NCBI RefSeq assembly: GCF_002005445.1
Contig: NZ_CP014692.1
Location: 744,001 to 808,000, forward strand
Source: Acetobacter aceti
GTDB taxonomy: Bacteria; Pseudomonadota; Alphaproteobacteria; Acetobacterales; Acetobacteraceae
Length of the DNA: 64,000 nt
Reading direction: 5' to 3'
The position numbers were made by a program, and so were the translations under genes. Each line of letters opens with the position of its first letter. Within the stretch, counting starts at the first letter, position 1. Below, in pieces: positions 1-64,000 of this stretch. Below the pieces are notes generated by a model. The model made no database searches and was not told where the DNA came from. It saw nothing but the letters and a program-made list of their open reading frames with translations.

Positions 1-945
1 CCGGACCGCGAAGGGCATCCCGGCGACATCGTGCTCGGCTTCGGTAAGCTTGAGGGATATACGGTCGATTCCGCAAAAGGGGGGCTGTTCTTCGGGGCCA
101 TGATCGGCCGTTACGCCAACCGTCTCGCGGGCGGCGATTTCACGCTCGATGGCAAGAGCTACCATATCGCCGTGACGGCGCCGCCCAATGCGCTGCATGG
201 AGGCAAACTGGGCTTCGACAAGAAACTCTGGACGCTCGCCGGGCGTCGCGCGGACAGCAGAACGGCGTCCGTCACACTGGCGCTCGTCTCGCCTGATGGG
301 GATCAGGGGTTTCCTGGAAAGCTGACGACAAAGGTCACTTACAGCCTCGACGATACCAACGCCCTGACGCTCCATTACACGGCGACGACCGATGCCCCGA
401 CGGTCCTCAACCTGACGAACCATAGCTACTGGAACCTCAATGGCGAAGGTTCAGGATCGATTGCTCCCGAAATATTACAGATCGACGCCAATCGCTATAC
501 GCCCACCGATCCGACATCGATTCCGACGGGCGAGATCGCGCCCGTCGCCGGCACGCCGCTCGACTTCACCAAACCTCGCGTGATCGGTGACCGCCTGCGC
601 GATTCTTTTACCCAGATGATGTATGCGCGCGGATACGACCATAACTGGGTGATCGATGGTCCGGCGGACGAGGCCCCCCGGCTGGCGGCCCACCTGTACG
701 ACCCTCGCTCCGGGCGGTCGATGGACGTCCTGACGAGCCAGCCGGGCCTGCAGGTCTATACGTCGAACTCGCTGGACGGCGGCTACGCAGGTCTCTCCGG
801 CAAGGCCTATCGCCAGACCGATGCCATCGCTTTCGAGGCTGAGCATTTTCCCGACAGCCCGAACCATCCGTCGTTTCCGACGACTGTACTCCGTCCGGGC
901 CAGACATTCGATTACACGACGATCTACCGGTTTTCGAATCAGTGA
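1..945 (+). CDS. galM: aldose 1-epimerase (galactose mutarotase), 5' end outside window
   Basis: Interconverts alpha and beta anomers of aldoses such as glucose and galactose. The frame is open from base 1, and the first residues (PDREGHPGDIVLGF) are internal family sequence, so the GTG at 31 is not the true start. Visible family motifs are NRLAGG, the catalytic-histidine region NALHGG, LTNHSYWNL and, near the C-terminus, FEAEHFPDSPNHPSFP. It ends 87 bp before gcd on the same strand, which suggests a shared role in presenting the right glucose anomer to the dehydrogenase. Family and orientation are secure; a signal peptide cannot be judged because the N-terminus is missing. Confidence 0.93.
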   Translation, partial: PDREGHPGDIVLGFGKLEGYTVDSAKGGLFFGAMIGRYANRLAGGDFTLDGKSYHIAVTAPPNALHGGKLGFDKKLWTLAGRRADSRTASVTLALVSPDGDQGFPGKLTTKVTYSLDDTNALTLHYTATTDAPTVLNLTNHSYWNLNGEGSGSIAPEILQIDANRYTPTDPTSIPTGEIAPVAGTPLDFTKPRVIGDRLRDSFTQMMYARGYDHNWVIDGPADEAPRLAAHLYDPRSGRSMDVLTSQPGLQVYTSNSLDGGYAGLSGKAYRQTDAIAFEAEHFPDSPNHPSFPTTVLRPGQTFDYTTIYRFSNQ

Positions 946-1032
946 GACGATCGATCGAAGCCATGCCGGCCCTGGCATAACCGCGCGTCGGCGCCGCGAC
1001 CATTCTTCCAATCCGACAGTCTTGGAGACGAC

Positions 1033-3459
1033 ATGAACACGCTCCCTCGTCCACCGATGCCGGTCGTGCTGACGGCGCTCCTCGTCGCGTTGATCGGCGT
1101 CGCTCTCACCATTGGTGGAGCATGGCTGTCGACGTACGGCGACACGCCCTATTATCTCGTTTGCGGCGTCGCGATGCTGGCGACCGCTTTTCTCCTCTAT
1201 CGCGGCAAGGCGGAAGCTCTCTGGGTCTATGCGGCGATCACGCTCGGCAGTCTGATCTGGGCCATCACCGAAGCCGGCTTCGATTTCTGGTCTCTCGTCC
1301 CGCGCAGCGACGTGATCGTCATCATAGGCATATGGCTGCTCCTGCCGTTCATCAGGCGTCCGCTGGGGGCCAGACGCGCCACGATCGCCCCGCTGGGCGC
1401 CAGCCTCGTGCTGGCGATTCTCGTGATCGCGTTTTCGTTCACCCAGGACCCCTATTCCCTTGACGGCAAGTTGCCGACACGGGTTGCCAACGCCGCCCCG
1501 GGCGACGCCGCCGCGATGCCCGATTCCGAATGGCACGATTGGGGGCGCACACAGTATGGAAACCGCTTCTCTCCACTGAAGCAGATTGACGCTTCGAACG
1601 TGGGCAGTCTGAAAGTCGCCTGGATCCTGCGGACCGGAGATCTCAAGACGGCGAACGATCCCGGCGAGACGACGAACGAGGGCACGCCCGTCATGGCGAA
1701 CGGAACCCTCTATCTGTGCTCCACCCATCAGAAGCTGTTCGCGGTCGACGCGACGACCGGCAAGACGAAATGGGTGTTCGATCCCCATCTCTCCGTCAAT
1801 CCTGGTTTCCAGCACCTGACCTGTCGTGGCGTGACCTATCATGCTACGCCCGCAAGCGCATTGACGATCGACGGGCAAGTCGCGCCGACCGAATGTGCGC
1901 GCCGTATTTTCCTGCCGACGAATGACGGCCGCCTGTTCGCGATCAATGCCGACGACGGCTCGCGCTGCTCCAGTTTCGGCAACAACGGCGAACTCAATCT
2001 GCGCGATGGGGGGATGCCCTTCACGCAGGTCGGCGGATGGGAGGGCACGTCCCCACCCGTCGTCACCGACAGGCTCGTCATCCAATCGGGCGCCGTGACC
2101 GACAACGGCTCGGTGCATGAACCTTCGGGTGTTACCCGTGCGTACGACCTCTATACCGGCAAGCTCGTTTGGGTCTTCGACACAGGCAATCCCGATCCAA
2201 ACCAGATGCCGGGTCCGGACCACAAGTTCGTGCCGAACTCGCCGAACTCGTGGATCACCTCGTCCTACGACGCCGCGCTCAACCTGATCTACATCCCGAC
2301 CGGCGTGCAGACCCCCGACGAATGGGGTGGTAACCGTGACCAGAATTCCGAACGCTACGCCTCCGGCATCCTCGCGCTCAACGCCGATACCGGCAAACTC
2401 GCCTGGTTCTACCAGACCGTCCATCACGATCTCTGGGACATGGACGTTCCCTCACAGCCGAGCCTGGTCGATATCAAGCAGAAGGACGGGACCGTCATCC
2501 CGGCGATCTATGCGCCTGGCAAGACGGGCAATGTCTTCGTCCTCGACCGCCGCACAGGAAAGCTGATCGTCCCCGCTGAAGAACTTCCGGTCCCGCAGGG
2601 AGCCGCGCCCGGCGATCACGTCTCGCCGACACAGCCTTTCTCCGATCTCTCGCTTCGCCCCAAGGCGCTACTGACAGGTGCTGACATGTGGGGCGGCACA
2701 ATGTTAGACCAGCTGGTCTGCCGGATTGCTTTCCACCAGTTGCGCTACGAGGGCACCTTCACGCCTCCCTCGACGCAGGGCACACTGGTCTTCCCCGGCA
2801 ATCTCGGGATCTTCGAGTGGGGCGGTCTCGCCGTCGATCCACAGCGCCAGATCGCGGTCGCCGACACCCTCTCGCTACCGTTCGTTTCGCGCCTGATACC
2901 GCGTGGGCCGAACAACCCGCTCTGGCCGTCTCAAAACAACGCGGGCGGAACTGGAGGAGAAAGTGGCCTCCAGCATAATTACGGCGTTCCCTACGCTGTG
3001 GAAATCAACCCGTTCGTTAACCCGGTGCTGGCCAGAGTCGGCCTAAATCTGCCCTGCCGTAATCCGCCCTGGGGCTATATGGTCGGCATCGACCTGACCA
3101 CCAACAAGGTGATCTGGAAGCACCGCAACGGCACCATACAGAACAGCCTGTACGGAAGCTCGCTGCCGATCACCCTTCCGCCGGTGAAGATTGGCGTGCC
3201 GGCGCTTGGCGGGCCACTGGTCACCGCAGGCAACGTGGCCTTCCTCACGGGCTCGATGGACTACTACATCCGCGCCTACGACGTGACGACGGGGCGGGTG
3301 CTGTGGCAGCAATCGCTGCCTGCTGGTGGGCAGTCCACGCCTATGACGTATGCGGTGAACGGCAAGCAGTATATCGTCTCCTATGTCGGCGGTCATGGTT
3401 CGTTTCCGACGAAGCTAGGTGATTACCTAATCGCGTGGTCTCTTCCCGAAGCGAAATGA
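1033..3459 (+). CDS. gcd: membrane-bound PQQ-dependent glucose dehydrogenase
   Basis: Oxidises D-glucose to glucono-delta-lactone in the periplasm and passes electrons to ubiquinone. At 808 aa it has the usual length of the acetic acid bacterial enzyme. Residues 1 to about 140 form hydrophobic membrane segments; the rest is a PQQ propeller with tryptophan-docking repeats such as WHDWGRTQYGNRFSPL, LFAVDATTGKTKWVFD, GTLVFPGNLGIFEWGG and VTTGRVLWQQSLPAGGQSTP. The ATG follows GGAGACGAC. The C-terminus (GDYLIAWSLPEAK) looks complete, but foreign IS DNA begins within about 15 bp of the stop codon. It follows galM and precedes gluconate-transport remnants, consistent with a periplasmic glucose oxidation locus. 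Confidence 0.97.
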   Translation: MNTLPRPPMPVVLTALLVALIGVALTIGGAWLSTYGDTPYYLVCGVAMLATAFLLYRGKAEALWVYAAITLGSLIWAITEAGFDFWSLVPRSDVIVIIGIWLLLPFIRRPLGARRATIAPLGASLVLAILVIAFSFTQDPYSLDGKLPTRVANAAPGDAAAMPDSEWHDWGRTQYGNRFSPLKQIDASNVGSLKVAWILRTGDLKTANDPGETTNEGTPVMANGTLYLCSTHQKLFAVDATTGKTKWVFDPHLSVNPGFQHLTCRGVTYHATPASALTIDGQVAPTECARRIFLPTNDGRLFAINADDGSRCSSFGNNGELNLRDGGMPFTQVGGWEGTSPPVVTDRLVIQSGAVTDNGSVHEPSGVTRAYDLYTGKLVWVFDTGNPDPNQMPGPDHKFVPNSPNSWITSSYDAALNLIYIPTGVQTPDEWGGNRDQNSERYASGILALNADTGKLAWFYQTVHHDLWDMDVPSQPSLVDIKQKDGTVIPAIYAPGKTGNVFVLDRRTGKLIVPAEELPVPQGAAPGDHVSPTQPFSDLSLRPKALLTGADMWGGTMLDQLVCRIAFHQLRYEGTFTPPSTQGTLVFPGNLGIFEWGGLAVDPQRQIAVADTLSLPFVSRLIPRGPNNPLWPSQNNAGGTGGESGLQHNYGVPYAVEINPFVNPVLARVGLNLPCRNPPWGYMVGIDLTTNKVIWKHRNGTIQNSLYGSSLPITLPPVKIGVPALGGPLVTAGNVAFLTGSMDYYIRAYDVTTGRVLWQQSLPAGGQSTPMTYAVNGKQYIVSYVGGHGSFPTKLGDYLIAWSLPEAK

Positions 3460-3471
3460 CAAGCTCAGCCA

Positions 3472-3677
3472 CACCTCGATCCGGCCCGTCTGGTCTTCGT
3501 CGACGAAACCGCCGTCCCAACAGAGATGGCCCGTCTACGGGGACGGTCATGACGCGGCCCGCGCTGCCGGATGCCGGTGCCCCATGGGCACTGGAAAACC
3601 ATGGCCTTCATCGGCGGACTGTGCCTCTCCGGCATGACCGCGCCGATGATGCCGGATGGCCCCATGACCCGGGAACG
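3472..3677 (+). pseudogene. IS630-family transposase fragment (DDE region) with in-frame stop
   Basis: The frame from 3472 reads HLDPARLVFVDETAVPTEMA, a TGA at 3550-3552, then PHGHWKTMAFIGGL and MTAPMMPDGP. This is the DDE catalytic region typical of IS630 transposases (VFVDET with the second Asp, then GHWKT and the DGP block). Both ends of the gene and the inverted repeats are missing. It joins gcd on the left and gntP sequence on the right, marking an IS-mediated rearrangement. Confidence 0.75.
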
Positions 3678-4235
3678 CTCCATTTCCTTGGAAATACAGA
3701 TATCGCGCTCATGCTCGCAACACTCATGTCATTTTATGTGCTGGGGGTTGCGCGCGGTTTCTCCATGGAAACAATTTTACGTTTCACTAATGAATGCCTC
3801 GCGCCAACCGCCTTGATTATGCTGCTCATTGGGGCGGGGGGTGGCTTTGGCCGTGTATTGGTTGACAGTGGTGTCTCTAAGGCTATTACGGATGCTGCGC
3901 TGGGTGTACACATGCCGCTTTTGGTTTTGGCATGGGTTCTTGCTGTTATTGTGCGAATAGCCTGTGGCTCGGCAACTGTTTCCATGGCGACAGCGTCTGG
4001 TATTGTCGCTCCTATTCTGGAGCATAGTTCCGGTGTTTCACCAGAACTGATGGTTCTGGTTACAGGTGCTGGATCTGTTGCTTTTGGCCCCATGAATGAT
4101 GCTGCATTTTGGCAGATAAAAGAATACCTGGGTTTGACCGTCCCTCAAACCATGAAGACATGGTCTGTTCTTGAAACATTGATAGCGATATTCGGTCTTA
4201 TTTTCTGCCTTATTGCATCAATTTTTGTTCACTGA
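3678..4235 (+). pseudogene. gntP: gluconate:H+ symporter GntP, C-terminal fragment
   Basis: From 3678 the frame encodes FLGNTDIALMLATLMSFYVLG, then TNECLAPTALIMLLIGAGGG, GSATVSMATASGIVAPIL and GPMNDAAFWQIKEYLG. These are hallmark stretches of the C-terminal part of GntP-family permeases. About 185 aa remain of a family usually near 450 aa, so the first half is lost. The frame is open back to 3435, which would give a 266-aa chimera, but that part is out-of-frame gcd and transposase sequence. Its base composition is clearly less GC-rich than gcd. It lies just upstream of an OprB porin. Confidence 0.8.
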
Positions 4236-4249
4236 AGGGCGACACTGTT

Positions 4250-5731
4250 ATGTGGTATGACAGGAATGCTTCATCAGCGCGCTCTATACGCATGAGCTTT
4301 TGCTTGTACATCTCGTGTCTGTCGTTGTTGTGCATGCTGGTGTGGGTCTCTCCCGCAATTGCTCAGGTTATGGACAGGGATATCGGGTCGGCCCCAAGCC
4401 TGCTTGTTTCGAAGCCTTTGCCACGTCATGCGTCACACAAAACAAGTGTACCACCATTTTCTCAGCCGGAGGCTATCGTTACAACGTCTCTTTCCAAATG
4501 GTTGCGAAAGTGGGGTATTAATTTTCTCCTCGATAGTACCAACGAGTTTGCGGGTGCTATCACGCCGCCAACGCGGGGTTCTACGCCAGGATTCAGAAAT
4601 TACCGTCAGGGAGCAAGTAACGCTGGCCAGTATGCGATGCAACTCGATGTAGATTGGGAAAAACTTGCTGGTGTGCGTGGGTTTGCCACGCATATGGTTA
4701 TGATTGGCCGCTACGGAACAACCGCTAATCGTATGTTTGGTGACTGGCTGAATCATGCGTCTGAAGTTTACGGAGGAGGAGGCAATGTGGCAGTCCATCT
4801 TGTGTATGTTTATGGAGAAGAGACGCTGTTTGGAGGCAGACTGGTCATTGCGGCGGGACGTATGTCTGAAATATCTGATTTTGCAGCCAGTCCGTTATTC
4901 TGTAATTTTCAGAATGGTAGTTTCTGTGGACGGCCTAAGGGGATTACCGATACCAACTTTGCAGCGGGGTATCCTGCAGCGACGTGGGGCTTTCGTGTAA
5001 GGGGGCGTCCGGCACGGTCAATTTATGTCCAGACAGGTCTCTACCCGATTGAAGATGGCATTTATCAGGTCTATCAGCATAGAACAGGCTTTAAGTTTAA
5101 TGGGGCCAATATTATTGGCTACGCCGTGCCTGTTGAAACGGCATGGGAACCTATGTTTATGGATGGTGCGCTGCCGGGACACTATAAAATTGGTGCTCAA
5201 TTGTTCAGCACGCCGCAGCGGGACAACTATTTTGATATAAACGGCGCTCCCTATGCTGTCAGTGGACGCGCACAGAAACAACACGGAGCATCCTGGTCTA
5301 CATGGGTGATGCTCGACCAGCGCCTGCTGCAGTATCATACTAAAGATACGGGCCTTACGGCTCTGGCTGGCGCGATTTATAATGATCCACATACATCTTT
5401 AAGAAATTATCTTGTTTATGCGGCATTGCTTAATCGCGGTTATTTTCGCTCTCGTCCCTATGATACAATGGGAGTTGCATTTACCTATACAAAAATTGCG
5501 CAGGGTGTGAGTGCCTCGGAATCAGCTCTTTTGGAACGAGGAGCCGTGGCTCCCAACCATGCGACCGGTATCCAGCGGTCAGCAATGGTGTTGGAACTGA
5601 ATTACGCAGTTCATGTTATGTCGGGAGTTATTTTCACGCCTGTTTTTGAATACTATATTCATCCCAATGCTCAGGCGAATTTACGGAATGCCGCATTGCT
5701 TGGTCTTAGAGTGCATATTCAATTAATGTAG
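4250..5731 (+). CDS. OprB-family carbohydrate-selective porin
   Basis: Probable outer-membrane porin for sugars or gluconate. It has a hydrophobic signal segment (residues about 18-38, ending SPAIAQ) and OprB-type strands with repeated aromatic/glycine motifs (for example RNYRQGASNAGQYAMQ and the C-terminal VFEYYIHPNAQAN). At 493 aa it fits the family. An internal ATG at 4292 would give a more usual signal-peptide start; the upstream ATG at 4250 follows AGGGCGAC. It lies 14 bp after the truncated gntP and shares its lower GC content, so the two probably formed a gluconate uptake operon before the rearrangement. Confidence 0.85.
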   Translation: MWYDRNASSARSIRMSFCLYISCLSLLCMLVWVSPAIAQVMDRDIGSAPSLLVSKPLPRHASHKTSVPPFSQPEAIVTTSLSKWLRKWGINFLLDSTNEFAGAITPPTRGSTPGFRNYRQGASNAGQYAMQLDVDWEKLAGVRGFATHMVMIGRYGTTANRMFGDWLNHASEVYGGGGNVAVHLVYVYGEETLFGGRLVIAAGRMSEISDFAASPLFCNFQNGSFCGRPKGITDTNFAAGYPAATWGFRVRGRPARSIYVQTGLYPIEDGIYQVYQHRTGFKFNGANIIGYAVPVETAWEPMFMDGALPGHYKIGAQLFSTPQRDNYFDINGAPYAVSGRAQKQHGASWSTWVMLDQRLLQYHTKDTGLTALAGAIYNDPHTSLRNYLVYAALLNRGYFRSRPYDTMGVAFTYTKIAQGVSASESALLERGAVAPNHATGIQRSAMVLELNYAVHVMSGVIFTPVFEYYIHPNAQANLRNAALLGLRVHIQLM

Positions 5732-5876
5732 TAATATTTAATGTATTCTAGAAAAATATAATGTTATAAGTATACTATAGTCTGGAAAATTTACAGAGAG
5801 GTAGTCCCCGATTTTGGGGCAGGGCGTGAGCTATAACCTGACCTGAGAGATAACGGGTTTATAGGCAAGGTTACGC

Positions 5877-6043
5877 GGAAACGGTATTCGGTCGAGTTCA
5901 AGTCGCGGGTCGCTCTGGAGGCGATCCGGGGTGAGTTGACGCTGTCAGAGCTTTCGTCGAAGCATGGCGTGCATCAGACGATGATCGCTCAATGGAAGCG
6001 TCAGGCGGTCGAAGGTATGGCGGCGACTTTTTCGAGCAAGCAG
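5877..6043 (+). pseudogene. IS3-family OrfA fragment
   Basis: The frame reads KRYSVEFKSRVALEAIRGEL, then SELSSKHGVHQTMIAQWKRQ, the N-terminal helix-turn-helix of IS3-family OrfA proteins. No start codon or downstream OrfB is present. The homology stops near 6043, where it meets an IS110 fragment. The stretch 5732-5876 to its left is AT-rich and holds no recognisable gene. Confidence 0.7.
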
Positions 6044-6059
6044 AGGCTAGCAACTGTGT

Positions 6060-6305
6060 TTAAGCGGCGGAGCTAATGCGCCATGGCACTCCGGTTTTGA
6101 GGACAGCGTTGGCGATTGTGACGAGACGCCGTGCGATAGCGACGATCACCAATTTATGTGGTTTACCCCGCTCTTTCATGCGCTTGGCAACAGCTTTCAG
6201 AACTGGATTATGGAAGGCAGCTGCCAGTCCTGCCTGGAACAGGACGTGGCGGAGAGATCTTCGGCCCCCTGAAATGACACGTTTCCGTATTGTGGACGCG
6301 GCTGT
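6060..6305 (-). pseudogene. IS110-family transposase, C-terminal fragment
   Basis: Reverse-strand frame with STIRKRVISGGRRSLRHVLF, then NPVLKAVAKRMKERGKPHK and ARRLVTIANAVLKTGVPW. This is the conserved C-terminal (transposase_20, serine-containing) region of IS110/IS116/IS902 transposases. The RuvC-like N-terminal half is absent. The open frame runs on to 6335, where it overlaps the start of the TauE/SafE gene on the other strand. Confidence 0.75.
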
Positions 6306-6323
6306 GATCGTTAAGTCTAAGGT

Positions 6324-7073
6324 ATGTTCGATCATTCTCCTTTTCTGATCGCCGCTGTCGTCGCCACGTTCTTTGCTGCGGGCGTCGTGAAGGGCGTAAC
6401 CGGGATGGGCCTCCCTACAGTGGCTATGGGCGTGCTGGGATCGCTTCTCTCTCCGCTCATTGCCGCGGCGCTTCTATTGGTGCCCTCGTTCGTAACCAAC
6501 GTCTGGCAACTGCTAGCGGGGCGTCGGTTCGGAATGCTGATCCGCCGCCTTTGGCCGATGATGCTGACGATCATCGTCGGCACTGTTTTCGGCTCGATGC
6601 TGCTGACGGGCGGAGGAACCGAACTCACGACTGTCGGCCTTGGAGTCGCCCTCGTCATCTACGCGGCATACACGCTGCTCGCCAGACAGCTTCATGTCTT
6701 GCCGCGATGGGAGCCGTGGCTGTCGCCGGTAATCGGCCTTATGACCGGATTGGTGACGGGTGCGACGGGCGTATTCGTTATTCCCGCCGTGCCATACATC
6801 CAGTCGCTCAACCTGGAACGGGACGATCTTGTGCAGGCGCTGGGCCTGTCCTTTACTGTGTCGACGATCGCCCTCGCGACCGGATTGTTCTGGCATGGCG
6901 CAGCCCCGGTCGGAAATCTCCTGATCTCGACACTGGCCGTCATTCCCGCACTGCTCGGCATGGCGGTCGGACAGGTGATCCGTACACGGATCAGCCCCCA
7001 ACTGTTCCGGCGGCTTTTCCTGATCTTCCTTCTGCTACTCGGTCTGGAAATGGGCCTGCACGGTCTGCTCTGA
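6324..7073 (+). CDS. TauE/SafE-family membrane permease
   Basis: Member of the former DUF81 family, associated with export of sulfite, sulfonates or other small organic anions; the substrate is unknown here. At 249 aa it has about eight hydrophobic segments. Conserved motifs are GVVKGVTGMGLPTVAMGVLG near the N-terminus and the repeat-related GLMTGLVTGATGVFVIP near residue 145, the two inverted half-repeats of the family. The start codon lies just past the IS110 scrap, so its native promoter may have been displaced. Base composition matches the GC-rich chromosome. Confidence 0.85.
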   Translation: MFDHSPFLIAAVVATFFAAGVVKGVTGMGLPTVAMGVLGSLLSPLIAAALLLVPSFVTNVWQLLAGRRFGMLIRRLWPMMLTIIVGTVFGSMLLTGGGTELTTVGLGVALVIYAAYTLLARQLHVLPRWEPWLSPVIGLMTGLVTGATGVFVIPAVPYIQSLNLERDDLVQALGLSFTVSTIALATGLFWHGAAPVGNLLISTLAVIPALLGMAVGQVIRTRISPQLFRRLFLIFLLLLGLEMGLHGLL

Positions 7074-7244
7074 CCGGATCGCCATTCAGCATCTCTAATA
7101 AGGGAGCAAGCCCGAAACGTCCGATTTAAGGAGGCTGCCGTGATCTACTGGACGTCCGACATGAGGGCGGAACCAGCTTGTCTGCTTGTCGCGCGTTAGG
7201 CGGACGCACTGCTTTCGCCTCATGTGGGATGTCGCCAGCTTATT

Positions 7245-7440
7245 CTACGTGCCCGCAAAGCGGACAACACCTACTGCGGACCCTGAATGCTTCTCCGAAC
7301 TGCCTGGCATGAGGCTCCGCAAGTCGATGCCGTTCGCCATCGCCCGGTATCCGGCATCGTTCGGATGCAGATGGTCTCTGGACATTCTGGCGTGCTTGAC
7401 GGCAGAGCCTGATCTGGACAGGAGCCCACGTGCTCTTGGA
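7245..7440 (-). pseudogene. SGNH/GDSL hydrolase C-terminal remnant
   Basis: A reverse frame ending at a stop at 7245-7247 contains RDHLHPNDAGYRAMANGIDL. The D-x-L-H-P-N-D block carries the catalytic Asp and His of SGNH hydrolases. Upstream the frame degrades (APSLIAGRRCNAPRARGLLS resembles the preceding family segment) and no intact N-terminus exists. The remainder of 7074-7587 shows no other recognisable gene. Confidence 0.55.
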
Positions 7441-7587
7441 GCGTTGCAACGACGACCGGCAATCAGGGACGGTGCGACGTTGTTCCATCTTGCGCTGGCC
7501 TGCGGGCCGGGCAGATGAGCCTGCGCTCAGCCTCGACCTGGACGGGTGGCCAGGATTCCCCCTCTGTCCGACGACGACGGGAAGATC

Positions 7588-8568
7588 TCAGCCTTTATCT
7601 TCTGGCAGAATCATGGGCTGGCCATTGATGAGGGTCGCCATCAGGTTGCTCGCGATCTGCGCCTCAGGTAATGGGAAAATGGCCCACACATGGCACTGTG
7701 CCTGAAATTCGAAATAATTAATCGAGCGACTTTCCTGTTCAAATCTGGCGACCAGTTTCTGGCTATCTGCAAGAAAGATGTCGTGCGTTCCCTGAAAAAT
7801 CGACAGTGGCGGGAAATCGGAAAAGCTGCCGTAAATCGGGCTTATCCGAAAATCACGCAAATCGTTCGTCCCCGCATAGGCTTGCCCCGCCTGCACGAGC
7901 CCACGCGTGCCGAGCAGATGATCACGATCGTCGATTGCGTCCATCGCCGGATTAGACACCGTAACATCGAGCCAGGGAGACAGAACGATAACCTGCTCCG
8001 GTAGTGGGCGTCCGTCGTTACGGAGTTTCTGGACCAAGCCCAGACACAACCCTCCCCCCGCGGAGTCACCCATGACGACCACCCGATCGGAGGCTATGGT
8101 CTCGACAAGATGGCCATACGCCGTTTCTACACAGGCATAAACATCCTCCCATGTGGAGGCTGGGGCGAGCGGATAGTCGGGTATGACAATCGTCGCATGA
8201 GTATGGCGACACAAATCTTCGAGAAACACCCAGTGTCTGGAGGTTATGTTCATGACGTAACCTCCGCCATGAATGTAGAAAATTACCTTGCCCGAGGGTG
8301 CGTTCCTGGGCGTCAAGGTCCAGACGGTGCGGTTCTTCGCCAGGTCGGTCGTGATATTGCAGAGATCGCTCAGAGACTGCGGAATGGGAGCCGCAGTCGT
8401 AATATTATCCATTCCGGCGAGCTGCTTCAGCAATTTCGGATCGACGCTGTTCGCCATGACTGCGACAAACAGCCCCTTCACGCGATTCTCGTAAAGCTGC
8501 TTCTGAAAATCTGCAGCTTCGTTACTGAGAGTTTCCCTATGGAAATATCTTATCCCAGGACCTTCCAT
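7588..8568 (-). CDS. alpha/beta hydrolase, hormone-sensitive-lipase family esterase
   Basis: Probable cytoplasmic carboxylesterase. The oxyanion-hole motif YIHGGGYVMN, nucleophile motif GDSAGGGLCLG, acid region GTHDIFLAD and catalytic histidine in QCHVWAIFP are all present in order. From the chosen ATG at 8568 it is 326 aa, typical for family IV. That start follows AGGAAC with an 8-nt gap; a longer frame reaches 8625. No signal peptide is visible. It stands alone between pseudogenes, so the neighbours give no clue to substrate. Confidence 0.88.
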   Translation of the reverse strand: MEGPGIRYFHRETLSNEAADFQKQLYENRVKGLFVAVMANSVDPKLLKQLAGMDNITTAAPIPQSLSDLCNITTDLAKNRTVWTLTPRNAPSGKVIFYIHGGGYVMNITSRHWVFLEDLCRHTHATIVIPDYPLAPASTWEDVYACVETAYGHLVETIASDRVVVMGDSAGGGLCLGLVQKLRNDGRPLPEQVIVLSPWLDVTVSNPAMDAIDDRDHLLGTRGLVQAGQAYAGTNDLRDFRISPIYGSFSDFPPLSIFQGTHDIFLADSQKLVARFEQESRSINYFEFQAQCHVWAIFPLPEAQIASNLMATLINGQPMILPEDKG

Positions 8569-8726
8569 TGCGTTTCGTTCCTTTTCCCATGGGCTCACGA
8601 CGTCGAACGTCTTTCCAATTTCCAAAGCGGCTGCACATAGCTGTCATGAATGTTGACCATACGCATGGCTGCTTGTCGAATTTTTATTCCGAACACCGGA
8701 CCTCCTGCTTCCTCCCCCTAAACTGC

Positions 8727-9353
8727 CTATCTGCTCAGTGATAAGAGAGCATACCGTTTGTAGCGGATGGCAGACAGTTTGCTGTCACAGGCCAGCATGC
8801 CCTTGAGGTTGCGCTTCTTGTCCGCATCTACCGGGCGCTTGACCGCCGTTGCCGTAGCGGGGTTTTTTGAAAAGGGCAGATCCCACTCCGCGATTGCATG
8901 CTGACAGATCGCGGCCAACAGGTTGAGCCGTTTGACAACCGTCGCAGCACTGTATTTCTCAGCCAGTCGGTCCCGGAAGCCACGGACTGCCGTCGGGGTT
9001 AGATCGACCAGTGGCAGTTGTGCGATCTCGTCTTGAAGAATGGCGGGGATGTGGCCCTTGTGATCATTCTCCCGGGTCTGCATTTCCTTACGCACCTAGC
9101 GGTCGACCAGTTCACGGATGGTCTGGCGTTCCAGCGGACGCGTGTCCTGAAACTGCCCAAGCTCCAGTTTGGCGGAGGTGGTATCCAGCCAGAGTCGGGC
9201 CAGTTTGGCCGAGGAGAAGGTCTGATGGATCCGCTCTCCGCCTGCGATGCGCTTACGGGCCCGATACTGGCCCTTGCCGCGATATTCAACTCAGGCAGGG
9301 AGCGGACGCCCTGTCGCCGGATCAATTTTAGCAGAAGTGATTCGATCTTTCAT
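8727..9353 (-). pseudogene. tyrosine integrase remnant with two in-frame stops
   Basis: One continuous reverse frame starts at ATG 9353 (MKDRITSAKIDPATGRPLPA). It is interrupted by TGA after that segment and by TAG after TIRELVDR, then continues as VRKEMQTREN to LSLSR. It contains the N-terminal arm-binding region (YRGKGQYRARKRIAGG) and the SAM-like core-binding domain (LPLVDLTPTAVRGFRDRL). The catalytic R-H-R-Y domain is missing. It lies about 130 bp left of a degenerate tRNA-Glu att site, as expected for the integrase of an older, lost element. Confidence 0.8.
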
Positions 9354-9484
9354 GGTGAGCCTCGCCTGGGCCCAGCATAGCCTTTTCATGGACCCATTGG
9401 GACCATGTGCCTATCGTCTTTTTTGACGCCGGACCCAAAAGCAGTCAATCATTCCGTGACTAAAACTCTAAGTCATTGGAAATA

Positions 9485-9502
9485 CTGGCATCCCGTACGG
9501 GA
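9485..9502. other. degenerate tRNA-Glu attachment site (outer left)
   Basis: CTGGCATCCCGTACGGGA matches 17 of 18 bases with 17198-17215, and its 3' part matches the acceptor/T-stem end of tRNA-Glu at 57837. The inner TCCCGTACGGGA is a perfect palindrome. The match to the tRNA ends after 18 bp, so this is either a short att core or a decayed one. It is the likely left boundary of the 9.5-17.2 kb element. Confidence 0.6.
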
Positions 9503-9517
9503 GATATCCCCGAATTA

Positions 9518-9535
9518 CCTACAATATATTGTAGG
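9518..9535. repeat. 18-bp perfect palindrome next to the att copy
   Basis: CCTACAATATATTGTAGG is its own reverse complement and lies 15 bp inside the left att copy. It could be an accessory protein site for recombination or an operator for the divergently placed serine recombinase region. Function is inferred from position only. Confidence 0.4.
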
Positions 9536-9586
9536 CAAAAGGAAAATTACCACAACATCTTGTGTTATCCACAATGTATACTCTAC

Positions 9587-9599
9587 ATGTAACACACAG
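9587..9599. other. candidate integrase arm-type site (left end of element)
   Basis: ATGTAACACACAG here matches 12 of 13 bases with 17139-17151 (ATGTGACACACAG), and its first ten bases equal 17126-17135. The copies lie about 85 bp inside the left core and about 50-70 bp inside the right core, the geometry expected for arm sites of the element's tyrosine integrase. Confidence 0.4.
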
Positions 9600-9632
9600 A
9601 CCGAAAAACGGAAAGGCTTTTATGATTCCACT

Positions 9633-10268
9633 TCACGCTGATGCTGAACCAATAGCCTCGAAAATATTGGTCTGAACCGATAACTCTCCCTGCTCCTTTG
9701 CCTGCTTGGCATATTTCCCGATAGTGGAGATTGGAACGCCAGTGGCGCGAGATGCTTGCCGGTAGCTCTTTCCTTGAGCGATTAAATCGAGACAGAGACG
9801 AATGCGTGGACTACTCGCTGTCGGTCTTCCAATCGCCTTGCCTGAACGGGTTCCGTGCTTCTTGGCGTATGCGATTCCAAGATGGATACGCTCGTGAATC
9901 ATCGCTCGCTCGAACTCTGCAAAGGTGGCCATCTGCTGGAACAGCATACGTCCCACCAGATTGTTCGGGTCATAGGTCAGGCCATCAGAAAGGCTTTTCA
10001 CGATGATTCCGCGTTCACGGAATTGCTCAATCATTTCACACATATGAATGAAGGACCGACAGAGACGGTCAATCTTCCAGACTGCCAGCGTGTCCCCTTC
10101 TTTCAGAAGACCAAGCAACTCATTTAATCCCGGCCTGTCGTCGGTTGACCCGCTCATCACATCCTGAAAAATACGGTCTTCAGAAATTTCTGCGTTTTTC
10201 AGAGCGTCAATCTGCTGATTCAAATCCTGTTTTATGGTCGAAACGCGAGCATATCCGTAAACAGCCAT
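9633..10268 (-). CDS. serine recombinase (resolvase/invertase family)
   Basis: Site-specific recombinase of 211 aa. The N-terminal catalytic domain starts MAVYGYARVSTIKQDLNQQ, with the nucleophile Ser10. Conserved blocks are SGSTDDRPGL, VWKIDRLCRS and FAEFERAMIHER, followed by a Hin/resolvase-type C-terminal helix-turn-helix (GKSYRQASRATGVPISTIGK). The length suits a dimer resolvase or DNA invertase. Its ATG overlaps the stop of the upstream gene (ATGA), so the three leftward genes 11130 to 9633 form an operon. It may resolve multimers of a plasmid stage. Confidence 0.9.
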   Translation of the reverse strand: MAVYGYARVSTIKQDLNQQIDALKNAEISEDRIFQDVMSGSTDDRPGLNELLGLLKEGDTLAVWKIDRLCRSFIHMCEMIEQFRERGIIVKSLSDGLTYDPNNLVGRMLFQQMATFAEFERAMIHERIHLGIAYAKKHGTRSGKAIGRPTASSPRIRLCLDLIAQGKSYRQASRATGVPISTIGKYAKQAKEQGELSVQTNIFEAIGSASA

Positions 10269-10543
10269 CAGTTATCCTCCCGCTTTGTCAGAGAGGAGAT
10301 AAGTTTTTCGTATCTGTCAGCATTCCAACGACCAGTCGCATAAGCTGAAAACACAATGCCAGCGTGCTTTCTGTTGCTGTCATCAAGCTTCGTAATTCTT
10401 GAAAGACAAACCAACGACTCATCCCAAAGCCTTAAAGACTCAAGGAAATCTCTGGTGAACATTCCTGCGTTGCTATCATGCCAGGATAAGTCAATAAGCG
10501 CAGAAATCGACTCAAGTGTTTCAGTATCAAAATTATTAAACAT
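10268..10543 (-). CDS. hypothetical protein (91 aa)
   Basis: No family recognised. It is acidic and helical, with ESISALIDLSWHDSNAGMFT and a basic C-terminus. The start ATG follows GGAGTATTTTT, the same leader as the upstream gene, and its stop overlaps the recombinase start by 4 bp. The tight coupling supports it as a real gene. Confidence 0.6.
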   Translation of the reverse strand: MFNNFDTETLESISALIDLSWHDSNAGMFTRDFLESLRLWDESLVCLSRITKLDDSNRKHAGIVFSAYATGRWNADRYEKLISSLTKREDN

Positions 10544-10560
10544 AAAAATACTCCTTTAAA

Positions 10561-11130
10561 TTACAAACTTTCCTTATCGATTTGACGGAAGACCATTAGC
10601 GGAGAAATATGCTGCCATAAGACATAGCGAGCAAAATAATCACCAATGGAGAAAAAGTCAGGATAATAAAGGCGAAGGAAAGATGCACATCCGCAATCGA
10701 GGTCGTGGTTATAAAATGACGAATATGTTTCGCCATCACCCTGAATTACTTCAATATCACGGAGAACAACCTCAAAAAAGGCAACCGTAAACATCGCCTG
10801 CGTTTTCTGTGAAAGATTTTCTGCCTCAAAGCTATCAAGCATAGGATTGAGAACATCCTGAATGGGCGCAGAGAAAACAAGAGACATAAAGCGTCTGGCT
10901 TTATCGTGAATGGTATTTTCCGCTTCTAAGCAATGTTTATATTTTGGAAAATCCTTGATAGCATTAACATAACGCTCTCTTATATCTTTTGTTATTTTAT
11001 CTGACAAAAGAGACTTTTTGAAACTCTCACAAAGAGCCTCATAATTTCTATCTATTTCTTTGTCAGGTGAGATAACTTCATGAACCTGAAACCTAACGCC
11101 ATCCATAAATAGATTATAATTCTTCTCCAT
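10561..11130 (-). CDS. hypothetical protein (189 aa)
   Basis: First gene of the leftward three-gene operon. It is AT-rich and predicted helical, and the C-terminal third has DCGCASFLRLYYPDFFS. No known domain is evident. The ATG is preceded by AAGGAGTATTTTT, a strong ribosome binding site. A promoter (TTGACT, 16 bp, TAATGT) lies about 90 bp upstream on the same strand. Confidence 0.6.
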   Translation of the reverse strand: MEKNYNLFMDGVRFQVHEVISPDKEIDRNYEALCESFKKSLLSDKITKDIRERYVNAIKDFPKYKHCLEAENTIHDKARRFMSLVFSAPIQDVLNPMLDSFEAENLSQKTQAMFTVAFFEVVLRDIEVIQGDGETYSSFYNHDLDCGCASFLRLYYPDFFSIGDYFARYVLWQHISPLMVFRQIDKESL

Positions 11131-11221
11131 AAAAATACTCCTTTTTAGTTCATGCTTTTCATCCTTTTTTGCATGGTGATTGATAGACAGGGTTTACAGA
11201 TAAAAAACCCACTACGAAACA

Positions 11222-11263
11222 ACATTAACATATGCTGTCTATAAGTCAAGTCTTTTATAGACA
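11222..11263 (-). promoter_or_regulatory. promoter and overlapping inverted-repeat operator of the leftward operon
   Basis: On the minus strand TTGACT (11249-11244) and TAATGT (11227-11222) are 16 bp apart. A perfect 9-bp inverted repeat, TGTCTATAA (11236-11244) with TTATAGACA (11255-11263), straddles the -35 box. A third half-like copy (ATAGACAG) lies in the leader near 11182. A repressor that autoregulates this operon is a reasonable inference. Confidence 0.5.
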
Positions 11264-11340
11264 TTTATTTGTAATTATTCAATAACAGTTTCGTGAAATT
11301 ACTTAATATACCATTAATGCGAAAGTGATTACTCTATTCA

Positions 11341-11416
11341 GTCGCAAAGGGTATTTCTATGAAACACCCTTTTTACCGGCTCTGCGACGATAAAGGGACG
11401 TAAAACTGTCCCTTTA
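11341..11416. other. two stacked hairpins in the gap 11131-11561
   Basis: GTCGCA (11341) pairs with TGCGAC (11383) around an inner stem AAAGGGT/ACCCTTT (11346-11372). A second stem TAAAGGGAC/GTCCCTTTA follows at 11391-11416. These could be a bidirectional terminator or part of a replication or recombination site. No coding sequence is visible in the 430-bp gap. Confidence 0.4.
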
Positions 11417-11561
11417 TGTTTGTAATCATATAGAGAAATTGGACACGGTAACAGATATATAAAATGTGAAGCATGAGCATTTTATGCCAAAGGCTTTACA
11501 CGAAAGGCGGAACGCATTGAGTAAGATTGGGCACATGAATTCATGCGGGAAATGTTGCCTG

Positions 11562-11867
11562 CTATCTCATGCGAGGGGATAAGATTTCGTCAGAAACAAC
11601 ATCCTCGGGAACAAAATCAAAATCAGGCGTGCGAACCCATTTAGACATATCTTCTTGCAATGCGATTGCGTCTTGCCACTTCTGAGCCTGTTTTTCGGCT
11701 TCTGCCCTGACTTTCTGGGCTTCAATATGCTGTTCGATATTGTGAGAGATCTCACCATGAACAGACTCAATCCGAAGGTCTGGGAAAGATAGACATCTGG
11801 GCTGAGACCGTGCCTGAAGAGATACTGTCCAGACTGGATGTAGTGGAACGTGGAGACCTTGAGGCAT
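11562..11867 (-). CDS. hypothetical protein, possibly a truncated gene
   Basis: The C-terminal two thirds (ISHNIEQHIEAQKVRAEAEK then DMSKWVRTPDFDFVPEDVV) reads like a real helical, acidic protein. The N-terminal 30 residues overlap an opposite-strand frame and look random. The gene may be the C-terminal remnant of a larger protein joined to other DNA near 11770. Confidence 0.35.
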   Translation of the reverse strand: MPQGLHVPLHPVWTVSLQARSQPRCLSFPDLRIESVHGEISHNIEQHIEAQKVRAEAEKQAQKWQDAIALQEDMSKWVRTPDFDFVPEDVVSDEILSPRMR

Positions 11868-12067
11868 GGCTGAAGGCTACCAGAGAGGGAAAGGAAATAA
11901 GCCACATCCACGAACAACTTATGCTCGTGGAACCGTTAAGCAGAGACCTGATTGCGGGCGTCCAGCGGGGAACGTGGGAGGCAGAAGAACTGACCTATAT
12001 GATACCCTTGCTGGATAAGGCTCTCCGAGCACTCAGACGGGCTCAGAAACGGGTGAATACACCATAA
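11810..12067 (+). CDS. hypothetical protein, possibly a C-terminal fragment
   Basis: Encodes 85 aa from GTG, and the frame stays open upstream to at least 11762 with protein-like sequence (KIDIWAETVPEEILSRLDVV). It is strongly helical and charged (ERGDLEAWLKATREGKEISH, then MIPLLDKALRALRRAQKR). The absence of a clear start and the overlap with the minus-strand frame suggest two gene ends fused at a deletion point. Confidence 0.35.
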   Translation: MPEEILSRLDVVERGDLEAWLKATREGKEISHIHEQLMLVEPLSRDLIAGVQRGTWEAEELTYMIPLLDKALRALRRAQKRVNTP

Positions 12068-12132
12068 AAATTGTTAAACGCTTATTGTTATCTTTGAGAA
12101 AACATTCTCCTGAAGATAACAATGAAACATAT

Positions 12133-12528
12133 TTATGCTAATATTGTTCCAAACCCGCTGGACGATGAACTATTTTGCTTGCTGTCATTTTTCTGGAGAA
12201 CTTTTTCCAGATTCTGAAGAGATTCGACGTTCTGTTTCACATTAACGCCAGATTTTTCCTCATCATCAATCATCTCGTTAATCATCGTATACATGTTTGA
12301 GGAACCGCTAACCATCTTGCCTCCATTCACACCAGACAATGCAAAGCCGTCCATCGCTGCTATCTCCATAGACTGGTGGAGGGATATTTTTCCTTCGTCA
12401 TAGAGTTCTTTCCGAGCGCTTTCCATTTCGTCAGGAGACATGTTGCTGAAATCAGCCTTAAATTCCTGAGACTTATTCTGAGAAGCCTTCATGGATGGAA
12501 GAATGGTATATGGGCTGATAGCTTGCAT
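12133..12528 (-). CDS. hypothetical protein (131 aa)
   Basis: No family recognised. It is Met/Ser/Asn-rich with a central block MDGFALSGVNGGKMVSGSSN and a serine-rich tail. The ATG follows GAGGTAGGTCC, a good ribosome binding site. It stands alone in the AT-rich element, flanked by non-coding DNA on its upstream side. Confidence 0.5.
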   Translation of the reverse strand: MQAISPYTILPSMKASQNKSQEFKADFSNMSPDEMESARKELYDEGKISLHQSMEIAAMDGFALSGVNGGKMVSGSSNMYTMINEMIDDEEKSGVNVKQNVESLQNLEKVLQKNDSKQNSSSSSGFGTILA

Positions 12529-12612
12529 GGACCTACCTCAATATCTATTTCAGTAGTTACATTGTCTATTGACCGTTAATATTTTCTTTCGTGTTTCTTC
12601 GTGATTGAAATG

Positions 12613-12693
12613 CGCTTTAAAAGCCCGTAGAGCGATGATTTATCTGTCAGATGATACAAACTACGGAAAAGAGAAAGAAAATTACTCAGCGTG
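12613..12693 (+). repeat. 81-bp direct repeat, copy 1
   Basis: Gapless match to 13279-13359 with about 66 of 81 bases identical. Both copies begin CGCTTTAAAAGCCCGT and contain GATTTA, TCAGAT and ATACAAACTAC. The copies flank a small unknown ORF. The rest of 12529-12914 is AT-rich and shows no gene. Confidence 0.7.
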
Positions 12694-12914
12694 GCTTATT
12701 TCGTGTTGACAGGGTATCGACGCGGTAGAACGATACAGAACATTCACGATTAAGAAGAAAAATGAACGTCTGACAAAATCCTAATATTAAACGAAAAAAG
12801 AACCAAAAAAATAAAATTCATGAGGGTCGGTTACACAAACCATAGTTATCCGTCCCCACCGAGTGACAAGTTAAAAATAATGTATTATTAATAACTTGTA
12901 TATACAAACCACAA

Positions 12915-13277
12915 ATGATGTGGTGCATTCTTCGCTGTATGATGCCTCTTGGGGTAATTGAAACGGCTTTGTGTAGAATCAGTTTAAAACCATATCGTAT
13001 TATACGTTCTCTCCGTAAAACACCAGATTTCGGAGAAATCTATTTTGATGTCAGCAAAAATTGCAAAACATTTTCCGATATGTTTTTGGAAGTGAATGGT
13101 TTTATAGAGAAGTTTGAATCTGATTTAAAAATTATGAAAGACCTATCGTTATCTATGACGATAGACTTTGGTATTACTCGAAGGAAGAATATGGCCGAAA
13201 TAACTTTTTATATAGACAAAAATACTCTTCGTTCCTTTTTTCGTTATGAAATGGAGTTTTCTGTTTCATTTTATTAA
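12915..13277 (+). CDS. hypothetical protein (120 aa)
   Basis: No family recognised. The C-terminal 80 residues read as a plausible protein (DFGEIYFDVSKNCKTFSDMF, MTIDFGITRRKNMAEITFYI). The first 25 residues (MMWCILRCMM) look unusual and the true start may be internal. It is very AT-rich and sits exactly between the two 81-bp repeats, so it may be a transposed or inserted cassette. Confidence 0.35.
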   Translation: MMWCILRCMMPLGVIETALCRISLKPYRIIRSLRKTPDFGEIYFDVSKNCKTFSDMFLEVNGFIEKFESDLKIMKDLSLSMTIDFGITRRKNMAEITFYIDKNTLRSFFRYEMEFSVSFY

Positions 13278-13278
13278 A

Positions 13279-13359
13279 CGCTTTAAAAGCCCGTCGAGCG
13301 ACGATTTACCACTCAGATTATACAAACTACAGGAAAGACAGACAATGTTGCTCACCGTG
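13279..13359 (+). repeat. 81-bp direct repeat, copy 2
   Basis: Partner of 12613-12693. The following stretch to 13602 has no gene; it holds an 8-bp inverted repeat AGACCCTG (13552) / CAGGGTCT (13589) just downstream of the rep stop codon on the minus strand. Confidence 0.7.
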
Positions 13360-13602
13360 AAGAGTCTTTCCATGTGGAGAGATTCTTTTGTTTTCTTTTC
13401 GCGTCATATAGCGGAGCCTCGACTGCTCTTTCCGATGGTCATTCGCATCCAGGTTCCGACGTAACCCCCTCTTAAACAGGTTTCTTATTCCACTCCTCAC
13501 GTGTGCGTATACTCCCTAATAAGAATCATCCTACCAGCGCGTTCCTTGGTAAGACCCTGATAGACACCGTAATGCGACTCCTTTTTTGCAGGGTCTCAGT
13601 CA

Positions 13603-14838
13603 TTAGTTATGCCCTGAGCGCGTAGCTTTAACTTCTGGTTCGTTCCATTTTTTCTGGATGGTTCTGAGTTGAATGCCGGATATTTTTGATAGATTTTTTT
13701 GATTTAGCTTCAACTCGGGGTTCCATGACTCAAGAGCCTGAAAGATAAGTGCTTCGGTCTTTTCTCTCTTAATATCGTTAGTGCGATGGGCGGAGAGTTT
13801 CTGCTTCTTTTTTATATCAAGCTGAGAGGCTTCCAGTTTCATGATGCCTCGATTGATATGCCTCCCGCTATCTTTCTTGCCATTGTAGCGGTTCTGCATG
13901 AACCTGCTGATGCTTTTGGCTATACTGGCAAGCTCCTTATGAGGAAGAGGGTCAGAGAAGGTCTGATTGACGGTCTCGGCTTCATCCAGAAGAGCGGCAT
14001 AATCAGTTTCATAATGGTCATAGGCATACCATCGAACGAGGTCGAAAACCGCGCAATTCCGTCCTAAAGTCGATGGATCTCCACGCTTTACAAACTGTCT
14101 GCGGGTTCCTTTGGAACAGACTTCTCCATAATCGGCTTTCAGATGATTCAGAATGTCCTTCAACTCCACATCCTGCGCACCTGGTATCGTGTGCCAGCAT
14201 TTCCTCTGGTCATGCTGAAACCATATTGCAGGCGTGTGAGGCTCACCGATGCGTGGCAGATACCCAATTACATTATCCATCATGCCGAATGGATTCTTGA
14301 CGACTGAACCATGTGGAAGAGGGGTAGCGTTCAGATACTTTGCCATCATCTGGTGACACGCTTCAGCAAGTTCCACCGGCTTCGTATGGCCATTCAGAAG
14401 AACGGGTGTCCTGAGTGATATAATCCCCAGAGCCGTGCCTTTGTGCGGGTCCATGACAATATGGGGACGAATACAGGCTGGAAGTTTCTTTATAAGGTTC
14501 CAAGCTTCTTTATGGTCAATATCATAAAGTAGGACGTTGCGGGCATCCTTCGAATCAAAGGAAACCCAAGGCAACAAAATGCCCTTGGAAAAATTATAAA
14601 AATCAGTGTGACGGCTGATGCTGATAGACCGAAGGTTCTGGGAAGCTCGAATCTTTCTCGGCATTTTCGGAAGAAAATACTGAGCCATACGGGATAACTC
14701 TGGAAAGATTTCCTGAATCACCATGAATGAATTCACGAGCATGGAGCAGTCACGCTTCCACCATTTTGGAAGTGTTTCATGCTGTAAATCTTGGCTTGAT
14801 TGTATGCTTTCTTTTTCTAATACTAATCCCATTATCAT
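13603..14838 (-). CDS. replication initiator with Replicase and primase C-terminal domains
   Basis: Rep protein of 411 aa. Residues about 80-230 (LLYDIDHKEAWNLIKKLPAC, PHIVMDPHKGTALGIISLRT, LPHGSVVKNPFG) match the Replicase family seen in ColE2-type plasmid Rep and some phage proteins. It is followed by a PriCT-like helical segment (GRNCAVFDLVRWYAYDHYET to ELASIAKSISRF). The C-terminus has a helix-turn-helix-like region (NQKNLSKISGIQLRTIQKKW). It probably primes replication of the excised element. A candidate antisense RNA is encoded opposite its 5' leader. Confidence 0.8.
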   Translation of the reverse strand: MIMGLVLEKESIQSSQDLQHETLPKWWKRDCSMLVNSFMVIQEIFPELSRMAQYFLPKMPRKIRASQNLRSISISRHTDFYNFSKGILLPWVSFDSKDARNVLLYDIDHKEAWNLIKKLPACIRPHIVMDPHKGTALGIISLRTPVLLNGHTKPVELAEACHQMMAKYLNATPLPHGSVVKNPFGMMDNVIGYLPRIGEPHTPAIWFQHDQRKCWHTIPGAQDVELKDILNHLKADYGEVCSKGTRRQFVKRGDPSTLGRNCAVFDLVRWYAYDHYETDYAALLDEAETVNQTFSDPLPHKELASIAKSISRFMQNRYNGKKDSGRHINRGIMKLEASQLDIKKKQKLSAHRTNDIKREKTEALIFQALESWNPELKLNQKNLSKISGIQLRTIQKKWNEPEVKATRSGHN

Positions 14839-14898
14839 TTCTCCCAGTTTAATCTGGAGAAACCATCAGGATTTTTTAAACTTTTTTACTTTATTTTC

Positions 14899-14927
14899 TT
14901 GACTAATTCTTTCATATAATGCATAAT
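14899..14927 (+). promoter_or_regulatory. promoter for candidate antisense RNA
   Basis: TTGACT at 14899-14904 and CATAAT at 14922-14927 are separated by 17 bp on the plus strand, predicting a transcript start near 14934. The only feature downstream before the terminator at 15020 is non-coding DNA antisense to the rep leader. Confidence 0.55.
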
Positions 14928-14933
14928 CAAAAT

Positions 14934-15020
14934 TACAGCGTGTAAGTTAAGTTAAAAAACTGATGGTTCGCACTTCCAGAAGTTTGTTAGGTCAGATGTT
15001 TTCCGCATCTGGCCTTTTTT
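14934..15020 (+). ncRNA. candidate antisense RNA opposite the rep leader
   Basis: A promoter and a rho-independent terminator delimit about 85 nt with no open frame, transcribed opposite to rep and lying in its upstream leader. Plasmids with ColE2-like Rep proteins control copy number by such an RNA (RNAI). The rep promoter would have to lie right of 15020; TTGCAA with TTTAAT 18 bp further on the minus strand near 15050-15025 is a candidate. Confidence 0.5.
14990..15020 (+). terminator. rho-independent terminator of the candidate antisense RNA
   Basis: Stem GGTCAGATG (14990-14998) with CATCTGGCC (15006-15014), one G-U pair and a 7-nt loop, followed directly by TTTTTT at 15015-15020. Confidence 0.75.
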
Positions 15021-15114
15021 ATTATTAAACATCAAAATGTGGAATAATTGCAAGTATATTATCTATACGATAAAATATATTGGATAATTATCGTCAAACA
15101 ATTTTTCTGATGCT

Positions 15115-15189
15115 GTTTAACGTCTTGTCTGTTTTCTTTTATTTCTTGCCATTTATCTCGTTAAACTTGTTTTACGTGGCCCGTTTAAC
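15115..15189. repeat. GTTTAAC/GTTAAAC repeats upstream of the small gene at 15203
   Basis: GTTTAAC occurs at 15115 and 15183 and its inverse GTTAAAC at 15160. More copies lie at the end of the gene (15534 and about 15553). They surround the promoter and ribosome binding site of the possible ribbon-helix-helix gene and could be its operator or centromere-like sites. Between 14839 and 15202 no other gene is seen. Confidence 0.45.
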
Positions 15190-15202
15190 AAGGGAGAACT
15201 GA

Positions 15203-15559
15203 ATGGAAGAAAATGAAAAGATATGGGGCGTTCGTGGTGTTCCTGCTGATGTCCGTCAGGCCGTCCTCACGCAATGCCAGAAAGAAGGGACAAGGGTCGG
15301 GGAATGGCTGACCATGGCTATCCGCGAGAAAATCAAACGGGACAGGAACCAGAGCAAGGCTGTCGCCCTGTCTGAAGGCATGAAGCCACTGGTCAGACTG
15401 GATGATGCTTCTGCCGTTCTCGGTTTACTGGAACGGCTTCAGGGCATGGGAATAGACGCTCCTGACAGCATGAGAAAACAGGCAACCACACTGGTCAGGA
15501 AATGTATGACATTAGTCAGAAGAGGCCAGTCCGTTAAACAGGAAGAGGATTCCGTTTAA
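15203..15559 (+). CDS. small DNA-binding-like protein (possible ribbon-helix-helix)
   Basis: Encodes 118 aa. The N-terminal 45 residues (WGVRGVPADVRQAVLTQCQK, GTRVGEWLTMAIREKIKRDR) have the short strand and two helices expected of ribbon-helix-helix proteins; the C-terminus is helical. It starts after AGGGAG. Its position between rep and the integrase, with repeated GTTTAAC elements upstream, suggests an autoregulated control or partition function. The fold is an inference from pattern only. Confidence 0.55.
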   Translation: MEENEKIWGVRGVPADVRQAVLTQCQKEGTRVGEWLTMAIREKIKRDRNQSKAVALSEGMKPLVRLDDASAVLGLLERLQGMGIDAPDSMRKQATTLVRKCMTLVRRGQSVKQEEDSV

Positions 15560-15581
15560 CGAGTTGGCTCCTTTGTCAAAC

Positions 15582-17096
15582 TCATAAAAAACCGCCTCTG
15601 GTATCAACCAGTCCGCCAAGAAACACGGGAAACTTCACCCTGTCGATAAATTGCTGAGCCTCGGCCCTGGACAGGTTTGCCCCATAGCCAGCGCCAACAG
15701 AGCCAGTCTCATGGCCAAAAATCTTGTTGATGATTTCCATGTTCAACTCAGAGACGCGAAGCATCTGACGAAAGCTGTGACGGAAGGAATACGCGACAAG
15801 GTTATTATCCGTCAGCCCGATATCCTGGAGGTAGCGGTTAATCCGCTTTGACCAGCCTTCCGCTGTGATGGCTCCCTGAGGTGGTTCCATCAGCATCCGT
15901 CCCCGGCTTTTCTGTCTGTCCACATAATTCAGAAAGCCAAGGCTCTTTAGCTGGGGCAGGACAGGAACAAGCCGTGGGCTGTTCTGTGTTTTCATTCCAG
16001 CCTGTCGCAGGTCGAGGCAGAGGATTCCTTCAAGGTCATACAGTTCGGCAGGAGCTTCGGTCAGTTCTCCGATTCTGGCTCCCGACATGGCGAGAACGGA
16101 GATAAACCAGAAATCCGTGATTCGTGTCAGGCATGAGCCGGCAACGCTTCGCCTCGCGCCACTCTTATAACCCGTGAAAAGCGGGCTGTTGAAAATCTGC
16201 GTCAGTTCCGTTTCCGTGAAAGCCCGTCTTCTGTCCTCCTGACGGGTTTTCTTCTCTTCCTGAGTGCGGGCGCGGGCCTGAACATCGGCAAAGCCCTTGT
16301 CCTCAATCAGTCCTGACTGGACGCACCATTTGAGGAAAAACTTCACCTCTCCGAGATGGCGGATAATCGTATCCCGTCCAAGGGTTCCCCCACGTTTCGA
16401 GGGCTTGTCCTTCAGCCAGTCCGCATAGGATTTCACGTCCTGCTTCGTGATGGTGTTGAGAGGTTTGTCACCAATCAGGTCCGCGAACTGTCTGAAGGTG
16501 ATTCCATAGCTCTCCATGGTTTTTTCGCTCTGGCCGGGGTTATCTTCATGAAACCGGGCAACAAGGTTCGGCCATGGTTCGGAGCATTCAGGATGTCCGG
16601 CGACTTTCTCAGGTGCGGGAGGAACGTCACGGGGGAGATTATTGCCCAGCATGGACATGGCGCGTTCCATGCCTTCCACGACTCCCTGATGCCTAGCGGT
16701 TTTCCACATATCGGTCAGAGCATAGGTCTGGTCGCGCCCTTCCTTCAGGTCGTCGCGTTCGGAAACAGTGCGCGTAATGACCATATCCATCCATGAAGAA
16801 AATGCTGTTTTCGCATCCTCGGGCAGGGCTTCAATCTCTGCCTTATGCTCACGGATGAAGCTGACCATCTCGCCCTTCGGCCTCTCTCCGTCGAAATAGG
16901 CTTTTAACTGCTCCGCGAGTTTCTTCCTGAAATCCATCCAGAGTCCATTGAACGAGGATGCAAGCCCGATGGCTCTTGCCTGAGCCAGAGACCTGTCTCC
17001 CGTTTTCAGAGAGCGAACGACATACTGACCGGCAATATGCCTCAGGTCTGCGGGAACGCGAAGCCTGAGATACCAGGTATGGTGTCTTCGAAGCAT
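15582..17096 (-). CDS. tyrosine integrase of the 9.5-17.2 kb element
   Basis: 504 aa from ATG 17096 (MLRRHHTWYLRLRVPADLRH, an N-terminal DUF6538-like domain); the open frame extends to 17162 only through an unlikely TTG. The core-binding domain is around TFRQFADLIGDKPLNTITKQ. The catalytic domain shows Arg in MSGARIGELTEAP, the H-x-x-R box SFRHSFRQM and Tyr in ETGSVGAGYG. It lies about 100 bp from the att copy at 17198, with candidate arm sites in between, so it very likely integrated this element at tRNA-Glu. Confidence 0.9.
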   Translation of the reverse strand: MLRRHHTWYLRLRVPADLRHIAGQYVVRSLKTGDRSLAQARAIGLASSFNGLWMDFRKKLAEQLKAYFDGERPKGEMVSFIREHKAEIEALPEDAKTAFSSWMDMVITRTVSERDDLKEGRDQTYALTDMWKTARHQGVVEGMERAMSMLGNNLPRDVPPAPEKVAGHPECSEPWPNLVARFHEDNPGQSEKTMESYGITFRQFADLIGDKPLNTITKQDVKSYADWLKDKPSKRGGTLGRDTIIRHLGEVKFFLKWCVQSGLIEDKGFADVQARARTQEEKKTRQEDRRRAFTETELTQIFNSPLFTGYKSGARRSVAGSCLTRITDFWFISVLAMSGARIGELTEAPAELYDLEGILCLDLRQAGMKTQNSPRLVPVLPQLKSLGFLNYVDRQKSRGRMLMEPPQGAITAEGWSKRINRYLQDIGLTDNNLVAYSFRHSFRQMLRVSELNMEIINKIFGHETGSVGAGYGANLSRAEAQQFIDRVKFPVFLGGLVDTRGGFL

Positions 17097-17125
17097 GTAG
17101 GGAGTAGGCAAATTTGGCGTCCCGC

Positions 17126-17151
17126 ATGTAACACAGAGATGTGACACACAG
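17126..17151. other. candidate integrase arm-type sites (right end of element)
   Basis: ATGTAACACA (17126-17135) and ATGTGACACACAG (17139-17151) lie between the integrase start and the att core and recur near the other end of the element at 9587. Confidence 0.4.
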
Positions 17152-17198
17152 TGGGAACCCAAGATTTTATGGCAATAATATCAGTCACTTAGAGCGAC

Positions 17199-17245
17199 TG
17201 GCGTCCCGTACGGGATTCGAACCCGTGTTGCCGCCGTGAAAGGGC
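17199..17245. other. attL: duplicated 3' half of tRNA-Glu
   Basis: 46 of 47 bases match 57837-57883; the single difference is G at 17230 versus A at 57868. The copy covers the CCA end, acceptor 3' strand, T-arm and half of the anticodon arm, then diverges, so it is not a working tRNA. Confidence 0.92.
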
Positions 17246-17340
17246 TTGGACTTTTGTTTGTTTATAGTTGGTTATACAATGTTATGCACGGCTATACATG
17301 ACTGATAAACGGCAGTCGGCCGCTATGGCTCTCTGGATAA

Positions 17341-17360
17341 ATGTTCAATTGAACATCTAC
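17341..17360. other. candidate prophage integrase arm site, left
   Basis: ATGTTCAATTGAACATCTAC recurs with one mismatch in the same orientation at 57779-57798. Both copies lie inside the prophage close to the att cores (95 bp here, 38 bp on the right). The inner TGTTCAATTGAACA is palindromic here. This copy overlaps the integrase stop codon. Confidence 0.5.
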
Positions 17361-18409
17361 AATTTCAAGGCAGAACCTACCTCCCGCAGATAGTCCGGAT
17401 CGAATTTGCGATAGACGCGACGCAAGGTCTGGGGGTCGGTGGCCAGCCAATCCGCTGCCTGATCAATCGGCACCTTCGCCATTGCCATCCACGATGCAAC
17501 AGAATGCTTGAAGTGGTGAGGAGTTGGCGTCCACCCTAGCTTCGCTTTCTGAGCCAGCTTCTTTACCGGCCACCGTATCCCATGAGTCACTTTGCGCCCG
17601 GCCCATTCCACAACATAATCGCATGTGCGCAGTTGATATGCAGCTTCAAGCTCATCTCTGAGGTCTGTGGTCATGGGGACAACCGCACGGCGCTTCGCAG
17701 TCAACTTTCGGCCCGGCTCTTGGAAATCAATCCTTCCGAGATCAAACATCACTCGATCCCATGTGAGTGAAAGTATCGACCCTTTGCGCGCGCCGGTAAA
17801 CATCGCGAGGCAGAGAAACGTCCTTATATGCGGTGTCTCGCAGGCATCGAGGAGTCTTCGAGCTTCGGCTTTAGTTATAAAGCGGTCTCGGGTCGCGCTC
17901 GCACCGGGGCCTTCCAATACAGGGGGCTTATCCAGACGCTGGTTCTTCCATGCGTGGCGGAGTGCGGCCCGCAATACATTGAACTCCCGCTTTAGCGTCC
18001 CGGCAGAAATGGGAATTTTCTCGGTGCCTGAATTGGTTGCTTTCCGGCTTCTGGCATTAGGCTTTCGAAAGCGGTTGCCGGCGTAGTCATCCCATTGCTG
18101 CTGCTGTATCTGATTGATGCGCAGATGCCCCATTCCCTCCTTCAGGCGGATAGATGCCTCCTGCAATCGGGATAGAGCAACAACTTTGCCTTCCCTCGAC
18201 TTCACGTAAACATCCAGCGCTTCCGTGAGATACTGACCGTTTGGACGGGACGATAATGCTGCCTCAAAATCCGTTAACGCACGCTTAGCGCTTTCCTCAC
18301 TCGAAGTGCCTGTCGAGCTTCGTTTGCGCTCACCCTCTTCCCACCAGACGATGGACCAAGACCCCCGGTAGAATTCCAAAAATGGTCTGTCAGGTCTTTT
18401 GCGGGGCAT
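17357..18409 (-). CDS. prophage tyrosine integrase
   Basis: 350 aa. It has an N-terminal arm-binding region (YRGSWSIVWWEEGERKRSST), a core-binding domain and a catalytic domain with Arg in MFTGARKGSILSLTW, the box HHFKHSVASWM (H-x-x-K in place of the commoner H-x-x-R) and Tyr in LRRVYRKF. The substitution also occurs in other proteobacterial phage integrases, so activity is still expected. It is adjacent to attL. The start overlaps the end of the xis-like gene upstream. Confidence 0.92.
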   Translation of the reverse strand: MPRKRPDRPFLEFYRGSWSIVWWEEGERKRSSTGTSSEESAKRALTDFEAALSSRPNGQYLTEALDVYVKSREGKVVALSRLQEASIRLKEGMGHLRINQIQQQQWDDYAGNRFRKPNARSRKATNSGTEKIPISAGTLKREFNVLRAALRHAWKNQRLDKPPVLEGPGASATRDRFITKAEARRLLDACETPHIRTFLCLAMFTGARKGSILSLTWDRVMFDLGRIDFQEPGRKLTAKRRAVVPMTTDLRDELEAAYQLRTCDYVVEWAGRKVTHGIRWPVKKLAQKAKLGWTPTPHHFKHSVASWMAMAKVPIDQAADWLATDPQTLRRVYRKFDPDYLREVGSALKL

Positions 18410-18585
18410 AAAAAAAGTTCCATGTAATTTCGAAGAGCATCCGGGGTGACGCGTGTGGCTCTTGGCCTTCGATATGCTTCGAGCTTCCCCTCCCGGATGG
18501 CTTTATAGATTGTGTCTATGTGCAAGCCAGCAATTGATGCTGCTGCCGCCACGGTCATGTATCGCGGCGTGATCGTCTCACTCAT
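18274..18585 (-). CDS. excisionase-like helix-turn-helix protein
   Basis: 103 aa. The first 55 residues (MTVAAAASIAGLHIDTIYKA, then REGKLEAYRRPRATRV) form a MerR/Xis-type winged helix that binds DNA. The C-terminal half overlaps the integrase gene by 136 bp in another frame. It starts after GGAGAGCGCCG. Position just upstream of int, and overlap with it, match a recombination directionality factor, though a plain regulator is possible. Confidence 0.75.
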   Translation of the reverse strand: MSETITPRYMTVAAAASIAGLHIDTIYKAIREGKLEAYRRPRATRVTPDALRNYMELFLCPAKDLTDHFWNSTGGLGPSSGGKRVSANEARQALRVRKALSVR

Positions 18586-18699
18586 CGGCGCTCTCCTTTC
18601 TTTGATTCCATTCCCATCGTGCTTGACGTCGCGGCGTTGGTGCCGACTGTCCGAGCGCGGCGGCTATGCGGCACGCGGCAATGTGTTTCGCGTGGCGGG

Positions 18700-19618
18700 T
18701 CATGGTACACTCCTGCTTGTTGCATCAGCATAGAATAACCGCAATGGAGGTAAACTATTTACGATTCTCGTAGTCTCCAGACTGATATTTATCACTCGCA
18801 ACAGCAGATCAAGTGGATATCTGGGATTGCCAATTGTCTCAACAGCCCAGTCATTTGGGTCATTTCGTATGCCACTGGCCTTATCAGTTTTCACGCGCTG
18901 ACCATCCATCACCCATCCAATGGCAGTCTTCCCATTGAGAATATAATTATAAGCTTCTAGCGGGATTCCTGAAATAGTAATGTATTCATTATAAATAATC
19001 ATTGTTTTGTCCGGTTCTTGGCGCTTTCCTGCAAATTTCATTTTCTCAACTCGGTAGAATTTCTCAGGATTACTTGCGGCCATTTCCGGGTATTTGAACC
19101 GAAGTTCAGATGGATACATATCGCACTTGTCAAAATCGACATGCATGTTTCCCAATTCTTTCCCAGCACGCGAAAAATGCCAGAAATCCTCTGCCGACGC
19201 CACACGGGGAATCCGCGGTAATTCTTTCCGGAGATTATTCGCGTAGCGTGTCCTGTAGTCTTCTGAATGGAGAATTCCGTAGACGTAGTAAAACAAGTCT
19301 TTCTTGGTAATATCTTCTCCGGGATAAGCTTCTCTGAAGTGGTTCAGACCATCATCAGTTATAGCGTCGTGCCGAATATAATTCCGGTATTCATGTCCGC
19401 CTATCTCAGACGCATTGCAGTTATCGCTCATCTTTATTTTCCATACTGTAAACATATAGTGGGAATGACTGCGTTGCGTCCGGACTGATATGCAGGTCCG
19501 GCACTTGTCCCACCATCAGGACACCGAATTCTGATCGGCAACCTCCCATGCCAGTCACGCATATAACGAGGTTCCCACCATGATTACTTTTATTTATGGA
19601 CATTGTATTGATTCCCAT
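18700..19618 (-). pseudogene. C-terminal part of a type ISP restriction-modification enzyme, frameshifted
   Basis: Two overlapping frames together match the C-terminal specificity region of type ISP (LlaBIII-like) helicase-methyltransferase enzymes. Frame 1 (19618-19421) has NLVICVTGMGG, VLMVGQVPDLH and FPLYVY. Frame 2 (19455-18700) has IRHDAITDDGLNHFREAYPG, DLFYYVYGILHSEDYRTRYA, LPRIPRV, FAGKRQEP, IPLEAYNYILNGKTAIGWVM and KASGIRNDPNDWA. The homology continues across the frame change near 19430-19455. Nuclease, helicase and methyltransferase domains are absent. It sits in the leftward early operon, last before xis, and may be a remnant or a domain-only product. Confidence 0.75.
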
Positions 19619-20030
19619 TGTCCCCCTGTTTTTTCGCGCAGGAAATACAACTGTCAACGCGACCCTGTTTTAGGCTAGACATACTAACCAAAGCCTTGTA
19701 CCCGCACTGACATATGGTCTCTGCCAAAATCCCTCGGCCTCGATATCTTCTCTGCTCGTCTATATGAATACCAGTGACTACCCGCATTCCGATGCGGGTG
19801 CCGACATATGCAGCCTCGATATCCGTAATGCATCTACTTGTTGCTCTGGATCGAGAGCATGACCGGCAGCACATTCCCTTCCCATTTCTAAGAAAATGAC
19901 CAAAGATTTCTCCCACAGCCCCACAATCGCATCGGACAAAAAACCGCGCGCGGCCATTTTTTGACGGAGCGAAGCCGATTACAGTGCGCGTTCCAAATCT
20001 CTCGCCTCTGATATCAACAGCTTTGCTCAC
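19590..20030 (-). CDS. phage protein with two zinc-ribbon-like motifs
   Basis: 146 aa. It has two similar halves: GERFGTRTVIGF with RCDCG and CCRSC, and GTRIGMRVVTGI with CQCG and CISC. This G-x-R-x-G-x-x-x-V-x-G segment followed by CxC and CxxC resembles the DNA-binding region found at the N-terminus of HNH endonucleases and other phage proteins. No nuclease domain follows. Its last codons overlap the first frame of the type ISP fragment. Confidence 0.65.
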   Translation of the reverse strand: MSKAVDIRGERFGTRTVIGFAPSKNGRARFFVRCDCGAVGEIFGHFLRNGKGMCCRSCSRSRATSRCITDIEAAYVGTRIGMRVVTGIHIDEQRRYRGRGILAETICQCGYKALVSMSSLKQGRVDSCISCAKKQGDNGNQYNVHK

Positions 20031-20226
20031 TGATTATTTCCTTTATCTTCTTCGAATACGTAAACATCCGCGTTGTATTTTTATCGATGAATACTGGGAA
20101 TTGCCCAATATTCGCAGGTTTGTTTATCGACCTGCTGCGAACAGTCCTTACGCTGCCAACAAGCCGAAAATCTGAGCTTGGGTATCGTGTTTCATCAACA
20201 CATATTACTATGCAATGCTCTGTCAC
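20014..20226 (-). CDS. hypothetical phage protein (70 aa)
   Basis: GTG start overlapping the stop codon of the upstream gene (GTGA). Basic, Ser/Arg-rich centre (LVGSVRTVRSRSINKPANIG). No family recognised. Part of the coupled leftward operon. Confidence 0.5.
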   Translation of the reverse strand: MTEHCIVICVDETRYPSSDFRLVGSVRTVRSRSINKPANIGQFPVFIDKNTTRMFTYSKKIKEIISEQSC

Positions 20227-20555
20227 TCTCCATCCCCCTTCATGGCGGCGTCGATGGCGGAGCGGGGTGTTTCTCCATCCCCAATAGCCTGAGCACATCG
20301 AAACGCCCCAATGTGCATTTTTCTGGTCGCCTCAATCTCTCCCGAAGCTGACAGTTCTCGGTAGGTTTGGCCTATTCCAGAGCATAGTTCCGCACACTCA
20401 GCCCGCGCCCGTTCGTAGCCGCGCTGTTCGGCTTCTTCGATAAAGGCTTTTGCCACGCAGCCCACCGCTGCCTTCGCTGATGGCACAGGATCGGCCAACA
20501 AGCCCCGGATCACGATCTTGAATTGGGTAAGCTGCTCTTCTCGCGTCCGGGCCAT
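20223..20555 (-). CDS. hypothetical phage protein (110 aa)
   Basis: The start ATG at 20555 overlaps the upstream stop (TAATG), so the longer frame to 20594 is rejected. Helical and charged (FIEEAEQRGYERARAECAEL). No known domain is evident. Confidence 0.65.
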   Translation of the reverse strand: MARTREEQLTQFKIVIRGLLADPVPSAKAAVGCVAKAFIEEAEQRGYERARAECAELCSGIGQTYRELSASGEIEATRKMHIGAFRCAQAIGDGETPRSAIDAAMKGDGE

Positions 20556-20935
20556 TACTTGCGGTCCTCGAAAATGGAGAGGGGGATGAACCAAACAGGA
20601 AGAACTTCACGGATTTCTTGATAACCCCAGCTGGGCACACGGCCGTCCGTCCAGCCGCCGAACGCATCGTCTATATCCTCATCCCACCAAGCTATGGTGC
20701 AATACTCCTCGCAATGAACGAAGTATCTGGTCCCATCCATCAGAGCCTCGCCGATCGGCCTCCACATCGCGGCGAGGGCGGCTTTGAGCCCTTCCTCTAC
20801 TCCATTCGAAAACAGGATCGCCGCACCGGGAGAACGTGTTTTGTAATCCTCCCATGTTTCCCCGTTCTGAAATTGTATCGTTTGCTGCCACGTTCCGAGA
20901 ACAGCCGCCTCGATCATTTCTGGTGTCGGGGTCAT
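20555..20935 (-). CDS. DUF551-like phage protein
   Basis: 126 aa. The C-terminal half has the pattern WRPIGEALMDGTRYFVH, IAWWDED, GWTDG and EIREVLPVWFIPL, which resembles DUF551-type small phage proteins (W-x-P-I...W-x-P). Function unknown. Overlaps its neighbours by 4 bp. Confidence 0.65.
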   Translation of the reverse strand: MTPTPEMIEAAVLGTWQQTIQFQNGETWEDYKTRSPGAAILFSNGVEEGLKAALAAMWRPIGEALMDGTRYFVHCEEYCTIAWWDEDIDDAFGGWTDGRVPSWGYQEIREVLPVWFIPLSIFEDRK

Positions 20936-21168
20936 GCTTGTTCATCCTCATGCTCAGCGGCCCGTAACGCAACAGGCGGATGCGATCGCGTCCCCACGCA
21001 CCATAATTCTACACTTCCACCCCGGTTGAGAATCGCCAGTTCATCTGGCGTTGGCTCCCATCTGGTAACAAGACAGCCATCGATACATCTCGCGAACAGG
21101 TCACGCACACCGTCCTGGCCCCCTCGCAAAACGACGTCAGAAGCAACAATATTTAACGGGATCATCAT
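20932..21168 (-). CDS. hypothetical phage protein (78 aa)
   Basis: Contains DELAILNRGGSVELWCVGTR followed by HPPVAL, a pattern common in small early phage proteins of unknown role. ATGA overlaps on both sides. Confidence 0.65.
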   Translation of the reverse strand: MMIPLNIVASDVVLRGGQDGVRDLFARCIDGCLVTRWEPTPDELAILNRGGSVELWCVGTRSHPPVALRAAEHEDEQA

Positions 21169-21443
21169 CTCACCCTCCAGAACCGGGAGTTCAGCTCATC
21201 GATTTTTCTCGATGCAAATTTCCAGTTACTGTATTCGGGATCCTGCCTGCGAAGTTCCTGAGCGGTTCTCAGCCACAGATCGACAAGATGTCCAGGCAGC
21301 TCGAAGCTCTGTCCTGGCCGCATCAGGCTCAGGACATCTTTTCTGCGTTTCATCCCTCCATTCTCTGGGGCTGACAGCGGAATATCCTTATCTATGACTG
21401 AAGGAATCCAAGTAGGACCGAAACTGCATTCGCTTTCTGTCAC
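21165..21443 (-). CDS. hypothetical phage protein (92 aa)
   Basis: GTG start overlapping the upstream TGA. Helical C-terminus (HLVDLWLRTAQELRRQDPEY). No family recognised. Confidence 0.55.
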   Translation of the reverse strand: MTESECSFGPTWIPSVIDKDIPLSAPENGGMKRRKDVLSLMRPGQSFELPGHLVDLWLRTAQELRRQDPEYSNWKFASRKIDELNSRFWRVR

Positions 21444-21580
21444 TTCCCACCTCCCCAGGCAGCACGAACCAACTCCATGATCACAATATCGCCCTCGAAT
21501 CGCTCGGCCAGCACTCGTAAGAGCTTATCCTTGGCGTCCTCACGCCGTTTTTCTTCAGCGAATACTTCGGGCATGCTCAT
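21440..21580 (-). CDS. small phage protein (46 aa)
   Basis: Begins MSMPEVFAEEKRREDAKDKL and continues with a single charged helix to AAWGGGK. It is flanked by ATGA and GTGA overlaps, so it is a likely link in the translationally coupled operon despite its size. Confidence 0.55.
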   Translation of the reverse strand: MSMPEVFAEEKRREDAKDKLLRVLAERFEGDIVIMELVRAAWGGGK

Positions 21581-22002
21581 GATGCTGCTCCTAAACGCCT
21601 TTTCATCAGACTGTATTCGAGGAATGATTTCGCTGTCGTTTTATCAAGGAGCTCAGCTAACTTATCCACCTCAGCCTGCTTCTCAGCCAGCGCGGCAAGG
21701 TGGTCGGACTGGCGGACGAGGGGAAACCAGTCAGCGAATGGTTTCCCACTGATGTAGTATCCTGATCGTTTCGGAATTGCCTCGAAATCACGCGGACAGC
21801 CATAACCGGCAACCGGCACCGAACTATCAACGGGCGTCCCGATGGTGAGAATGGATGACTCTATTGCGCGGCACAGGCTATTTTCTGTGAACATCGCTTT
21901 GCTTGCGGCCATATTCTGCTCATACGTCAGCGGCAACATCACGACATACGCTTGGTTCTCAGTCACCACCGTTGTCTCGATCATTCCCGGTGTCTGAGTC
22001 AT
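21577..22002 (-). CDS. hypothetical phage protein with C-terminal coiled coil
   Basis: 141 aa. The C-terminal 40 residues (LAALAEKQAEVDKLAELLDK) are predicted coiled coil. The N-terminal part is mixed and has no recognised domain. Coupled by ATGA at both ends. Confidence 0.6.
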   Translation of the reverse strand: MTQTPGMIETTVVTENQAYVVMLPLTYEQNMAASKAMFTENSLCRAIESSILTIGTPVDSSVPVAGYGCPRDFEAIPKRSGYYISGKPFADWFPLVRQSDHLAALAEKQAEVDKLAELLDKTTAKSFLEYSLMKRRLGAAS

Positions 22003-22454
22003 TGCACCAGCCCTCCTGCAATTGAGCGGGCAACCGTTCTTCCGGTATCAGTGAGGCGGAACGTCGCATCATCTTGATTCCAGGCTGAGTGAGCCTTCAT
22101 CAGCCCATGGCGTTCCAGCGCGACAAGGCGATCATCAGTCCGGCTTGTATAAAAATGATCTCGCCAACCAAGTTTTTCAATATCGCCCGGCCTGCCACTG
22201 TATCCATAGGCATGAAGAAGAACGTCTTTTTGTTCTTCGGTCAGTTTATCCACGACCGGATCAGGGTCAGGAAAATGAATGTCTGACTCTGGCTTCCGTG
22301 TGACTGAGATATCGCTAAACGTCACATCATCCCGCACATCGCGTATATCCAGCAGATATTGATAGCGCGCGTTGCCTGATGTGGCTGAATAAACTGTATC
22401 TGCGATGTCGCTCCACCGCAATTTAACAGACCACGCCTTAAGAGTTTTTGTCAT
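21999..22454 (-). CDS. hypothetical phage protein with winged-helix-like C-terminus
   Basis: 151 aa. Residues about 70-145 (LTEEQKDVLLHAYGYSGRPG, RLVALERHGLMKAHS, TFRLTDTGRTVARSI) follow the helix-helix-wing pattern of MarR-like DNA-binding folds. The N-terminal part is strand-rich. A regulatory role is inferred only. Confidence 0.6.
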   Translation of the reverse strand: MTKTLKAWSVKLRWSDIADTVYSATSGNARYQYLLDIRDVRDDVTFSDISVTRKPESDIHFPDPDPVVDKLTEEQKDVLLHAYGYSGRPGDIEKLGWRDHFYTSRTDDRLVALERHGLMKAHSAWNQDDATFRLTDTGRTVARSIAGGLVQ

Positions 22455-22786
22455 TGATGATCCCCTATAAACTCAGCTTCCTCAGCCCATCCGCTCAACA
22501 CGCCCCGGCCACCCTCATGCTCCAGCTCGCATTCTGGAAACAGGATCTGGAAATGTTGGCTGTCTGTCGCTGTCGCTGAAAACATCGCCGGATCCTCTGT
22601 CGGCCTGACAGTCAGGCTCCAATCCGGAATTGCTCCAGTGCTATCGCCGTAAATTGCGGCTTTGCCGTCGATCCGTTTCTTGCAGCAGCGATCAAATTCG
22701 ATGGGCCAGCCATACCGTGTGTCCATCAAAGTGGCGGCATATCCACCGCGATCGACTGGACTAATTGACAGGTGGTACCGTGGCAT
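22451..22786 (-). CDS. hypothetical phage protein (111 aa)
   Basis: Predicted strand-rich, starting MPRYHLSISPVDRGGYAATL. No family recognised. It begins 9 bp after the upstream stop, one of the few non-overlapping junctions in this operon. Confidence 0.6.
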   Translation of the reverse strand: MPRYHLSISPVDRGGYAATLMDTRYGWPIEFDRCCKKRIDGKAAIYGDSTGAIPDWSLTVRPTEDPAMFSATATDSQHFQILFPECELEHEGGRGVLSGWAEEAEFIGDHQ

Positions 22787-22795
22787 TAGTCCACC

Positions 22796-23032
22796 TCATG
22801 CTTTCAGGATCTGAAAAAGCATTCCCCATCCAGCAACACTGACAATTCCGACAATCAGAACGCCCGCAATCCGCCAGAGATGAAGCGTTCGGCCCTGCCG
22901 ATCCGTTCTTCTGCGTCGTTTAGAGCGATGAATACAGCGGGCTTCACGTTCAGCCGCAATGATCAGAGCGGCAACGCACAGAGATACGATAAGCAGAAGC
23001 GCAGCGAGATCATTATTCGATGAAAATGTCAT
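22796..23032 (-). CDS. small membrane protein (78 aa)
   Basis: Two hydrophobic segments (LAALLLIVSLCVAALIIA and AGVLIVGIVSVAGWGMLFQI) separated by a basic loop (HRSKRRRRTDRQGR). Possibly an inner-membrane early phage protein such as a superinfection or host-takeover factor; this is inference. Confidence 0.6.
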   Translation of the reverse strand: MTFSSNNDLAALLLIVSLCVAALIIAAEREARCIHRSKRRRRTDRQGRTLHLWRIAGVLIVGIVSVAGWGMLFQILKA

Positions 23033-23325
23033 CTCCGCACTCCCATGATCGAGAACGGCTGGTAGGCTTTGCGCTGCTTTGGCGCTTCAACCGCATGAAC
23101 CCATGAAGGCGGGCACGTGAACTCCACGCCTGTTGCCAGTTCGATCGTGTGTTCCAGATCGACGGCCCCCAGGCGCTTCACACTGATCTCGCGGGCGATC
23201 TGGGGCGCACGAAATGCCCAGTGCTGTGAGCGCGGATCCCGGATGATCACGTCGCGGCCGGTACGCGTGTTGCGGACAACGGACGCCAGATTGACGATAT
23301 TCGATGTCATTGACTTCTCTTTCAT
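23029..23325 (-). CDS. hypothetical phage protein (98 aa)
   Basis: ATG 23325 overlaps the upstream stop. A second ATG at 23310 has a better-placed GAGAAG and gives MTSNIVNLASVVRNTRTGRD. No family recognised. Confidence 0.6.
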   Translation of the reverse strand: MKEKSMTSNIVNLASVVRNTRTGRDVIIRDPRSQHWAFRAPQIAREISVKRLGAVDLEHTIELATGVEFTCPPSWVHAVEAPKQRKAYQPFSIMGVRR

Positions 23326-23543
23326 GCGCACTGGCGGATGCGGTGCGGCGCTTCGTCACGCAGACGGTTCGCCAGCGACCCGGCAATCGCGGCGCCAGTG
23401 CTGTTGTTCATTGTTCTCAGGTGTCGGCTGCACTCGTCGCAGTAGTCAGCCGCGATCAGCAGCGCATCCGTGGAAAAGCGTCGGCAGGACAGAAGTAATT
23501 CGACCGAATTACAGAGCGTTGCTGTCTGCTGCAGGCTGCTCAT
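23322..23543 (-). CDS. hypothetical phage protein (73 aa)
   Basis: Helical, five cysteines including CDEC, starting MSSLQQTATLCNSVELLLSC. No family recognised. Coupled by ATGA on both sides. Confidence 0.55.
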   Translation of the reverse strand: MSSLQQTATLCNSVELLLSCRRFSTDALLIAADYCDECSRHLRTMNNSTGAAIAGSLANRLRDEAPHRIRQCA

Positions 23544-23827
23544 GTTGTAGGCTTCTGCGTCTGGCTGATCGCCTCACGCTCGGCGCGCATGGCATTCACG
23601 GCCGCGCCGGCAGCGATCAGGATCCTGCTCGACGTCTCATCATCAAACCGACCCTCGCGCAGGGTCGACTGCACCACAGCCATAAGATCATCCAGTGCAT
23701 CCAATCGCTTCATGGATGCCGAAACACGCTGAAGCGCTGAGAGCGTCTGGTTCGTTTGAGGCGCGTGGGGCCATCCAGAAGTATTGGGAAGCGGCAACGT
23801 CCCCGGCATGTCACTGGCAATTCTCAT
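23540..23827 (-). CDS. hypothetical phage protein, paralogue of the gene at 24551
   Basis: 95 aa. The C-terminal half (DETSSRILIAAGAAVNAMRA then EREAISQTQ) aligns with DPATERGIIDAAAEVAIAMK and ERVDIIRTQ of the gene at 24551-24814. Helical. The duplicated genes imply local tandem amplification in this operon. Confidence 0.6.
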   Translation of the reverse strand: MRIASDMPGTLPLPNTSGWPHAPQTNQTLSALQRVSASMKRLDALDDLMAVVQSTLREGRFDDETSSRILIAAGAAVNAMRAEREAISQTQKPTT

Positions 23828-24138
23828 GCCGCACCTCGCATGCCGGAACGGCTATTGTCAGCCGTTCCGGCTGCTTCCATCATTGCGACGCCAACTCCAG
23901 CAATGAGGAAACCGATATGAGTGAAAAGTTTGAGCCGGCAATTGAGGCCGCTCTTATTCAGGCCGCTGCTACCCTTCTCGCAAACAAGCAGAAAACGCTG
24001 ATAGAGCGAGGCATCAAAGATCCTGGGGATCTTTATAATGATATCCCCATGAGACAGCATTTTTCTCTCATGGTGCAGTCGCTTCGCGCGGCTTACAAAA
24101 CTACCTGATTGTTTTGTATTTGAGGAAGGTGTGATCAT
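23824..24138 (-). CDS. hypothetical ORF in the coupled operon, overlapped by an opposite-strand gene
   Basis: 104 aa. Both ends have ATGA overlaps with neighbours, which argues that it is translated. Its sequence is less protein-like than its neighbours, and a convincing plus-strand ORF (23917-24108) lies inside it. The last residues (MRGAA) and 17 bp of DNA repeat the end of the 24551 gene, so it may be partly duplicated DNA. Confidence 0.4.
   Translation of the reverse strand: MITPSSNTKQSGSFVSRAKRLHHERKMLSHGDIIIKIPRIFDASLYQRFLLVCEKGSSGLNKSGLNCRLKLFTHIGFLIAGVGVAMMEAAGTADNSRSGMRGAA
23917..24108 (+). CDS. small helical protein encoded antisense within the early operon
   Basis: 63 aa, MSEKFEPAIEAALIQAAATL followed by an amphipathic helical region and AAYKTT. 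ATG preceded by GAGGAAACCGAT. The Ala-rich helix is typical of small phage proteins. It conflicts with the minus-strand frame 23824-24138; at most one of the two may be functional. Confidence 0.4.
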   Translation: MSEKFEPAIEAALIQAAATLLANKQKTLIERGIKDPGDLYNDIPMRQHFSLMVQSLRAAYKTT

Positions 24139-24554
24139 TGCTGATCTCCTTCCTCAGAACATTCTACAATTCCCGCGTCACAAAGGCACATGGCAAGCAG
24201 ATGAGCCTGTAATTCTGAAGATAGATCACGAATCAGAAGCATTGCATGCGTGGGAGGGATATAGAGTGAATTGCGCCCTATAGACTCCACAACAGACTTA
24301 AGGGCTTCCTGAACTCTCATCAGCCTAAAATTTATGTCTTCTTTCGTCTTGAAGGCGGCATCCTCGCTTGGTTCGCCAGCACTGCGTTGTGCAATGTCCA
24401 ATATCTTCTGGCCACGGAGTGCAATCTTCGAAGTCAAGGTAGCTAACTCAAAGCATGCTATTGAGGTACAATCCCTATCTTCAAGATGCGCCTCTCCATC
24501 ACAATCAGGTGGCCAGTAAAGAAAGCGTGGGCGCTTTACCAATTCATCGCTCAT
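24135..24554 (-). CDS. hypothetical phage protein (139 aa)
   Basis: Starts MSDELVKRPRFLYWPPDCDG. Helical and cysteine-containing, with an acidic tail (CSEEGDQQ). No family recognised. ATGA overlap with the 24551 gene. Confidence 0.6.
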   Translation of the reverse strand: MSDELVKRPRFLYWPPDCDGEAHLEDRDCTSIACFELATLTSKIALRGQKILDIAQRSAGEPSEDAAFKTKEDINFRLMRVQEALKSVVESIGRNSLYIPPTHAMLLIRDLSSELQAHLLAMCLCDAGIVECSEEGDQQ

Positions 24555-24814
24555 GCCGCACCTCGCTGCGTGCGGATGATGTCCACGCGCTCCGCCTTCA
24601 TGGCGATTGCGACTTCTGCCGCCGCGTCAATGATCCCACGTTCCGTTGCCGGATCACTCTTTCCGGACAACATGGCGCTGGAGGCGGCGCTAACCAGTGT
24701 GGCCAGAGCCCGGGCGCGGTCCAGTGAGGATCTGAGCGTAATGGTGGTCTGAGGGCGGTCTACTGGTTTTTCAGCCGTCCCTTTTTCCCGATTGAAATCG
24801 CCCGGCATGATCAT
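24551..24814 (-). CDS. hypothetical phage protein, paralogue of the gene at 23540
   Basis: 87 aa, helical, ending IIRTQRGAA. Shares a C-terminal helical pattern with the 23540-23827 product. Second gene of the leftward early operon, directly behind the operator-proximal gene. Confidence 0.6.
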   Translation of the reverse strand: MIMPGDFNREKGTAEKPVDRPQTTITLRSSLDRARALATLVSAASSAMLSGKSDPATERGIIDAAAEVAIAMKAERVDIIRTQRGAA

Positions 24815-25017
24815 GCGACGATCTCCGCCGCATCGATCTGCATTCCCGCGTCAGTGGCGAAATAGCGGATCTGATGACCACCGAGGCCAGACACGCTGCC
24901 CTCGATAAGGCCAGCATCCAGAAGACTCTTGATGTCGGTCTTGTAGATGTAGGGTGCGCCGCCTTCGAGCCGGGCAAGGCGCAGGATTTGTTGCTGCTTT
25001 TTGTTGAAGCGGGACAT
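24811..25017 (-). CDS. first gene of leftward early operon, winged-helix-like
   Basis: 68 aa from ATG 25017 (GGAGAACCGC ahead of it; an alternative ATG at 25029 lacks such a site). The sequence MSRFNKKQQQILRLARLEGG, then TDIKSLLDAGLIEGS and IRYFATDAGMQ, follows a winged helix-turn-helix pattern. It is transcribed from the operator-covered promoter at 25054-25105 and may be an early regulator. Confidence 0.65.
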   Translation of the reverse strand: MSRFNKKQQQILRLARLEGGAPYIYKTDIKSLLDAGLIEGSVSGLGGHQIRYFATDAGMQIDAAEIVA

Positions 25018-25053
25018 GCGGTTCTCCATCCCTCAGTGATGTGATGGAGTGAG

Positions 25054-25105
25054 TGTCGCATATACCGACATTCTGCGTCAATCGAAATTGTCGGTATATG
25101 CGACG
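25054..25105 (-). promoter_or_regulatory. leftward early promoter with two repressor operators
   Basis: TGTCGCATATACCGACA (25054-25070) is the exact reverse complement of the cro operator core, and TGTCGGTATATGCGACG (25089-25105) matches it in 16 of 17 bases. They are inverted, 18 bp apart. On the minus strand TTGACG lies between them, with GACACT 18 bp further as a weak -10. The layout indicates repression by the Xre protein. Confidence 0.7.
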
Positions 25106-25108
25106 TCG

Positions 25109-25753
25109 TTACTTTTTCCAGAATCCTTGTTCTTCTCTTAATAAATTAGCGTCAAAATATTCCGATCTATAGTAATTAGAACCAACCAACGGTATGTCTG
25201 AGTATAAAAATTTATCGAAATTTATTCTGTCATATATCTTTTTAATCATTATAAAATTTAATATTTTAAATATCGGAGCGTCTTGCTTAGTATTATCTGT
25301 ATATTCAATTGAAATTCCGGCATAATCGCTATTATTAAATATTTTAAAAATTTCTTTCAAATAAAAAAGACTTAAATGTCCTGATAAATTATCAAGAAAA
25401 CGGAATTTATTATCTGAACGATCATTGTTGATCACGTAACTATCCAGAAGGCCGCTTTCAATAAGATAGTCTGCATTTTTTGACGCTAAATCGTAAGATA
25501 TGACAACCTTTAGAACCTTTTCGTCTCGAAAGGCGCAAATTCCTGCTTTTTCAAAAAATCCGTCCGACCAATCGAAATTATTTATTTTAAATATATGACA
25601 AGACGTATCCTCTGTCGTCGTTGGGGCTTGAATATCATCCTCCCCTCCTGGAAAGACCGCGCTTTGACCTAACGCTGTTTGGCAAGGCAAAGCGCACAAA
25701 GCAAAAATCACCCACATCGATTGCGCGCGCATTGTTCTTCTTTTGTTCTTCAT
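25109..25753 (-). CDS. exported protein of unknown function, AT-rich accessory gene
   Basis: 214 aa with an N-terminal signal peptide (basic KNKRRTMRAQ, hydrophobic WVIFALCALPCQTALG, cleavage near GQS). The mature part is rich in Asn, Asp, Ile, Phe and Tyr and AT-rich unlike its neighbours. No family recognised. It lies downstream of the repressor on the same strand, so it can be transcribed in the lysogen while lytic operons are off. A lysogenic-conversion role (for example exclusion of other phages) is inferred from this position. Confidence 0.65.
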   Translation of the reverse strand: MKNKRRTMRAQSMWVIFALCALPCQTALGQSAVFPGGEDDIQAPTTTEDTSCHIFKINNFDWSDGFFEKAGICAFRDEKVLKVVISYDLASKNADYLIESGLLDSYVINNDRSDNKFRFLDNLSGHLSLFYLKEIFKIFNNSDYAGISIEYTDNTKQDAPIFKILNFIMIKKIYDRINFDKFLYSDIPLVGSNYYRSEYFDANLLREEQGFWKK

Positions 25754-25810
25754 GTAGAGTGCCCCCAAGGTATGGAGGGAGATAGAATGGGGAAAACTCT
25801 TCTTCGGAGT

Positions 25811-26158
25811 TTAGGCGACACCGGTCACCTTATCTCTCATCAGAATCATTCGAAGCGCTGCTTTCTCATCAGTGGAAAGCGTGCGCCAGAAAGTAACAAT
25901 TTCACTTTCTCCAGTATCTGCATCTTCTTCATTGATATTATTGCGATGCGTAGGCGATCCACGATAAAGATAATCGAGCGAAACAGAAAAGAAATCCGCT
26001 AAATCACAGAACGTCCTGAACCCGGGGTCTTTCCCTCCCTCTATTTCAGCAAGATGAGACCTGCTAATGCCAATAGCAACCGCTACATCAATTTGAGGCA
26101 TGCCTCGCGATTGTCTCAGCGACTTCAGTCTACTGCCAAGTGATTCTTTCGATTTCAT
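25811..26158 (-). CDS. Xre-family phage repressor (short, no peptidase domain)
   Basis: 115 aa. The N-terminal 60 residues are a classic HTH_3 domain (LGSRLKSLRQSRGMPQIDVA, VAIGISRSHLAEIEGGKDPG, TFCDLADFFSVSLDYLYRG). The rest is a short acidic tail and an IVTFWRTLSTDEKAALRMIL helix. It lacks a LexA-like serine protease domain. Its gene starts 58 bp from the palindromic operator that overlaps the divergent cro gene, the normal arrangement for a CI-type repressor. Confidence 0.88.
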   Translation of the reverse strand: MKSKESLGSRLKSLRQSRGMPQIDVAVAIGISRSHLAEIEGGKDPGFRTFCDLADFFSVSLDYLYRGSPTHRNNINEEDADTGESEIVTFWRTLSTDEKAALRMILMRDKVTGVA

Positions 26159-26215
26159 GAATTCACTATGTCATGCTGCGCTAATCGGCGCGTCGGCAGA
26201 GACGACATAATGTAT

Positions 26216-26252
26216 TGACGCAATGTGTCGGTATATGCGACACATTGCGTCA
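26216..26252. promoter_or_regulatory. palindromic operator overlapping the cro promoter
   Basis: Perfect 15-bp arms TGACGCAATGTGTCG and CGACACATTGCGTCA around GTATATG. The 17-bp core TGTCGGTATATGCGACA (26226-26242) recurs at 25054 and 25089. TTGACG (26215-26220) and a weak -10 GACACA 18 bp downstream place transcription start at or next to the cro ATG (26252). Confidence 0.8.
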
Positions 26253-26461
26253 TGACCGACCTGACGAAAATCATCCGCGCGGCTGGAGGGCCATCGAGGC
26301 TAGCCTCTGAGATCGGCAGAAGCCACTCCACCATCCTTGGCTGGAAGCGCGTCCCGGATATCCATGTCCAGAAGGTGGCTGCATTGTCAGGCATCCCTGC
26401 GCATGAAATCCGCCCTGACATATTCGATCCCTCTCCTGTCAAGGCCGAGGTCCAGCCATGA
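26252..26461 (+). CDS. Cro-like regulator (YdaS-type helix-turn-helix)
   Basis: 69 aa. MTDLTKIIRAAGGPSRLASE, then IGRSHSTILGWKRVP and HVQKVAALSGIPAHEIRPDI match the short Cro/YdaS fold. The chosen ATG is the last arm base pair of the operator palindrome; an upstream GTG at 26225 lies within the operator and is less likely. No ribosome binding site precedes the ATG, so a leaderless mRNA is probable. First gene of the long rightward transcript. Confidence 0.85.
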   Translation: MTDLTKIIRAAGGPSRLASEIGRSHSTILGWKRVPDIHVQKVAALSGIPAHEIRPDIFDPSPVKAEVQP

Positions 26462-26727
26462 GAGGAGGCCCAGCCATAGGACCGACCCTCCTCGCCCCAT
26501 CAGTCCTCAAAGCGCAAAAAGAGCTGGCAGACAGCCTCAAAGCTGATCTGATGAAGGCCGGGCTAAAGGACTGTTGCGCATCAACCCGTCAGCAATACGT
26601 TCCAATGTCGGTCCGATGGCCGTTGATAGCTCTTTTTGTAGCCCATCTGCTGTCTTCTGTAAGTGCTTTGCTACTTGTTCTGTCGATGGGCCGCCTGTCG
26701 CAGCATAAAAATGGACAATACTTGTGA
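26458..26727 (+). CDS. hypothetical early protein (89 aa)
   Basis: ATG overlaps the cro stop (ATGA). The N-terminal 45 residues (LAPSVLKAQKELADSLKADL) look genuine; the C-terminal part is hydrophobic (WPLIALFVAHLLSSVSALLL) and may form a membrane helix. It conflicts with the opposite-strand ORF 26537-26821. Confidence 0.4.
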   Translation: MRGGPAIGPTLLAPSVLKAQKELADSLKADLMKAGLKDCCASTRQQYVPMSVRWPLIALFVAHLLSSVSALLLVLSMGRLSQHKNGQYL

Positions 26728-26821
26728 TGGCGAGTTCCAGACCAGAAGTTAAGGATGCGACCTGCGCTGCTAATGACAGGAATTGTTTTTCTGTAGCGAA
26801 TTTTTCCACGTTTCTCTCCAT
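26537..26821 (-). CDS. hypothetical ORF antisense to the rightward early operon
   Basis: 94 aa from ATG 26821. The sequence (FATEKQFLSLAAQVASLTSG, then STEQVAKHLQKTADGLQKEL) looks strongly like a real helical protein. No clear ribosome binding site is present. Its start codon shares a CCATGG with a possible plus-strand start at 26820. Real only if the overlapping plus-strand frames are not. Confidence 0.4.
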   Translation of the reverse strand: MERNVEKFATEKQFLSLAAQVASLTSGLELAITSIVHFYAATGGPSTEQVAKHLQKTADGLQKELSTAIGPTLERIADGLMRNSPLARPSSDQL

Positions 26822-26912
26822 GGTGGTTGTGGCGATTGCCATGGTGGTGGGGCTGTGGGCGTTGGTCAATCAGCGCCCACAGCGATCCTGCCTTGAGGAA
26901 GCTCGGCCATGA
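26724..26912 (+). CDS. small membrane protein (62 aa)
   Basis: GTG start overlapping the previous stop (GTGA). The C-terminal half has one transmembrane helix (MVVVAIAMVVGLWALV). An internal ATG at 26820 would give only that 30-aa peptide. Overlapped on the other strand by the 26537-26821 frame. Confidence 0.4.
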   Translation: MMASSRPEVKDATCAANDRNCFSVANFSTFLSMVVVAIAMVVGLWALVNQRPQRSCLEEARP

Positions 26913-27091
26913 GGCAGACCCTCATCGAAACCTCAATCACCATCTTCATAAACGGCGTCCTTGTTGGCGTGCTGGCTGACCATCCGTGGTCCTGGGTGAC
27001 GCCGTGTGCCGTGGTCTCGATCGTCTGCACATGGGTGCTCTTTCTCCGGCTTCTTTTGTGCATTCCATCCGACAAAGAGAGGCAGTCATGA
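26909..27091 (+). CDS. small membrane protein (60 aa)
   Basis: Two hydrophobic helices (TIFINGVLVGVLADH and CAVVSIVCTWVLFLRLLL) and a charged C-terminus. ATGA overlaps at both ends. Function unknown. Confidence 0.5.
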   Translation: MRQTLIETSITIFINGVLVGVLADHPWSWVTPCAVVSIVCTWVLFLRLLLCIPSDKERQS

Positions 27092-27885
27092 CTGAACCCT
27101 CGTCGTCATTCGGCCACCTGCAATCTCTGGCTATCACGGAAGGCTTCCTTCTTACACAACCTGAGGACGCTGGCCTGATTGCTCTAGGACCAGAGCGCTC
27201 TGAAGAACTGTCTCAAAGACTTTCCACGCAAGTGTCTGTGTTCCTTCTTTCAAAGGCTGCCCAATCAGCGATTGAGGAACTTGGACTTTCAGAGTTCCTG
27301 ACCACGGGATGCGTCCGTCGCATCCAGTCAGATGTATCTTTACTTCTGCATGGCCGGGTTCGAGCCCTTTGCCTGTCCGACGTACAGACAAAAGTTTTAT
27401 CGTCATGGCTGGAAGATTGTTCGACATGTGCGTCTCCTGATGTCGATGACGGAGCAGACTGGGAAGAGCATATGGCTCAGCGGGCTGTGGAAATTGAGGC
27501 CTTTATGGAGCGTGGTCGTCAGTCCCCGAAACCGGCTTGCCAGGCATGCCAATCCAGTCTGATGCGATCTGGCCGAAAACCTCATTCAGATGGACTGATC
27601 ATCGGAATGGAGCATGGCCTTACCACTCTGGAGGCATGTCGGAGTCAGACTTCATCAGAATCCTCCATGACCTGTTGTGGTGACTGCATGGTGGAGCAGG
27701 ACCGTCGAGGCGGCAAATCCTTGACGGTCCTGCATTGGATCAAAACCTCCCTTCTCCAAGTTACTGCCCCTCGCAAGAGCAGTAATGACAGAAAGGGCGT
27801 CCAAAATGTTGGGTATTTCGTCCAAGCGCGTGGGTATTTTACCCAAAAATTTGGACGTTTCGTCCAAAATCGCCGGATTGGGTGA
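27088..27885 (+). CDS. early protein containing portal-like C-terminal segments
   Basis: 265 aa, coupled to the upstream gene by ATGA. Residues about 120-145 (DDGADWEEHMAQRAVEIEAF) and 170-190 (GLIIGMEHGLTTLEA) match the last part of this prophage's own portal protein (NEGADWEEHLDQRAIEIAAF and GAILGMDAGLSTLETE), but in reversed order. The first 110 residues have no known family, and an opposite-strand ORF overlaps them. Two CxxC pairs follow (CQACQ, CCGDC). It may be a mosaic relic. Confidence 0.5.
   Translation: MTEPSSSFGHLQSLAITEGFLLTQPEDAGLIALGPERSEELSQRLSTQVSVFLLSKAAQSAIEELGLSEFLTTGCVRRIQSDVSLLLHGRVRALCLSDVQTKVLSSWLEDCSTCASPDVDDGADWEEHMAQRAVEIEAFMERGRQSPKPACQACQSSLMRSGRKPHSDGLIIGMEHGLTTLEACRSQTSSESSMTCCGDCMVEQDRRGGKSLTVLHWIKTSLLQVTAPRKSSNDRKGVQNVGYFVQARGYFTQKFGRFVQNRRIG
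27152..27427 (-). CDS. hypothetical ORF antisense to the rightward early operon
   Basis: 91 aa, MSNNLPAMTIKLLSVRRTGK then strand-rich VKIHLTGCDGRIPWSGTLKV. The start follows GGAG with a 6-nt gap. The sequence is very protein-like. It conflicts with the plus-strand frame 27088-27885, which has translational-coupling evidence; strand assignment is unresolved. Confidence 0.45.
   Translation of the reverse strand: MSNNLPAMTIKLLSVRRTGKGLEPGHAEVKIHLTGCDGRIPWSGTLKVQVPQSLIGQPLKEGTQTLAWKVFETVLQSALVLEQSGQRPQVV
27796..27872. repeat. cluster of short inverted and direct repeats
   Basis: TTTGGACG-TTT-CGTCCAAA is a perfect 8-3-8 palindrome (27850-27868). It is preceded by GTCCAAAATGTTGGGTATTT, CGTCCAAGCGCG and GGGTATTTTACCCAAAA, which repeat GGGTATTT and CGTCCAA units. 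It lies at the junction of two early genes and is translated in one or both frames. Confidence 0.6.
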
Positions 27886-27889
27886 GCCG

Positions 27890-28183
27890 ATGTCCGGCAG
27901 CACCATCACCAGCCAGTTTCAGGAAATGGTCCGTCAGGAAGTCGGTGCGCGGCGTGCTACCGGTCTTAAGGGAGCGTTTCGTGAGGTTGCGAGGCTTTAC
28001 AGTCTCACTGAGCGACGTGTGCGCGCAGCGTGGCATGGTGAGCTGCGGTCGGTCCGTGCGGAAGAATGGGAGAGTGTCAGAGTCCGTCGCCTCGAAATGC
28101 TGCGAGTGCGGCAGGAACAGCTCCGACAGGAACTGGCCTCTCTTGAAGAAGAATTCGCGACACCCAAAGGCGATCAGGCATGA
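27890..28183 (+). CDS. phage DNA-binding-like protein (97 aa)
   Basis: MSGSTITSQFQEMVRQEVGA followed by a helix-turn-helix-like FREVARLYSLTERRVRAAWH and a charged coiled-coil tail (LEMLRVRQEQLRQELASLEE). The open frame extends back to an ATG at 27785 through the repeat cluster; 27890 is preferred because the upstream part is repeat-encoded. Likely an early regulator. Confidence 0.6.
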   Translation: MSGSTITSQFQEMVRQEVGARRATGLKGAFREVARLYSLTERRVRAAWHGELRSVRAEEWESVRVRRLEMLRVRQEQLRQELASLEEEFATPKGDQA

Positions 28184-28356
28184 AGGAAGCCTTTATCGCT
28201 GCGGCTATCGCAATCGGGATCAGCCTTGGCTGCGCCCGTTATCGTTATGAAATCGCCCAAACCTGGCTGGCTTATGAAATGTGGCGGATACGCACACGTT
28301 TAAATCGTGCGCGCCGGTTTGAGCGATATCTCAGTAGTAAACTGGAGAGAAAATGA
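28180..28356 (+). CDS. small membrane protein (58 aa)
   Basis: MKEAFIAAAIAIGISLGCAR forms a hydrophobic N-terminal helix with a Cys near its end, followed by a basic helical tail (RIRTRLNRARRFERYL). ATGA overlaps with both neighbours. Function unknown. Confidence 0.5.
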   Translation: MKEAFIAAAIAIGISLGCARYRYEIAQTWLAYEMWRIRTRLNRARRFERYLSSKLERK

Positions 28357-28532
28357 CGTCGACTGATCGTCTGGCGCTGTCCGTGCGCTCACTGTCATCC
28401 AAGGGGCTGTCTGCAAGAAAAATTGCAAGGCTTCTGCGAATATCTGAGAGGCGTGTTTTTCAGTTGCGGTCCGCAGCGCTGGCTCTGTCCAGCCTTGGAA
28501 ATGCTTCCGAAACTGCGTCGGGAGTTGCGTAA
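28353..28532 (+). CDS. small helix-turn-helix protein (59 aa)
   Basis: MTSTDRLALSVRSLSSKGLS then ARKIARLLRISERRVFQLRS is a compact helix-turn-helix like sigma-70 region 4 or transposase N-termini. ATGA overlap with the upstream gene. Probably a DNA-binding early phage protein. Confidence 0.55.
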   Translation: MTSTDRLALSVRSLSSKGLSARKIARLLRISERRVFQLRSAALALSSLGNASETASGVA

Positions 28533-28533
28533 A

Positions 28534-28734
28534 ATGGCTTTGAGAGCAAGGCGATTTGGCGAAAAGCCACGGAAACATCCCTACTCGATCTCACCACGGG
28601 CTCTTGATCACGAAGCATTAGAGAAGTCTTCGAAGATCAAGCCGAATCTTGCCATGCAGGTCCGGGTATCGAGCGGCATGACTCAGATTGATGCCAGCCT
28701 GATGAAAGCCGTGCGGGGGTTCTGGTATGTCTGA
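28534..28734 (+). CDS. hypothetical phage protein (66 aa)
   Basis: MALRARRFGEKPRKHPYSIS and onward; basic. The start at 28534 follows the preceding stop by one base; the longer frame from 28423 overlaps that gene. The C-terminus (SLMKAVRGFWYV) overlaps the next start by 8 bp. Confidence 0.5.
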   Translation: MALRARRFGEKPRKHPYSISPRALDHEALEKSSKIKPNLAMQVRVSSGMTQIDASLMKAVRGFWYV

Positions 28735-29146
28735 AGCCTACATCGCGGCCCCCGACTTTTTCGGAAAACTGAATAGTTCGATCCGTTCGGCAGGCAGTAT
28801 CGCTGCATTCGCGGCGCAGCACGGCCTGCGTCCACGGAACGTTTACGAAACTCATGCCGCCAATATCATCCACGATGATGTTTGTGCTGTTTTTGGTCTG
28901 ATGTATGTGGAACGCTATCCGCTGAGTGTGGATCCGAAAACACTTCTTCCGCGAGCTGCCGTTTACGGAAAACTGAATAGTTTTGTCGAGCAGTGCGGAT
29001 CACAGAGGAAGGCTGCGAAAAAACTGTGTGTCAGTGAGCAGCACCTGAGCAACGTGATCCACAAGCGCCGTGGCGTTCTGGAAATTCTTCCAGGTCTTGG
29101 TTTTTGTCGCCCTGTGCATCGTTTTCTGCCCATCAAGGCGCCGTGA
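28727..29146 (+). CDS. phage protein with two helix-turn-helix-like halves
   Basis: 139 aa. Two repeats can be seen: FFGKLNSSIRSAGSIAAFAA and VYGKLNSFVEQCGSQRKAAK, each followed by a Cro-like recognition segment (HGLRPRNVYETH; LCVSEQHLSNVIHKRR). It is probably a tandem Cro/CI-type DNA-binding protein. The next gene starts 1 bp after its stop. Confidence 0.6.
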   Translation: MSEAYIAAPDFFGKLNSSIRSAGSIAAFAAQHGLRPRNVYETHAANIIHDDVCAVFGLMYVERYPLSVDPKTLLPRAAVYGKLNSFVEQCGSQRKAAKKLCVSEQHLSNVIHKRRGVLEILPGLGFCRPVHRFLPIKAP

Positions 29147-29147
29147 A

Positions 29148-29723
29148 ATGGCGAGAACGTCGAAAGTCTCTTCATACGATCGTGCAGAGAACGACTTTTA
29201 CGTCGAGCCCGCATGGTCTGTCCGGGCGCTGCTGGTGGTGGAAAGTGGCTTCGACCGTCCAGTCATGGACCCGTGCGCTGGCACCGACACGATTCCTCGC
29301 ACATTCCGTGACGCCGGCATCGGCGCATACGGGTGCGATATTGTCTGGCGCAGTGATCGTCAGTTGGCCCAGGGAGATTTTCGGGACACGCTGCGAATGT
29401 GGCGTCCGACATTCATCGTTTCAAATCCACCCTATTCCTCCTGGGAAGATGTTGTTTCCACCGGTTTTGATGTTGGTGCCGAGCGTATCTGCCTGATCCT
29501 GCCTGCGCGTTATCGTGAAGGTCAGGATCGTCGGGCCTGGTATCGGCGTTACCCACCAGTTCGGATTTGGGATTTCAGCCAACGCGTGGATATGCCGCCT
29601 GGCGGAAAAGCCATCAAAAAAGGTGGTGGCAATAAGCAGTATGCCTGGTTCGTCTGGGAGAAAGGCCATACCGGGCCGGGTTATACTGGTGACTGGCTGC
29701 CGATCATGGAGAAACGCCCATGA
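29148..29723 (+). CDS. DNA adenine methyltransferase-like protein
   Basis: 191 aa from ATG 29148. Motif I PVMDPCAGTDTI (SAM binding) and catalytic motif IV SNPPYSSWEDVV are in the order of gamma-type N6-adenine or related amino methyltransferases. The C-terminal RRAWYRRYPPVRIWDFSQR region fits phage-encoded members. It may protect phage DNA from host restriction. It overlaps the next gene by 4 bp. Confidence 0.8.
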   Translation: MARTSKVSSYDRAENDFYVEPAWSVRALLVVESGFDRPVMDPCAGTDTIPRTFRDAGIGAYGCDIVWRSDRQLAQGDFRDTLRMWRPTFIVSNPPYSSWEDVVSTGFDVGAERICLILPARYREGQDRRAWYRRYPPVRIWDFSQRVDMPPGGKAIKKGGGNKQYAWFVWEKGHTGPGYTGDWLPIMEKRP

Positions 29724-31435
29724 CTGCTGCTCCGACCGCCAAAGAAGTCTCACAGATGCTCACCGCCAGCATGCCGACGCTTGCGCGTGAATGTCTTCCA
29801 GGTGGGCAGAAGCGTGGCAATGAATGGACTGCAGGAAGTTTAGCCGGTGAACCTGGCACGCGCGTTTCAGTCCGGATCGCGGGTAGCAAGGTTGGCACAT
29901 GGAAGAACTTCGCCAGCGAAGAGGGTGGCGACGCGCTCGATCTTGTCTCCGCCTGCCTGACGGGAGGCGATCTGAAACAGGCTTTCAAATGGGCCTGTAA
30001 CTGGCTCGGACTGTCGTCAGAGCGCGTTGAAGAGCGACGAGTGGAGCTGAAAGAAAAGGCGGAGACCGAGAAAAGAGCGGCGGAACAGGATGCGGCGAAG
30101 CGGCGTTTGCGCGCACGGGATATCTGGCTCGGCAGCCGTGAGGATATCCGTGCAACGCCGGTGGATCTGTATCTTCGCAGCCGTGGGATCGATCTGACGC
30201 GTTTTGATCATCCACCCCATGCCCTGCGTTTTGCGCCTGAGCATTACTGCACGGAAATTGAGGCTCCATTGCCTGCCATGCTGGCCGCCATCACCAATCT
30301 GGAGGGTCGCATCGTCGCGGTTCATCAGACGTGGCTCGGACAGCATGGTGGACAATGGTCCAAAGCGAAACTCGAATGTTCCAAGAAAGTGCTTGGAACA
30401 TTTGCAGGCAGTGGCATCCGCCTGAGACGTGGACAATCCGGCAAGGCGCTGAAGCAGGTCTCGCCGGATGAAATGGTGGCGATTGGTGAGGGCATTGAGA
30501 CATGCCTGTCGGTCGCTCTTGCCTGCCCTGAGCTGCGGATCCTCGCGGCGGTCTCGCTTTCAAACCTCGGAACAATTCGGCTGACCAGGGCATGGGGCGT
30601 GGATGGTGAGAGCTGGATTATCGAGCATCGACGTGTCCCTGCGGACCCGGCGACCAGCCCTGAAGACTGGGATACTCTTCTGACCAGCCTGACTGAAACG
30701 CTATATCCACTCGCGGACGGCAGCGGGCGAGGCATGCGCGTTCTGGCAATCGGCTACGATTCGGGAGGCTCCGAGGGCGTCACGCTGCAGGCGTATGGTG
30801 CGTGGAAGAGGGCGCGACGATCGTCTCGGGCACGCATGATCGGACAGATCGAGGGTCGTGAAGCCTGGACCATTCTTCCTCTGAAGGGTGCGTCCAATCT
30901 CAATGCCGCTTCTCTTGCGGTTTCCTATCCGAACACACAGCGAAAAGATCGTAACGCCGCGGCCCGCGGGGAAATCCCGCTTGGCGTGTTCAACCCGAAC
31001 CGGTTCAAGGATGATGCAGTCACCCAACTTCAGCGTGCAGACGCGGGACCATGGTGTGTCCATTTTCCATACGCGTTGCGTGCTGCGGAGCCGCCCCACC
31101 CTTTCTTTGAGCAGATCGTATCCGAGCGACGGCAGGACAGTGGACGATGGGAAAAGCTGACATCTTCCTCGCGAAACGAGGTGCTCGATCTGCTGGTGAT
31201 GACCGACGTCATGGCCACGATGCACGGACTTCGTCGCATAAACTGGGAAGCTCCACCCGGATGGGCCTGTGACTGGGATCAGAACGTTCTGGTGAAGCCG
31301 ATCGTCACGGACACCGAAGTCCCAAAGGGATCCGCGCCCGGAAATATTCCTCGCAACCGGGTTGCTCCAACGGCTGAGCCAAAGAGTGCGGCGGAAAGAA
31401 TGGCAGAACTGGCGAAAAAATACGGCTCCAACTGA
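29720..31435 (+). CDS. fusion: Toprim primase N-terminus with terminase large subunit nuclease C-terminus
   Basis: 571 aa. Residues 1-285 are a phage primase of the DUF7146/Toprim type (GSKVGTWKNFASEEGGDALD, YLRSRGIDL, ALRFAPEHYC and the Toprim start MVAIGEGIETCLSVALACP, SLSNLG). From about residue 290 it is the C-terminal nuclease domain of the GpA-type terminase (AWGVDGESWIIEHRRVPADP, AIGYDSGGSEGVTLQAYGAW, NPNRFKDDAV, SSRNEVLDLLV). The Toprim DxD part and the whole terminase ATPase domain are missing. The join is in frame near 30572-30600. Confidence 0.85.
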   Translation: MTAAPTAKEVSQMLTASMPTLARECLPGGQKRGNEWTAGSLAGEPGTRVSVRIAGSKVGTWKNFASEEGGDALDLVSACLTGGDLKQAFKWACNWLGLSSERVEERRVELKEKAETEKRAAEQDAAKRRLRARDIWLGSREDIRATPVDLYLRSRGIDLTRFDHPPHALRFAPEHYCTEIEAPLPAMLAAITNLEGRIVAVHQTWLGQHGGQWSKAKLECSKKVLGTFAGSGIRLRRGQSGKALKQVSPDEMVAIGEGIETCLSVALACPELRILAAVSLSNLGTIRLTRAWGVDGESWIIEHRRVPADPATSPEDWDTLLTSLTETLYPLADGSGRGMRVLAIGYDSGGSEGVTLQAYGAWKRARRSSRARMIGQIEGREAWTILPLKGASNLNAASLAVSYPNTQRKDRNAAARGEIPLGVFNPNRFKDDAVTQLQRADAGPWCVHFPYALRAAEPPHPFFEQIVSERRQDSGRWEKLTSSSRNEVLDLLVMTDVMATMHGLRRINWEAPPGWACDWDQNVLVKPIVTDTEVPKGSAPGNIPRNRVAPTAEPKSAAERMAELAKKYGSN

Positions 31436-31445
31436 AGGAAATCCC

Positions 31446-32201
31446 ATGGCGCTCGACATGAAGATCGGTCTCGATGCGAAAAAGCTGATGCGGGACCTGA
31501 GTGCTCTATCTGAAAAGGAAATCCCAACTGCCGCTGCGAATGCTCTGAACCGACTCGCGACCGGAGCACGGTTGCAGATTCAGGACAGAATGAAGGAGGT
31601 CTTCGACAATCCGACCCCTTTCACGCTGAACGGTTTTTTCACCCGTCCTGCCCGCTCGAACAATCTGGAAGCATGGGTGGCGACCTGTGACTATGCGCCC
31701 AAAGGAACGCCGGCCATCCGCTATCTCGGACCCGAAATAAGGGGTGGGCAGCGCGATATGAAGAAGTTTGAAAAGGCGCTTAGCGCGGTTTCTGGCGGTC
31801 AATACATCGTGCCAGGCAAAGATGCGCCGCTGGATCAATACGGCAACCTCAGTCGCGGACTGATGACGCAGATACTCAGCCGACTGAGCCTTATGATGGA
31901 TCCAACTTCGAACATGAGTACGAAGGTGATTGGTCGACTGGCGAAACGCGGCAAAAACGCGCGCGGTCAGCGAAGTGAATATTTCATTGCCCGCGAGCGT
32001 GGGAATGGCCGTCCGTTGGGGATCTACAAGCTGCTTGCGCCAGGCAAAGTCGGCGAAATCATCCGCTTTGTTCCGCGTCCGCCAACATACAAGGCGGTGC
32101 TGCCAGTGGAAGATATCGTGAACCAGACGATTGCACGCCGGCAGGATCGCGTCGTTCAGGAAGAGATCATCAAGGCGTTCCGGCGCAGGGGGTTGAAGTG
32201 A
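31446..32201 (+). CDS. conserved phage structural protein preceding gpW
   Basis: 251 aa from ATG 31446 (AAGGAAATCCC ahead). The pattern LSALSEKEIPTAAANALNRL, ALNRLATGARLQIQDRMKEV, NPTPFTLNGFFTRPA, and YLGPEIRGGQRDMKKFEKAL is shared by proteins encoded between terminase and gpW in many lambda-head phages. Role uncertain, perhaps a minor virion or connector protein. Confidence 0.7.
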   Translation: MALDMKIGLDAKKLMRDLSALSEKEIPTAAANALNRLATGARLQIQDRMKEVFDNPTPFTLNGFFTRPARSNNLEAWVATCDYAPKGTPAIRYLGPEIRGGQRDMKKFEKALSAVSGGQYIVPGKDAPLDQYGNLSRGLMTQILSRLSLMMDPTSNMSTKVIGRLAKRGKNARGQRSEYFIARERGNGRPLGIYKLLAPGKVGEIIRFVPRPPTYKAVLPVEDIVNQTIARRQDRVVQEEIIKAFRRRGLK

Positions 32202-32482
32202 CGTATCCGGTCTTCCCCATGGGGCAACTCTATAATCCCGACACCAGCATTCTCGCTGGCATGAGCCGGGATCAGTTGCAGGCAGCGCTCACATCAGCCC
32301 AGAGTGCTTTGATGCAACTTACGACGGGCAGCAAGCCTGTCAGTGTCTCCTACGCACAAGGAGATGGTTCCCGTTCAGTGACATACACGTCCGCCAGTAT
32401 TCCGTCTCTGAATGCCCTGATCATGCAGATCCAGCGACAATTGGGGATTGGCCGGCGCCGTGCCCTGAGGCCGTTCTTCTGA
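32198..32482 (+). CDS. gpW-like head-tail joining protein
   Basis: 94 aa. MSRDQLQAALTSAQSALMQL, VSVSYAQGDGSRSVTYTSAS and IPSLNALIMQIQRQLG match lambda gpW. It stabilises packaged DNA and provides the tail-joining surface under the portal. ATGA overlaps with the upstream gene and abuts the portal gene. Confidence 0.85.
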   Translation: MTYPVFPMGQLYNPDTSILAGMSRDQLQAALTSAQSALMQLTTGSKPVSVSYAQGDGSRSVTYTSASIPSLNALIMQIQRQLGIGRRRALRPFF

Positions 32483-34164
32483 TGGCGGGAATTCTATCGC
32501 GTATTGCATCAGCTGTTCGCGGGGCCGCTCCGCAACCGGGTATCACGCGGGCTGAGCCAGTAGCGCCGGATCCTCGTCGGGCCTATGCACTCAATGCTCC
32601 CATGGGCGTGCCTTACGACGCCGCAGATTACTGGGGCCAGCATCTCTCAACCTGGCAGCCGGTCCTGTGGTCAGCCGACACGGAGATCAATCCGTATCGC
32701 GATACCATCGTCAGCCGCATCCGTGACCTGGTGCGCAATGATGGCTGGGCCTCTGGTGCAATCACGCGGACTCTGGATAACGCGGTTGGTGTCAACCTGC
32801 GTCCGGTTGCCAAGCCTGATTATCGGGCGCTCGCCCAGATTAGCGGGAACAGTGGGTTCGATGCTCACTGGGCGCGTGAATTCGGTGCAGCCCTCGATGC
32901 TCACTGGCGTCTGTGGGCCAACTGTCCGGATAACTGGAATGACGCCGAGCGTATGCAGACGTTTGGTCAGCAGATGCATCTGGCGTTCCGGCATCTGCTG
33001 ATCGATGGCGATGCATTGGCTGTTCTTCCCTGGGACGCAGATGCGGTCGGCTATGGTCGGGCGCGCTACGCCACCACGGTCCAGATCATCGACCCGGATC
33101 GTCTGAGTAATCCGCAGATGATGATGGATCTGCGGTTCATGCGTGGCGGGGTCGAGATTGATGATCGTGGCCGCCCCCTCGCCTATCACATCCGGCGCGC
33201 TCACCAGTCAGACTGGTATAGCGCGGCCCAGAGCGTCGAATGGGAACGTATTCCGCGTGAGACGAGCTGGGGGCGTCGGCAGGTTGTCCATATGTTCGAG
33301 CATCACCGGGCATCGCAACATCGAGGCGGGGCTGGAATGCTCGCTCCTGTGGTGCAGCGCCTGAAGATGCTGATCAAGTATGACGGAACCGAGCTCGATG
33401 CCGCCATCATCAACAGCGTTTTCGCAGCCTACGTCGAAAGCCCTTACGACCATCAGATGACGGCCGAAGCGCTCGATCCGGGCATGCCGAATGAAGGCAT
33501 GTTCAATGCGCGGTGGGAGCAGCAGCTGGCGTGGAATCAGGGGCGGAACCTCAGCATTCAGGGATCCCGTATTCCCATGTTGTATCCGGGAGAAAAGATC
33601 GGAGCCGTCAGTGCCGCCCGTCCCATCAGCAATTTCCGTGAATTTGAAAAGGCGGTCCTGGGCAATGTTGCGACAGGGGCTGGCATGGCCTCCTTTCAGC
33701 TGAGCAACGACTGGTCGGATGTGAATTATTCATCGGCGCGCGGAGCGCTGCTGGAGGCCTGGAAGACGCTCGCCAGAAGGCGGGAAGATTTTCAGATCGG
33801 GTTCGCCTCCCCCGTCAGATCAGCCCTGATCGAGGAGATGATGGAGATCAATGATCTTCCTCTCCCCCGCAATGCGCCTGATTTCGTGGAGGCAAAATAT
33901 GCTTATGCCCGCTGCAAATGGCTTGCTCCCGGCCGGGGATGGATTGATCCGGTCGCTGAGAAGCAGGGAGCGATCCTCGGAATGGATGCCGGGCTCTCCA
34001 CCCTGGAGACCGAATGCGCGATCAATGAAGGTGCTGACTGGGAAGAGCACCTCGACCAGAGGGCGATTGAAATCGCAGCATTCAGTGAAAGGGGCATCCC
34101 GCTACCAGAATGGAGCGGTGCTGATCCGGCTTCGCAAACTACAGTCAAACCGGAGGAAAAATGA
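32482..34164 (+). CDS. lambda-type phage portal protein
   Basis: 560 aa, the size of lambda gpB. Typical segments are STWQPVLWSADTEINPYRDT, IVSRIRDLVRNDGWASGAIT, HLLIDGDALAVLPWD, VHMFEHHRASQHRGG and YEKIGAVSAARPISNFREF-like blocks near residues 370-400. It forms the dodecameric DNA channel at the capsid vertex. The C-terminal segment (GADWEEHLDQRAIEIAAFSE) recurs in the early gene at 27088. Confidence 0.93.
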   Translation: MAGILSRIASAVRGAAPQPGITRAEPVAPDPRRAYALNAPMGVPYDAADYWGQHLSTWQPVLWSADTEINPYRDTIVSRIRDLVRNDGWASGAITRTLDNAVGVNLRPVAKPDYRALAQISGNSGFDAHWAREFGAALDAHWRLWANCPDNWNDAERMQTFGQQMHLAFRHLLIDGDALAVLPWDADAVGYGRARYATTVQIIDPDRLSNPQMMMDLRFMRGGVEIDDRGRPLAYHIRRAHQSDWYSAAQSVEWERIPRETSWGRRQVVHMFEHHRASQHRGGAGMLAPVVQRLKMLIKYDGTELDAAIINSVFAAYVESPYDHQMTAEALDPGMPNEGMFNARWEQQLAWNQGRNLSIQGSRIPMLYPGEKIGAVSAARPISNFREFEKAVLGNVATGAGMASFQLSNDWSDVNYSSARGALLEAWKTLARRREDFQIGFASPVRSALIEEMMEINDLPLPRNAPDFVEAKYAYARCKWLAPGRGWIDPVAEKQGAILGMDAGLSTLETECAINEGADWEEHLDQRAIEIAAFSERGIPLPEWSGADPASQTTVKPEEK

Positions 34165-34973
34165 GGCGTGTTCAGGCAGACGCGGTTCTGAACCGTCCAC
34201 TGGCGCTATCGGATGCGAGAGCCGCCGTTCTGCAGCACATGCTCCGAACGGCTGGTGTAACGGCCCTGTTCGACGACGATGGGGATTTCTGGTCCGGTGC
34301 TCCGCTCTGGAATGAGGGCGGAATTGCCGTCATCGGGATCGGCGGAATGCTGATAGCTGGCAAGCTTGGCTGGGGATATCCTTACGTGACCGGTTACGGT
34401 GACATCGCGGAGCGACTGGAGGAGGCGCTCAACGATCAGTCCGTCCAGGCAATCGTCCTCTACATCGACAGTCCGGGCGGCATGGTCTCGGGCCTGTTCG
34501 ATGTGGCGGACAGGATCTACCAGGCGCGGTCGATCAAGCCGATTGTCGCTATTCTGGCCGATGAAGCCTACTCGGCGGCTTACGCGCTGGCGAGTTCAGC
34601 CCAGACGATCACCGTTCCTCGCACTGGAGGTACGGGTTCGATCGGCGTCCTGATGCTTCATACGGACATCAGCCGGATGCTGGATGAGGCCGGTATCAAC
34701 GTCACCGTGTTTCGCTATGGCGAGCACAAGGCGGAAATGCTTGAGGTCGAGCCGCTTACCGATGGCGCGAAAACCCGGACTCAGGAAGTAATCGACAGGC
34801 TTGGCGAAATGTTCATCCAGCTCGTCGCCCGAAACCGCAACCTCGATCCTCAGAAGATCCGTGACATGAAAGCGGAAACTTTCCTCGGCGAAGACGGCGT
34901 GAAGCTTGGCCTGGCCGACGCTGTCATGAGTCCCGATGCGGCACTGCTGGATCTGCAGGCCAATCTCAACTGA
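34161..34973 (+). CDS. S49-family prohead protease (gpC-like)
   Basis: 270 aa. SppA-like fold with VLYIDSPGGMVSGLFDVADR, the nucleophile region DEAYSAAYALAS, GTGSIGVLMLH and the probable general-base lysine in YGEHKAEM. It matures the scaffold/prohead in lambda-type head assembly. It overlaps the portal by 4 bp and precedes a scaffold-like gene. Confidence 0.9.
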   Translation: MRRVQADAVLNRPLALSDARAAVLQHMLRTAGVTALFDDDGDFWSGAPLWNEGGIAVIGIGGMLIAGKLGWGYPYVTGYGDIAERLEEALNDQSVQAIVLYIDSPGGMVSGLFDVADRIYQARSIKPIVAILADEAYSAAYALASSAQTITVPRTGGTGSIGVLMLHTDISRMLDEAGINVTVFRYGEHKAEMLEVEPLTDGAKTRTQEVIDRLGEMFIQLVARNRNLDPQKIRDMKAETFLGEDGVKLGLADAVMSPDAALLDLQANLN

Positions 34974-34996
34974 CATTTTTCAAAATGGAGACAAGC

Positions 34997-35572
34997 ATGA
35001 GCGCACCGCGCACCGCGGCGGCGAAGAGCCCGTTCGCGCATCTCAATGGCGTCCGCGCCGAAGAGAAAGACGACGATCAGAATTGCTGCCCTCCCAAGGG
35101 TGAAGACGAAGATCCCGATCCTGAGGATGACGAAACTGACCCGAAAAACGGCAAGAAGGGCAAAAAAGCCCGGAAAGCCGATGAGGGCGGCGGTGATCCC
35201 GATGAGGATGGTGACGACGACACCGATGCCGAGGACGAAAAAGACGATGACAAGGCCGAGGCCCGTGCTCGTGAGCGCGGTCGTTGCGCCGCGATCTTCG
35301 CGTCCGCGGGGGCTGGTCGCAACCCGGCCGCTGCCGCTGAAATCGCCTTCAACACCACACTTCCGCGCTCTGCGGCCATCCGGCTGCTCAGCACGATGCC
35401 TGCATCGGCTCCGGCTGTAGCGCAGGAGCCGCCACGGCGGACTCCAGCCCTGCGGGACCGGATGGCAACTGAAGGGCGGCAGGCAGTGCCCGCACCCGGA
35501 GCAAGAACTGAGAGCAGCCCCGGATCCCGGATGGCGGCTTCGATCAATGCCAGACGTGGAGGATCAAACTGA
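34997..35572 (+). CDS. scaffold-like capsid assembly protein
   Basis: 191 aa from ATG 34997. A long acidic, low-complexity region (CPPKGEDEDPDPEDDETDPK and following Asp/Glu-rich stretch) is followed by RERGRCAAIFASAGAGRNPA and AFNTTLPRSAAIRLLSTMP, which resembles the C-terminal extension of gpC/Nu3 proteins. It lies between protease and decoration protein, the usual place for the scaffold. Confidence 0.75.
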   Translation: MSAPRTAAAKSPFAHLNGVRAEEKDDDQNCCPPKGEDEDPDPEDDETDPKNGKKGKKARKADEGGGDPDEDGDDDTDAEDEKDDDKAEARARERGRCAAIFASAGAGRNPAAAAEIAFNTTLPRSAAIRLLSTMPASAPAVAQEPPRRTPALRDRMATEGRQAVPAPGARTESSPGSRMAASINARRGGSN

Positions 35573-35979
35573 TGTCGGGCGCAAACGGCAGCTCCTACGG
35601 GTTTTACCCGTCAGCACAACAGACTACTTTTGTCCCCGATCAGCTGATCGCGGGCAATCTCAAGCTCGTAACGGCAGACGTCACCATCGGTGAAAGCCAG
35701 ACGCTGGTCCGTGGCTCTGTTGTCGGCAAGGTGACGGCGTCAGGCGCCTACATCCTTTCGGTTGCTACCGCTACAGACGGCAGTCAGACGCCGGCAGCTG
35801 TGATGGTGGATGCCGTAACGACGACCGCCAGTGCGACAGGCAAAGGATCGATTTACAAGATGGGCGAGTTCAACTCGAACTATCTCAGTTTCGACGCAAG
35901 CTGGACGGCAGATACGCTTGCAGCGGCCATGGCGCCCCCGGTCTTCGTTAAAACCGCTCTCTCCAACGATATCGTCTGA
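35572..35979 (+). CDS. head decoration protein (gpD-like)
   Basis: 135 aa. LTADVTIGESQTLVRGSVVG-type motifs and AAVMVDAVTTTASATGKGSI followed by MGEFNSNYLSF match lambda gpD-type decoration proteins, which bind the expanded capsid surface and stabilise it. The ATG overlaps the upstream stop region and the major capsid gene follows after 8 bp. Confidence 0.88.
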   Translation: MSGANGSSYGFYPSAQQTTFVPDQLIAGNLKLVTADVTIGESQTLVRGSVVGKVTASGAYILSVATATDGSQTPAAVMVDAVTTTASATGKGSIYKMGEFNSNYLSFDASWTADTLAAAMAPPVFVKTALSNDIV

Positions 35980-35987
35980 GGTCCTCA

Positions 35988-37097
35988 ATGTCTGGAACCG
36001 CAACTCCCATGCAGAGTGAAATCAGCACCCTTGCTGGAGCACTCAGCGTCTACTCGACTGCTGAGCTTGTTTATTTTGTCCGCAACCTCAAGCTGGCGCA
36101 GACTTTTCTTCTGGACAGTTTTTTCCCGAATATGGTCGAGTCCGACGCGCCGGAAGTCGCTATAGACGTGGATGTCGGCAAGCGTCGTATGGCACCATTC
36201 TGCTCGCCGCTGGTCGAAGGTAAGCCCGTGGAAAGCCGCCGCTGGCAAACCAATCTGTTCAAGCCAGCTTATATCAAGGATTTTCGAAACCCGGATCTGT
36301 TGAAGCCCGTACGCCGAAATATCGGTGAACGGCTCATGGGTGCCATGTCCCCTGCAGAGCGGCTCGAGGCCAACCTCGCGTGGGAGATAGCGGACCAGAT
36401 CGACATGATCCAGCGTCGGCTCGAGTGGATGGCCGCCCAAGCCCTCGTAAAAGGGTCGGTTACAATCACTGGAGAAGGGTTTCCTGAGCCAATTCTTGTC
36501 GATTTCCAGAGAGACCCGGCGCTCACAATCGCCCTGAGCGGCACTGCTCAATGGGGGCAGACGGATGTTTATCCCTCGGATTATATCACGTCCTGGGCAG
36601 CAACGATGCTGCAGAAGTCAGGAGCAGCTCCTACCGACATCATTTTCACGAACAGCGCGTGGAACGCTTTCAAGAACGATATCAAGGTCCTGAATGCGAT
36701 CTGGATGGACCGGTCTGGCGACAGCAATGTCAATCTGGGCGGCGCCATCGCTCCCGGAGCCATCAGAATGGGTAACTGGGGGCAGTTCCGGCTCTGGCTT
36801 TATAATGACTGGTATGTCGATCCCGATACCGACGTTGAGAGCCCGATGATTCCTGATGGCACAATCGTCATGACATCCCCGCAGCTGGAAGGGACACGTG
36901 CATTCGGGCTGATTCTCGACCCAAAATTCAACTATCAGAGCCTGGCCTATGCGCCAAAGCTGTGGTTTTCGGAAAATCCAGCCGCGATCAACCTGATGAT
37001 GCAGTCAGCCCCCATCGTTATCCCCTCGCGAGTCAACGCATCATTCGCCGCAACTGTAATGGCGCCCGGGGCTGGCGTTCCCGCTCCTGCAATCTGA
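35988..37097 (+). CDS. major capsid protein (gpE-like)
   Basis: 369 aa, a member of the phage capsid E family: FPNMVESDAPEVAIDVDVGK near the N-terminus, QIDMIQRRLEWMAAQALVKG, and a C-terminal LEGTRAFGLILDPKFNYQSL and MMQSAPIVIPSRVNA. It forms the icosahedral shell. Order with decoration and protease genes matches lambda. Confidence 0.92.
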   Translation: MSGTATPMQSEISTLAGALSVYSTAELVYFVRNLKLAQTFLLDSFFPNMVESDAPEVAIDVDVGKRRMAPFCSPLVEGKPVESRRWQTNLFKPAYIKDFRNPDLLKPVRRNIGERLMGAMSPAERLEANLAWEIADQIDMIQRRLEWMAAQALVKGSVTITGEGFPEPILVDFQRDPALTIALSGTAQWGQTDVYPSDYITSWAATMLQKSGAAPTDIIFTNSAWNAFKNDIKVLNAIWMDRSGDSNVNLGGAIAPGAIRMGNWGQFRLWLYNDWYVDPDTDVESPMIPDGTIVMTSPQLEGTRAFGLILDPKFNYQSLAYAPKLWFSENPAAINLMMQSAPIVIPSRVNASFAATVMAPGAGVPAPAI

Positions 37098-37105
37098 GGT
37101 TGATC

Positions 37106-37411
37106 ATGGCAAATCCTGAACAGAAAACCACAGAGTCGGTTCGCGTCGTCACGCTCCGCCCTGTTTATCATGATATCGATCCGAAGCTTCCCACGCCGCC
37201 TCTGCCAATAGGCACCCACATGGATGTCTCAGCCGACCGGGCTGTTTTCTGGGAGAATCTGGGAATTGTACGACGAGCTGGAGACACGGAAACTCTTCCT
37301 ACCGTCCGGGCGTCATCTGATCTGACAGTCAAGGCGGCAGACATCCCGCCTGCTCCACCCATGACGCCTGCTCCGCAACAGAACGGTCAGCCCGGAACCG
37401 TGTCCGAATGA
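37106..37411 (+). CDS. hypothetical head-tail region protein (101 aa)
   Basis: From ATG 37106 (the frame runs back to 36962 inside the capsid gene). Proline-rich C-terminus (DIPPAPPMTPAPQQNGQPG). It occupies the lambda gpFI position between capsid and head-tail joining genes. No domain recognised. Confidence 0.6.
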   Translation: MANPEQKTTESVRVVTLRPVYHDIDPKLPTPPLPIGTHMDVSADRAVFWENLGIVRRAGDTETLPTVRASSDLTVKAADIPPAPPMTPAPQQNGQPGTVSE

Positions 37412-37791
37412 GTGGCAGCACGGGGCCGTTCGACTGGAGCGGCCTTGTGCTGGGGCCGTGCCAGGATGTCTTTGGTGAAAGTCTCACGTGGATACCGTCC
37501 GCAACCGGAAAGCCGGTGACAGTACGGGGCATCTTCGATGCGGGCTTTCGTGCCTTTGACATTTTCGCAGCCGATGACGGGGCAATGCCTTCGCATATTT
37601 CGCAGGCCGTACCGGTTCTGGGCATTCGACAGGTCGATTTCCCGGGAGAGCCGATGCAGGGCGACCTGCTGATCATCAGAAACAATCGTTATCGTATCAA
37701 GGAAGTTCGCCCGGATAGTCACGGGGCGATCTCCCTGACGTTGAATAGGGCGGATGCTGAAAATGGGACTTGTTCGAGCCGGACTTCGTGA
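37408..37791 (+). CDS. head-tail joining protein
   Basis: 127 aa. Strand-rich with QVDFPGEPMQGDLLIIRNNR and YRIKEVRPDSHGAISLTLNR, a pattern found in gpFII/head-tail adaptor proteins. ATGA overlap with the upstream gene and a 38-bp overlap with the next. Confidence 0.7.
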   Translation: MSGSTGPFDWSGLVLGPCQDVFGESLTWIPSATGKPVTVRGIFDAGFRAFDIFAADDGAMPSHISQAVPVLGIRQVDFPGEPMQGDLLIIRNNRYRIKEVRPDSHGAISLTLNRADAENGTCSSRTS

Positions 37792-38278
37792 GCTGGCTGC
37801 ATCTGCACTGAAGAATGCCACGCTGGCTGGCGATCGGGTCTTTACCGCTCGGTCATGGCCGATCACACCGCTCGAGTTTCCCGCCCTGTCATTGCAGACG
37901 CCAGACGATAACGCTGAAAATCTTGCGGTTGGGTCAATCTTTTTCCGCCGTGTCGCTACGCTTGCCATTCGTGGCAGGGTGGCTGGAGAAAGCCCGGCGA
38001 AAGCCGAGCTTCTCGCGGAAGATCTCGCCAATCAGATTGAGTGGGCTCTCCTGACTGATCTGACATTCATGAATTCAGTCGAGTCGATCAACGGGTTCCA
38101 GTCCGCGATCACGATTTCCAGTGAAACCGAAGATCATATTGGTGAGGTGCGGATATTGATGAGTATTCAGTATCCGCAGGAATTCGACCCTGCAGGTCGT
38201 CCTCTCCGGGAAATCGACGGCACCATCCAGGCCAACGGTAACGACGATTTCGCCAGATTCGCGGCAAAACTTAGATAA
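37754..38278 (+). CDS. tail terminator/completion protein (Mu gp37 position)
   Basis: 174 aa; an alternative start is the ATG at 37763. VFTARSWPITPLEFPALSLQ and the long central helix SPAKAELLAEDLANQIEWAL resemble tail completion proteins of myoviruses. It sits immediately before the DUF2635 and sheath genes as in Mu. Confidence 0.65.
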   Translation: MLKMGLVRAGLRELAASALKNATLAGDRVFTARSWPITPLEFPALSLQTPDDNAENLAVGSIFFRRVATLAIRGRVAGESPAKAELLAEDLANQIEWALLTDLTFMNSVESINGFQSAITISSETEDHIGEVRILMSIQYPQEFDPAGRPLREIDGTIQANGNDDFARFAAKLR

Positions 38279-38292
38279 AACCGAGGTTCAAC

Positions 38293-38484
38293 ATGTTCGT
38301 GAAACCTGCAGATGGCCGAGCGGTGCGCTGGCCTCAGAGCTTGCGGCTGCTCAAAACGACCGGTGAAGAAGTGCCATCGACAGGCTTCTGGCTGCGTGCA
38401 CTGAGCCGAGGCGATGTCCGCAAAGTAAATCGGATATCTTCCGCCCAGATTACAGTATCCAATAAAGAAAAGGGTACAACATGA
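38293..38484 (+). CDS. DUF2635 protein (Mu gp38-like)
   Basis: 63 aa. The sequence FVKPADGRAVRWPQSLRLL and TGFWLRALSRGDV matches the short DUF2635 proteins encoded just upstream of the Mu sheath gene. Function in tail assembly is unknown. ATGA overlap with the sheath gene. Confidence 0.8.
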   Translation: MFVKPADGRAVRWPQSLRLLKTTGEEVPSTGFWLRALSRGDVRKVNRISSAQITVSNKEKGTT

Positions 38485-40064
38485 GTGGTTCGATCACTAT
38501 CCCCGGCTATTCTGATACCAATCGTGTTCCCGGCTTCTATTTCTCTCTGGACAATTCTAAAGCCAATACGGCCAGCGTCACCCGTCGTGTTCTGATCCTT
38601 GGCCAGATGATCAGCGGAAGTGCCTCCCCCGGAGTAGCCAGCCTCTCTGCTGGATACAGCGACGCTGTCTCGAAATACGGCTCCGGCTCGCAATGCTCAG
38701 GAATGGTCAAGGCCTATCGTGCCGTAGACACGCAGGGCGAAGTCTGGGTTCTGCCGCTTGCAGACAGCAGTGCGGCTCAGCCGGCCGTTGGCGGCTTTTC
38801 TATCGCTGGCACTGCGACAGAGTCTGGCACGCTCTCGCTTTATATTGGCGATCAGCTGGTTTCTGTCGCAGTCACAACTGGTGATAGCGCGGCAGTGATC
38901 GCAGAAAACATCATCGTCGCGATTGGCAATACCAGCGGCCTCCCAGTATCTGTCGGCGGCAGTGCAAACATCAATGGCGATCCCGTCACCTTTGAAGGTT
39001 CTACCCTGACCCTGAACGGGAAGACTGTCACGCTCTCAAGCGCTGAAGCATCAGGAAGTACGGTGACTTCGCCAGAGATCATCCTGACGGCTCTGAATAA
39101 AGGTCTGGCAGGGAACGATATGCTTCTTGGCATTGCCCTTCTCGGAACTGCTGGAGGTCAGGCAACGCCATCCGGTGTGGCATTGACCATAAATTCCTTT
39201 TCTGGCGGAACGACAAATCCGACTGATCTGGACATAGTACTGTCCAACCAGGGTGAGCGTGTCTATGATCTGATCATCCATCCTTATACTGACAGCGGAT
39301 CTCTGACAGCGCTCAAAGAGTGGTTGAACGATACGGCGGGCCGCTGGTCTGCAACCCAGCAGCTCTACGGTCACGCCATCACGGCATATCGCGGCACGTA
39401 TGGAGAGGCGACCTCTTTCGGACTGACACTGAACGATCAGCACGCCACCATTATGCCGGTTGCCGACAGCCCGTCGTCTCCACTCGTCTGGGCGGCGCAG
39501 ATAGCAGCGCAGGCTGCAATCAGTATGAGAACGAACCCTGCATTGCCGGTAACAGGTGTGACACTGACTGTCATGCCGCCTACCGATGCAGGCCGATATA
39601 TTCACGATGAGCGGAACAGCCTGCTTTATGACGGCCTGTCGACCTTTACCGTTGACGACAGCGGCACAGTGGTCATTGAGCGTTTGGTAACTACCTATCA
39701 GACCGATGCGGCGGGCCTCCCGGACAACAGTTATCTCGATTTCGAGACGATGATGTGTGCGGAGATCTGCCTGCAGGACATGCGGATCTATCTCGGGTCT
39801 CAGTTCAACGGATACATTCTGGTCCAGGATGGATCGAAAATAGGCGCAGGCATCAAGGCGACAACGGCAGCCCTGATTGGAAAAGCGTGCGCGTCCCGCT
39901 ATCGGTACCAGTGTTTGCAGCTCTGGTGCCAGGATCCCGACACGTTCTCTCAGAGTCTTGTTGCTGAGAACGCTGGTGGGGGCGTCGTGAAACTTCTGAT
40001 GCCATACAATTTCGCGAACCAGCTTCGCGTGATTGCCGGCAATTGTCAGTTCGTGAAATCGTAA
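38481..40064 (+). CDS. contractile tail sheath protein (Mu gpL-like)
   Basis: 527 aa. SGSITIPGYSDTNRVPGFYF at the N-terminus, a middle Ig-like insertion, and C-terminal LERLVTTYQTDAAGLPDNSY, YLDFETMMCAEICLQDMRIY match FluMu/Mu tail sheath proteins. It forms the contractile outer tube, so particles of this phage would be myovirus-like. Confidence 0.92.
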   Translation: MSGSITIPGYSDTNRVPGFYFSLDNSKANTASVTRRVLILGQMISGSASPGVASLSAGYSDAVSKYGSGSQCSGMVKAYRAVDTQGEVWVLPLADSSAAQPAVGGFSIAGTATESGTLSLYIGDQLVSVAVTTGDSAAVIAENIIVAIGNTSGLPVSVGGSANINGDPVTFEGSTLTLNGKTVTLSSAEASGSTVTSPEIILTALNKGLAGNDMLLGIALLGTAGGQATPSGVALTINSFSGGTTNPTDLDIVLSNQGERVYDLIIHPYTDSGSLTALKEWLNDTAGRWSATQQLYGHAITAYRGTYGEATSFGLTLNDQHATIMPVADSPSSPLVWAAQIAAQAAISMRTNPALPVTGVTLTVMPPTDAGRYIHDERNSLLYDGLSTFTVDDSGTVVIERLVTTYQTDAAGLPDNSYLDFETMMCAEICLQDMRIYLGSQFNGYILVQDGSKIGAGIKATTAALIGKACASRYRYQCLQLWCQDPDTFSQSLVAENAGGGVVKLLMPYNFANQLRVIAGNCQFVKS

Positions 40065-40073
40065 GGGGATACA

Positions 40074-40457
40074 ATGTCCGGTACCGTTTATCGCGGCCCC
40101 CTTGCGGGCCTCGCAACCGCGACGATCAACGGCGTTTCCTGGAACGTCGTTGGTGAATGTCAGTATCAGGCCGCGGGTCTGCAGAACGAAACGCTCAAGG
40201 GTCAGTCGGCTGTCGAGGGTTTTTCGACGATGCCTGTTCAAGGTTTCGTGCAGATGACGCTTCGTGATCGGCGCGACGCCAATCCCCTTGATTTTCAGGG
40301 GGCGAGTAATCTGACAATCGTAGTGCAGCAGGCCAACGGGAAAATCATTACCGTTGACGACGGCTGGCAGGTCGGAAACATCAATGTCAACACACAGGAA
40401 GGCACCTTCGAACTGAAGGTCGAAAGCGCCAGTGTCGTTGTGGATACAGTGTCATGA
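40074..40457 (+). CDS. tail tube protein (Mu gpM-like)
   Basis: 127 aa. GLATATINGVSWNVVGECQY, FSTMPVQGFVQMTLRDRRDA and VVQQANGKIITVDDGWQVGN fit Mu-type tail tube proteins, which stack as hexamers inside the sheath. It directly follows the sheath gene. Confidence 0.88.
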   Translation: MSGTVYRGPLAGLATATINGVSWNVVGECQYQAAGLQNETLKGQSAVEGFSTMPVQGFVQMTLRDRRDANPLDFQGASNLTIVVQQANGKIITVDDGWQVGNINVNTQEGTFELKVESASVVVDTVS

Positions 40458-41131
40458 CCCATGGTCCATCTGATTCTGATCTGATGGTCGTTCTGGATTC
40501 ATCACCGAACGACTGTGAAATCGTGCGGGAAAAATCTGGTGAAATGCTCATCAGGCTTGATCCGCCGATCAACGGTGAGACGCATCTGACACTGAAAGAA
40601 CCGACAGTCTACCAGGTGAAGCAGGCTGCCGACGTCATTGGCCAGCGGGCTTCCAGCGAAAGCGTTTATGATTCGCAGATATCTCTGGTCTCGCTTGTAG
40701 CGGGATGCAGTTCAGAACTTGTGAACCAGATGCCGACCCGAAAACTGGATGAGGCGGTCGCCTATGTCTGTTCTTTTGAAGACAATGCCCGACGTGACAT
40801 GATGGATCCTGATGCACTCGACAAAATCGATCTTTCTCTAGAAAAAATCATAGTTTTCCCAAAACAGATTGAGGGAGGTGGCAGATCTTTCAGCGAAATG
40901 AAACTGCGTGAACCAGAGGTGAAGGAGCGCAGACGGTTCAAGGCAGCTGAGAGCGGTGGCTCCATGTCTTCCATCATGCGAGGAGAAATCCAGCTGGTTC
41001 AGGATGTGAGTGGCTGGCATCCGGCGGCAATCATGCGTATGCCCATCAGTAAGTTTGCGGAAGCAAGCGATTATCTCACCGGTTTTTTTCTCGGTGGCCA
41101 GAAAACTGGGAAAGCCTCTCCGTCGATCTGA
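40454..41131 (+). CDS. tail assembly chaperone with internal duplication (Mu gp41 position)
   Basis: 225 aa. Residues about 45-108 (LTLKEPTVYQVKQAADVIGQ to KLDEAVAYVCSF) and about 148-210 (MKLREPEVKERRRFKAAESG to KFAEASDYLTGFF) are two diverged copies of one chaperone domain. Near its end a T7 run (41083-41089) offers a -1 frameshift into a downstream extension, as in the P2 E/E' and lambda G/GT chaperones. It lies between tube and tape-measure genes, where such chaperones are always found. Confidence 0.82.
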   Translation: MTHGPSDSDLMVVLDSSPNDCEIVREKSGEMLIRLDPPINGETHLTLKEPTVYQVKQAADVIGQRASSESVYDSQISLVSLVAGCSSELVNQMPTRKLDEAVAYVCSFEDNARRDMMDPDALDKIDLSLEKIIVFPKQIEGGGRSFSEMKLREPEVKERRRFKAAESGGSMSSIMRGEIQLVQDVSGWHPAAIMRMPISKFAEASDYLTGFFLGGQKTGKASPSI

Positions 41132-41274
41132 GCCAGTTCTATACGGGATGGACGCGTTCCGAGCTCGAGGCCCTGTCCGGAACCGAGCTCATACAGGCGG
41201 TAGAAAACGCCAATCGCATCTCGGAAATGCGCAGGCGGGAGGCTGAAAAACTCCGTAGCGCACAGCGTCGATAG
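41083..41274 (+). CDS. -1 frameshift extension of the tail assembly chaperone (E'-like)
   Basis: Slippage on TTTTTTT at 41083-41089 moves the ribosome from GFFLGG into a frame reading FFSRWPENWESLSVDLSQFY, then GWTRSELEALSGTELIQAVE and ending at TAG 41272-41274. This extension has no start codon of its own and resembles the short helical second-frame domains of P2-type chaperones. The fused product would be about 273 aa. Confidence 0.7.
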   Translation, partial: FFSRWPENWESLSVDLSQFYTGWTRSELEALSGTELIQAVENANRISEMRRREAEKLRSAQRR

Positions 41275-41285
41275 TAGGAACTGTC

Positions 41286-43352
41286 ATGGCAAACAGCGGC
41301 GTCAAGGTCACGATCAGCGCGGTCGACCGCGCTTCGATGACGTTGGAGAAGCTCAATGCGCGCATCGCTGCCATTCAGGCGCCCGCAAGGCGTCTTCAGG
41401 CCGCTTTCAGCCGCTTCGGAAATGTAACGGGTCTCCGTTATCTGCGAACCGGCATGGATAGCGTCGGTAGAGCTGCTCTTGGCACTTTCCGAACCATGGG
41501 GCAGATCGTACCAGTCCTGGGCGTGATCACGAGCGCCACGTCCATCGCAGGTGTTTATCGTCTGGCCAGCGCATGGGCGCAGATGGGGACAAATCTGCGC
41601 ACGTCTGCTGCGGCCATGGGGATGGCTCCCCAGCGACTGATGGCCATGCAAAACGCCTCACGTCTCGCCGGTGGTTCTGCTGACGCCATGTCCGGTGCCT
41701 TGCAGGGGCTGGCACAAACACGATGGGAAGCAACTCACGGCTTTGCCCCGGAAGCAGTCGTGCAGTTCAAGGCATTGGGCATCAGCCTTGAAGAACTCAA
41801 GCGACTTTCTCCGGATCAGATGTTCGATCGAATTGCCAAGAAGCTGCGTTCCATTCGTGATCCAGCCGCAAAGGTCATTGCTGCAACCGAGATTTTTGGA
41901 GGGGCCGCGCAAGGGCTTCTGCCCATCTTCCAGCAAACGGAAGAGGCCTACCGGGCCAACATCAGGCAGGCTGAGCGTCTGGGGCTGATGAATGAAAAGG
42001 GTGTTGCTGCCGCATCTCGTCTCCAGCAGGCCCAGATCGGGCTACAGGAATCAGTCGAGGGGCTTGGCTATTCGATCGCTGAGTCTCTGGAGCCGGTCAT
42101 CACGCCTGTTGTTGCCCAGATGCGTGACTGGATAGCCGCGAACCGCGAATGGATATCTCAGGATATCGCATCCTATGTTCGGGAGGTCGTGAAATGGTTG
42201 CGGGATGGTGGATGGGACCAGATAAAATCCAGAATTACGGGAGTTTATCAGTCCGTCGAACGGGTCGTTAACTATCTCGGCGGCTGGAAAGCAGCTGCTG
42301 AGGACGTTCTCATCCTGATGACGGCGGCGAAATTCGCGCCGATCATCGGCGGTATCGCCTCGATCGCCGGCGGCGCTCTCAACGTTGCGGCGGCGTTTGC
42401 CAAATGGGCGCTGGAGGCGCGTGGTGCTGAGGCCGCATCCATCGCGGCCGCAAAGGCAGGATCGGTATCGGGCGCCATCGCGGGCGGTGGCCGCTCCGGT
42501 CCAGGCTGGGGAAGTGTCGCGTTAGCCGGCTACAATGCCTACGAGCTTTATCAGAACGCGAAAGACGGCATCTCGACAGGCCAGCAGGATGCGACAAACC
42601 GCCGAGTGATGAATCTACCGGGCCTCTCATGGCTTGGTCGACAGTATGATAACGCGCAGGTCGGGTATGAGAAGCTGACTGGACGCTATTATCAGGCTGG
42701 TTCTCTTCTGCGGGACACCGGCGCAAGTCAGGGGCAATATCAGACGTTCGCCCGGACAGTGGCGGGTATCGAGCACGCCCGATATGACCAGATGGGCGGC
42801 TATCTCAACCACATGGCTGGCCGTTACCAGATGAGCCCTGGGACAATCGCCACAGTGGCGCGTGCGCTGCATATGCCAACACCGTCCCAGAGCGAGTTTC
42901 TATCCAGTCCCGGCCTGCAGGATCGGTTTTTCGAAACCAACGCCGATCTGAATGCCCGTTACCTGGCGAGGCACAGCGCCCAGTTCAGGAATGCGACACC
43001 CGAGCAGAAGCTTGCCATTCTTGGATATGCCCATAATCAGGGTCCAGGAGGTGCCCTGAACTGGCTGGAGACCGGCATCGCACAGAGCGATAGTAATGGC
43101 ACGTCAGGCGACAGGTATTCCTCAGACGTTACAAGAAATTTGTCGGTCCCCTCCCCGCAATCATCCACCGATGACAGGATTGATGCTCTGGGTTCAACGA
43201 TCAGCAAACTACGGCTTCAGATTGAGATCGATCATAAAAACGCACCGGCTGGCAGTCGTGTGAAGGTGCGCAGTGCATCGCCACAATTGGCTGTTCACAC
43301 AACCCAGCAGGCTCGAGCCATGGATCCGGAAGCCAGCGCCGGAGGATATTGA
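41286..43352 (+). CDS. tail tape measure protein with C-terminal lysozyme-like domain
   Basis: 688 aa. The N-terminal half is helical with ISAVDRASMTLEKLNARIAA and a central hydrophobic stretch (FAPIIGGIASIAGGALNVAA). The C-terminal part (VAGIEHARYDQMGGYLNHMA, GRYQMSPGTIATVARALHMP, KLAILGYAHNQGPGGALNWL) looks like a transglycosylase/lysozyme fold with a candidate catalytic Glu in GIEHARY. The protein sets tail length and probably opens peptidoglycan during DNA entry. Confidence 0.88.
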   Translation: MANSGVKVTISAVDRASMTLEKLNARIAAIQAPARRLQAAFSRFGNVTGLRYLRTGMDSVGRAALGTFRTMGQIVPVLGVITSATSIAGVYRLASAWAQMGTNLRTSAAAMGMAPQRLMAMQNASRLAGGSADAMSGALQGLAQTRWEATHGFAPEAVVQFKALGISLEELKRLSPDQMFDRIAKKLRSIRDPAAKVIAATEIFGGAAQGLLPIFQQTEEAYRANIRQAERLGLMNEKGVAAASRLQQAQIGLQESVEGLGYSIAESLEPVITPVVAQMRDWIAANREWISQDIASYVREVVKWLRDGGWDQIKSRITGVYQSVERVVNYLGGWKAAAEDVLILMTAAKFAPIIGGIASIAGGALNVAAAFAKWALEARGAEAASIAAAKAGSVSGAIAGGGRSGPGWGSVALAGYNAYELYQNAKDGISTGQQDATNRRVMNLPGLSWLGRQYDNAQVGYEKLTGRYYQAGSLLRDTGASQGQYQTFARTVAGIEHARYDQMGGYLNHMAGRYQMSPGTIATVARALHMPTPSQSEFLSSPGLQDRFFETNADLNARYLARHSAQFRNATPEQKLAILGYAHNQGPGGALNWLETGIAQSDSNGTSGDRYSSDVTRNLSVPSPQSSTDDRIDALGSTISKLRLQIEIDHKNAPAGSRVKVRSASPQLAVHTTQQARAMDPEASAGGY

Positions 43353-43359
43353 GGACTGA

Positions 43360-44658
43360 ATGAGCGGAACACTTCTGAAAGTAGCGGAAGAATATCTCCA
43401 GTGTTCATTCAGGGGAATTCCGTTCGTTGTTCTCGGTAGTTCCGGCACGAATGGTCGTAAGCAGGCCGTTCACGATTATCCAGGGAGAGACGGGATATGG
43501 GTCGAGGACCTCGGACGGGCCGCTCGCTCCTATCGGATCGTGGGTTTCACGGTTGGTACTCTGTGTTACACCCAGCGGGATCTCTTATCTCAAGCCGCCG
43601 AACAGCAAGGCGCAGGGCTCCTGATGCATCCAAGCATTGGTCTGGTACAGGCCAATCTGATGCGGTTCATCTGGAGAGAGCCGGACGGCCGGAGAAATGT
43701 CGTCGAAATCGAGATGGAGCTGGTGGAGAAGACAAATCTTCTCTCCACTCTGATCGTGACGGCGCTTCATGCAACAATTGCGGTCTCTGCTATTGCTCTG
43801 AGCGCAGCATCATCTTCAAGTTACCAGTCCAGAACTGCGACCTCTCTCGCGCTGGGAAGTTCAGTTATCACAGCTGGCCGTAATGTCGCATCGTCGTGGG
43901 CATCTGATGCCCTCGTCGCCGTGCGGTCTCCACGTGTCCAGGGGGCTGCCGTATCAGTTCTGGATGGCGCTTACGGACGTTATGCAGGCGGCGACGGGTC
44001 TGACATTGATAGTTCGGCAACAATCAGCAGCGTTCTCGCATCACTGACAGCCAGCCGTGCAACAGTTGAGGGGGCGGTGAATGCGTTCGGGGCACTGGAT
44101 AGCGCTGAAGATATTGCCTCAGCGTCACAGTCACTCACCGAGACTCTTCGATCATCGGTTGCTGATCCAGCCGCCCAGATCTCTCTTCTCTGGCCTCTTG
44201 CGTCCTGTTCGCCAGCCATCGTCACGTCAAGCGCTCCGATTGGCGCAGCGATCGCAACGGTTCAGTCGGAAACTGCTGCGTTGTGCCGACGATCCGCCCT
44301 TGCATCGATTGCTCAGGCTTGTTCGGCATGGTTACCATCATCGTCGACGGAAGCGCAGGCAATGACGGAAAATGTAGTAGCTCTGTTCGCAGCCGAAGAA
44401 CTGATTGCAGCGGACGCTGGAGATGACCTTAGTTATCAGGCGCTCCATGCTTTGCGAGCGCACGTCGCGCAGGACCTGCTTGGGCGTGCGGCCAAACTGC
44501 CTGATATCATCACGATTACCAGAAATGCAAACCTGCCGGCGCTCACGCTGGCTCAACAGCTGTACGCCGATGCAACCCGTGCCGATGAGATCGTCGGGCG
44601 CGCAGATCCAATCCATCCGGCCTTCATGCCAACGGAATTTGAGGTGTTATCATCATGA
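43360..44658 (+). CDS. DNA circulation/baseplate protein (Mu gpN-like)
   Basis: 432 aa. The N-terminal domain (LQCSFRGIPFVVLGSSGTNG, HDYPGRDGIWVEDLGRAARS, LLMHPSIGLVQANLMRF) is the DNA circulation N-terminal family. The long Ala/Ser-rich helical remainder is usual. Mu gpN is a baseplate component near the tail tip. Next gene overlaps by 4 bp. Confidence 0.87.
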   Translation: MSGTLLKVAEEYLQCSFRGIPFVVLGSSGTNGRKQAVHDYPGRDGIWVEDLGRAARSYRIVGFTVGTLCYTQRDLLSQAAEQQGAGLLMHPSIGLVQANLMRFIWREPDGRRNVVEIEMELVEKTNLLSTLIVTALHATIAVSAIALSAASSSSYQSRTATSLALGSSVITAGRNVASSWASDALVAVRSPRVQGAAVSVLDGAYGRYAGGDGSDIDSSATISSVLASLTASRATVEGAVNAFGALDSAEDIASASQSLTETLRSSVADPAAQISLLWPLASCSPAIVTSSAPIGAAIATVQSETAALCRRSALASIAQACSAWLPSSSTEAQAMTENVVALFAAEELIAADAGDDLSYQALHALRAHVAQDLLGRAAKLPDIITITRNANLPALTLAQQLYADATRADEIVGRADPIHPAFMPTEFEVLSS

Positions 44659-45794
44659 GCGGCGTGATCTCCCAGATCGAAAGTCTTCTTGGTTACGGGG
44701 CGGCTTCATCAGATAACGTGGTTGCCATAATCGGAAATCAGATGGTGACGGGGTGGACAGATGTAACGATTCGGGTCGGCGTCGAGATCATGCCCTGGAC
44801 TGCGGATCTTGGCATTACGGCCTATCAGCCGCTTTCGGGAGCAACGCTGGCAATCAATGAAGGTGATACGGCCCAGATATATCTGGGCTCGACCCTCATG
44901 ATAACCGGGTATGTCGTCATGGTGGCTGAACAGAAAAGCGCAGACTCTCATTCAATTCATGTTCAGATCGCCAGTAAAAGCATGGATCTGGTCGACTGTG
45001 CGGCAGAATTTTCCACCTATCAGATGAACAGTACAAACGCTCTGGCTATCGCGCGGCGCGTATCCCAGTTTGCGGGGATCGAAGTGTCGTCGATCGATGG
45101 CGCTGGTGAAACGGATATACAACAGTTTTCAGTCATTCTGACCGAAACGGCCTATGAAGTGATCGAGCGTCTGGCCCGGCTTGCCGGTGTCCTGTTTTAC
45201 GACCGACCGGACGGAAATGTTGTGATGTCCCGTGTCGGGTCCGCGCGCATGGGATCAGGTTTCACTATGGGGCGGAACGTCGAAAGCTGCACCCGGGTCC
45301 GCTCTATGGCTGGACGGTATTCGTCCATCATCGGCATCCTCCAGAGCACAGCCCTTCTTTTTACAGAGCCGAACGAGAAAGATTACGTCGGGCAGATGGA
45401 GGCTGTGTCCAGCTCCGCGAAAGCCACCGATCCTGGCATAACGCGCAACCGGCCCATGCTCATTCCCCTCGAGCTTGGAGATGCTGAATACAAGGTCGCG
45501 AAACAGCGTGTCCAATGGGAAGTCAATCGAAGATGGGGGCGCAGCCGCCCGATTACACTCACGGCTGACGGCTGGAGGGATTTGTATGGCGCACTCTGGA
45601 CGCCCAACACAATCGCGCCATTCATGGATGAAAACGGCACATCTACCGATTACGTCATTGGGGAGCTGGTTTTTCACAAAGGGCCAGACGGAACGCGCGC
45701 GGATGTCGTTCTGATGCCGCCAGATGCCTATCAGCCCGAGCCTATTCTCCTGCCCGTCGCATCGAATAAGGCTGCACAGGCTCTCAATAGTTGA
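44655..45794 (+). CDS. baseplate hub protein (Mu gpP-like)
   Basis: 379 aa. GWTDVTIRVGVEIMPWTADL, STLMITGYVVMVAEQKSADS-like region and YEVIERLARLAGVLFYDRPD match Mu gp44/T4 gp27-type hub proteins, which seat the central spike. Overlaps gpN by 4 bp and precedes the gp45 spike gene. Confidence 0.87.
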   Translation: MSGVISQIESLLGYGAASSDNVVAIIGNQMVTGWTDVTIRVGVEIMPWTADLGITAYQPLSGATLAINEGDTAQIYLGSTLMITGYVVMVAEQKSADSHSIHVQIASKSMDLVDCAAEFSTYQMNSTNALAIARRVSQFAGIEVSSIDGAGETDIQQFSVILTETAYEVIERLARLAGVLFYDRPDGNVVMSRVGSARMGSGFTMGRNVESCTRVRSMAGRYSSIIGILQSTALLFTEPNEKDYVGQMEAVSSSAKATDPGITRNRPMLIPLELGDAEYKVAKQRVQWEVNRRWGRSRPITLTADGWRDLYGALWTPNTIAPFMDENGTSTDYVIGELVFHKGPDGTRADVVLMPPDAYQPEPILLPVASNKAAQALNS

Positions 45795-45800
45795 GGTCTC

Positions 45801-46313
45801 ATGACAAGTCCCATCAATCGTCTTTCCAGGCGTGTCTCGATGGCGCTCGGCATCGGTCGACAGACGGCGGACACAGATGAGAGCCAGCCGACTCCGACGC
45901 TCCAGGTTGTTCTGCCAGGTGGCGAAATTCGAGCAGATGTTCCGCTGATGCAGGCCTACGGGTTTGCCAGTCGGCCAGTGCCCGGTAGCGACATCGTGGT
46001 AGGCTTTCTTGCCGGAGACAGGACGCGTGGCGTGGCGATCGCCTGCGGCGACCAGAGAGGGCGTCCGGATTATCTGGAGCCCGGGGAAGTCGCAGTTTAT
46101 CATCCTAAAACCGGTTCATGCGTCTATTTCAGAAGCGACGGATCCATGGCGCTCCGTCCTAATAATAAAAAACTCGAGATCGATGCTGACATCACCGTCA
46201 ACGGTTCGCTTGAAGCGACAGGCGACGTGACGGCCGGCAGCATCTCACTCGAAAGCCACAAGCATACCGGCGTCAAGGCGGGCTCGGATGAGACCGGCGC
46301 CCCAACATCCTGA
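45801..46313 (+). CDS. baseplate spike protein (Mu gp45-like)
   Basis: 170 aa. MQAYGFASRPVPGSDIVVGF, GDQRGRPDYLEPGEVAVYHP and the C-terminal ITVNGSLEATGDVTAGSISL with SHKHTGV are characteristic of Mu gp45 trimeric membrane-piercing spikes; the HKHTG end may bind a metal at the tip. Confidence 0.88.
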   Translation: MTSPINRLSRRVSMALGIGRQTADTDESQPTPTLQVVLPGGEIRADVPLMQAYGFASRPVPGSDIVVGFLAGDRTRGVAIACGDQRGRPDYLEPGEVAVYHPKTGSCVYFRSDGSMALRPNNKKLEIDADITVNGSLEATGDVTAGSISLESHKHTGVKAGSDETGAPTS

Positions 46314-46320
46314 GGTCTGA

Positions 46321-46818
46321 ATGGACATAGCTATTGTCTGGAACGTCGCGGAAGCCCGCGGCGAATGGCCGATTGTGTCCGGTGATCTGGGTCTCGACAA
46401 TCCTTTGCGGTCCGCTGTCATGGTCAGTCTCTTTTCTGACCGCGTCGCGCCAGAGGAGCCATCTCTTCAGGATAGCGCTGTCGGGATCCAGCCCCCCGGG
46501 AACGCTGCTACCAGCGGAAAGAACGACCGGCGAGGCTGGTGGGGCGATGCATACAACGATTTTCCAATCGGTTCGCGGCTCTGGCAATTGCGGCGCGCCA
46601 TAAAAGTGGGTGAAAAAGCTGTCCTGATTGAACTTGAGGCGATCGTTCGTGAAGCTCTGAATTGGCTTATCAGTGACGGGATTGCGGCCCGCATTGATGT
46701 CACGACGGCGTGGAGCGTGACGTCGGCATCAACGGCTGAATTCGCAATCTCAATTTACGAACCATCTGCCGCGCAACCGCAGGCATTTCTGTTTTCATGG
46801 GCATGGGAGGGGCTCTGA
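46321..46818 (+). CDS. baseplate wedge protein (Mu gp46, T4 gp25-like)
   Basis: 165 aa. MDIAIVWNVAEARGEWPIVS and WWGDAYNDFPIGSRLWQLRR are hallmarks of the GP46 family. It joins sheath and baseplate. Its TGA overlaps the ATG of the next gene. Confidence 0.87.
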   Translation: MDIAIVWNVAEARGEWPIVSGDLGLDNPLRSAVMVSLFSDRVAPEEPSLQDSAVGIQPPGNAATSGKNDRRGWWGDAYNDFPIGSRLWQLRRAIKVGEKAVLIELEAIVREALNWLISDGIAARIDVTTAWSVTSASTAEFAISIYEPSAAQPQAFLFSWAWEGL

Positions 46819-47930
46819 TGCCTTATGCAAGACCAACCCTTACTGATTTACGCCAGCTGGTCGTGCAGGATATTCAGAATGGAGGCATTCCCGGTGTCGT
46901 AACGCTCATGCGTTTCTCAGTTCTGTGGGTGATTGCAATGGCGCAGGCTGGCCTCGCGCATCTGCATTATGGTTATCTCGACTGGATCTCGAAGCAGGCC
47001 GTCCCATGGACCGCAACCGATGAAGATCTCGAGGCATGGGGCGCTCTCAAGTCGATTTACCGAAAAGAGGCCGCAAGAGCGACCGGCGCAATTGCTTTCA
47101 CGATTTCGTCCGATGCGGATATCCCTGTGGGAACCGCCATAGTTGCTGGCGGCGTTGATGTCGTCACCACCGCTGACAGCGTGATTTCGGGCACCACGGC
47201 AACAGTGTCATGCGCAGCATCAGAAGCTGGCGCCTCGGGCAATGTTGCTCTCGGAGCAGTCGCCACTCTGTCCAGCCCGATAGCGGGTGTGCAGACCACA
47301 GGAACAGTGGCCATCGCTTTTACCGGCGGCGCTGATGACGAAGAAGATGATAATCTCCGTGACCGGATTATGGCTGCATATGCCAAGGGAGGTGAGAATG
47401 GCTCTTCTGCTGACTATGTGTCATGGGCAGAAGCGGTCTCAGGAGTAACGAGGGCCTGGGTCAACCCTCTGGGCGCTGGCGCCGGAACGGTTGTCGTCTA
47501 TGTCATGCTGGACAGTGCCCGGTCTGCAGATAGTGGATTCCCGCAGGGAACGGATGGCGCCGCGTCTGCTGAAAGCCGTTATCAGGCGGCGACAGGCGAC
47601 CAGCTTCTCGTCGCAAATGCAATTTACACGAAACGGCCGGTCACCGCGCTCGTCATAGTCTGCTCCCCAGTCGCACAGACTGTGAATTTCGTGGTTTCTG
47701 ATCTGGGAAATGACAATACCTCGGACAATCAGGCGTCAATAACAGCTGCATTGCAGGATATGTTCAGACGTCTTTCTGCTCCAGGAGGAACAATTCACCC
47801 AAATTACTGGAATGAGGCAATCGCGGCGATTGGCCTGGACCAGTTCAATGTGACATCGCCATCAGTCCCGGTATCTGCCTCGTCAACTGGATCAATGCCA
47901 GTCTTGGGAACCATAGAGTTTGCGTCATGA
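46818..47930 (+). CDS. baseplate J-like protein (Mu gp47)
   Basis: 370 aa from ATG 46818 (TGATG overlap; a longer frame begins at 46797). LDWISKQAVPWTATDEDLEA-like N-terminus, DEEDDNLRDRIMAAYAKGGE and GVTRAWVNPLGAGAGTVVVY match baseplate J proteins, wedge components that trigger sheath contraction. Confidence 0.9.
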   Translation: MPYARPTLTDLRQLVVQDIQNGGIPGVVTLMRFSVLWVIAMAQAGLAHLHYGYLDWISKQAVPWTATDEDLEAWGALKSIYRKEAARATGAIAFTISSDADIPVGTAIVAGGVDVVTTADSVISGTTATVSCAASEAGASGNVALGAVATLSSPIAGVQTTGTVAIAFTGGADDEEDDNLRDRIMAAYAKGGENGSSADYVSWAEAVSGVTRAWVNPLGAGAGTVVVYVMLDSARSADSGFPQGTDGAASAESRYQAATGDQLLVANAIYTKRPVTALVIVCSPVAQTVNFVVSDLGNDNTSDNQASITAALQDMFRRLSAPGGTIHPNYWNEAIAAIGLDQFNVTSPSVPVSASSTGSMPVLGTIEFAS

Positions 47931-48520
47931 CGGTCCAGGTCTTTCTGGCTGAGTCGTTCGCCAAGGCATTGTCGTCACTGCTGCCTGGTGGCCGTATCTG
48001 GTCACGTGAACCCGATGATACTCCCTCTCTTCTGGCCTTGGCTCTCGGGCAGGTTTATGAGCGCCATAGTGCGAGATCTCTGAACCTTCTGACCGATGCG
48101 TTTCCTGCTTCGACCACAGAGCTTCTTGATGAATGGCAGCAGAGCGTCGGGCTTCCCGATCCTTGCGCGGGCGACAATCCCACGCTGGCACAACAAAGAT
48201 CCCAGATTGTCGCCAGGCTGACGGACAATGGTGGCTCATCAAAGCAGTATTTCATCAGCCTTGCGGCGGCACTCGGTTACACGATCTCGATTGACGAGTT
48301 CGCGCCCTCGCGTTTCGGCCGGAAATTTGGTGGAAAATTCGGCGATGATGACTGGGCCTGCGCGTGGCGGGTCAATATGCCGACATTCACGGTAACAAAT
48401 CTGAAATTTGGTGATCTGTTCGGAAAGTCTTTCGCCTCATGGGGCGACACGGTTCTCCAGTGTGAACTGGAACGAATCAAGCCTGCCCATACAGTCCTCA
48501 TCTTCAACTATGAGAGTTAA
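47927..48520 (+). CDS. baseplate/tail fiber connector (Mu gp48, YmfQ/DUF2313)
   Basis: 197 aa. FAKALSSLLPGGRIWSREPD, TELLDEWQQSVGLPDPC and QIVARLTDNGGSSKQYFISL fit the DUF2313 family encoded between gp47 and the tail fiber in Mu-like phages. ATGA overlap with gp47. Confidence 0.87.
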   Translation: MTVQVFLAESFAKALSSLLPGGRIWSREPDDTPSLLALALGQVYERHSARSLNLLTDAFPASTTELLDEWQQSVGLPDPCAGDNPTLAQQRSQIVARLTDNGGSSKQYFISLAAALGYTISIDEFAPSRFGRKFGGKFGDDDWACAWRVNMPTFTVTNLKFGDLFGKSFASWGDTVLQCELERIKPAHTVLIFNYES

Positions 48521-48523
48521 GTA

Positions 48524-49414
48524 ATGGATTTACTGATTGCGACGGGGTCAGTCCCGCTGGAGCAACGCGACATCGCGCCAACGAGTGGCACGCCACAATG
48601 GGCGACGGATGGTAACCCAGCCACTGGCGTTCCTGCAACCAATTGGCCGGCATGGATGTTCAACATGCTGCTGGCGGAGATGATCAATGTTGTCGATCAA
48701 GCGGGATTGCCCAGATCACTGACCGACTGGACGCAGCTCTATCAGGCGATCAATAAAATTGTCGGGCCTGGCAGGCTCATAAACCGTCAGGCTTTCACGT
48801 CATCAGCCAATTATATTCCCGCTTCAGGTGCGACCCTTGCCAGGGTTCGCGGGTGTGGCGCTGGTGGCCCCGGTGGATATGCCTATCCAAATCCGACGAG
48901 CGGAAGCGTTTCGGCAGGGGGTGGAGGTGGAGCTGGCGCAGAGTGCGATATTTGGATCAGTTTGAGTGGGATAACATCTGTCCCCGTAACTATCGGATCC
49001 CCGGCAGCAGCGATCGCATCGGATGCGCAAAATACGGGGGGTGATAGTATGTTTGGAAACTACGTGACACTCAAGGCTGGGCAAGGAGGCGCTGCAGGAA
49101 TTTCCAGCTCGTCCTCCAGTTCTAGCGTAACGTCTGGAGCGAAGGGTGGTGATTATATTGGTGGCACAGCCTCGTTGCTGCTTACCAGCTCGATCTTAAA
49201 AAAGGGAGCCTCTGGGCCGGTTGGGCTTGCTGTCAATGGGACTGCTGTTCCCGGATTTGGCGCCAGTGCAACATTCGGATCCCCGGGCGCTCCGGGCGGT
49301 GATGGTGCAGTAAACTTTGGTGCAGGCGGCGGCGGTGGGCAGAGTCTGTCACCGGGTGGAAGTCTGGGCGGTATAGGTGGCGGAGCTGTATTCTATGTGG
49401 AGGAATACGCATGA
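48524..49414 (+). CDS. glycine-rich tail fiber/adhesin
   Basis: 296 aa. The N-terminal 90 residues (ATGSVPLEQRDIAPTSGTPQ, TNWPAWMFNMLLAEM) are a fiber attachment region. From residue 115 it is dominated by glycine-rich blocks (VSAGGGGGAGAECDIW, GDGAVNFGAGGGGGQSLSPG) resembling distal receptor-binding tips built of polyglycine helices. Probably part of the host-recognition apparatus. Confidence 0.75.
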   Translation: MDLLIATGSVPLEQRDIAPTSGTPQWATDGNPATGVPATNWPAWMFNMLLAEMINVVDQAGLPRSLTDWTQLYQAINKIVGPGRLINRQAFTSSANYIPASGATLARVRGCGAGGPGGYAYPNPTSGSVSAGGGGGAGAECDIWISLSGITSVPVTIGSPAAAIASDAQNTGGDSMFGNYVTLKAGQGGAAGISSSSSSSSVTSGAKGGDYIGGTASLLLTSSILKKGASGPVGLAVNGTAVPGFGASATFGSPGAPGGDGAVNFGAGGGGGQSLSPGGSLGGIGGGAVFYVEEYA

Positions 49415-49596
49415 CCATTCAGAATTACGCCGTGTATCGGACATCTGTGTCTGGTTCTGAAGCGGCTGGATATGTCGTCAATGCAATCGTATGGGATGGC
49501 GTCACATCTTACAGCCCCGGTGATGGATTGGCGCTTGTTGCTGATCCTGACGGGAAATATCCGGTCGGCAGCACCTATGCAGCCTCTACCTCCTAA
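49411..49596 (+). CDS. small tail-associated protein (61 aa)
   Basis: ATGA overlap with the fiber gene. SVSGSEAAGYVVNAIVWDGV and YSPGDGLALVADPDGKYPVG resemble short proteins encoded after fibers in acetic-acid-bacterial phages. It ends 4 bp before a terminator. Function unknown. Confidence 0.55.
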   Translation: MTIQNYAVYRTSVSGSEAAGYVVNAIVWDGVTSYSPGDGLALVADPDGKYPVGSTYAASTS

Positions 49597-49600
49597 AACA

Positions 49601-49625
49601 CCCTGCCACTGAGCAGGGTTTTTTT
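49601..49625 (+). terminator. rho-independent terminator after fiber genes
   Basis: CCCTGC (49601-49606) and GCAGGG (49613-49618) around a 6-nt loop, then seven T residues (49619-49625). It separates tail genes from the lysis/spike genes. Confidence 0.85.
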
Positions 49626-49641
49626 ATGCCTGGAATTCTGA

Positions 49642-49899
49642 ATGTCTGATGTTTCCTCAGAAATCTCGTTTGACCGAGAGCTCGGACGTCTGGAGGGGCG
49701 CGTCGCTTCTCTGGAAACGACGGTCGAGAGTCTTGAACGCACCGTTGCGCGGCTCGAAAAATATGCAAGCAGTTTTATGAATATGCTGGAATTTTCAGCA
49801 AAGTTCATAAAGTTTATCTGGTGGGCAATATCGGTAATCGGGATCGATGCTCTTGTCAGGGTCATAACTGCAGCAGTTCATTTGTGGGGATTGTCATGA
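49642..49899 (+). CDS. coiled-coil membrane protein (XhlA-like, possible holin partner)
   Basis: 85 aa. A heptad-rich segment (LGRLEGRVASLETTVESLER, TVARLEKY) precedes a C-terminal transmembrane helix (FIKFIWWAISVIGIDALVRV). This architecture resembles XhlA-type hemolysin/holin-associated proteins. It overlaps the lysozyme-like gene by 4 bp, supporting a lysis role. Confidence 0.6.
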   Translation: MSDVSSEISFDRELGRLEGRVASLETTVESLERTVARLEKYASSFMNMLEFSAKFIKFIWWAISVIGIDALVRVITAAVHLWGLS

Positions 49900-50393
49900 G
49901 CGGTCTGAATATTTCACAGTTCAAGCGAGAAATAGTGACTCCGGTAGTCGGGATGTTGAATCTACCGGGTGATGGTCTGGCGAGGATCCAGCTTCATACG
50001 GGCATAGATCTTGCGGAAAGTGGCCTTGCGTCTCTGAGGCAAAGCGGCGGTGGACCAGCTTTAGGAATCGGTCAAATGGAGGAGGATACCCATAATGATA
50101 TCTGGAAAACCTTTCTTTCCTCCAGACCTGCACTCGCGCAAATTGTGCGCGGCTTTATGCCAGCACGGTTCAATCCGAATGGTGTCGACGCAGCGGGTGC
50201 TCTGGTGGAGAGCCTGACTTACTCAGTTGCTATGAGTTGCATGCGTTTTTATCGCTCAAGCGTCCTCTTGCCACCGCGCAACAGCGCTATTGCGCAGTGT
50301 CACGCGTGGAAGATGGGATATAACACTCCTTCAGGCGCTGGACGGGTTGACGCCGAGCATATTGCTTTATTTAGCCAGGCAATCGCGGCATGA
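49896..50393 (+). CDS. lysozyme-like endolysin candidate
   Basis: 165 aa from ATG 49896. IDLAESGLASLRQSGGGPAL followed by GIGQMEEDTHNDIWKTFL resembles the catalytic Glu and G-x-x-Q-M-E block of transglycosylase/lysozyme-fold enzymes. No signal peptide is present, so export would depend on a holin. Located between a membrane protein and the spike genes. Confidence 0.6.
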   Translation: MSGLNISQFKREIVTPVVGMLNLPGDGLARIQLHTGIDLAESGLASLRQSGGGPALGIGQMEEDTHNDIWKTFLSSRPALAQIVRGFMPARFNPNGVDAAGALVESLTYSVAMSCMRFYRSSVLLPPRNSAIAQCHAWKMGYNTPSGAGRVDAEHIALFSQAIAA

Positions 50394-50932
50394 CACTCGC
50401 GGCACTACCGGACGGGTTCGTTCCCTCGGATATGAGGACGTATGACCCGGATCAGTCTGTCGCCGCGCCTTTTGGCGTTAACAGGTTCCTGGGAGGTGTC
50501 GGACAGGACGCATGTTCCTGCTCCCCTCATCGCATGCCAGCGAAATCATCTGCAGATATTATCGATTATACACTCGATCTTTCGACGTGGCTTGCAAGCA
50601 CAAACGACACAATCGTCACAGTAACGCCAATTATTCAGACATTACTTGGGATCTCCTATGATCTGGCTGCGATTATGGGAGGCGTCGTTGATAATTATCA
50701 GGCAGTCATCATCTTTGCGGCTGGTCCGCCAAATTATTTAGTCGCGGTCAGTTACAAAATTGTTACGGCCAGAGGATTGGTCCGCGTCGTACCGTTTATC
50801 GTGCCTATCAATGACATCACCAGCGCGACGGATCCGCCAGCGCCAGACGCCATATCATACGCTGTCACCATGGACAGTTCGGCAATCACGCTTAATTCCT
50901 CAGCAGTCACGCTGGGCGCCAAAATATCCTGA
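50390..50932 (+). CDS. phage tail/spike-associated protein (180 aa)
   Basis: Begins MTLAALPDGFVPSDMRTYDP and ends with a repetitive SSAITLNSSAVTLGAK. Strand-rich; no definite family. ATGA overlap with the lysozyme-like gene, and it directly precedes the GH30 spike, so an adaptor or chaperone for the spike is possible. Confidence 0.55.
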   Translation: MTLAALPDGFVPSDMRTYDPDQSVAAPFGVNRFLGGVGQDACSCSPHRMPAKSSADIIDYTLDLSTWLASTNDTIVTVTPIIQTLLGISYDLAAIMGGVVDNYQAVIIFAAGPPNYLVAVSYKIVTARGLVRVVPFIVPINDITSATDPPAPDAISYAVTMDSSAITLNSSAVTLGAKIS

Positions 50933-50949
50933 AAATAACGAGGTCTCTC

Positions 50950-53900
50950 ATGAGCGGAACAACAACTTCCGGCAGCACAGTCATGTCTGGTGGCATTCTG
51001 GTTAATATCACGCCAGTTACCGGCGGTGGAGAACTGGAGGCCAACGGTAGTGCTGCTCTCGTCGATGCGAGCGGTCATACTGTCGCAGTTGGTGGACAGG
51101 ATTACCGTGTCGGCGATGTGCTGGACGCCTTGGTCGATGGCGCCTTCGTGTCGGGTTCGTCCGGTACGGACATCTCCGGCCAGCCGGTTCTGTTCAACGG
51201 CGCGACCACGACCGTCAGCAAAGCGCTGGCGGCAGCGGCAGAGAGTGGTGGCAGCGACGTGACACCCACCGTGCTCGCTGCGGGAAACAGCTTCCAGCCG
51301 CGCTCGATCATCAGCACCGCGCTGAACAGCAGCAATTACCAGACCGCCCTGCTGCGCCAGTCTCCGCCCGCGTCTGGCGATGTGTCCGCTGCTACGGCAA
51401 CGCACATCGTCACAATTGATCCCTCGACCCTCAAGCAGAATTTCTACGGACCAGGCGGCGCGCTGACCGGTGGCGCTGCTTACGCAATCATGAATTACAT
51501 GACGCGGGACCAGCGGCATCAGTTTTTCACGATGCTCAAAAATGACGGTTTCCGCTCTATTCGTATTGCCATCGGCGGAAACGATTTCGATTACCGTCCA
51601 TACTGGACGCCATGGGACAGCGGCGTATTCGATGTCTCCAGTGATTTTCAGGATGTGATTCCCTGCCTCCTTGAATGGCTGGCGGTGGATCCGTCGCTGC
51701 GCTGCATGGCGACGCCCTGGTCTCCCCCCGCCTCCCTGAAAGACTCTGGCGTTCTGAAGGGCGGAAGCTTCATTTCCAGCGCGGCGAATTACCAGACTTA
51801 CGCGGCCATGCTCTGTCAGTGGTGTGTCTTCTACGCCTCTCTAGGCATTCCTGTTTACTACGTTGGTATTGGCAATGAGCCACAACAGAAAACAGCCGAG
51901 TATCCAAAATGCGGTATGTCCACTGCGGACACTGCCGGGATTGGTGCAGCGCTTGAAGCTCTCCTTGCTAAGGCCACGTTCGCCAATGGCATCACGCCGA
52001 AAGTGACATCATCTGACACGTCATGGGGGTCGGCGCGGACATGGCTGCCGGGCGACCTCGCGACCGGTGCGTTCGGCGCAATGGCATTCCATTGGTACAA
52101 CGGGAATCCTGGCAACATTTCCTCCTACACCACACAGTATCCGAATGTGGATGTGCTGTGCTCTGAAGCGATGCTCATGAGCGGCAGCCCCGGCCTACAG
52201 ACGCAGATTACGCAGCTGATCGGCGATTACTGCACATGGATGATGAGCCTCGGCGCAAAAGCCATCATGATGTGGAATATCATCCTGGATCAGACGAACA
52301 GCCCCGCCAACGGAAATACTGGCGTGAACGACGGCGGGAACTGGTCGGGTTGGTACGGGGCTTCCCTACACGTCAACAACACGACCGGCGTCGTCACACC
52401 GTCGGCTGATTATTATGTGATGGCCCATCTCGGGCGCATGTCCGGCCCAAACCGGAAAATCTGCGGCTTCACCGCTTTCGGGCAGGGTAAAGGGGCGACC
52501 GATCTCGTCGTGCAGGCGACCTATGACACCGTGACCGGTGAACGCGGTGTGTTCCTATGGAATCCGACCTCACTGGATATGCGGGTAATCATCAAGGACG
52601 CCGTTACCGGTAATGGCTACCCGGTGATCGTTCAGGCCAACTCCATCCGCACTGAACTGTATTCCGGCGCTGATATCGTCTCCGCCTCTTCGAATTTCCT
52701 CGCGGCGGCCCTTTCGGATCTGCCGGCAGCTCTGGCCGCGCCTGGCCTGACACTGACGGCAGGCGACAGTCAGCTCGCAGTCGGGATCACCCCGGCTAGC
52801 GGCACCACGCCGCAGGCTTATGCGGTCTATTGGGGATATTCAGCCACCGCGTTGCAGCGCGCCGCGATCGTGACGGCCAACGGCACGAACGTCGTCAATT
52901 TCACACTGAACACCGCATCATGCGGTCGCTCCGACACGAACGGCATCGTCAATGGCACACCCGTTTATGTGACGGTTTCCGCGATCAACGCCCAGAACGT
53001 CGAGGGCGCTCAGTCGGCCTCGCAGTCGGCAACGCCGGTTGCTGGGGGCACCACAACGAACCCGACGAAATATTCTGTCGGCCTGTCGTCTTCGTCCGTC
53101 GTCTCTGGCGGCACAACAACCGTCACCTTCACTCTGGATGCTGCCGCCACGAGTGCTGTCACGATCACCCCGAGCGACAAGAGCGCTGGCGGAACGTGGG
53201 ATAACGGCACGCTGACGATCGCTGTCGGTTCAACGTCCACCAGCACGACCTACACGGCAGGCTCGACTGCGGGGACTGTCACACTGACAGGCACGAACAC
53301 CAGTAGTCTGACGGCTGGAACGGCAACTCTGACCGTATCTGCTCAGGCCACGGCCCCCGGTGCGCCTACACTCACCCTCAAGGCGGGAGACAGCCAGATC
53401 GCGGCAACCGTTGCGGCCCCGGCCAGCAATGGCGGATCCGCGATCACAGGCTATCCGATCGTGGTCAATGACGCGACGACACCAGTCACCACACTGACGG
53501 CGCCGGGAACCTACACGATCACTGGCCTCACGAACGGGACGTCCGCTACTGTGAAAGCCGGAGCTACGAATAGCGTGGGAACGACGTATTCGGCTGACCA
53601 GAGCGCGACACCGGTTGCAGCACCGGCGGCCACATCACTGCTTCAGACCTATATGACCTCGGGTGTATCGGCCCCATCGGTCGCATCGAAAATAGACCTG
53701 TCATCCGGTCTGGTTGAGATGATGCTGCATGCAAACCTCAGCACCATCTCACCGTCAGGCAATGTCACCCTGATCGGCTGCACGGACGCCTACAAAGTCA
53801 CCGCGATGCAGACTGCATCCAAGTCGCTTTGCGCTCTGGTTCTCGGGACTGGAACGACCGGCCCTCTCGGTCTTGTAGTTTCTGACGGTTCAAAAACGAA

Positions 53901-54327
53901 CTACACATGGCCCGCCTCCGGGTTCGGATGTACTGACCTCGGCATTGCTGCGGGTGCCGATTTCTATCTGTTGAGTGCGATCAACACCAGTTCGGCAGCC
54001 GTTACTGACAAATTTGGCAATTCGGTTCCGGCAAAATCGTGGACAGCCTATACTAGCACGGATGGCGTCACATGGACGCAGAAGGCGACCACGGCCATAA
54101 CGACTGGTCTGATTTCTGCAGCGTCGATATCAGCCCCATATTGTGTTGGCATCGGCAACGGCATCACCAATCCCAATAAATACTATCAGGCGGCGATGTA
54201 TTGCGGAACGACCGAGGTGTTCAACGTCGATTTCACGGATCAGACGGTTGGTGCTGCAACAGTCACGGATGCAGAGAGTAATGTGTGGACGATGAATACT
54301 GGTTCCACAATCGTGGCGGCGTCCTGA
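50950..54327 (+). CDS. tail spike with glycoside hydrolase family 30 domain
   Basis: 1125 aa. Residues 1-150 form a strand-rich, Gly/Ser-rich phage anchor. Residues about 155-570 match GH30: NFYGPGGALTGGAAY, RIAIGGNDFDYRPY, ATPWSPPASLKDSGVLKGGS, acid/base Glu310 in GIGNEPQ and nucleophile Glu406 in DVLCSEAM, then MMWNIILD and a small beta-domain. Residues about 595-690 and 800-890 are FN3-like, about 700-795 Ig-like, and 895-1125 strand-rich, possibly carbohydrate-binding. No signal peptide. It probably cleaves a beta-linked cell-surface polysaccharide during adsorption. Confidence 0.85.
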   Translation: MSGTTTSGSTVMSGGILVNITPVTGGGELEANGSAALVDASGHTVAVGGQDYRVGDVLDALVDGAFVSGSSGTDISGQPVLFNGATTTVSKALAAAAESGGSDVTPTVLAAGNSFQPRSIISTALNSSNYQTALLRQSPPASGDVSAATATHIVTIDPSTLKQNFYGPGGALTGGAAYAIMNYMTRDQRHQFFTMLKNDGFRSIRIAIGGNDFDYRPYWTPWDSGVFDVSSDFQDVIPCLLEWLAVDPSLRCMATPWSPPASLKDSGVLKGGSFISSAANYQTYAAMLCQWCVFYASLGIPVYYVGIGNEPQQKTAEYPKCGMSTADTAGIGAALEALLAKATFANGITPKVTSSDTSWGSARTWLPGDLATGAFGAMAFHWYNGNPGNISSYTTQYPNVDVLCSEAMLMSGSPGLQTQITQLIGDYCTWMMSLGAKAIMMWNIILDQTNSPANGNTGVNDGGNWSGWYGASLHVNNTTGVVTPSADYYVMAHLGRMSGPNRKICGFTAFGQGKGATDLVVQATYDTVTGERGVFLWNPTSLDMRVIIKDAVTGNGYPVIVQANSIRTELYSGADIVSASSNFLAAALSDLPAALAAPGLTLTAGDSQLAVGITPASGTTPQAYAVYWGYSATALQRAAIVTANGTNVVNFTLNTASCGRSDTNGIVNGTPVYVTVSAINAQNVEGAQSASQSATPVAGGTTTNPTKYSVGLSSSSVVSGGTTTVTFTLDAAATSAVTITPSDKSAGGTWDNGTLTIAVGSTSTSTTYTAGSTAGTVTLTGTNTSSLTAGTATLTVSAQATAPGAPTLTLKAGDSQIAATVAAPASNGGSAITGYPIVVNDATTPVTTLTAPGTYTITGLTNGTSATVKAGATNSVGTTYSADQSATPVAAPAATSLLQTYMTSGVSAPSVASKIDLSSGLVEMMLHANLSTISPSGNVTLIGCTDAYKVTAMQTASKSLCALVLGTGTTGPLGLVVSDGSKTNYTWPASGFGCTDLGIAAGADFYLLSAINTSSAAVTDKFGNSVPAKSWTAYTSTDGVTWTQKATTAITTGLISAASISAPYCVGIGNGITNPNKYYQAAMYCGTTEVFNVDFTDQTVGAATVTDAESNVWTMNTGSTIVAAS

Positions 54328-54402
54328 GCGGAGAAATAGTCCTCACTGGCTGCGACCAGCGAGGACCAACCTCACTCTGGCACAAGCAATACTGGTAAAT
54401 AA

Positions 54403-54726
54403 ATGGACATTATTTCTGAAACGCTGACGTGGCTTTCTGCGTCCTACCCCGATCTCGCGGCCACACTCGCGGCTTCGGTGTCGTTTGCGATTGCGTCGTG
54501 CGCACTGACTCTCCGGTTCTGGCGTCCGCCGCATCCGGGTAGCCACTGGGTGATCGTTTACACGGTCGTCTCTGCGATTGCTCAGGCGCGGGGTTGGGCC
54601 GCGAATGCCTACCAGCCCGGCAAGAAGGCAGTCATGGTTCCGGCTGATGCTCCGCGCGCCGAGGTTGCTGCGAAACTGGGCGTGCATCCGGATGATACGA
54701 GGCCGGGAAAGCCGCCGGCAGCCTGA
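54403..54726 (+). CDS. holin-like small membrane protein
   Basis: 107 aa. A hydrophobic helix (LAATLAASVSFAIASCALTL) and a second weaker one (WVIVYTVVSAIAQARGW), then a charged, proline-rich tail (HPDDTRPGKPPAA). It lies just before a terminator and a lipoprotein gene. Holin function is inferred from size and place. Confidence 0.55.
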   Translation: MDIISETLTWLSASYPDLAATLAASVSFAIASCALTLRFWRPPHPGSHWVIVYTVVSAIAQARGWAANAYQPGKKAVMVPADAPRAEVAAKLGVHPDDTRPGKPPAA

Positions 54727-54772
54727 GTTCAAGCATCCTGCCGGATAGCCACCGGCCACTGATCCCACCACA

Positions 54773-54797
54773 GCCCGCCATCGAGCGGGCTTTTTTT
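54773..54797 (+). terminator. rho-independent terminator
   Basis: GCCCGC (54773-54778) and GCGGGC (54785-54790) with a 6-nt loop, followed by TTTTTTT (54791-54797). Confidence 0.85.
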
Positions 54798-54814
54798 ATG
54801 CCCGGAGCAATCCA

Positions 54815-55363
54815 ATGAAAAACATCTCCCGTCGCAATCTCCTGCGCTCGTCCGCCCTCGGTCTGGCCGGGGCCACTCTCGCAGCCTGTACTGTCTCCAC
54901 GTCTAGCGGTGTCACCACTGTCACGCTCGACGTGACGAAAATCAAAAACTACGGGCAGGCCGGGCTCAATGCCGCCGCCGCTGTCATCGCGTTTTCGGCG
55001 CAGTTCCCGGCGATCTCTGCCTATGTCCCGGCCATTCAGGCCGCCGAGGTTGCCCTGTCCGGTGCGCTGACGGCGTTCTCGACCGCTGCCGGGTCCACGC
55101 TGACGATCAGCTACGACAACACTGACTGGAAAACCCGCGTCGATAGCGTGCTGTCTGACCTGTCCACAGTGGCCAGCGCGATTGAGTCCGCGATCTCGGG
55201 TGCCGGGTCGGCACTGTCTGCATCCGTACTGTCTGACGCCAAGACGGCCCTGTCCGCGCTGGAGACTGTTATCTCCGTATTCAAGGGCCTCCTTGGTGTG
55301 TCTGCCGTCCGGTCCAGCACCGGCATGACCGAGGCTCAGGCTCTGGCTGCTCTCGGCGTGTGA
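54815..55363 (+). CDS. lipoprotein of unknown function
   Basis: 182 aa. The N-terminus MKNISRRNLLRSSALGLAGA has a twin-Arg-like motif and a lipobox LAAC with the modified Cys at residue 25. The mature part is Ala/Ser/Val-rich, mostly helical (LTAFSTAAGSTLTISYDNTD in the middle). It could be a spanin-like or host-surface-altering protein. First gene of the cassette after the terminator at 54773. Confidence 0.65.
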   Translation: MKNISRRNLLRSSALGLAGATLAACTVSTSSGVTTVTLDVTKIKNYGQAGLNAAAAVIAFSAQFPAISAYVPAIQAAEVALSGALTAFSTAAGSTLTISYDNTDWKTRVDSVLSDLSTVASAIESAISGAGSALSASVLSDAKTALSALETVISVFKGLLGVSAVRSSTGMTEAQALAALGV

Positions 55364-55458
55364 TCGTCGCATTCATTCTCGCCTTCCTCGTCGGTTTCTG
55401 GACCGGCGGGGTCTGCGTGGCTCTTGTTTTTGCTCTCCACTGGAAGCTCACCCTGTGA
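55360..55458 (+). CDS. 32-aa single-helix membrane peptide
   Basis: GTG start overlapping the lipoprotein stop and ending on the start of the glycosyltransferase gene (GTGA). One hydrophobic helix, VAFILAFLVGFWTGGVCVAL then VFALHWKLTL. Double coupling supports translation. Confidence 0.5.
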   Translation: MIVAFILAFLVGFWTGGVCVALVFALHWKLTL

Positions 55459-56495
55459 AAAATCGTCTCCTGTTCATCCTCAAGAGCCGTGAGGGCGATT
55501 GGGGCTATTCCGGCGCGCGCGAATCCGGACTGTCCAATTCTGTCCGCTTCGTGGTGGACATGCTCCGCGATAACGGCATCGAGGCCAAGGCGGTCGAAGT
55601 CCCGGACAACAATGCGATCGACCGGGATGTCGCGGCCTATCGGCCAACGCATGTCATCATCGAGGCGTTCTGGGTCGTGCCGGAAAAGTTCGACGTTCTG
55701 AAACCGCTCCATCCGGGCGTGCAGTGGATCGTGCGGAATCATTCAGAAACGCCATTTGCAGCGAATGAAGGCTGCATCTTCGGCTGGACCGTCGAGTATC
55801 TGCGCAGGGGCGTCGAGGTCATGTGCAATGCGCCGCGTGCGGTACAGGACATGGCGATTGTGGCGATGGCCGCTCGCGTCGATACGTCTCTCGTGACCTA
55901 TGGCCCGAACGTCTACCCGGTCCCGCGTCTGTGCGACATTCAGCCTCATGAACGCCGGTCGGACGTTGTGAATATCGGCTGTTTCGGTGCGATCCGTCCA
56001 CTCAAGAACCACATGACGCAGGCGTTGGCCGCCATTGCTTTCGCCCGGACCATCGGCGCGAAACTGCGGTTTCATGTCAACGCCACGCGCATCGAGGGCG
56101 GTGGCAACTCCATCCTGAAGAACCTGCGGGAGCTGTTCGGGCGGCTGGACTGCGCGGACCTGGTCGAGCATGGCTGGATGCCGCACGCCGAATTTCTCTC
56201 TGTCCTGCGCGGCATCGACATTCTCGTGCAGGCGTCCCTGACCGAGACGTTCAACATCGTGGCCGCCGATGCGATGGCCGCCAGCGTGCCGGTGCTGGCG
56301 TCAGACGAAATCCCGTGGCTCGGACATTACGCCGAGCGTGATCCTCTCAGTGCTGCGGATATGGCGTCCGGCCTGCTGACGATCTGGCAGGAGGATGACC
56401 GGACACGTCTGGCCCGGCTGCTCAGGCAGCGACGGGACATGGAGCGGTATTGCTCGGTCTCGGCGCTGACGTGGGTGAGGAGGTTTGGAGCATGA
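55455..56495 (+). CDS. phage-encoded glycosyltransferase (GT4/GT-B-like)
   Basis: 346 aa. IGCFGAIRPLKNHMTQALAA, FHVNATRIEGGG and the C-terminal SLTETFNIVAADAMAASVPV with ASDEIPWLG follow the nucleotide-sugar-binding half of GT-B enzymes. It probably acts on a surface glycan or on phage components. Its position after the late genes, beside a lipoprotein and papain-like gene, suggests lysogenic conversion or virion modification; the substrate is unknown. Confidence 0.75.
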   Translation: MKNRLLFILKSREGDWGYSGARESGLSNSVRFVVDMLRDNGIEAKAVEVPDNNAIDRDVAAYRPTHVIIEAFWVVPEKFDVLKPLHPGVQWIVRNHSETPFAANEGCIFGWTVEYLRRGVEVMCNAPRAVQDMAIVAMAARVDTSLVTYGPNVYPVPRLCDIQPHERRSDVVNIGCFGAIRPLKNHMTQALAAIAFARTIGAKLRFHVNATRIEGGGNSILKNLRELFGRLDCADLVEHGWMPHAEFLSVLRGIDILVQASLTETFNIVAADAMAASVPVLASDEIPWLGHYAERDPLSAADMASGLLTIWQEDDRTRLARLLRQRRDMERYCSVSALTWVRRFGA

Positions 56496-57256
56496 TCCGG
56501 AAACTCGGCAAACTCGCTCCGAAACGCGATCCGCGCACGTTCCGCATGTCTGCGCCACTGGCCAGTGTTCTGCCGGTCATTCCACCCTCAACGAACTGGG
56601 CTCCGAACGTGTCCTGGCCGATGTGGTGCAACGATCGATACGGCTGCTGCACGCAGGTCTCCGTTGCGTCGGCAATCCGGACGTGGACCGGTGCAGCTCA
56701 GGCTCCGGTCCTGCTGACTGACGACCAGGTTCTAGCGAATTACTCCGCCGTCACGTCGCCGCCGTTCGATCCGGATCAGCCGGCCACGGACCGTGGCGCT
56801 GTTGAACTGGACGTGCTGAACCGCTGGGTCCGCTACGGCCTCGCGATGCCCGGCACTCAACCGGGCCGATCGTATCTCTCAGGATATGGAGCTATCGATC
56901 CTCGCAGCCGACAGTCAATCCAACGCGCGATTGCATTTCTCGGCGGCGTTTATATCGGCCTGTCTCTGCCAGAATGGTGTTGCGCGACCGATGACGACTG
57001 GGCTTATGACCCGAGCCGCGACAATTCCATCGCGGGCGGCCATGCCGTCTGGCTGCATGGCTACGATGCTGACTGGCTTTATCTCAACACATGGGGGCAG
57101 CGTCGCCGCCTATCGTGGGAGTTTCTGGCACAGTTCTGCGATGAAGCGTATGGGCTCGTGTCGCGGCAGCACTGGTCTGACATTCATGGTGTCAGCCCGC
57201 GCGGCGAGGCGCTCGATGCGCTGGTTGCCGAGATGAAGGCCGCGTCCAATGCCTGA
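56492..57256 (+). CDS. papain-like cysteine peptidase-fold protein
   Basis: 254 aa from ATG 56492. PMWCNDRYGCCTQVSVASAI holds the probable nucleophile Cys52/53, IAGGHAVWLHGYDADWLYL the His and LNTWGQRRRLSWEF the Asn/Trp of a C1-like triad. A signal peptide is not evident. Such proteins occur at the ends of phage late regions and may cleave peptides in the envelope or in phage assembly. ATGA overlap with the glycosyltransferase. Confidence 0.65.
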   Translation: MIRKLGKLAPKRDPRTFRMSAPLASVLPVIPPSTNWAPNVSWPMWCNDRYGCCTQVSVASAIRTWTGAAQAPVLLTDDQVLANYSAVTSPPFDPDQPATDRGAVELDVLNRWVRYGLAMPGTQPGRSYLSGYGAIDPRSRQSIQRAIAFLGGVYIGLSLPEWCCATDDDWAYDPSRDNSIAGGHAVWLHGYDADWLYLNTWGQRRRLSWEFLAQFCDEAYGLVSRQHWSDIHGVSPRGEALDALVAEMKAASNA

Positions 57257-57371
57257 TCTTTTCACGCACTGGTGGTTCTGGGCCGGGATCGCCGCTTCAT
57301 CGCTGGCTGCTTCGTTTGGGCTGGCATTGGCTATGTTGCGGGCGAAGAGGAAGGCTGATCCGTTTGGGTGA
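57249..57371 (+). CDS. 40-aa membrane peptide
   Basis: MPDLFTHWWFWAGIAASSLA followed by ASFGLALAMLRAKRKADPFG: one transmembrane helix with a basic end. It overlaps the stop of the papain-like gene by 8 bp. Last gene of the rightward late unit. Confidence 0.5.
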   Translation: MPDLFTHWWFWAGIAASSLAASFGLALAMLRAKRKADPFG

Positions 57372-57442
57372 ACCGTTGGGAATTACGCAATAGTTCGAAC
57401 TTGTAAGAAATGCTGATGAGTTGATGGGGCCTGCAAATAGCG

Positions 57443-57555
57443 TTGACATTTACCGCCTGTACCGGTTACGCACCGGGTGTTACAAGGTGGTATTCCACAT
57501 GGCGCCTCGAACGCTTTGTGGTCGAAAAGGTCGGGTTCCAGCCCGGCCTTTTTTT
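57443..57555 (+). ncRNA. candidate small RNA at the right end of the prophage
   Basis: TTGACA at 57443-57448 with a weak -10 (TTACGC or TACGCA, 17-18 bp away) is followed by about 80 nt without a convincing ORF, ending in a strong terminator at 57529. The rest of 57372-57836 shows no gene apart from this and the integrase arm site. Confidence 0.35.
57529..57555 (+). terminator. rho-independent terminator at prophage right end
   Basis: GGTCGGG (57529-57535) pairs with CCCGGCC (57542-57548) with one G-U pair, then TTTTTTT at 57549-57555. Confidence 0.8.
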
Positions 57556-57778
57556 GTCGATTCAACATACTATCAATCGGTGGCCATGGCACATGCCGGG
57601 CGTCTGTTGCGATCCGGGGCGGTCACGTCGTGCGGGTGACGTATTCCGGGCCGAGCGCGACGCTGGAGGATAGGGATGGAGCGTGTGCCGGGGTGGTTAG
57701 GGGGTGTGTTGCTCGTGATCTTCACTAGCGGCAGAGGGAGTGATCCGTCTGGCCAAGATTGAGGGGGAGAAATTATAG

Positions 57779-57798
57779 ATGTTCAAATGAACATCTAC
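57779..57798. other. candidate prophage integrase arm site, right
   Basis: ATGTTCAAATGAACATCTAC, 19 of 20 identical to 17341-17360 and in the same orientation, 38 bp inside attR. Confidence 0.5.
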
Positions 57799-57836
57799 GC
57801 AGCCTGTGGATAAACCAAATTTCTCTGGAATATCAA

Positions 57837-57912
57837 TGGCGTCCCGTACGGGATTCGAACCCGTGTTACCGCCGTGAAAGGGCGGTGTCCTAGGCCTCTA
57901 GACGAACGGGAC
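57837..57912 (-). tRNA. tRNA-Glu(UUC), containing attR
   Basis: Reverse strand folds as a 76-nt tRNA with encoded CCA: acceptor GTCCCGT/ACGGGAC, anticodon arm CCGCC-CTTTCAC-GGCGG with anticodon TTC, and T-arm ACGGG-TTCGAAT-CCCGT. Bases 57837-57883 are the prophage attachment core, so integration regenerated an intact tRNA from the 3' half carried by the phage. Confidence 0.97.
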
Positions 57913-57997
57913 AGAGGCGAGGGCGTAATTAGGCGAGAGAAGGAAGGGCGTCAAGCGCGATAGGAAAGAAAAAATAAAATTCTATATTCCAAGGCGC

Positions 57998-59034
57998 TCA
58001 GCCCTGGGTGCTGACGCGCGCAGCAGGCCCGAAAGCAGAGCTGGTGACGTGCAGGGCTGATGGCGGAACGCCTTTCTTGATCAGGGCATCCGTCAGGGTT
58101 CGGCCACGCAAGAGACCAAGCTCGACAGCCTGAGTCTGGTCTGCCGGTGACAGGGACACTGTTTCACCGCTGCAGTGCAGAAACAATGTCCCGCCACGCC
58201 GCGCATTGACGAGTTTGTTCAGTGCGCCGTCCTGCGCCGGCTTGAGTTGGTCCGAACCCGGGAGGAAGCCGATCAATGTGCCGTCCTTGGGAGCGATGTC
58301 GTAATCAGGACGAATCGGCTCCATCATGGTCGCATCTCGCGGCGGCGAGAAACCCGGAATAGAAGGGGCGGCGGGCGGAGCAGCAGGGATTGGCGGCAGG
58401 GGTTGGGTGACAGATGTCGCGACAACGGCCCCGTCTCCGCGAAATTCGGGCATGGCCATCTCTGCTTCCGGCACCGCCGTGGAGGTGTTCGGCTTCGATG
58501 CGGAGGCAGGAGAGGGGGGGGGGCGGATGGTGTCCCGGTTGGTGCGGAAGAAGAGTCGGCCGCATCCAGAATGGCGCCCATCCCTCCCGCAGGAACGGGT
58601 GTGGAAGTCGCGGTCTGGGGGGAGGTTGAAGCTGGAGCCTGCGCTGTGCCTTTGGCCTCTCCTTGAGCCGTGGAGGCTGGCTTTGCACTGGGTGGCGGAG
58701 GAATAACAGGCGTCAGGGTGCCATTCTGCGCCACTGTGCGCATGGTCAGATTGCGGGAGGCGATCAGATTGTTGGTGATCGACTGACGCAATTCTGGAGA
58801 GGGCAGTTCCGGCGGTGTGGTCGGCGTCAGCCCGACACGGGGATAGGCCTCGAATTGCCCTGGCGCCGGGGGGCGTTGCTGGGCAATGACGCCGCCTTCA
58901 TGCTGGTGGTACCAGTCAACCGTGGTGTCGACCAGATCGCGATGCTGGCAGCCAGCCAGAAGCGCACAGGAAAACGGCAGGACGATCCTGAAGAAGCTTC
59001 GGCGCACAGCCGACTGGAACGGAAAAACTGTCAT
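57998..59034 (-). pseudogene. OmpA-like lipoprotein gene, frameshifted in a C10 tract
   Basis: The N-terminal frame (59034) has a signal with lipobox (FSCALLAGCQH) and a Pro/Ala-rich linker. The C-terminal frame (to 57998) has an OmpA-like peptidoglycan-binding domain (PKDGTLIGFLPGSDQLKPAQ, ADQTQAVELGLLRGRTLTDA). The frames change at ten G on the plus strand (58514-58523, ten C in the mRNA). One more C or two fewer would restore a protein of about 345 aa. It is either phase-variable, a pseudogene or an assembly error. Confidence 0.75.
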
Positions 59035-59179
59035 TGGACTAATCTTAATCGTTTCGGGTTTCTCTGGCGAGAGCCACTGTCGTGAAAGCGATGTTGCTCT
59101 GTGCCTCTTGGCATTGCCAGCGGGGCAGCGCAGAATAAGAAGAATGAGACCACTTTACCGAACCAAGGAGGCCGACCTG

Positions 59180-59869
59180 ATGGGCGCCAATCGCATGCTG
59201 GACGATGTCACCAGAGGGCGGATCAGACTCGACGACGAGGATCCGAACGGCCCTGACATTCCTGCTCCCGAAGGGCCGGAGCAGTCGGAACCCGATGACA
59301 ACAAGACACTTTCCTCGCCGATCAGTGAGCTGGAAACCAGGCTTTTCGATCAGCGCAAGATTCTGATCTTCGGCGGGATCAATGACAAGATCGCTCGTGA
59401 TGTGACCGGTCGTCTTCTGGCTCTTGCCGGCGCGTCCGACAAGCCGATCGATGTCTACGTCAACTCGCCCGGTGGTCATGTGGAAAGTGGCGACACGATT
59501 CACGACATGATTCGCTTTGTCGATTCCATCGCTCCGATCAACATGATCGGCACAGGATGGGTCGCCTCGGCTGGCGCGCTGATTTTCGCCGCCGGGCACA
59601 AGGATCGTCGATTCTGTCTGCCCAACACGCGCTTCCTTCTGCATCAGCCGATGGGTGGTGTGCGTGGGCCGGCGACCGATATCGACATTGAAGCCCGTGA
59701 GATCATCAAGATGCGTGAGCGTCTGAATCATCTGTTCGCGCGTGAGACAGGCCAGTCTTACGAAAAGGTCTGCAAGGACACAGACCGTAACTACTGGATG
59801 TCGGCTGAAGAGGCGATTTCCTATGGTCTCGTGACCAGGATCATTTCCAAGCCGTCGGACATCCACTAA
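59180..59869 (+). CDS. clpP: ATP-dependent Clp protease proteolytic subunit
   Basis: 229 aa. The start ATG 59180 has AAGGAGG 8 nt upstream. Catalytic Ser in GTGWVASAGALIFAAG, His in RFLLHQPMGGVRG, Asp region IEAREIIKMRERLNHLF; the substrate groove NSPGGHVESGDTIHDM is present. The 45-residue N-terminus is acidic and longer than in canonical ClpP, and GWVASAG replaces GQAASMG, so it resembles the second ClpP paralogue of alphaproteobacteria. Confidence 0.9.
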   Translation: MGANRMLDDVTRGRIRLDDEDPNGPDIPAPEGPEQSEPDDNKTLSSPISELETRLFDQRKILIFGGINDKIARDVTGRLLALAGASDKPIDVYVNSPGGHVESGDTIHDMIRFVDSIAPINMIGTGWVASAGALIFAAGHKDRRFCLPNTRFLLHQPMGGVRGPATDIDIEAREIIKMRERLNHLFARETGQSYEKVCKDTDRNYWMSAEEAISYGLVTRIISKPSDIH

Positions 59870-59971
59870 CCGCGTGCTGTTCCGTGCTGCGCGCACGGGA
59901 AGAGATCCATCATCAGATATGGCGCGTCACCTTTACGGGGATGCGCCATTTCCCAACGTGGGTACGTGGAA

Positions 59972-60985
59972 ATGACTGCACTTGCCGATATCTACACCAG
60001 ACTCCCTGACAGCATTGATGACCTGCCCTCTCCGCCGAGCGCAGAGGCTGTAGAGCAGGCCGATTACCGCGCCCGTCACTGGAGTTCCTCCATCCCCGGT
60101 CCACTCAGGCCTGGCTCACCGGAGCACAAGCGGGCGATGGCGGATATGTTCCGGGAAACCTTCAATCCCTATCGTCCGTCCGTCATCGACTGGCCCAAGC
60201 TCGAGCCGGATGCGCTGAAACGTGTGACGTCCCTGCCGATCTGGGACATCGCCGTGCAGACGGAAGGCAAGGCGCGCCTTCGCATGGCGGCCTATGCCCG
60301 GATGATTGACGATCCTGACATAAAGGACGCGATTTCCCGCAATGCGTGGGAAGAAAACCGGCACAAGGAAGTCCTCACCAGGCTTGTTGAAGCCTACGGA
60401 ATCGAGATGGCGCCTGAGCCGCCTTATATCGAGCCAACAGACGTCGAATGGGCTTACCTTGTCACCGGGTTCTCTGAATGTGTGGACAGCTTCTTTGCGT
60501 TCGGCATGTTTCGGGTGGCCCAGACATCGGGGTTCTTCCCGGCTGAACTGATCGAGACCTTCGAGCCGGTGATGCAGGAGGAGTGCCGCCACATCCTGCT
60601 GTTCGCCAACTGGCTGGCCTGGTATCGCGCGGTCATGCCGGCATGGAAGCGTCCCTGGTTCGAGATGAAGGTGCTCGCTGTCTGGGGCTTCCTGATTTAT
60701 GAGCGTCTGGGACTTGTGCGTTCGGTTGATGCTGATGGCGAAGAGCACGCGCAGGACAACAATTTCACAGTGACCGGCACGAAAGACATGACCAGTCAGG
60801 ATATTACGCTGGCGGACTTCATGCAGCTTTGCCTGACCGAAAATGCCAGACGTTTTTCGGGTTATGATCCCCGACTGCTCAGGCCAAGACTGGCTCCCAA
60901 TATCGCAAGGACAATTCTGTTTGTGCTGCGTCTGCTCGGCCGTAAACCGCATGAACTGAAGGCTGGTGCTGCTGTGGCCGCCTGA
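59972..60985 (+). CDS. ferritin-like di-iron domain protein
   Basis: 337 aa from ATG 59972. Two E-x-x-H type metal sites are visible, AWEENRHKEVLTRLVEAYG and VMQEECRHILLFANWLAWY, with helical bundle sequence between them and FFAFGMFRVAQTSGFFPAEL. It is probably a ferritin-like oxidase or hydroxylase of unknown substrate. It ends facing the serine hydrolase gene across a strong hairpin. Confidence 0.7.
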   Translation: MTALADIYTRLPDSIDDLPSPPSAEAVEQADYRARHWSSSIPGPLRPGSPEHKRAMADMFRETFNPYRPSVIDWPKLEPDALKRVTSLPIWDIAVQTEGKARLRMAAYARMIDDPDIKDAISRNAWEENRHKEVLTRLVEAYGIEMAPEPPYIEPTDVEWAYLVTGFSECVDSFFAFGMFRVAQTSGFFPAELIETFEPVMQEECRHILLFANWLAWYRAVMPAWKRPWFEMKVLAVWGFLIYERLGLVRSVDADGEEHAQDNNFTVTGTKDMTSQDITLADFMQLCLTENARRFSGYDPRLLRPRLAPNIARTILFVLRLLGRKPHELKAGAAVAA

Positions 60986-61053
60986 AGGGTGTTTTCAGGA
61001 AGCCGGGCGTGGTTTTCAGCGTCCCGGCATCTTGTGTGTCATACGTTTTTTCG

Positions 61054-61087
61054 ATGGGAGCCGCAGTTTGCTAACTGCGGCTCCCAT
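61054..61087. terminator. long perfect hairpin between convergent genes
   Basis: ATGGGAGCCGCAGTT (61054-61068) and its exact complement (61073-61087) around TGCT. The 15-bp stem lies between the convergent ferritin-like and serine hydrolase genes and should stop transcription from both sides, although neither side has a full T-run. Confidence 0.65.
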
Positions 61088-61133
61088 TGGTTTATGGCGT
61101 GATTTTTCGATCGATAAGCGACGCAAACGGGTA

Positions 61134-62294
61134 TTACGCTCTACCCCGCAATGCGCTGGCGGCTGCTGTTGCGACATCGTGGCGCAGTCTGACGATGGCC
61201 TTCCCGTTGGCGTCCAGAGGATGCACGCGATTGGTCAGAATCAGCACAAAAGCAGCGCTGGTGGCGTCCATCCAGAGAGAGGTGCCGGTGTATCCGGTGT
61301 GACCAAAGGAACCGACAGGAAAAACATCGCCTCGTGGTGTGGAGTAGTGTGTCGCGATGTCCCAGCCCAGCCCGCGTTTATCCGTTGCGCCGGGTGACTG
61401 GGGAGACGTCATGAGACGCAACGTTTCTGTACGGAGCGGATAATTGCTGGTTTTTCCCGCAAGACGGTCAAGAAGACTGGCAGCATAGAGCGCCATATCA
61501 TGAGCGTCTGAAAACAGGCCGGCATGTCCGGCGACACCGCCCATGCGTCGGGCTGTGGGGTCATGCACGACGCCACGCAGCGGGACGCGATTCTCATCAT
61601 ATTGCGTCGGCGCGATGACTGGCCGCAGGGACTCTGCCGGCAGGAACCCGGATTCCTGCATGCCGATCGGTTGAAGGATATGACGTGCGGCGTAGACATT
61701 AATAGGTAACTGACTGAACTGTTCGACCAGTAAACCCAGAACAATGAAATTGATGTCGCTATAGACAAAATGCCGCCCGGCCGGACCCTGAGGCGTGACG
61801 GCCATGGCTCTGCGAACGGCCTCGTCTTTGCCGGTCCATGGCGTGGACAGATCGAGATCCGGAGCAAGGCCGGAATAGTGGGTCAGCAGATGACGGATGG
61901 TGATTGCGGCTTTTCCGTTTTGTGCGAATTCCGGCAGATAACGGGCAGCGGGATCATCGAGTTGGAACGCTCCCTGTTCCCAGAACTGCATGAGCGCCGG
62001 TGCTGTGATGGTCGCCTTGGTGAGGGAGGCCATATCGAACCGCGTATCCCATGACATGGGCTCAGGAGTGGGGACAAGCGCTCTATGCCCCATGACAGCA
62101 CGGTGAAGGATGAGATCACCCTGTCCGATAACGGCGACAGCCCCGGGAATTTCTCCGCGTTTGACTGCGCCGGACAGAAGGCGGTCGACTTCAGAAAAAT
62201 CATATGAGGCTCGGCTGGCAGCACAGCCCGCCAGGTTCGCCGCGCCGGGAATCAATGCTCCCGATAAACATTTGAGAAACAGGCGTCTGCTCAT
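61134..62294 (-). CDS. class C beta-lactamase-like serine hydrolase, lipoprotein
   Basis: 386 aa. N-terminal signal with SRRLFLK and lipobox LAGCAA. Active-site motifs: SxxK in MASLTKATI, YxN-type YSDINFIVLG and HTG in GSFGHTGYTGTSLWMD. Likely an envelope peptidase or esterase of the penicillin-binding-protein/EstB group; true beta-lactamase activity cannot be assumed. It starts 11 bp after nadK, so the two are probably co-transcribed. Confidence 0.85.
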   Translation of the reverse strand: MSRRLFLKCLSGALIPGAANLAGCAASRASYDFSEVDRLLSGAVKRGEIPGAVAVIGQGDLILHRAVMGHRALVPTPEPMSWDTRFDMASLTKATITAPALMQFWEQGAFQLDDPAARYLPEFAQNGKAAITIRHLLTHYSGLAPDLDLSTPWTGKDEAVRRAMAVTPQGPAGRHFVYSDINFIVLGLLVEQFSQLPINVYAARHILQPIGMQESGFLPAESLRPVIAPTQYDENRVPLRGVVHDPTARRMGGVAGHAGLFSDAHDMALYAASLLDRLAGKTSNYPLRTETLRLMTSPQSPGATDKRGLGWDIATHYSTPRGDVFPVGSFGHTGYTGTSLWMDATSAAFVLILTNRVHPLDANGKAIVRLRHDVATAAASALRGRA

Positions 62295-62305
62295 GGCTGG
62301 TTGTC

Positions 62306-63112
62306 TCAGGCCGAAAATTGTTCAGCAATAATGCGCTCTGACAGGGATTGTCCGGGGTCAAACAGCAGAGTGACCGAGCGATTACGGTTTTCCTGAATGG
62401 ATACGGTTTTGACGTCGCGCACTTCAGTGAAGTCTGCGACGGCGGCAACCGGTCTCTTCTCCTGCTCAAGAATCGTAAAAGTCACCACTGCGTTTGATGG
62501 AAGCAGGGCGCCACGCCAGCGACGGGGACGAAAGGCGCTGATGGGAGTGAGTGGCAGAAGGTTGCCGGAAAGGGGAACAATGGGACCGTGTGCGGACAGA
62601 TTATAAGCGGTTGATCCTGCGGGTGTTGCGACCAGAATGCCATCACAGATCAGTTCGGGCAGGCGTTCGCGTCCATCCACTTCGATCCGGATTTTTGCTG
62701 CCTGACGTGTTTCCCTGAATAAAAAGACGTCATTCAGGGCTTCAGCCTCATGAACGGAGCCGTCTGTGCAGACAGCTTTCATGTGCAGAGGATGAAGCTT
62801 GGCGCTCTGCGTCACAGCGAGACGTTCAAGCAGATCCTCCTCATCCAGTGGATTCATGAGAAATCCTACGGAGCCGCAGTTCATTCCGTAGACAGGAACG
62901 CTTTGGTCCATGACCAGGCGGAGAGTTTCAAGCATGAAGCCATCCCCGCCCAGACAGATGATGACCTCGGCCTCCTCCTGAGCACAATTGCCGTAACGAC
63001 GGGAGAGTCGAAGTTTTTCTTCCTGAGCAGTCGCAGTGTCCGCTGCGACAAAGGCAAGACGTTCAGGGCGCGTGGCTGGTGGCCAGCAGGTCTCTGGAGA
63101 GTCTTCATCCAT
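62306..63112 (-). CDS. nadK: NAD kinase
   Basis: Phosphorylates NAD to NADP in the cytoplasm. 268 aa with the GGDG motif ([20 protein letters not shown]), [20 protein letters not shown] and [20 protein letters not shown], plus [17 protein letters not shown]. Length fits the short alphaproteobacterial type. No clear ribosome binding site; the ATG at 63112 gives [20 protein letters not shown], matching usual family N-termini poorly, so the start is less certain. Confidence 0.92.
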
Positions 63113-63467
63113 ATATCTCTGGTCCGCGTCTTTCTGACAGTGAGCGTGGTCGTTGCCGCAAACTTATATGGGGCATGCATATAACGCCACGGGGAACAGC
63201 GAGATGACGTCCGGCGTGTCGGGAATAGTGGCGCAGGATGGGAAGAAAGTCGGCGGATTTCCGGTCTTTCCACCTTCAACCTCAAAGGCGAAGTTTTTTT
63301 GTTCGTCAGTAACCCGGCAAAATTTGCCGATATTAACTCCAGAGTAATGGCGCTTATGCACCATCGGGGCAGAGATACATCAGGAATCAAGTGATTCACG
63401 TGCAAGGTCCAATAAGACGCTCACCCGGAGTCCCATGCAGTTTAACTCATTGTTCGGAAAATAAGAA
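63113..63467. other. intergenic region between nadK and fliF
   Basis: About 355 bp between divergent genes. Two overlapping 64-66 aa frames here are not protein-like. The region should hold both promoters, but no convincing sigma motif, RNA or repeat was seen. Confidence 0.5.
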
Positions 63468-64000
63468 TTGAAAGCGACACTTTCCGGCCTGAAGGCGCTC
63501 GGGCTGCCTCGCCTGATTGCTTTGGGGGCCGTTGGTCTCGGCATATTGGGTATGCTGGCTGTCTTTGCTTTTCATGGTGGTGGACAAGCTACTGCTTTGC
63601 TGTATCGGGATCTTGATCTGCATGAGGCTGCGCAGATGGCGGAAGATCTTGATAAAGCTCATATTTCCCACACGGTTTCTGCGTCGGGTGATGCGATTTA
63701 TGTAGCTCCTGATCAGGTTGCTGCCGCACGTCTGCTTCTGGCTCGTGATTCCCTGCCGTCAGGAGGTTCTGTTGGATATGAGATTTTCGACCATTCCAAT
63801 ACGCTGACCACCACGGAATTCGAGCAGCATATTGATGAAACCCGCGCGCTTGAAGGGGAACTGGAAAGATCCATTCGCCTGATACACGGTGTGAGGAATG
63901 CCCGCGTTCATCTTGTGTTGCCGCATCGGGAGATGTTTTCGGCTGATCAGCAGGCGGCTCAGGCAAGCGTACTTCTGACGATGAGTGGAAGTCGTCCGGA
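63468..64000 (+). CDS. fliF: flagellar M-ring protein FliF, N-terminal part (runs off window)
   Basis: Forms the MS ring of the flagellar basal body in the inner membrane. The frame reads a transmembrane segment (LIALGAVGLGILGMLAVFAF), then ALLYRDLDLHEAAQMAEDLD, VGYEIFDHSNTLTTTEFEQH and LEGELERSIRLIHGVRNARV, followed by HLVLPHREMF, all diagnostic for FliF. An in-frame TAA at 63462-63464 means translation must start at or after the TTG at 63468. The C-terminus lies beyond 64000. Confidence 0.92.
   Translation, partial: MKATLSGLKALGLPRLIALGAVGLGILGMLAVFAFHGGGQATALLYRDLDLHEAAQMAEDLDKAHISHTVSASGDAIYVAPDQVAAARLLLARDSLPSGGSVGYEIFDHSNTLTTTEFEQHIDETRALEGELERSIRLIHGVRNARVHLVLPHREMFSADQQAAQASVLLTMSGSRP

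Follow-up and report, generated by a model that had tools for sequence, protein, structure and literature searches.

The gene at 50950..54327 (+ strand) of the window, that is, of the whole 64,000-nucleotide stretch of the Acetobacter aceti genome analyzed here, encodes a protein of 1125 amino acid residues that most probably serves a temperate Acetobacter myovirus as a receptor-destroying tail spike, cleaving a surface polysaccharide of the host. Its putative catalytic domain was assigned to glycoside hydrolase family GH30 through matches to family models, PDB sequences, and known folds; this family is better known from human lysosomes and from microbes that feed on fungal walls. The placing of the GH30 tail spike of Acetobacter prophages as a variant of the known tail-spike depolymerase kind is well supported.

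Prophage setting and domain layout

The gene belongs to a 40.7 kb prophage bounded by a 31-bp identity between attL (17199..17229) and the 3' end of a tRNA-Glu gene (57837..57912, − strand), where attR spans 57837-57867. The integrase (17357..18409, phrog_1) and a repressor-like regulator (25811..26158, phrog_8 and phrog_3) are encoded on the − strand. On the + strand follow the terminase large subunit (29720..31435), the portal (32482..34164) and major head protein (35988..37097), both recognized by PHROG matches, the contractile tail sheath (38481..40064, phrog_165), which identifies a myovirus, and the tape measure protein (41286..43352, PHROG match). The baseplate genes (43360..48520) include hub (phrog_184 and phrog_177) and wedge components (phrog_180, phrog_6, and phrog_203), as well as an ORF at 45801-46313 that matches phrog_20516, a family whose function is not known. 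The sheath and baseplate genes upstream bear out the myovirus tail locus proposed in the initial annotation, and its acetic-acid-bacterial host is the genus Acetobacter, in which genome G015 also carries a copy of the GH30 gene. Of note, the terminase match covers the second half of its ORF, while the first half matched a family named 'DNA primase', which probably reflects how that family is named in the library. A second integrase (15582-17162) lies just beyond attL, beside the tRNA-Glu repeat, and suggests a second element or a remnant at the same site.

The baseplate genes are followed by a tail-fibre-like protein (48524..49414, +; phrog_863 and others, no Pfam match) and a fibre-tail adaptor (50390..50932, +; Pfam PF23148 Gp77, E-value 2.2e-9, 38.1 bits against a cut-off of 27), which directly precedes the GH30 gene. 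Downstream are a small protein without a family match (54815..55363, +), the start of which looks Tat/lipoprotein-like by eye, and a GT4-like glycosyltransferase (55455..56495, +; phrog_2170, class moron). Similar small proteins recur near the GH30 genes of relatives (L021:19384, L024:17566, and L026:7-561).

The N-terminal region of the protein (residues 1-110, 50950..51279) is presumed to be the attachment part. It has no family match and no recognized anchor family, and its structure prediction is poor. The GH30 domain extends over residues 114-574 at most (51289..52671) and is confident from residue ~151. It is followed by strand-rich FN3/Ig-like modules (residues 599-890, 52744..53619) and a C-terminal beta-sandwich domain (residues 896-1125, 53635..54324). 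The structure models were built on 22 and 6 sequences. The full protein gave no match in the PHROG search, and no signal peptide was seen by eye.

Family membership and active site

The Pfam GH30 barrel model scored 24.5 bits on the window protein against a gathering score of 23, and up to 105.7 bits on its relatives. The companion model GH30C scored above its cut-off in L024, L025, and L026, and below it in the window protein. The predicted fold of residues 114-574, a (beta/alpha)8 barrel with a side beta-sandwich, matched GH30 structures over this whole range. The structure comparison that the initial annotation had proposed as a check thus agreed with the Pfam and PDB sequence matches in confirming its GH30 core. 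A right-handed beta-helix spike was rejected, as the predicted catalytic domain is a TIM barrel.

The structural reference was BT3312, the GH30_3 endo-1,6-beta-glucanase of Bacteroides thetaiotaomicron (PDB 5ngk/5ngl; available text of PMC5481569, also the source of the active-site residues), which shared 22% identity with the window protein in the fold alignment and, unlike the presumed phage spike, is a bacterial surface enzyme. Lower profile scores were obtained for SrfJ (2wnw, 192 bits) and human glucocerebrosidase (1ogs, 150 bits), both of which are cellular proteins and not phage spikes. GH30_1 glucosylceramidase ranked third by profile score and by Z, in a ranking of scores only.

Glu310 (51877..51879) and Glu406 (52165..52167) align with Glu238 and Glu339 of BT3312, on strands 4 and 7, so the two catalytic glutamates named earlier are upheld. 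As read from these residues, the domain would be a retaining beta-glycosidase with Glu310 as acid/base and Glu406 as nucleophile. The BT3312 residues were further mapped on 11 spike rows (P0002 included, L026 cut short) as well as on 17 further GH30 rows that are presumed to be cellular (G404 and P0003-P0018). In the window protein, the BT3312 residues of subsite −1 are matched by Asp212, Trp257, Asn309, Glu310, Glu406, and Trp442, with only Asn244 of this set absent. Across the rows, Asp131, Trp179, Asn237, and Glu238 of BT3312 were kept in all 10 spikes that cover them and in 17/17 others, and Glu339 and Trp377 in 11/11 spikes and 17/17 others. Asn244 and Asp286 occurred in no row besides BT3312.

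The surroundings of this pocket differ. His281 was present in 17/17 other rows but in 0/11 spikes, Asn282 in 17/17 versus 2/11, Cys393 in 16/17 versus 0/11, Cys396 in 16/17 versus 2/11 (the alignment is gapped there), and Trp345 in 5/17 versus 0/11. Subsite −2 of BT3312 is lined by Trp345 and the Cys393-Cys396 pair, all of them absent from the window spike; Gly412, Thr457, and Trp468 stand in their places, with the Cys loop gapped. The −2 and positive-side residues of BT3312 are mostly absent from the spikes, which argues against plain beta-1,6-glucan as the substrate. A plain endo-1,6-beta-glucanase was also rejected because the NCBIfam equivalog NF053856 (GH30_3 endo-1,6-beta-glucanase) scored 108.3 bits against a cut-off of 700.

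A kept sugar site with differing surroundings points, at the level of sequence, to a changed polymer rather than to lost activity. The same pattern could also be produced by a virion spike that trims side chains in exo mode or only binds, so that its cut serves reversible attachment and not depolymerization. Such binding could come from the FN3 modules and the C-terminal domain. However, a changed polymer would equally remove the outer subsites of one particular enzyme, and the cleft cannot be judged from a predicted model. We regard this reading as rather improbable, and depolymerization by the spike remains the preferred one.

Relatives and the link to the virion

A GH30-core profile matched 7 of the 49 Acetobacter genomes at 11 places, all within long open frames of 912-1468 residues; short stand-alone GH30 genes were not found by this profile in these genomes. 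Since two of the places are mirror copies on one contig that encode identical proteins, 10 loci are distinct. These copies (L050 and L051, contig C82 of G062) are mirror images of a prophage tail region ~440 kb apart and are either a duplication or an assembly fault. The protein P0019 of A. sicerae is the one read from G028:C43. In the class-wide sample of 385 genomes, with only four other genomes of the host's family among the genomes listed, two genomes matched, the host genome counted in. The class-wide match G404 was rejected as a phage gene because, in the 4.2 kb seen, it encodes a stand-alone protein of 504 residues whose start looks like a signal peptide by eye.

In 8 of the 10 distinct loci, the GH30 gene is preceded by tail genes that PHROGs recognize (window, L021, L022, L023, L024, L025, L050, and L052). 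L026 is ended by its contig end, and in L053 the GH30 gene adjoins genes that look housekeeping-like by eye, with no tail genes seen within 19 kb. The Gp77 adaptor gene was found ahead of the GH30 gene in all six loci tested, directly adjacent in the window, L022, L024, and L050, and with one gene intervening in L021 and L025. The adaptor was also present in both of two related prophages without GH30, where it is followed by a GH43/GH32-like protein below the cut-off (L065) or, further down, by a CotH kinase (L062; domain at L062:5187-6575, within the tail locus). In a third related prophage, L060, two large proteins after the tail genes gave no Pfam match; both have signal-peptide-like starts by eye.

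In L052, the tail-fibre family phrog_7760 (2.1e-6) matched residues 87-148 of the same ORF that encodes the GH30 domain. In L021 and L025, a separate gene lies immediately before GH30, and its end shares 44-45% identity with residues 56-150 of the L052 protein. The attachment part thus seems to be fused to the enzyme in L052 and encoded separately in the other two phages. These two likenesses are the best evidence that such GH30 proteins would sit on phage tails, and they come from relatives of the window protein. The earlier designation as a tail spike stands as a strong inference from the upstream adaptor gene and the tail-fibre domain fused in L052, and not as a demonstration. Of note, the separate gene (L021:11786-12781 and L025:15029-16099) has a signal-peptide-like start by eye, which is odd for a tail protein. 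A CBM5/12 chitin-binding-type module near the N-terminus passed its cut-off of 26.2 in the L023 GH30 protein (28.5) and fell just short of it in L050 (26.0).

The position of the gene near attR, with the tail genes on one side and a glycosyltransferase moron on the other, together with the location of L053 outside a tail locus, would also suit a lysogenic-conversion enzyme that is made by the lysogen, secreted or freed on lysis, and kept outside the virion. Such a moron is very unlikely, given the adaptor gene directly upstream, the shared ORF of the tail-fibre and GH30 domains in L052, and a window protein in which no signal peptide is apparent by eye. Least probable of all is a degenerate, non-catalytic GH30 barrel kept as a lectin, as the divergent family and the window protein's bare excess over the Pfam cut-off might suggest, because both glutamates and the other tested −1 residues except Asn244 are invariant in all spike rows that cover them.

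In a tree of 34 GH30 cores, the 10 spike rows formed one side of a branch with support of 100/99. The truncated L026 was dropped, L051 (second G062 copy, identical protein) was omitted, and columns filled in <30% of the rows were removed, some rows having extra length. The 24 other rows, presumed to be non-phage, came from searches seeded with the spikes, except BT3312 (a PDB match), so closer kin may be missing from this tree.

The FN3/Ig modules are common to the GH30 spike and to GDSL proteins of the host genus, one of them in the same genome. Their identity was 45-50% in the two proteins compared (L027 and L029), which suggests that parts have been exchanged. The GDSL/SGNH proteins with FN3 modules lie amid housekeeping-like genes (L027:11530-14046 in the same genome, L029, L031, L032, and L033), and several Acetobacter genomes appear to carry them at one and the same site. 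Because another Acetobacter tail locus, L068, likewise encodes a GDSL protein, the L027-type protein may be a domesticated spike.

Proposed function and comparison with known systems

In the proposed mechanism, the N-terminus would be held on the baseplate, probably via the Gp77-type adaptor encoded just upstream, the FN3/Ig modules would form a stalk, and the C-terminal domain would bind sugar or trimerize the spike. The GH30 domain would cut a beta-linked, probably glucose-containing polysaccharide of the host surface, allowing the virion to reach the membrane. A beta-glucan or acetan-like polymer, put forward in the initial annotation, is a candidate for this substrate. Receptor change after lysogeny by phage-encoded enzymes is known from textbook cases. 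Here, the adjoining glycosyltransferase may alter the same polysaccharide and so prevent the adsorption of sister phages, which is the weakest step of the proposal. Glycosyltransferases or acyltransferases with passing matches were found beside the GH30 gene in 5/10 distinct loci (window, L021, L023, L024, and L026), a count for which the ORFs beside GH30 in the other five were scanned in part (L052: none), so this conversion step is not general. An ORF near the contig end in L025 had a sub-threshold match to a branching glycosyltransferase, the L022 contig ends ~540 bases past the GH30 gene, and the neighbor ORFs tested in L050 and L053 gave no such match. It is possible, though doubtful, that the spikes make up a GH30 subfamily confined to phages of Acetobacter, with remodelled outer subsites and directed at a new polysaccharide. 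In this reading, they would occupy a position behind the common adaptor in which spikes can be exchanged, and the prophage glycosyltransferases or acyltransferases would modify the polymer that the spikes attack, closing the host to further entry after lysogeny.

A tblastn search of 50,697 phage records with two queries matched 3 and 4 records, two Salmonella records among them. MT836348 (L034) and MT836184 (L070), 'Bacteriophage sp.' records from faecal samples, were rejected as phage GH30s because their neighboring ORFs resemble, by eye, SusC/SusD-type Bacteroidetes polysaccharide-utilization contigs. In BFVD, an FN3 protein ranked first (2.5e-10), and none of the best 50 matches, many of them unnamed, came near the E-values of the PDB GH30 matches. 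The matches listed in a protein search with ten spikes included the window protein, P0002, other GH30 proteins, and FN3-type matches. IMG/VR yielded 0, 3, and 1 loci, each of which had a 100-base probe in common with an Acetobacter stretch of this set, and a plasmid search gave 21 records, every one <60% identical.

Phage tail-spike depolymerases are mostly right-handed beta-helices; of the 984 fold hits that DepoScope obtained for phage proteins, 10 were TIM barrels, and its available text names no GH30 (PMC11326577). The window spike resembles these depolymerases in genome place, modular layout, and presumed role, but is a TIM barrel. No GH30 barrel tail spike was found among the papers listed, in the accessible parts of the open-licence literature on GH30 phages, tailspike folds, and Acetobacter phages, and together with the DepoScope count this agrees with the earlier view of the spike as unusual. 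The nearest report concerns a Ceduovirus adhesion-device domain (L16c2/ORF36), likewise on a phage, as presumed here, for which the authors give Foldseek similarity to an endo-glycosyl hydrolase, GH30. It was rejected as a precedent because a GH30 barrel needs more than the 132-133 residues aligned in the table of that paper's available part, where L16c2 is matched to the 147-residue chain 2zew (PMC12474359). The SGNH-hydrolase receptor-binding proteins of Klebsiella prophages are likewise non-beta-helix enzymes of temperate phages, but are esterases and not glycosidases, judging from the accessible text of PMC13123978. The L068 GDSL protein, with its related Ig modules, is comparable to this Klebsiella case. 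Myovirus particles are reported among the temperate phages surveyed in acetic acid bacteria (PMC8566455), in the available text of which 'glycos' and 'hydrolase' are absent. As far as their accessible text goes, an Acetobacter prophage survey mentions a hydrolase without its family (PMC9379143), and GH30 is absent from the many GH families named in a paper on the vinegar virome (PMC12428672).

At least one depolymerase predictor, DepoScope, was trained without TIM barrels, according to the available text of PMC11326577, so such spikes may be overlooked. With one catalytic pocket kept and its surroundings changing across 11 spike rows, substrate switching becomes testable. If the proposed function is true, phages would have a further glycosidase family at their disposal against surface sugars, and an enzyme with specificity for the surface polysaccharides of Acetobacter would become available.
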